From: Hyphomonas sp.
Lineage (GTDB): Bacteria > Pseudomonadota > Alphaproteobacteria > Caulobacterales > Hyphomonadaceae
Assembly (NCBI GenBank): GCA_024743015.1
Contig: JANSXJ010000021.1
Span: forward strand, 1-18,500
DNA length: 18,500 nt
Direction of reading: 5' to 3'
The position numbers and the translations under genes were made by a program. The notes beneath the pieces were generated by a model, which worked only from the letters and a program-made list of their open reading frames with translations, searched no databases and had not been told where the DNA came from. Below are positions 1-18,500 of the stretch, in pieces. How positions within the stretch are numbered: position 1 is the first letter of the stretch; the number at the start of each line of letters is the position of its first letter.

Positions 1-474
1 GCACCCTGGCTGTCACACATGATGGTCTCGCGCCAGGAAACCCAGCGACAATTGCTGACTCCCGGCGAAATCATGCAGCTCCCGCCACGCCAGGAAGTGG
101 TCATGCTCTCTGGAACAGCACCGGTGCTGGCGGAAAAGCTGCGCTATTTCGAAGACCGAAACTTCACAACGCGCGTGTTGCCGCCAGTTGAGGGACATAC
201 TCGCGAAGGATGGCACAATTCGGACTGGTCGGGATTGTTTGCCGAGCCTGCTTGCGAGAAACCGCTCTTCAATACTGCTTCGGACGACAATACCGGTCCA
301 GAAGTAAGGCACGAGCTAGAGCGCGAGCCTATCCCAAATCTTGATATCGAAGAATCTGTGAGCTTCGAAGGCGACGCTGTTCCGGTTGATCCGGCTAATG
401 CGCAGCATCTTGACGCTGTACGGCGCGCTCTCGCGCTCGATGAGATCAATCAAGATATCATTCCGGAGCATTAG
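1..474 (+). CDS. traG: TraG/VirD4-type conjugal coupling protein, C-terminal part
   Basis: The frame is open from base 1, so only the last 157 codons are present and the gene begins before the window. TraG/VirD4 proteins are inner-membrane ATPases that link the relaxosome to the type IV secretion channel. The visible part carries the conserved end of the family: SRQETQRQLLTPGEIMQLPP followed by a strand reading EVVMLSGTAPVLAEKLRYF and then EDRNFTTRV. After that comes a variable acidic tail of about 90 residues. The Walker A and B motifs would lie upstream and cannot be checked. The stop is 3 bp before the start of the ribbon-helix-helix gene, which suggests co-transcription. This pairing is the usual traG-to-trb gene order of alphaproteobacterial conjugative elements. 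Confidence 0.85.
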   Translation, partial: APWLSHMMVSRQETQRQLLTPGEIMQLPPRQEVVMLSGTAPVLAEKLRYFEDRNFTTRVLPPVEGHTREGWHNSDWSGLFAEPACEKPLFNTASDDNTGPEVRHELEREPIPNLDIEESVSFEGDAVPVDPANAQHLDAVRRALALDEINQDIIPEH

Positions 475-477
475 ACG

Positions 478-861
478 ATGAAACGAAATCGCATAAATAT
501 CCGGGTGGGAGATGGTTTGTGGGACCAGCTTGCGGCGGCGGCATCGGCGCACGGGTCATCCAAGACTGCCATCATTGAGATGGCGTTGCATCACTATTTT
601 GATCCTGACGAGTTTGTCGAACGTGTCGACGGTCAATTACTTTCAAGAATGGATCGATTCGATACGCGCCAAGCCCGAATGGAAGCAGAAATCAGACTTT
701 GCGCAGAAACGCTTGGACAATACGTCCTCTATTGGTTGACTCGGATGGAGCCCGTCCCAGAAGCAGAGCGGGAGGCTATGCATGCGCTGGGGCGAAGGCG
801 ATACGATCTTTTTGTCGAACAAGTCGCTCAACGGATGGTGCATCGCTCAAGGCTCGATTGA
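478..861 (+). CDS. Ribbon-helix-helix (CopG-like) protein of the traG-trb locus
   Basis: This is a 127-residue protein. Its N-terminus forms a ribbon-helix-helix pattern: a short strand (RINIRV, residues 5-10), then two helices (about 13-24 and 27-40) separated by a GSSKTA turn. The C-terminal part is amphipathic, with the PVPEAEREAMHALGRRRY and FVEQVAQR segments typical of the CopG-family protein that sits between traG and trbB in many proteobacterial conjugative elements. It probably binds DNA as a dimer and may regulate the transfer operon, but this is inferred from the fold. The start is 3 bp after the traG stop. The gene looks complete. What is odd is the neighbour: the trbB-to-trbI series normally found next is absent, and a catabolic region follows instead. 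Confidence 0.8.
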   Translation: MKRNRINIRVGDGLWDQLAAAASAHGSSKTAIIEMALHHYFDPDEFVERVDGQLLSRMDRFDTRQARMEAEIRLCAETLGQYVLYWLTRMEPVPEAEREAMHALGRRRYDLFVEQVAQRMVHRSRLD

Positions 862-1115
862 CAAGAAGGGTGCAATCGCAATGCGCTATGATCCTGGACC
901 TGGAAAGAATATGGTGCCGATCTTTTCTACGGATTGGCCGATGGCGTCGCCGTGGCGCGGCAACAATGATCCTGTCCTGGCTTGCCGATCACTTGTTTGC
1001 GAAAACGATGACGAGACCTGATCGCAAATTTCATATGAGGCCGAACGCGATACGCAATTTCGTAAACGCTTTGGCAGGCATGGTGAGACCAGTTTGCAAC
1101 ACCAAGAGCCGATTA
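862..1115. other. Gap between conjugation remnant and uptake cluster
   Basis: About 350 bp separate the ribbon-helix-helix gene from the first TonB receptor. The right part, from 1116, holds the operators described separately. The left part has a short open frame at 881-1021 (46 codons, starting MRYDPGPGKNMVPIF), with a purine-rich AAGGG 10 bp upstream. I do not recognise its product and see no match to the start of trbB. The receptor's own frame is also open through this region, but nothing in it resembles a protein domain. This is the likely junction between the conjugation genes and the catabolic cluster. I see no clear integrase site, direct repeat or transposon end. Confidence 0.4.
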
Positions 1116-1129
1116 GACTTCGAATGCAA
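1116..1129. promoter_or_regulatory. Putative LacI-family operator, site 1 (TonB receptor 1, distal)
   Basis: GACTTCGAATGCAA is the inverse orientation of the shared element TGCATTCGAAGTC, centred on the CpG at 1121/1122. Together with site 2 it forms a large inverted repeat. It lies about 90 bp before the receptor start. Assignment to the LacI-family protein at 12808-13878 is inferred from palindromy, the central CpG and recurrence across the cluster. Confidence 0.75.
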
Positions 1130-1148
1130 GATATCTCCAGATGAGATA

Positions 1149-1163
1149 TTGCATTCGAAGTCA
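1149..1163. promoter_or_regulatory. Putative LacI-family operator, site 2 (TonB receptor 1, proximal)
   Basis: TTGCATTCGAAGTCA matches the cluster consensus exactly. Its centre is 35 bp from that of site 1 and about 55 bp before the receptor start codon. A further perfect half-site, TGCATTCG, follows at 1169-1176, with a poor partner (TGCGTCA). No convincing -35/-10 pair could be assigned nearby. Confidence 0.8.
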
Positions 1164-1200
1164 AATAGTGCATTCGTGCGTCAATTGGCACTGAATCGAG

Positions 1201-1205
1201 GGAGG
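1201..1205 (+). promoter_or_regulatory. Shine-Dalgarno GGAGG that fixes the receptor 1 start
   Basis: GGAGG lies 6 nt before the ATG at 1212. The reading frame stays open far upstream (back to 699), but only this ATG has a ribosome binding site and is followed directly by a signal peptide. The same GGAGG with a 6-nt spacer precedes receptor 2 and the HisD-like gene. Confidence 0.85.
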
Positions 1206-1211
1206 ATCGCC

Positions 1212-3545
1212 ATGAGCCGACGCTCATTTTTTACACAAAGCCTGTTTACTGGGGCGGCCGCTGTTGCGCTCACCTCGGCGACCATGACTGCTATTGCGCA
1301 GGAGGATGGCGATACAAGTGGGCCGGAACTGCGTCAGAAGACTGTTATGGTTACAGCGACGAAGCGCGCTGAGAATATTCAGGACGTCCCGCTATCGATT
1401 ACAGCCGTCACTGGTGAAGAACTGATTGAGCGTGGTATCACCGATGTACTTTCGCTGGATAAAACGGTTCCTGGATTGGTGATCAAGAATTCAGGTAACG
1501 ATCCAACACCTATCCTGCGCGGAGCAGGTGCTGCAGGCACAACCGACATCGCGGTTCCCATTTATGTTGACAACACCTATCGGCCGAGATCCGGACAAGC
1601 ACTGGCAAGCTATCTTGATCTGGAGCGAGTTGAAGTCCTCCGTGGACCGCAAGGCACATTGTTCGGGCGCAACACGCTGGGTGGATTGATCAATGTCATC
1701 TCCAAGAAGCCGGACACTTCTGAGTTCGATTGGGGCGGCGCAGCGACTTTGGGTGACTATGCGTTGCAGCGATATGAAGGCTTCGTGAATGTCCCCTTGG
1801 GTGACCAGTTCGCGTTCCGTCTGACAGCAAGCGACACGCAGCGTGACCCGTATGTTGAAAACACGTTCAACTCGGATGCTGGACTGAAAGATGCCGACGA
1901 GACCTACGCGCGGGCCCAGCTGCTCTGGGAGGCGAATGAAGATCTGAGTATTCGTCTGGGTTATACCTACTGGACGGACACTGCGAACGGAAATGCGGAC
2001 TACGCATACAAAGTGCTCGGAATTCCCGTCAATCCACTGACACGCGAGACCAACGGCGTGTTCGGTTTTATCGATCCGCGCCAAGGTACGCGTGATGGCT
2101 GGCCTGGTGGTCGCACACAAGCAGGCAATGTCTCGAATGGAGATATCAGCGCACTCGTTGACCCAGATCCATATCGCATTGCGTTTGACTTCAAGCCGCA
2201 ACGCGACATCGAAGAAACGTCATTTTCGCTGAACGTCGATTGGAACGTCATGGGCCATGACGTGACCGTGAATGCTGCGACGTTTGATTATGAAGAGCTG
2301 CGGCTCACCGACACCGATTTGTCGACTAACTCCGCTCTGGTTGCCGGGCAGCGGACGGTATCGAAAGCTGATCAGCTCGATATCAACATCAACTCTGCCT
2401 ATGACAGCAAGCTGCAATACACGCTTGGTGCTTACTATTATGATGACTCAGACCCAGGCGACACGAACGGTGCATTCTTGTGGGGCTATACAAGTCCCGC
2501 AGCACCAAATGATCCCACCTGGGCTTACTGGCTGTATCAAACCAGCGGTGGTACCAAATCGACAGCGCTATACGGCCAGGCAGAATACTCATTCACAGAC
2601 AAACTGCGCGGAACGATCGGTGCAAGGTACTCGAAAGACGAGCGCAACTCCTACAGCCTGAGTGTTGACCAATCGACGCTCAGTGACCCGCTGCCAAGTT
2701 ATGCAGGTACGCCTTCTCCAATCACCGGAGAAGACGAGCATACAGACTGGCGAATTGGCCTTGATTATGACCTTGCTGACGACGTGATGGTCTACGGATA
2801 CTGGGCAACCGGCTATATCGCCGGGGGAATCCAGCAAGGCAATACCGGGGTCCTTCTAGATCCAAATGAAGTTGAGACTTATGAGCTCGGTATCAAGAGC
2901 CTGTTGCTCGACGGCGCGCTTCGGTTCAACGCGGCTTACTATAACAGCCAGTACGAGAACCTGACGACGACAGTCTTCATTCAGCAGGGTGGAACAATCC
3001 TCGCACAAAGCGTGCCTGGTGGATCGATCACATCCGAAGGTCTCGAATTTGATATATCGTATGCCGCAAATGATCAGTTGCAGATTGATCTTGGAATCGC
3101 GCTCGACATGTCTGAATTTGATGAGTTCAACGTGGGGAACCAGTTCTCTGAAGGCGGTGATACGGTCATTAACGGTCGTTCCTTCTTCATCATGGATGGC
3201 AAAGATACACGCTTCTCACCCGATGTTGCGGTGAGCGTCGCAGCCAGCTACCTGATTGATCTTGGGGAATATGGAGAGCTCTTGCCGAGCGTTCTGGCGA
3301 AATATTCCGACGAATACCAAGCTTCAAATGCCCCATACTATTGGTCGCTCCAACCGAGCTACACTACTTTTGATCTTGCTGCGACATGGACAGCACCAAA
3401 CGCGCCTTGGTCAGTTCGTGTATTCGCGAACAATGTGACGGAAGAGCTCTATCTGACCGAGGCAACAGTGTTCAGCCGCTCGCGCGCAATGGTTGACTAC
3501 AACGCGCCACGCACGTGGGGTGTGCGTGTCGCACGCAACTTCTAA
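1212..3545 (+). CDS. TonB-dependent outer-membrane receptor 1
   Basis: This 777-residue protein should take up a scarce or large substrate across the outer membrane using TonB energy. Residues 1-29 look like a Sec signal peptide ending in TAIA, with cleavage before Q30. A TonB-box-like strand (KTVMVTATK, about 43-51) is followed by a plug domain (about 55-170) with the family motifs VEVLRGPQGTLFGRNTLGG and INVISKKP. The rest is beta-barrel, ending in WGVRVARNF with a terminal Phe, as outer-membrane proteins require. It resembles the large alphaproteobacterial receptor class often tied to carbohydrate or organic-nutrient uptake rather than a specific siderophore type, but the ligand cannot be read from the sequence. 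Two operator-like palindromes lie just upstream and a terminator just downstream, so it appears to be a single-gene regulated unit. It is paralogous to the receptor at 5716-8118, with a nearly identical signal-peptide pattern. Confidence 0.93.
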   Translation: MSRRSFFTQSLFTGAAAVALTSATMTAIAQEDGDTSGPELRQKTVMVTATKRAENIQDVPLSITAVTGEELIERGITDVLSLDKTVPGLVIKNSGNDPTPILRGAGAAGTTDIAVPIYVDNTYRPRSGQALASYLDLERVEVLRGPQGTLFGRNTLGGLINVISKKPDTSEFDWGGAATLGDYALQRYEGFVNVPLGDQFAFRLTASDTQRDPYVENTFNSDAGLKDADETYARAQLLWEANEDLSIRLGYTYWTDTANGNADYAYKVLGIPVNPLTRETNGVFGFIDPRQGTRDGWPGGRTQAGNVSNGDISALVDPDPYRIAFDFKPQRDIEETSFSLNVDWNVMGHDVTVNAATFDYEELRLTDTDLSTNSALVAGQRTVSKADQLDININSAYDSKLQYTLGAYYYDDSDPGDTNGAFLWGYTSPAAPNDPTWAYWLYQTSGGTKSTALYGQAEYSFTDKLRGTIGARYSKDERNSYSLSVDQSTLSDPLPSYAGTPSPITGEDEHTDWRIGLDYDLADDVMVYGYWATGYIAGGIQQGNTGVLLDPNEVETYELGIKSLLLDGALRFNAAYYNSQYENLTTTVFIQQGGTILAQSVPGGSITSEGLEFDISYAANDQLQIDLGIALDMSEFDEFNVGNQFSEGGDTVINGRSFFIMDGKDTRFSPDVAVSVAASYLIDLGEYGELLPSVLAKYSDEYQASNAPYYWSLQPSYTTFDLAATWTAPNAPWSVRVFANNVTEELYLTEATVFSRSRAMVDYNAPRTWGVRVARNF

Positions 3546-3574
3546 ATCGAAAAGCTACGCAAACTCAAAAGAAT

Positions 3575-3606
3575 TGGGCTGCGATTGTTCGCAGCCCATT
3601 TTCTTT
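3575..3606 (+). terminator. Rho-independent terminator after receptor 1
   Basis: A perfect 10-bp stem, TGGGCTGCGA / TCGCAGCCCA (3575-3584 with 3589-3598), has a TTGT loop and is followed by TTTTCTTT. It starts 30 bp after the receptor stop. The opposite strand has a fairly T-rich stretch after the stem, so it may also stop transcripts of the converging TPR-sulfotransferase gene. Confidence 0.85.
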
Positions 3607-3702
3607 GTTGGCGGTGCCTGATCGAACGCGCGGCCTCAGGAGGCCGTCTATTCTGGCAAAATCTGCTTGCTCGCTCCCCTTGATCGACACCGGCAAAATC
3701 GT

Positions 3703-5562
3703 TCAATCGTCATCCGAGAATGTTGACAGGGAAAGAAGCGGCGTGAGTATGTCGGTGCCGGTACCGTATCTTTTCCACCGGTCAACGGAATCCCGGTAAA
3801 TGGGTTGTCGCACTTGGCTTGCGCTTGGCGTTCGGACGACTCCGCGCTTTGTGTGAAATGCCAACACATCCGGATGAAACTCTAATCCCAAATGCTCGAG
3901 TAGTCCTGCCGATACAGCTTCGAGGTTTTCGACGAGTGCTTCATATCGCACCGCCTTGATCGATAGGCCTTCTTCTTTGTGCCAGAAGCTCATCAAGGCA
4001 TGATACCGCCTGTAGAACTGTGCGAGCGAATCCAATCTGTGAGCATAAGTTTGGTGTGCGTCGAAGGGCAGTCGGTAAATTGAAATGCAAGTGTCCGCGG
4101 GATTACGTGTGCAGTGCAGGAATTTCGCATCCGGAAGAATGCGACTGGCAAATCCGATGTATTGGAAGTTCAGCGGAGTCTTATCAACAACGAAGCGAAC
4201 CTTCGGGTGGTCTCTGGTCAGCCTTGCACGATAGAGCGCTCCGATCTCCGATGCCTGCTCCTCCGACAGATCCAGCTGGCATTCGGGAAAGGGCTTGCCG
4301 GTAATTAGTTTGGCTTGTCCTACCGCATCTTCCAGAAAACTCGATTCACCACTTCCGGCGATCAGCGGATGAGAAGACAAGACCTGCTCTGTCAGACTGG
4401 TTCCGGAGCGGGGCATTCCAAGCACGAATAGCGGTCTCGGCTGAGGAGGCTGCCGCGAGCCTCGCGCCCCGCGGCAGCCGACGTTGCGAATTCGAGCGTG
4501 GTATGCCGATGTTTCTTCGTCGACATATGGTCCGCTGGGTGCGATGTGCCGATGACCTTGGTCAAAATACTCAAGAGCTTGTTCAAAGTCGCCGACTTGC
4601 TCGTGAAACAGAGCGAGACCGAATGCGCTATGATGCTTTTGGTCATCTGATGCGGTTGGATCGTTCAGTATTGTCCTCATTGCGGAGACCTCCGTTTCTT
4701 TGAGCGGTCGCCCCTTCAATTGGGCGAGCTGATAATACGCTGCCGCAAATTTCGGATTTTGAGTGATCGCGCCATGAAACGCGTGTTCTGCGCCTCGCGC
4801 GTCTCCGGATTGTTCCAGGATCTGTCCACGAGCATATAAGCCGCGTGCGTGGCGAGATCCAAGTTGATCAAGCGTCTTAATGGCAGACTCTACTTCTCCC
4901 AGATCCTTCAAAACATAGGCCAGATTGATGATGTCGTTTTCTCGGTCAGGCGCCAATCGAAGCGCAACTCGATACGCTGCTTCAGCGCGCGAATACTCGC
5001 ATCTTTTGGAGAGCAGGTCTGCTAGTACGCTGTGGGCCTCGGGGATTGAGCTGTCCAATTTTAGCGCATTGGAAATGGCGCGCTCCGCCAGTGCAAATTT
5101 CTTGAGTTGCATGAAGGCTCGGGCGATGTTCACGTGCGGATCAGCTTGACGAGGTGATAGCTGGATCGCGTGTTTGAGCGCATTGACGGCGTCAGCAGGC
5201 CGACCCTGCTCCAATAAGACGTTTCCCAGATTGTTCAAGCGCGGAGCTGTCGGTTGAGATTCAATTGCTGCGCGAAACGAGTTCTCGGCACTTTCAAGAT
5301 TGCCCATATCTTTGTGCGCCAATCCAAGGTTTGTTCTCGCCTCCGGATCGTCAGGCGCGATCGCGACCGCGCGCGCGATTGTTTCGGTCGCCTCGGCTGG
5401 ACGCTCCGTTAGGAGGTAAACAACCCCTAACAAGTTGAGCGCGTGAATATTGTTGGGGTCCTGGTCCAATACGGCAAGGTAGATCGACTCCGCCTGAGCG
5501 AGTTGGCCGGCGGTTTGAAGAGAGTAGGCGCGCTCGAGTTCTGCGATGATCTCATTGTTCAT
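3703..5562 (-). CDS. TPR-repeat sulfotransferase family protein
   Basis: This 619-residue protein has two parts. Residues about 1-340 are a series of TPR helical repeats (for example ALNLLGVVYLLTERPAEA, LNNLGNVLLEQGRPADA, FGLALFHEQVGDFEQA), a scaffold for protein contacts. Residues about 375-605 are a sulfotransferase domain: the 5'-phosphosulfate (PAPS) loop is MPRSGTS at 383-389 and the 3'-phosphate motif is CTRNPADTCIS at 484-494, with Arg486 and Ser494. A conserved end, RTPSASQVRQPIY, lies at 577-589. The enzyme would transfer sulfate from PAPS to an unknown acceptor. No signal peptide is seen, so it is probably cytoplasmic. It is divergent from receptor 2, and the 153-bp gap between them holds two operator-like sites, so both could be controlled together. 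The start has a purine-rich GAGAG about 8 nt upstream. In related bacteria such genes are often neighbours of TonB receptors; the functional link is not known to me. Confidence 0.88.
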   Translation of the reverse strand: MNNEIIAELERAYSLQTAGQLAQAESIYLAVLDQDPNNIHALNLLGVVYLLTERPAEATETIARAVAIAPDDPEARTNLGLAHKDMGNLESAENSFRAAIESQPTAPRLNNLGNVLLEQGRPADAVNALKHAIQLSPRQADPHVNIARAFMQLKKFALAERAISNALKLDSSIPEAHSVLADLLSKRCEYSRAEAAYRVALRLAPDRENDIINLAYVLKDLGEVESAIKTLDQLGSRHARGLYARGQILEQSGDARGAEHAFHGAITQNPKFAAAYYQLAQLKGRPLKETEVSAMRTILNDPTASDDQKHHSAFGLALFHEQVGDFEQALEYFDQGHRHIAPSGPYVDEETSAYHARIRNVGCRGARGSRQPPQPRPLFVLGMPRSGTSLTEQVLSSHPLIAGSGESSFLEDAVGQAKLITGKPFPECQLDLSEEQASEIGALYRARLTRDHPKVRFVVDKTPLNFQYIGFASRILPDAKFLHCTRNPADTCISIYRLPFDAHQTYAHRLDSLAQFYRRYHALMSFWHKEEGLSIKAVRYEALVENLEAVSAGLLEHLGLEFHPDVLAFHTKRGVVRTPSASQVRQPIYRDSVDRWKRYGTGTDILTPLLSLSTFSDDD

Positions 5563-5622
5563 GGTGATACGGCTCTCTCATGCTGTCATCACTTCGCTGT
5601 ATTGTGTCAAAAACGCAACAAC

Positions 5623-5636
5623 TGACTTCGAAGTCA
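5623..5636. promoter_or_regulatory. Putative LacI-family operator, site 3 (receptor 2 / sulfotransferase, distal)
   Basis: TGACTTCGAAGTCA is a perfect 14-bp palindrome made of two TGACTTCG half-sites. It lies in the divergent gap, about 60 bp from the sulfotransferase start and 80 bp from the receptor 2 start, so it could act on either gene. Confidence 0.78.
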
Positions 5637-5656
5637 TCGGGGTTGCGGGCACAGTC

Positions 5657-5671
5657 TTGCATTCGAAGTCA
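5657..5671. promoter_or_regulatory. Putative LacI-family operator, site 4 (receptor 2, proximal)
   Basis: TTGCATTCGAAGTCA is identical over 15 bases to sites 2 and 5. Its centre is 36 bp from site 3 and about 50 bp before the receptor 2 ATG, closely copying the arrangement before receptor 1. Confidence 0.8.
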
Positions 5672-5704
5672 AAGTGAATAACGTCAAATTGGATAATTTT
5701 CTAG

Positions 5705-5709
5705 GGAGG
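5705..5709 (+). promoter_or_regulatory. Shine-Dalgarno GGAGG deciding the receptor 2 start
   Basis: Two ATG codons lie side by side at 5713 and 5716, and a GTG opens the frame at 5674. GGAGG is 3 nt from the first ATG and 6 nt from the second. The 6-nt spacing matches receptor 1 and gives the homologous N-terminus MSNRSFF, so 5716 is chosen. Confidence 0.75.
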
Positions 5710-5715
5710 AATATG

Positions 5716-8118
5716 ATGAGCAATCGCTCGTTTTTCGTGAAGAACCTATTCAGTGGGGCGGCGATTGTCGCTCTTTCTGCGACCGCGCTGAGTGCCGTCG
5801 CGCAAGACGATGCAGATGCTTCAGCAGACGAGGCAGATCAGCGTCGTCGGATGGGCACGATTACCGTGACTGCGACTAAGGTTGAAGAAAGCGTCCAGGA
5901 CGTATCGGCCTCGATCACCGCACTAGACGGCGAGTCGCTTGATATGGCGGGCATCGTCGATCCAACGCGCCTCGGTCTTGTGGTGCCAGGGATGACAGTA
6001 GGATATTCCGGCGGTGAGGCGCGGATCGCGATGCGTGGCGCTCGCACGAACAATGTGGGGCCCGAAGCGGCGCAAGTTGTTGGTATTTTTAATGATGGCG
6101 CATACGTCGCCACCACGACCCAGGTAATGGCAAGCTATCTTGACCTTAATCGGGTAGAGGTTTTGAGGGGCCCGCAGGGAACCCTTTATGGACGCAATAC
6201 ATTTGCTGGAACCATCAACCTGATTTCAAACGAGCCAGATTTTGAGGAATTTGGTGGTAATATTCAGGGTACGCTGGGCGACTACAATCGCACCCGCGTG
6301 ACGGGCGTTCTGAATGTTCCTGTCAGTGATACTTTCGCATTGCGCTTCGCGGGCCTGGGTGAGCAGCACGATGGATACATCGTGAACTCATACATTGATG
6401 GCCCTCGCGACGATCTGCGGGACGAGGACGTTCAAATCTTCCGCGCGACAGCTCGCTGGCAACCGACAAACAATCTCGATGCCACCTTGCGCTATACGAC
6501 ATCGGAACGCGACACCAACGGTGACGCTATCTGGGGCTATGCTCAAATCGGTTGCTACCGAAACAATCTCGATCCATCGACATCAACAGGACTGTCCTCA
6601 ATGGCGACCTACGTCTCCGGTCACTGTTACCAGCCGGGGCCAGACGCGTCAGGGCGCACGGCACCAGGTGGCGAGGCGACTCAGCAGGATGCCGGGCCGT
6701 GGGATATCGCGCGAAACACGCCATCTCGCAATGCCAATGAAACTGACTCTTGGAACCTTCAGGTCGAATACGACCTCGGATGGGCGACGATGGATTTTAT
6801 TGGTTCGTTCGATACGTTCGAGGGTATTCAATATTATGACGTCGACTATTCTGACGGCGATTTCGATGGTCTGGATGATCTGAACAACTTCTTCGCTGGA
6901 TACGATACGAGCCAAGATACACAGTCCTATGAGCTGCGTTTGACGTCGAACCCCGATGCCAATTCTCCACTGGAGTGGTTGATCGGCGCCTTCTACTACA
7001 AGTCGGAAGCGGACTGGCAGTTCGGGTTCCTGAGCAATGGTCAATTCTTGCGCTACAACACAGCCACGAGTGATACATTTGACAGTGAGTCTACCGCTTT
7101 CTTTGGTAACCTGACCTACTCCGTCAACGATCAGTTCCGTCTCATTGGTGGTCTGCGTGTTAACGATGACCAAACTACGCTTATAGGCGGTGCTGAAGGC
7201 GGATCTTCGGACGAAACGCTGTGGAAGGCAGGACTAGAGTATGATTTCGGTGACGACGAAATGTTCTACGCTACCGCATCAACGGGATACAGAATTGGAG
7301 GCGTGAACGGATCAGCGCTGGTCGCCGCAGGAGCGCCGCCATCATATGGTCCGGAAAAGGTTACCGCTTATGAAGCAGGCATAAAGAGCACTCTGCTTGA
7401 TGGCACACTGACCCTCAATGCGGCGCTGTTTCACAACAAGTACGAAGACATGCATGCGCAGTCTTTCGTAACAGCCTGTATTGATCCAAACGATCCACTG
7501 ACCTGCATCGCCTCAGAATTCACCGAGAACGGCGGCGAAATCGATGCAACGGGACTTGAGCTCGAATTCAACTGGTTGCCCGGTGATGCCTGGTTCTTCA
7601 ACGGCACCGCTTCATTCCTCGACTCAGAGTTCGGCGAATACAATGTTGGCCGCGTGAGCGGACTTGGTAATCTCGGCGGCCGTCAGGATGTCACCATGAC
7701 GACCGGTGAAATTGTTGCTGCCGGAGGCGTTCCATCCTTGTCGCTGGCAGGCTGGACTCCAGCATTGAACCCGGAATTTACGGCCTCGCTTCAGGCCGGA
7801 TATGTCTTCGATCTCGGCGGCGGGAACTACCTGACACCAATGCTGCAGACATCCTACTCTGGCGAATACTGGACGTTCGATTTCAACGTTCCGGGATCCG
7901 AGCAGGACGCCTACACAAAGACGGACCTACGTCTGACTTGGCGGAATGAGGAGCATGGTTTCGAGCTCGAAGGTTTTGTTGAAAACCTCGAAGATGAAGC
8001 CGTCATCACGCGCTCGGTTATCTTCACACCGAGCCAGGCCGATGTGCCAACCGCATCAATCCAGGCGAACTATGCGGATCCGCAGATTTGGGGTGTGCGT
8101 CTCGGCGTGGACTTCTAA
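5716..8118 (+). CDS. TonB-dependent outer-membrane receptor 2
   Basis: This is an 800-residue TonB-dependent receptor. The signal peptide (1-29) ends in SAVA, with cleavage before Q30. A TonB-box-like segment (MGTITVTATK, 46-55) is followed by a plug domain (about 58-175) with VEVLRGPQGTLYGRNTFAG and INLISNEP. The barrel ends in WGVRLGVDF with a terminal Phe. Features not seen in receptor 1 are two cysteine pairs in likely surface loops (Cys280/Cys304 and Cys588/Cys597), which could form loop disulfides, and an acidic segment DVDYSDGDFDGLDD (375-388) that resembles a calcium-binding loop. The ligand is unknown. Being paralogous to receptor 1 and preceded by the same pair of operator-like sites, it probably serves the same nutrient or a related form of it. 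A terminator follows 65 bp after the stop. Confidence 0.93.
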   Translation: MSNRSFFVKNLFSGAAIVALSATALSAVAQDDADASADEADQRRRMGTITVTATKVEESVQDVSASITALDGESLDMAGIVDPTRLGLVVPGMTVGYSGGEARIAMRGARTNNVGPEAAQVVGIFNDGAYVATTTQVMASYLDLNRVEVLRGPQGTLYGRNTFAGTINLISNEPDFEEFGGNIQGTLGDYNRTRVTGVLNVPVSDTFALRFAGLGEQHDGYIVNSYIDGPRDDLRDEDVQIFRATARWQPTNNLDATLRYTTSERDTNGDAIWGYAQIGCYRNNLDPSTSTGLSSMATYVSGHCYQPGPDASGRTAPGGEATQQDAGPWDIARNTPSRNANETDSWNLQVEYDLGWATMDFIGSFDTFEGIQYYDVDYSDGDFDGLDDLNNFFAGYDTSQDTQSYELRLTSNPDANSPLEWLIGAFYYKSEADWQFGFLSNGQFLRYNTATSDTFDSESTAFFGNLTYSVNDQFRLIGGLRVNDDQTTLIGGAEGGSSDETLWKAGLEYDFGDDEMFYATASTGYRIGGVNGSALVAAGAPPSYGPEKVTAYEAGIKSTLLDGTLTLNAALFHNKYEDMHAQSFVTACIDPNDPLTCIASEFTENGGEIDATGLELEFNWLPGDAWFFNGTASFLDSEFGEYNVGRVSGLGNLGGRQDVTMTTGEIVAAGGVPSLSLAGWTPALNPEFTASLQAGYVFDLGGGNYLTPMLQTSYSGEYWTFDFNVPGSEQDAYTKTDLRLTWRNEEHGFELEGFVENLEDEAVITRSVIFTPSQADVPTASIQANYADPQIWGVRLGVDF

Positions 8119-8183
8119 TCCTCCTGGCATTTGCGCGTTTCGGTTTTCCTCCGAAGCTATTGGACGCGCGAGTGTCGTATGAG

Positions 8184-8215
8184 GGGAGGCCTGTTCCAGG
8201 CCTCCCTTTTTTCTT
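8184..8215 (+). terminator. Strong Rho-independent terminator after receptor 2
   Basis: A perfect 10-bp stem, GGGAGGCCTG / CAGGCCTCCC (8184-8193 with 8197-8206), has a 3-nt TTC loop and is followed by TTTTTTCTT. It separates receptor 2 from the hydrolase gene, which therefore needs its own promoter or read-through. Confidence 0.9.
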
Positions 8216-8249
8216 ATCGTGAGCATAGGCAGGCAGGCGGAATAGCGAG

Positions 8250-9746
8250 ATGATCTTCAGCGAACGAACTCTCAGCCCTCTGATCGGCGCAGTTGCATTG
8301 ATGACCACCGCCTGCGCGGGCGCCGTTCCATCAGCAGAAAGCGCGCAATCGCAACTCGTGCTCGCCGGCAGCCAATTAGACCGGCTCTCAGATATCTCCG
8401 TCGATGCACTACGCAACCGGCAGTATGGTGAGGGCGAGCTTACGGTTGTCGCGCCGATCGATCGAACCTGTACGAGCCAAGAGGCTTCAGGCGAACGGCC
8501 GCGCAAAGCGACGCGGCTGATGGCGGGATATCGATCTGAAGGACAATCGCTCTACGCTAGAATTGACATTCCATTTGGACCACCGCCGCCGCAAGGCTAT
8601 CCGGTCATGGTGTTTGCGCATGGCTGGGTTGGGGCTGAAAACGCCCGCGATTGGCATTTCGGATGTACGCTGGAATCCAGTTATGGTGACATCTATGGCA
8701 ATGTGATCAATGCCTGGGCCGAGGCAGGCTATGTGGTTCTCGTGCCCGGGTATCGCGGTCATGGCACGGTCGGCGGCGTCCCCGCAGAGGGGCACGCGGA
8801 TATGCTGGCCTGGGACAATGGCGCCTATTTGATGCCGAGCTTCTATGCGGTTGATGTGTTGAATCTGATCGCGATCAGCCAATCGGCTGATGGGATTAAC
8901 GTGCTGGATGAGAATAGTGCGCCGCGAACAATTCAGCTCGATCCGTCGCGTTACTTCATAAATGGGCACTCTCAGGGAGGCGACGTGACACTGACGGTTC
9001 TGGCCGCGACGGGTGAGGGGGCTACGTCAGAGATTGAGTTTGCTGGTGGATCGATCTGGGCCGGCAACATTGCGGACCGATTTGAGCAGTTGGCGACGTT
9101 TGAGGCCATGAGCACGAGCCCAGAAGCATTTCTCTCAGGAGATGGAACATGGACGGGAACTGCGATCGGGGCAGATGGCTCTGAGAATCCGAACTTCATT
9201 TTTGGCTTTCCGCCTGATTGGATTGGGTCGCCGCATCCAGATGATTGGACCTGGCAGACAGAAACGTATTCGCGTCCGCGCGTCGAAGAGGCGCTGCGTG
9301 CTAAGGCCACCGACATGTACGAGACTTTGAATGCGCAGGTGGGTGAATTCAGGGACCTGTCCTGGGAGTTGGAAACGACCGACGCCGGCCGAGCTTTCGT
9401 TTCGCATGATCCTCGCCTGATCGAAACCATGAGCCGGATTGGCGGGGCTTATGCTGCAGAGTTTCTAACTGAACCGCTCAACCTGCATTTCTCCGACCGC
9501 GACTATTATTCACTGCCGGCGTGGAATTTTGATCTTTGTGAGCGTGCAAATGCGGATGGCGGCGCGTGTAAAACATTCGAATATGTCGGCAACACCCATA
9601 GCCTGAGTGTGAACGAACAGAACTGGTTCTCGCCGCCCGGATCACAGGCGGGGCATGCTGCGTTCATCAATCATGATTTGTGCCGATTCAATGCGCGGGC
9701 TCAGGGCGAAGAAGCCGTTCATTGCAATGTACAGGATAATCGCTAA
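8250..9746 (+). CDS. Exported alpha/beta-hydrolase (probable esterase or lipase)
   Basis: This 498-residue protein has an N-terminal hydrophobic stretch (LIGAVALMTTACAGA, 11-25) that is a signal peptide. MTTAC (18-22) resembles a weak lipobox, so Cys22 could be lipidated. The alpha/beta-hydrolase fold is shown by the oxyanion HGW (124-126) on the strand VMVFA, and by the nucleophile elbow GHSQGG with Ser241 (239-244). Likely acid and base residues are Asp416 or Asp418 (HFSDRDYY) and His450 (GNTHS). Six further cysteines (74, 139, 430, 440, 478, 492) fit a protein folded outside the cytoplasm. It probably cleaves ester groups from the nutrient taken up by the neighbouring receptors. It sits between receptor 2 and the symporter, yet has a terminator before it and no operator-like site. 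GGCGG 9 nt before the ATG is a modest ribosome binding site. A precise substrate cannot be assigned. Confidence 0.82.
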   Translation: MIFSERTLSPLIGAVALMTTACAGAVPSAESAQSQLVLAGSQLDRLSDISVDALRNRQYGEGELTVVAPIDRTCTSQEASGERPRKATRLMAGYRSEGQSLYARIDIPFGPPPPQGYPVMVFAHGWVGAENARDWHFGCTLESSYGDIYGNVINAWAEAGYVVLVPGYRGHGTVGGVPAEGHADMLAWDNGAYLMPSFYAVDVLNLIAISQSADGINVLDENSAPRTIQLDPSRYFINGHSQGGDVTLTVLAATGEGATSEIEFAGGSIWAGNIADRFEQLATFEAMSTSPEAFLSGDGTWTGTAIGADGSENPNFIFGFPPDWIGSPHPDDWTWQTETYSRPRVEEALRAKATDMYETLNAQVGEFRDLSWELETTDAGRAFVSHDPRLIETMSRIGGAYAAEFLTEPLNLHFSDRDYYSLPAWNFDLCERANADGGACKTFEYVGNTHSLSVNEQNWFSPPGSQAGHAAFINHDLCRFNARAQGEEAVHCNVQDNR

Positions 9747-9753
9747 GACTGAT

Positions 9754-9768
9754 TTGCATTCGAAGTCA
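9754..9768. promoter_or_regulatory. Putative LacI-family operator, site 5 (symporter)
   Basis: TTGCATTCGAAGTCA is identical to sites 2 and 4. It lies in the 81-bp gap between the hydrolase stop and the symporter start, about 66 bp before the ATG. Only one copy is present here. Confidence 0.8.
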
Positions 9769-9811
9769 TAAGCCTCAATCAGAAGGCAGGCTTCATCGAA
9801 ACTATCGGGTT

Positions 9812-9817
9812 GGGAGG
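9812..9817 (+). promoter_or_regulatory. Shine-Dalgarno GGGAGG deciding the symporter start
   Basis: GGGAGG lies 10 nt before the ATG at 9828. A TTG at 9810 opens the frame earlier, but it overlaps this ribosome binding site and has none of its own, so the ATG is preferred. Confidence 0.65.
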
Positions 9818-9827
9818 CCTGACGATC

Positions 9828-11456
9828 ATGGAATTTGGCGCGCTAAATTGGGCGATCGTCGCGGCGTACTTAGTCGGCAATCTGTTGCTCGGCTATGCGA
9901 TGAGTCGAAAGGTGAAAACCGCGGCTGATTACCAAATAGGCGACCGCTCTGCACCATGGTGGGCCATCGGGATTTCAGTCGTGGCGACCTATGTCAGCGC
10001 GCTATCCTTCCTTGGTGGACCCGCTTGGGCCTATGGAGACGGCATGGCGGCGCTGGCCATTCATATTAACTATCCATTGGTCATATTTGTTGTTGTCGTT
10101 CTGTTTCTGCCATTCTTCTACAATAGCGGTGTGGCCTCCATCTATGAGTACCTGGAGCAGCGATTTGGTCTGGTCTCGCGAACGGTCATGTCGGCGATTT
10201 TCCTGCTGACGCAAACCGTAACGACGGCTTCTATCCTGACCGCAACTGCAGTCGTGATTACCTTCGCCACCGGGATCGATGTGCATGTGGCGATCATCGG
10301 GATGACGCTCGTGGTGCTGGTTTATACCATGCTTGGAGGAATGAACGCGGTAATCTGGACCGACGTGTTGCAGGGCGTCATCCTGTTTGTTGGCGCCGGA
10401 ATGGTTCTATGGGGGCTGCTGGGAGAAGTGAGCCCGCTTTCAGGCGCGCTCGATACGCTCGCTGAGAATGGCAAGCTGAATCCAATCCGCACAGATCTGG
10501 ACTTCTCGGTTGCTCCTACGGTCTGGGCTGGCGTGCTCGCCATGACCTTGTTCCACATCACGGTCTACGGAACCAATCAGATGATGGTACAACGTGCCCT
10601 GGCCGCCAAGACACTCGGTGATGCCAAGAAATCGTACCTGATGATGGGGTTTGCCGCATTTTTTATCTATTTCCTCTTTTTCTTCATTGGAGCGCTGCTC
10701 TACGTCCACTTCAAGGGTGAACCGTTCGAGCAGCCGAACGAAATTATCCTGGTTTTTGCGCAATCCCTCGCCATCCCGGGACTGATGGGGATCCTCGCGG
10801 CTGCGGTGCTATCTGCGTCCATGTCGAGCCTGTCCTCTGCTCTCAACTCCCTCGCGACAATCTCTGTTACAGACTTCTACCAACGCTTTTTCAAGGCCGA
10901 AGCCAGCCAGGCGCATTTCCTCTCAGCATCGCGCTTCTTCACGATTGTTTGGGCCGCAATGGCCATTCCGATCGCTTTTGCCTTCATCAATAGTGGTGGC
11001 TCTATCCTTGAACGACTGAGCCAGGTGGCGTCTTACTTCGTCGGTGCAAAACTTGCTATGTTCGGGCTCGGCTTTCTTTCCAAACATACGACAGAGCGCG
11101 GCTTGCTGGTTGGGGTGATTGCAGGCTTTGTGGGGCTCTATGCAATCGTCGCCGGCGTGCCGATGCTTGGAATGGAGCCTGCGAATGTTGCCTGGCCCTG
11201 GTATGTGGTGATTGGAGGGGGTATCAATATCATCGTATCCTGGGGCGCCAGCGTACTGTTGGATGGCTTCCAGAGCGACTGGCACCCGCAGACTGTGGTC
11301 GGTCAGATTCGCCGGTTCCGAGATGCCAATTTACCTGAGAAGCAGAACGGGTGGTATCTCGTGCCGGGCAGGGTCGATACGATCACATGGTACTTGCTGG
11401 GTTTCTTTTTACTGATCATAGCGTTCTTGACTTGGTTCGGCACGCTTGGTGGCTGA
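9828..11456 (+). CDS. Sodium:solute symporter (SSS/SLC5 family)
   Basis: This is a 542-residue integral inner-membrane protein with about 13 hydrophobic segments, the usual size of the family. It would import an organic solute with Na+. Family marks are the second-helix segment PWWAIGISVVATYVSALSFL (43-62), the signature GGMNAVIWTDVLQG (170-183), and SMSSLSSALNSLATISVTDFY (331-351), whose Ser/Thr residues correspond to the sodium-site helix of SLC5 proteins. The substrate is not readable. Its position after the receptors and hydrolase, and before the cytoplasmic enzymes, suggests it moves the processed nutrient from periplasm to cytoplasm. One operator-like site precedes it. The next gene begins 87 bp downstream with its own operator, so the two may form one transcript with an internal promoter. 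Confidence 0.92.
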   Translation: MEFGALNWAIVAAYLVGNLLLGYAMSRKVKTAADYQIGDRSAPWWAIGISVVATYVSALSFLGGPAWAYGDGMAALAIHINYPLVIFVVVVLFLPFFYNSGVASIYEYLEQRFGLVSRTVMSAIFLLTQTVTTASILTATAVVITFATGIDVHVAIIGMTLVVLVYTMLGGMNAVIWTDVLQGVILFVGAGMVLWGLLGEVSPLSGALDTLAENGKLNPIRTDLDFSVAPTVWAGVLAMTLFHITVYGTNQMMVQRALAAKTLGDAKKSYLMMGFAAFFIYFLFFFIGALLYVHFKGEPFEQPNEIILVFAQSLAIPGLMGILAAAVLSASMSSLSSALNSLATISVTDFYQRFFKAEASQAHFLSASRFFTIVWAAMAIPIAFAFINSGGSILERLSQVASYFVGAKLAMFGLGFLSKHTTERGLLVGVIAGFVGLYAIVAGVPMLGMEPANVAWPWYVVIGGGINIIVSWGASVLLDGFQSDWHPQTVVGQIRRFRDANLPEKQNGWYLVPGRVDTITWYLLGFFLLIIAFLTWFGTLGG

Positions 11457-11490
11457 GCTCATCAGTAATACGAGGCCGGAAAAATTTAAA

Positions 11491-11506
11491 TTGCATTCGA
11501 ATGCAA
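11491..11506. promoter_or_regulatory. Putative LacI-family operator, site 6 (HisD-like / lacI-type genes)
   Basis: TTGCATTCGAATGCAA is a perfect 16-bp palindrome made of two TGCATTCG half-sites and is the most symmetrical site in the window. It lies about 45 bp before the HisD-like ATG. Because the LacI-type gene overlaps that gene, this site would give autoregulation. Confidence 0.85.
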
Positions 11507-11532
11507 AACTGCTAAGAGCCTTCCGGTAAGAC

Positions 11533-11537
11533 GGAGG
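11533..11537 (+). promoter_or_regulatory. Shine-Dalgarno GGAGG deciding the HisD-like start
   Basis: GGAGG is 6 nt before the ATG at 11544. A TTG at 11538 directly abuts the GGAGG and is too close to be used. The chosen start gives MAKWLKEG, a beginning usual for this HisD-like subgroup. Confidence 0.75.
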
Positions 11538-11543
11538 TTGAAC

Positions 11544-12842
11544 ATGGCAAAGTGGCTCAAAGAAGGGATTGATCCCGATATCAAGCAAAAGGCCGACGCG
11601 CAGGTGCGCAAGACGGTGGAAGACATTCTCGAAGACATTGATGCCCGCGGCGATGCCGCCGTGCGTGACTTGTCCGAGAAGTTCGACAAGTGGAGCCCCG
11701 AAAGCTACCGTCTGTCGCGCGAAGAAATCGATGCATGCTATGAAGAACTCGACGCGCAAGCGATCAGCGATATTCGATTCGCGCAGGAGCAGGTCAGAAA
11801 CTTCGCGCAAATTCAGCGGAACGCCCTTCAGGATGTCGAGGTTGAAACGCTCCCCGGCGTGATACTTGGCCATAAGAACGTGCCTGTGAATTCTGTAGGC
11901 TGCTACATTCCTGGTGGAAAATATCCATTGATCGCATCAGCGCATATGAGCGTTGTGACTGCCAAGGTGGCTGGCGTGCCGCGCATCATTGCGACGGCCC
12001 CCCCTTTTGAGGGGCGGCCACATCCTGCCATTGTTGTCGCCATGGATATGGCAGGCGCAGACGAGATATATTCCCTCGGCGGCGTTCAGGGTATCGGTGC
12101 CATGGCGATCGGAACTGAAACCATTGCCCCTGTTGATATGATTGTCGGGCCAGGAAACGCCTATGTCGCAGAAGCCAAGCGACAATTGTTCGGTCGGGTC
12201 GGGATTGACCTGTTTGCAGGACCCACCGAGACACTGATTATTGCCGATGAGACTGTGGATGAGGATTTCTGCGCTGCCGATTTGCTGGGACAAGCCGAGC
12301 ACGGGCCAACCTCGCCTGCGATATTACTCACCAACTCGGAAGACCTCGCCAAGCGAACCCTGGAGGCTGTTGAACGCCAGCTTGAATGGTTGCCAACCGC
12401 TGACGTCGCAGGCGAAGCGTGGCGTGAATATGGTCAGGTCATTGTGTGTGATAGTTATGAGGAGATGGTCGAGGTCGCCGACGAAATTGCCTCCGAACAC
12501 GTGCAGGTCATGACCAAGGATCCAGACTATTTCCTCGACAACATGACCAATTACGGAGCCTTGTTTCTGGGGCAGGAAACCAACGTCTCGTACGGCGATA
12601 AAGTCATCGGTACCAACCACACATTGCCGACGATGAAAGCTGCCCGCTATACAGGAGGGCTTTGGGTTGGTAAGTTTATCAAAACTTGCACATTCCAACG
12701 CGCGACCCGGGAAGCCTCTGTAATGGTTGGGGAATATTGTTCCCGTCTTTGCGCTTTAGAAGGATTTGCCGGTCATAAAGAACAGGCAGATATTCGAGTG
12801 AGGCGCTATGGCCAGCAACCCGCGGAAAAAGAATCCATCTGA
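11544..12842 (+). CDS. HisD-like zinc- and NAD-dependent dehydrogenase, HpsN-type
   Basis: This 432-residue protein has the size and fold of histidinol dehydrogenase. Aligned by eye with E. coli HisD, every key residue is present: zinc ligands Gln250 and His253 (LLGQAEHGP), Asp352 ([11 protein letters not shown]) and His411 (FAGHKE), and the catalytic pair Glu318-His319 (ASEHV). So it should carry out a two-step NAD oxidation of a primary alcohol to a carboxylate. However, the segment after TNHTLPT reads [17 protein letters not shown]. To my knowledge this is the pattern of non-histidine members such as HpsN, which oxidises 2,3-dihydroxypropane-1-sulfonate to sulfolactate. The catabolic neighbours and the absence of any histidine-biosynthesis gene also argue against a role in histidine synthesis. 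The actual substrate is open. The lacI-type gene starts 35 bp before its stop. Confidence 0.85.
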
Positions 12843-13878
12843 AACAGACGATAATATTATCCCGCTGATCAAGGGTCGGCGCGCGACGTCCTACGATGTT
12901 GCGCGCCTGGCAGGCGTCTCGCAGTCAGCAGTCTCGCGCTGTTTCAAGCCAGGCTCGAGTATTTCGGGCAAGATGCGAGAGCGCGTGATGAAGGCTGCAA
13001 AGAAGCTGGAATACCAACCAAATGCCATCGCGCGCGGATTGATTACACAACGCTCAAATCTGGTCGCCGTGCTCGTTTCTGGCCGATTGAATCTTTATTA
13101 TCCCGAAGCGCTCTTCAAGATAACCGAGCAGCTGTCCTCCGCCGGCCTGCGGGCACTCTTGTTCACCGTCGACAGCGAGGAAGATGCGGAAACCGTTATC
13201 GAGCAGGCATGGCAATTCCAGGTTGATGGCGTGATTTCTGCCTCCCACATGTCCAGGGAGCAATACAAGATTCTCGAGAAGCGTCAGATTCCGGTCGTAT
13301 TTTTCAACCGCTACTTTGCCGATCATCCCAATACTGTTGTCTATTGCGACCCCGCCGAGCAAGTCAGCGACCTGGTCGAGCAGCTCTACGAGCTTGGTCA
13401 TCGTCGTGCGGCAATCATCAAAGGGCCTGAAAAAAATATGGTGAGCGTTGAGCGCACCAGGATTGTGACAGAGAGTCTGACCCGTACCGGCATCGAGATT
13501 GCGGCGAGCGTGCAAGGTGATTTTTCCTACGAAAGCGGTGCGGCAGGTTTTCAGCACTTACAAACACTGGATGGAGACGCACCCACAGCGGTCATCTGTA
13601 TCAATGATATGATGGCGATGGGGTGTATGGATGAGGCACGATTTGTATTGGGACTGAACGTCCCGGCGGATCTGTCTATCGTTGGTTTTGATGGTATCGG
13701 CATGGGCCAATTCTCCAGCTATGAATTGACAACGATCCGTCAACCTATCGGCAGAATGTCGGAAGCCGCAGTGAAAATGATTGCAGATCGTGTTGATCGG
13801 CCAGATCAATCACACGAGAAGCGCGTCTTTGAGGGGGCCGTAATTCCTGGTGGATCTATTGCTCGCGCACCCACATAA
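12808..13878 (+). CDS. LacI/GalR-family transcriptional regulator
   Basis: This is a 356-residue regulator. After a variable tail of about 27 residues comes the LacI-type helix-turn-helix ([20 protein letters not shown], 27-46). A hinge helix with [10 protein letters not shown] (69-78) follows, a feature LacI proteins use to wedge open a central CpG. Residues about 85-345 form a periplasmic-binding-protein-like effector domain, with INDMMAMG and the C-terminal TTIRQP segment typical of the family. It overlaps the HisD-like gene by 35 bp, so the two are expressed together. AGTGAGG lies just upstream of the ATG (4-nt gap). Seven CpG-centred palindromes in the window are its likely operators. 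It probably represses the cluster until a pathway sugar or intermediate binds, but activation cannot be excluded. The effector is not identifiable. Confidence 0.92.
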
Positions 13879-13881
13879 GCG

Positions 13882-13899
13882 TATGACTTCGAATGCATA
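13882..13899. promoter_or_regulatory. Putative LacI-family operator, site 7 (MetE-like / aldolase operon)
   Basis: The core TGACTTCGAATGCA (13884-13897) is the reverse complement of the consensus TGCATTCGAAGTCA, extended by matching TA/TA flanks. Its centre is only 25 bp before the MetE-like ATG, closer than the other sites. That fits a repressor covering the transcription start. Confidence 0.8.
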
Positions 13900-13915
13900 T
13901 TCGGAGTGACGCGCG

Positions 13916-15070
13916 ATGAAAACCAGCCAGGATCGAATTCTAACAACGCATGTCGGCAGTCTGCCGCGGTCGAAACAGGTCACTGATCTGGTGTTCGCGC
14001 GTGAGGGCGGCGAAAGCATCGACCAACAGTCCTTTGAATCAATCATCTCTGCTGCTGTAGCGGACACGGTTCGACGACAACGGCAATCGTTGGTCGATGT
14101 GGTCAGCGACGGCGAGATGAGCAAAATCTCCTACGCAACTTACATCAAGGATCGCATCACCGGGTTTGACGGCGATAGTCCTCGGCGCGCTCCCGCAGAT
14201 CTCGAAGACTTTCCAGGCTTTCTTGAGCGTCAGGCGAAGGGCGGGGGGACGCCGACCTATCGACGACCAAAATGCGTCGGCGAGATCAAGGTCAAGAGCA
14301 TGGCCCCGCTGGAAGCCGACTTGCGACATTTCTCCACGGCACTTGAAGGTGCGGGTCACAGCGACAGTTTCATGAACGCGGCGAGCCCAGGCGTCATTGC
14401 TCTGTTCCAGCCGAACGAGTTCTACGCCTCGCAGGATGACTACCTTGAGGCGCTGGCCGAAGCGATGCGCCCGGAATACGAAGCGATTGTTAATGCAGGG
14501 CATATCCTGCAACTCGATTCGCCGGACCTCGGGCTTGGACGACACATGATGTTCAAGGACAAGCCGCTCGAAGATTATCACCGCCTTGCAAGTCAACATG
14601 TCGAAGTTCTCAACCATGCGCTTCGCAATGTGCCTGGGGACCAGGTGCGCATGCATATTTGCTGGGGCAATTATGAGGGACCTCACCATTGTGATGCGCC
14701 TATGGAGGAGGTTCTGCCGGTGGCGCTGAAAGCAAAGCCGCAAGCTCTTTTGTTTGAGAACGCGAACCCACGCCACGGCCACGAATGGACTGTGTTTGCG
14801 GACGCGGAAAAGCGCGGAGAATTGAAAGATAAGATCCTTATTCCGGGTGTCATCGACTCGACGACGAACTTCATCGAACATCCTGAATTGGTTGCGCAGC
14901 GGATTGAGCGATTTGCGGACATTGTCGGCAAGGAACGTGTGATCGCGGGCACCGATTGCGGCTTTTCAACCTTTGCCGGGTTTGGCGCGGTGGATGAAGA
15001 TATCGTCTATGCCAAACTCAAGACCCTGGCGGAAGGCGCAGCGCTAGCATCCAGCAGGCTTTGGTTATGA
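13916..15070 (+). CDS. MetE/epoxyalkane:CoM transferase-like zinc protein
   Basis: This 384-residue protein belongs to the cobalamin-independent methionine synthase C-terminal (UROD/MetE-like) superfamily, a TIM barrel that uses zinc to activate a thiol. Visible marks are TTHVGSLPR (10-18) at the N-terminus and the zinc set His247-x-Cys249 (MHICWGN), Glu281 (LFENANPRHGHE) and Cys348 (GTDCGF). At about half the length of full MetE it lacks the folate-binding N-terminal half. It resembles stand-alone members such as the epoxyalkane:coenzyme M transferases and YxjG/YxjH-type proteins. A methyl- or alkyl-transfer role with a small thiol is likely, but the substrate is unknown. It lies in a catabolic operon rather than near methionine genes. 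GGAG lies 9 nt before the ATG, and an operator-like site lies just upstream. Its stop overlaps the aldolase start as ATGA. Confidence 0.82.
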   Translation: MKTSQDRILTTHVGSLPRSKQVTDLVFAREGGESIDQQSFESIISAAVADTVRRQRQSLVDVVSDGEMSKISYATYIKDRITGFDGDSPRRAPADLEDFPGFLERQAKGGGTPTYRRPKCVGEIKVKSMAPLEADLRHFSTALEGAGHSDSFMNAASPGVIALFQPNEFYASQDDYLEALAEAMRPEYEAIVNAGHILQLDSPDLGLGRHMMFKDKPLEDYHRLASQHVEVLNHALRNVPGDQVRMHICWGNYEGPHHCDAPMEEVLPVALKAKPQALLFENANPRHGHEWTVFADAEKRGELKDKILIPGVIDSTTNFIEHPELVAQRIERFADIVGKERVIAGTDCGFSTFAGFGAVDEDIVYAKLKTLAEGAALASSRLWL

Positions 15071-15819
15071 TACTTAAAGCGGACCTTCGCGAGCAAAAGC
15101 CGCTCATCGGAACTTTTTTGAAGACACCTTCGTCGATGCTGTGCGAGGTGCTCGGGCGCAGCGATCTCGATCTGGTTTGCATCGACGCGGAACATTCGCC
15201 TTTTGATCGCCGCGATATCAATGATTGCGTCTTGGCGTTAAACCAGATTGGCAAACCTAGCCTTGTAAGGATACCAGCAAATCGCCCGGAGCATATTCTC
15301 AATGCGCTCGATTGCGGCGCGACCGGCGTATTGGTGCCGCACGTCATCACGGGTGAAGATGCGCAATTGCTCGCGGGCGACGCGCATTTCGGATCGGGCC
15401 GAGGATATGCTGGATCAACGCGGGCGGCTGGATATGGCGCCCGCACTATGGCGGAGCACAAAGCAAAAAGCGCCGAAGAAACAGTGGTGATCGCACAAAT
15501 CGAAGATGCAGAGGCTCTCGAACATCTCGATGATATGTTCGCCGTCGACGCGATCGATGCTTTTTTTGTCGGTCGCGCCGATTTGTCAGTCTCTCTCGGC
15601 GCGGACGGTCCAAACGATCCAGCTGTGATTGCGGCGGTGGAAATGATTTGTACAAAAGGCAGAGCAGCAGGCGTAACGATCGGAATGTTCACCGCCAACC
15701 TTGAAGAATTGCCCAGATGGCGCGCGGCAGGCGCCAGCCTGTTCTTGCTTGGGTCTGATCACGGATTCATGTTGTCTGGGGCCGCAGATTTAGCGGCGAA
15801 GGTCCGCCAGCATTTTTAG
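15067..15819 (+). CDS. HpcH/HpaI-family class II aldolase
   Basis: This is a 250-residue aldolase of the family that splits 2-keto-3-deoxy or 4-hydroxy-2-keto acids into pyruvate plus an aldehyde, using a divalent metal. The active-site set can be seen: His43 (DAEHSPFD), Arg68 (VRIPAN), the GATGVLVPHV strand (84-93), metal ligands Glu146 (AQIEDAE) and Asp172 (GRADLSVSLG). These positions fall within two or three residues of His45, Arg70, Glu149 and Asp175 of HpcH. The start is the ATG sharing ATGA with the preceding stop; an in-frame TTG two codons earlier is unlikely. Translational coupling to the MetE-like gene implies a shared step or at least joint expression. In the pathway it would be the carbon-carbon cleavage that feeds central metabolism. 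Its stop overlaps the convergent amidohydrolase gene by 4 bp. Confidence 0.88.
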   Translation: MILKADLREQKPLIGTFLKTPSSMLCEVLGRSDLDLVCIDAEHSPFDRRDINDCVLALNQIGKPSLVRIPANRPEHILNALDCGATGVLVPHVITGEDAQLLAGDAHFGSGRGYAGSTRAAGYGARTMAEHKAKSAEETVVIAQIEDAEALEHLDDMFAVDAIDAFFVGRADLSVSLGADGPNDPAVIAAVEMICTKGRAAGVTIGMFTANLEELPRWRAAGASLFLLGSDHGFMLSGAADLAAKVRQHF

Positions 15820-16718
15820 ATGCTGTAGAATTTTTCAGCCACCGTCCGGAACATCGCATCACGCTCGTCCGGTAAGTACACTTCGCAGATCTTGAGATAC
15901 GTCCCCATCGTCTCTTCATAGCTCGCATAGAGCTTGTCGACAGGGAAATTCGACCCGAACGTGCATCGCTCTGGTCCAAAGATTTCGATCACCCTGTGAA
16001 CAAGAGGCGCGATACTGTCCTGCGTCCATCCGTGGTTAAACATCCCGAACCCAGAAATCTTACAGATCAGGTTTGGCAGTTTTTCCAGTGCCTGAAGGCC
16101 TTGTTTCCACTCGCTCATACTCTCTGGGTCAAATGCGCTGAGCGACCCGCAATGACAGAGCGCGACCTTGAGGTCTGGGACATCAGAGAACACCGAGGCA
16201 GCGGCTTGCATCAGCGGGGGGGTAAGCTGCAGATCAAATGACAATCCCTTGCTTGCGAGCATCTGGAGGCCACGTTTGAAAAGCCTGTCACTCAACAGGC
16301 CGGATGTGCCGGTCTTGCGATCTTCTTCCGCGCTGCGCCCGATGATTTGCCTGACGCCCCGCACAGCGACATGGGCTGCATGCGCTTCGAGATCTTCGGA
16401 GACAGATTCCCGCGTCAGGTCGCAAAATGCAATGATCGCTGAGGGTAATCCATGCTGCGTCGACTGGTGCTGCAGCCAGGCCGATTCCGTCAAGCTGTCG
16501 TCGACTTCGACACCAACTTGAATGTGGACAGACTTTTTAACGGGTAGAACACCGAAGTCTGCCTTTAGGTCTTCAACGTGGTAATTTTTTTGAATCGGGG
16601 CCGGATCACCAAAGAAACGAACCGCGCCGCGCTCGGCCAGCCAGGTATGCCGACACGCGTTTAGATCCCAAAGGTGATGATGCGCGTCAACAAGATAGGG
16701 GAGATCATCCACGCCCAT
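15816..16718 (-). CDS. Amidohydrolase-2 family protein, probable lactonase
   Basis: This 300-residue TIM-barrel hydrolase is of the COG3618 type, the group that includes sugar-acid lactonases and 2-pyrone-4,6-dicarboxylate lactonase. The N-terminal metal or substrate motif is DAHHHLWDL (11-19), a later barrel His lies in CHCGS (His189), and the last barrel strand reads FGSNFPVDKLY (254-264). Many relatives have Asp where this protein has Asn257, with Asp261 three residues further on; I believe this SNFPVD form marks a subgroup, but catalysis by Asp261 is not established here. It probably opens a lactone made by the SDR enzyme encoded two genes upstream. It is the last gene of the minus-strand unit and its start overlaps the NTF2-like stop by 14 bp, suggesting translational coupling. 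It meets the aldolase gene tail-to-tail. Confidence 0.82.
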   Translation of the reverse strand: MGVDDLPYLVDAHHHLWDLNACRHTWLAERGAVRFFGDPAPIQKNYHVEDLKADFGVLPVKKSVHIQVGVEVDDSLTESAWLQHQSTQHGLPSAIIAFCDLTRESVSEDLEAHAAHVAVRGVRQIIGRSAEEDRKTGTSGLLSDRLFKRGLQMLASKGLSFDLQLTPPLMQAAASVFSDVPDLKVALCHCGSLSAFDPESMSEWKQGLQALEKLPNLICKISGFGMFNHGWTQDSIAPLVHRVIEIFGPERCTFGSNFPVDKLYASYEETMGTYLKICEVYLPDERDAMFRTVAEKFYSI

Positions 16719-17772
16719 ATCTCATCGTGGCTATTTGTCGGCGCAGCGCAATGTCGTCCCAGATGGTGGTCTGTTCGCGCACCCGGCCATTCATGACACG
16801 GAACTGGGTCACCCCGAGAATGTAGATCGGTGCCTCGCTTGGGGCCCCATAACGGCCGGCGCCGCTGTGCGTTCCTGTTGCAGTCCACCGTACGGCAACA
16901 TCTCGTGCGTCTCCAAGATAGGGAATTTCCGCCACATGATCGATGGCGACGGTAAGATCTCGGAATGCCGTCAAGAGGTCGCCGCACCAGCGCGCAATCT
17001 GGTCTGGGCCATAAAGCGAAATATCACCCGGAAATTGGGCGGCGGCTCTGAAGTCAAAATGGGCTTTCAATGCGTCTTCGTCCGCGCCTGATAGACTGGC
17101 ACGAAGCGCATCGACCGCAACCTGGGATGCGGGTTCGAGGGGTCCTTCACAGGCATCGCCCTTCAAAACGGCCGCACGATTGTCCGTATGAAAGTCGATC
17201 AGATTGAACCCTTTCACCCTGTCGGCTTGCGCTTGTTTTTTCGCAACTAGGTCGGGCTCGAAACCAAGTTGCAAGACAGCTGCGAGATTGTCGCGCACCA
17301 GCCATTCTTCGGTGACCTTGTTTTCTTTGCACAAGCATTCTGCAATAGTTTGGATTCGAATTTGACGACCGGTCGAAGGACCGAATTCGCTTGGCCCCTC
17401 ATTGGTCATTTTTGAGGTGATCAGGTGCGAGGAATAGAACGCGCCGCCCCCCTCATCCGACCAAATAACATTGTCTGCATCAAGGCGGCGATCCGGAAAG
17501 GCCTTCAGAGTCGCCCATGTATTGTCAACGACGGTTTGCGCGCCTGAAATGTCGCCTGCCATCGTATGAATGGCGCAATCCTCAGCATACCAGTCCAGGC
17601 ATTTTTCAACATCGCGATCATGCCAGATGCGCTCGGTAATTCGGATGATGTAATGCGGGAAGTCCACAAATTCTTCGGCAAAACCAGGTAAGTTCATTCG
17701 TCGGTCCGCACCTGGGGACATCATTTCCTGAATATCTGTCGTGGCGACGTGCGTGATTGTCTTGCTGCTCAT
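16705..17772 (-). CDS. Tandem NTF2/SnoaL-like domain protein
   Basis: This 355-residue protein holds two NTF2-fold domains, about residues 38-170 and 215-345. Each has the usual opening helix (ITERIWHDRDVEKCLDWYA; VDALRASLSGADEDALKAHF) and closing strands (TIAECLCKENKVTEEWLVRD; GVTQFRVMNGRVREQTTIWD). SnoaL-like members include cyclases, epoxide hydrolases, isomerases and dehydratases, and some have no catalytic role. The start at 17772 is chosen because AGGA lies 9 nt upstream in the 8-bp gap after the SDR stop; the 26 codons before it overlap the SDR gene and look non-native. It sits between a dehydrogenase and a likely lactonase, so it may perform an isomerisation, dehydration or ring step in the same pathway. 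No signal peptide is visible. Function is not assignable beyond the fold. Confidence 0.78.
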   Translation of the reverse strand: MSSKTITHVATTDIQEMMSPGADRRMNLPGFAEEFVDFPHYIIRITERIWHDRDVEKCLDWYAEDCAIHTMAGDISGAQTVVDNTWATLKAFPDRRLDADNVIWSDEGGGAFYSSHLITSKMTNEGPSEFGPSTGRQIRIQTIAECLCKENKVTEEWLVRDNLAAVLQLGFEPDLVAKKQAQADRVKGFNLIDFHTDNRAAVLKGDACEGPLEPASQVAVDALRASLSGADEDALKAHFDFRAAAQFPGDISLYGPDQIARWCGDLLTAFRDLTVAIDHVAEIPYLGDARDVAVRWTATGTHSGAGRYGAPSEAPIYILGVTQFRVMNGRVREQTTIWDDIALRRQIATMRYGRG

Positions 17773-17780
17773 TCTACATC

Positions 17781-18500
17781 CTATTGAGCGGTCCAGCCGC
17801 CATCGACGACCAGCGAATGACCGGTGATCATTTTGCCCGCCGGTCCGCATAAATATAGTACGGCCTGTGCGATATCGTCTGTGCTGGCGACGGTCCCGAG
17901 GGGTATCATGCGCTTCACAAAGGCGGCAAAGTCGGGATCATCCAACATCGGTTTGGTCATGGGCGTTTCGACAAAAGTTGGAGCCACAGAGTTCACACGG
18001 ATTCCGCGTTCGGCAAGTTCAACCGCCATCGCCTTGGTCAGGCCTTCGATGGCATGCTTCGTCATGCAATAAACAGTGCGATTGGGCGAGCCCACATGGC
18101 CCATCTGCGAGCTGATATGAACGATCCGGCCGTCCCTTGGCATGCAATTCAAGACTTCGCGAGAAACACGATAAGTGGTCCGCACATTGAGGTCGAGCAT
18201 CCGGTCGAGCACATCATCGGTAATCTCGTTCATCGGTTTTGGAACGTTCGTGCCGACATTGTTGACCAGAATATCGATACGGTCCTGTGAGTTGAGAAAG
18301 TGCAGAAACTCATCGGATGACGCATCTCCGGACCATGGAGTGCAGCGCCCAGGGCACGCCAATACAAGTTGGTCCAAAGCATCCGATGGACGGGCGACCG
18401 GGATGATATCAGCGCCGGCCGCATAAAGGGTTTCACAAATCGCGCGACCGATCCCGCGGCTTGCGCCCGTAATCAGCGCTGTTTTACCGGTCAGCGCCCC
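17781..18500 (-). CDS. SDR-family NAD(P)-dependent dehydrogenase, N-terminus cut by window
   Basis: The frame is open to the right edge, giving 239 residues; only a few N-terminal residues should be missing. It is a classical short-chain dehydrogenase. The cofactor-binding glycine motif is TGASRGIG (residues 11-18 of the visible part), followed by NNVGTN (80-85, an NNAG variant). The catalytic set is Ser131 (HISSQMGHVG), Tyr144 and Lys148 (YCMTK). A typical C-terminus, GHSLVVDGGW, follows. It would oxidise a hydroxyl group, for instance the anomeric carbon of a sugar, to a keto group or lactone. It is the first visible gene of the minus-strand unit, and the NTF2-like gene begins 8 bp after its stop. 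The promoter lies outside the window, so whether this unit carries the same operator cannot be tested here. Confidence 0.9.
   Translation of the reverse strand, partial: GALTGKTALITGASRGIGRAICETLYAAGADIIPVARPSDALDQLVLACPGRCTPWSGDASSDEFLHFLNSQDRIDILVNNVGTNVPKPMNEITDDVLDRMLDLNVRTTYRVSREVLNCMPRDGRIVHISSQMGHVGSPNRTVYCMTKHAIEGLTKAMAVELAERGIRVNSVAPTFVETPMTKPMLDDPDFAAFVKRMIPLGTVASTDDIAQAVLYLCGPAGKMITGHSLVVDGGWTAQ

Follow-up and report, generated by a model that had tools for sequence, protein, structure and literature searches.

The seven CpG-centred sites of the window, by which we mean the entire 18.5-kb contig analysed here (C14, from a 3.88-Mb genome assembled in fragments and 87.5% complete), very probably serve as operators for the LacI-family regulator encoded at 12808-13878, which would in all likelihood repress the uptake and catabolic genes of the cluster. 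This assignment rests on what is observed in the sequence, namely the sites, their intergenic placement, their confinement to the cluster, their co-occurrence with the regulator and their conservation, and from these we infer binding, repression, operons, an effector and a single pathway. In the proposed mechanism, a regulator homodimer would insert its hinge helix at the central CpG, while its recognition helices would read TGCA or TGAC. Free of effector, the regulator would most likely repress both TonB receptors, the symporter and the MetE-like/aldolase operon; it would also repress the HisD-like/LacI operon, which amounts to autoregulation. On neighbouring contigs, predicted repression would cover a cupin-SDR-SnoaL-amidohydrolase operon, a hydrolase, a serine dehydratase and two additional SnoaL genes. 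A compound of the pathway would relieve the repression, and local autoregulated repression with induction by such a compound appears the most likely mode of control.

Sites and genes of the window

Seven CpG-centred 14-mers were present as the original prediction had claimed, at coordinates shifted by 0-2 bases. Exact copies of TGCATTCGAAGTCA were found at four sites (1150, 5658 and 9755 on the + strand, 13884 on the - strand), and the site at 1115 differed from it by one mismatch. The sites at 5623 (TGACTTCGAAGTCA) and 11492 (TGCATTCGAATGCA) were perfect palindromes with one half-site type each; the copy at 11492, originally called the most symmetrical, thus shares that rank with 5623. With up to three mismatches, 12 matches were obtained in the window compared to 2.4 expected, and none of 200 shuffles reached 12 (palindromes were counted on both strands, and three of the 12 were three-mismatch matches elsewhere). 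The perfect pattern TG(CA/AC)TTCGAA(TG/GT)CA did not occur in any of 300 windows simulated under a dinucleotide model. A matrix built from the seven sites scored them at 19.8-23.2, while the next best window position reached 12.7. The predicted intergenic placement was confirmed for all seven sites, though intergenic DNA makes up only 6% of the window according to our gene list. A sigma-70 scan yielded six promoter-like sites, fewer than in shuffles (mean 8.6), and so lent no support to an overlap of the operators with promoters.

The cluster is bordered by a C-terminal fragment of a coupling protein of type IV secretion (19-474, PF02534) and a CopG-like ORF below the cut-off (478-861). As proposed, sites precede both TonB receptors, the symporter, the HisD-like gene and the MetE-like gene. 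With half-sites denoted A or B, the combinations A/A, A/B and B/B all occur in the window. TonB-dependent receptor 1 (1212..3545, +; PF00593 and PF07715) is preceded by a distal predicted operator of A/B form with one mismatch (1115..1128, -) and a proximal, perfect A/B one (1150..1163, +), centred 90.5 and 55.5 bases before its start; an additional single half-site, TGCATTCG, follows at 1169..1176 (+). A similar half-site lies behind the operators of TonB-dependent receptor 2 in three aligned relatives, not in the window. Receptor 2 (5713..8118, +) is preceded by a distal B/B palindrome (5623..5636, no strand) and a proximal A/B operator invariant in four aligned sequences (5658..5671, +), both predicted, with centre-to-start distances of 83.5 and 48.5 bases. 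At both receptor promoters the tandem sites are 35 bases apart. The gene for a TPR-sulfotransferase (3703..5562, -) is divergent from receptor 2 and shares its operator region; this gene between the receptors was not found in L057 or L058, two loci of relatives, and its membership of the cluster is therefore doubtful. An alpha/beta-hydrolase-like protein (8250..9746, +), probably secreted as judged from its N-terminus, has no Pfam match of its own, while a relative hits Abhydrolase_1 below the cut-off. The next predicted operator (9755..9768, +; A/B, invariant in four aligned sequences) is centred 66.5 bases before a sodium:solute symporter (SSF; 9828..11456, +).

The A/A palindrome (11492..11505, no strand), a predicted operator invariant in seven aligned sequences, is centred 45.5 bases before the gene for the histidinol-dehydrogenase-like (HisD-like) enzyme (11544..12842, +; loop GGKYPL). 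This gene overlaps that of the LacI-family regulator (12808..13878, +; recognition helix QSAVSR, hinge NAIARGL), which is, as stated in the original prediction, the only LacI-type gene of the window. The last predicted operator (13884..13897, -; A/B form) is centred 25.5 bases before the gene for a single-domain MetE-like protein (13916..15070, +; HxC, E, C zinc-ligand pattern), and an HpcH/HpaI-type aldolase (15067..15819, +) presumably belongs to the same operon. On the - strand follow an amidohydrolase (15816..16718; PF04909), a SnoaL-like protein (16705..17850; two-domain by homologue L128) and a short-chain dehydrogenase (SDR) cut by the contig end (17781..18500).

The positions of the sites also bear on the direction of control. 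The distal receptor sites, whose centres are 83.5 and 90.5 bases away from the start codons, could suit activation, but the proximal sites lie 25-67 bases before start codons, as fits repression, and repression is the usual habit of the LacI family; we therefore consider an activator or dual regulator improbable.

Confinement of the motif and co-occurrence with the regulator

TGMMTTCGAAKKCA had nine perfect sites in the 3.88-Mb genome, compared to none for the reversed control. Six of them lie in the window and the other three at C475:2104, C475:2913 and C214:2867. Since the genes of C475 and C214 adjoin those of the window in relatives, these three sites are not distant regulon members, and a random scatter of the motif is contradicted by all nine perfect sites falling within this gene cluster. 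Allowing one mismatch added 11 places in the genome, among them 1115 of the window; in the other ten the core was altered or the half-site letters were other than CA/AC. With an assembly 87.5% complete, a site or a regulator may have been missed.

In the relatives L057 (G015) and L059 (G024), the genes immediately after the SDR were ordered cupin, site, hydrolase, site, serine dehydratase, followed by a 207-residue protein and then SnoaL, site, SnoaL. The 207-residue protein matches PF03458 in L059, and its counterparts in L057 and L072 are 82-84% identical; these genes of the PF03458 'glycine transporter' family are located beside the serine dehydratase at L059:3024-3647, L057:16569-17192 and L072:92-715. 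L057, L058 and L062 carry the cluster as one uninterrupted stretch of 15-19 kb, L058 being without the serine dehydratase. In the relatives the operon starts with the cupin gene; here that gene resides on C475, preceded by a predicted operator of its own. Beyond the genes originally named, the predicted regulon also takes in the cupin, hydrolase, SnoaL and serine dehydratase genes. One relative, G015, has two diverged copies of the cluster, L057 (G015:C1) and L058 (G015:C8), both equipped with a LacI gene and sites of their own.

The motif was further predicted to stand beside orthologues in related genomes, and it does co-occur with the regulator orthologue across genus and order. In the genus (the genome of the window and 28 others; orthologue cut-off E <= 1e-60), five of 29 genomes encoded an orthologue (78-100% identity), with pattern-match counts of 9, 6, 13, 7 and 5. 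In the 24 genomes without an orthologue the counts were 0-2, and only one of these matches, in G005, shows the strict CA/AC form, inside an ORF. Among the 398 genomes of the order (cut-off E <= 1e-80), the orthologue was found in 26, exact TGCATTCGAAGTCA in 24 and both in 18 (Fisher 2.8e-20). The exact 14-mer was thus present in 18/26 orthologue genomes but in 6/372 of the remainder, which does not exceed chance, as about nine genomes would be expected for a random 14-mer by a hand estimate. Six of the eight remaining orthologue genomes (G137, G404, G201, G217, G229 and G194) had a variant site near the regulator; in the other two of the 26, G166 and G277, no site was seen in the 4 kb read around it. 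Genome confinement and regulator co-occurrence together strengthen the earlier proposal that uptake and catabolism form one control circuit. As a separate observation, a genome without an orthologue at the threshold used carries two perfect sites 6.3 kb apart (G350:C70:8415 and 14689).

The protein itself has sequence features of the LacI/GalR family, with a LacI-type HTH (PF00356, 51.2 bits, cut-off 27) and an effector domain resembling periplasmic binding proteins (PF13377, 83.7 bits, cut-off 26.5), and its palindromic sites with a central CG are located near target starts, as in that family. The hinge-helix leucine for the central CpG, L78, was invariant in 12 aligned sequences, and PNxxAxxL was found in 79/80 loci encoding relatives. 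The specificity residues are Q39 and S40, and QS was present in all of the 76 homologues of 80 that could be read. The recognition helix belongs to the A-V-S-R rather than the TVSR class; AVSR was seen in 75/80 regulators and SVSR in one, four being unread, and the G-contacting arginine is kept.

It is quite unlikely that a different regulator, or an additional LacI-type protein acting together with this one, uses the sites and that the neighbouring LacI gene is a bystander. The assembled genome contains nine LacI-type HTHs, one of them encoded on C525 with the similar helix VSAVSR, and the two half-site types could hint at two proteins. However, the motif tracks this very orthologue across the order and into other lineages, QS is common to the 76/80 homologues read and, within the assembled genome, occurs in this regulator only. 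Moreover, locus L096 combines A, B and a third half-site type, C, with a single LacI gene.

According to the accessible part of Camas et al. 2010 (PMC2978694), residues AA-15/AA-16 of the LacI family read NT-5/NT-4, and one such protein may accept two half-site types as well as mixed sites ('intrinsic degeneracy'). The letters alternating between CA and AC in the present sites are NT-5/NT-4, the positions read by the QS residues in that code, and the mixed A/B operators thus have a precedent in the degeneracy described there. In comparison to that part of the code (PMC2978694), the present system is of the AVSR and not the TVSR class, its mixed sites outnumber palindromes, and its third half-site type carries one extra base.

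Relatives and unequal half-sites

A GTDB genome scan with the regulator alignment A1 gave 426 loci encoding relatives, 80 of which (1.42 Mb) were analysed. These contained 98 perfect and 73 one-mismatch sites, with none of either in the reversed-letter control. Gene models in the 80 loci rested solely on similarity to proteins encoded by the window or by contigs C475 and C214, and one of the 171 sites fell inside a gene modelled in this way; an extended motif gave 225 sites, none inside modelled genes and none in the reversed-letter control. The motif adjoins related clusters in Henriciella, Parvularcula, Woeseia, Sphingorhabdus, Sphingomonas and other records. Twelve families recur, with occurrences ranging from 34 to 72 loci out of 80: the regulator, cupin, HisD-like enzyme, aldolase, MetE-like protein, two SnoaL groups, TonB receptor, SDR, hydrolase, symporter and amidohydrolase. 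Fourteen loci had no site within one mismatch, of which eight had an extended site and six did not. The expectation that orthologous clusters carry the motif thus held for the 72/80 loci with extended sites and failed for the eight regulator-homologue loci without one (L082, L108, L111, L113, L129, L130, L138 and L145). The first four of these are short contigs, and L129 is a diverged cluster. L130, L138 and L145 (Massilia, Oxalobacteraceae and Pseudoduganella records) hold a QS-type regulator homologue without pathway genes in the locus. In L068 (G092:C60), a perfect A/B site (633-646) precedes a partial unidentified ORF, with the regulator on another contig, and may mark an extra regulon member.

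It is hardly credible that the repeats are a mobile or structural family spread within the cluster and not operators: the distribution in the genus is patchy (5/29 genomes), a conjugation-gene fragment adjoins the cluster and G015 has two cluster copies, but the sites hold their positions upstream of genes and, as extended sites in the 80 loci, are absent from modelled genes. Furthermore, in three promoter alignments the proximal operators formed invariant islands, and conservation covered the 14 bp operator and short flanks. The patchy distribution and the adjoining coupling-protein fragment suggest that the cluster as a whole may sit on a conjugative element.

To identify half-sites, one half was kept constant while the facing half was read out, and all pairs around the CG were then counted. 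Three halves recurred: A (TGCATN), B (TGACTN) and C (TGTACTN), the last one base longer. The 225 sites of the 80 loci comprised 93 A/B, 67 A/C, 59 A/A, 4 B/C, 2 B/B and no C/C pairs, where independent halves would give 62 A/B, 44 A/C, 86 A/A, 16 B/C, 11 B/B and 6 C/C; an A half was kept in 219/225. To reduce kinship, we took one locus from each of 33 regulator clusters (70% identity; 70/80 loci clustered, 10 dropped). In these representatives, with 38 A/B, 29 A/A, 18 A/C and 2 B/C pairs, the surplus of unequal sites persisted (chi-square 16.2, 3 degrees of freedom), shared descent being only partly removed. Half C occurred in 34/80 loci, 16 of which also had B; it is present in G137 and, in the form TGTACTNCGNAKKCA, absent from the genome of the window. 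A comparison of half C use with single regulator residues pointed only to columns that may track clades.

The pairs were unevenly distributed over promoters. In the 33 representatives, the ratio of A/A to unequal sites was 20:14 at regulator/HisD-like promoters and 7:40 elsewhere (Fisher 5e-5, excluding two sites that have no A half and four with no assigned gene). When sites of the same locus were compared, the more symmetric ones were at the regulator/HisD-like promoters in 28 cases, with two reverse and 20 equal (10, 2 and 8 among the representatives). At one-directional receptor promoters the gene-facing half was non-A in 30/35 unequal sites, compared to 22/39 elsewhere. Of the 18 neighbouring-site pairs less than 200 bases apart in the 80 loci, seven were spaced by 33-37 bases.

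We tentatively propose, with somewhat more doubt than confidence, that these operators are lopsided by design: A would be near-obligatory and its partner A, B or the longer C, the second dimer head docking otherwise or register-shifted, and promoters would be graded. Equally tentative is the form of this grading, with A/A at the regulator and HisD-like genes and A/B or A/C at the uptake and other catabolic genes. The unequal half-sites offer a simple hypothesis, graded repression of uptake versus regulator genes, and natural A/A, A/B and A/C sites beside one helix type (QS) provide a data set on the tolerance of a homodimer for unequal half-sites. The natural lac operator O1 is asymmetric by one base as well. 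Unusual to us are the prevalence of mixed sites and the extra length of half C; the system is ordinary in kind and unusual in operator make-up. A search for the operator letters in titles and abstract openings gave no literature match.

The local LacI regulons of RegPrecise, in the portion of the survey available (PMC4052901), likewise feature an even palindrome with a consensus CG centre, autoregulation, neighbouring targets and more than one site per promoter, the latter there before about a fifth of operons. Their site spacing peaks at 13, 22 and 32, while the tandem sites of the window are 35 apart; a regulon of the present type is not named in that portion and, in contrast to those regulons, no carbohydrate pathway was recognised in this cluster (PMC4052901). 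CytR and CcpA are described, in the accessible sections of PMC3454398 and PMC5263246, as LacI-family members with unusual or flexible binding sites, whereas here one half-site is longer by an internal base and its partner keeps the canonical form.

Pathway enzymes and candidate substrates

The analysis defines, purely from sequence, the regulon of a catabolic cluster that is found again in numerous genome records, most of them proteobacterial; membership of the regulon can thus help to trace the substrate. That the genes serve one substrate, as originally claimed, is plausible in view of the predicted co-regulation and the conserved gene content.

The MetE-like protein missed the curated methionine-synthase cut-offs (best 91.3 bits versus 406). 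The zinc-ligand pattern of MetE is HxC, E, C; in the MetE-like family, HxCW was found in 53/53 members, TDCG in 40/53 (13 unmatched by the expression) and FExxNPR in at least 45/53, counted among the six commonest forms listed. The HisD-like enzyme exceeded the TIGR00069 cut-off (471.5 versus 243.8 bits), and its closest solved relatives by sequence (PDB) are the DHPS dehydrogenase HpsN. The HisD-specific loop GSAPL given in the accessible part of PMC11382572 is absent, the enzyme having GGKYPL. At that place HpsN has the motif GRY(A/S)H with the sulfonate-binding His126, according to the same part of PMC11382572. Sulfonate (DHPS) catabolism, suggested by the PDB relatives, was rejected because the His126 motif is missing. 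All 56 family members read by motif contained PGG[KR][YF]P[LM], none with His there. With its loop GG[KR][YF]P[LM], this HisD-like clade shows the signature of neither HisD nor HpsN and seems to form a third functional group.

Catabolism of a sugar acid is possible, given the GarL/HpaI-like aldolase and the fuconolactonase-like amidohydrolase, neither of which reaches the cut-off of a named model. PDB sequence searches with the cupin, SnoaL, hydrolase and amidohydrolase proteins gave no match or broad ones only. For the gene combination of the cluster, titles and abstract openings contained nothing relevant; the same was true of mycosporine catabolism, where part of the search was poorly targeted. 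Degradation of mycosporine-like amino acids is a speculative and improbable alternative, suggested by the serine dehydratase and PF03458 carrier together with the HisD-like and MetE-like parts. Such a substrate would offer a methyl group to the MetE-like protein and a CH2OH beside an OH to the HisD-like enzyme, while released serine and glycine would pass to the serine dehydratase and the PF03458 carrier. Some relatives carry the serine dehydratase and the PF03458 family gene within the cluster, and C475 has them too.
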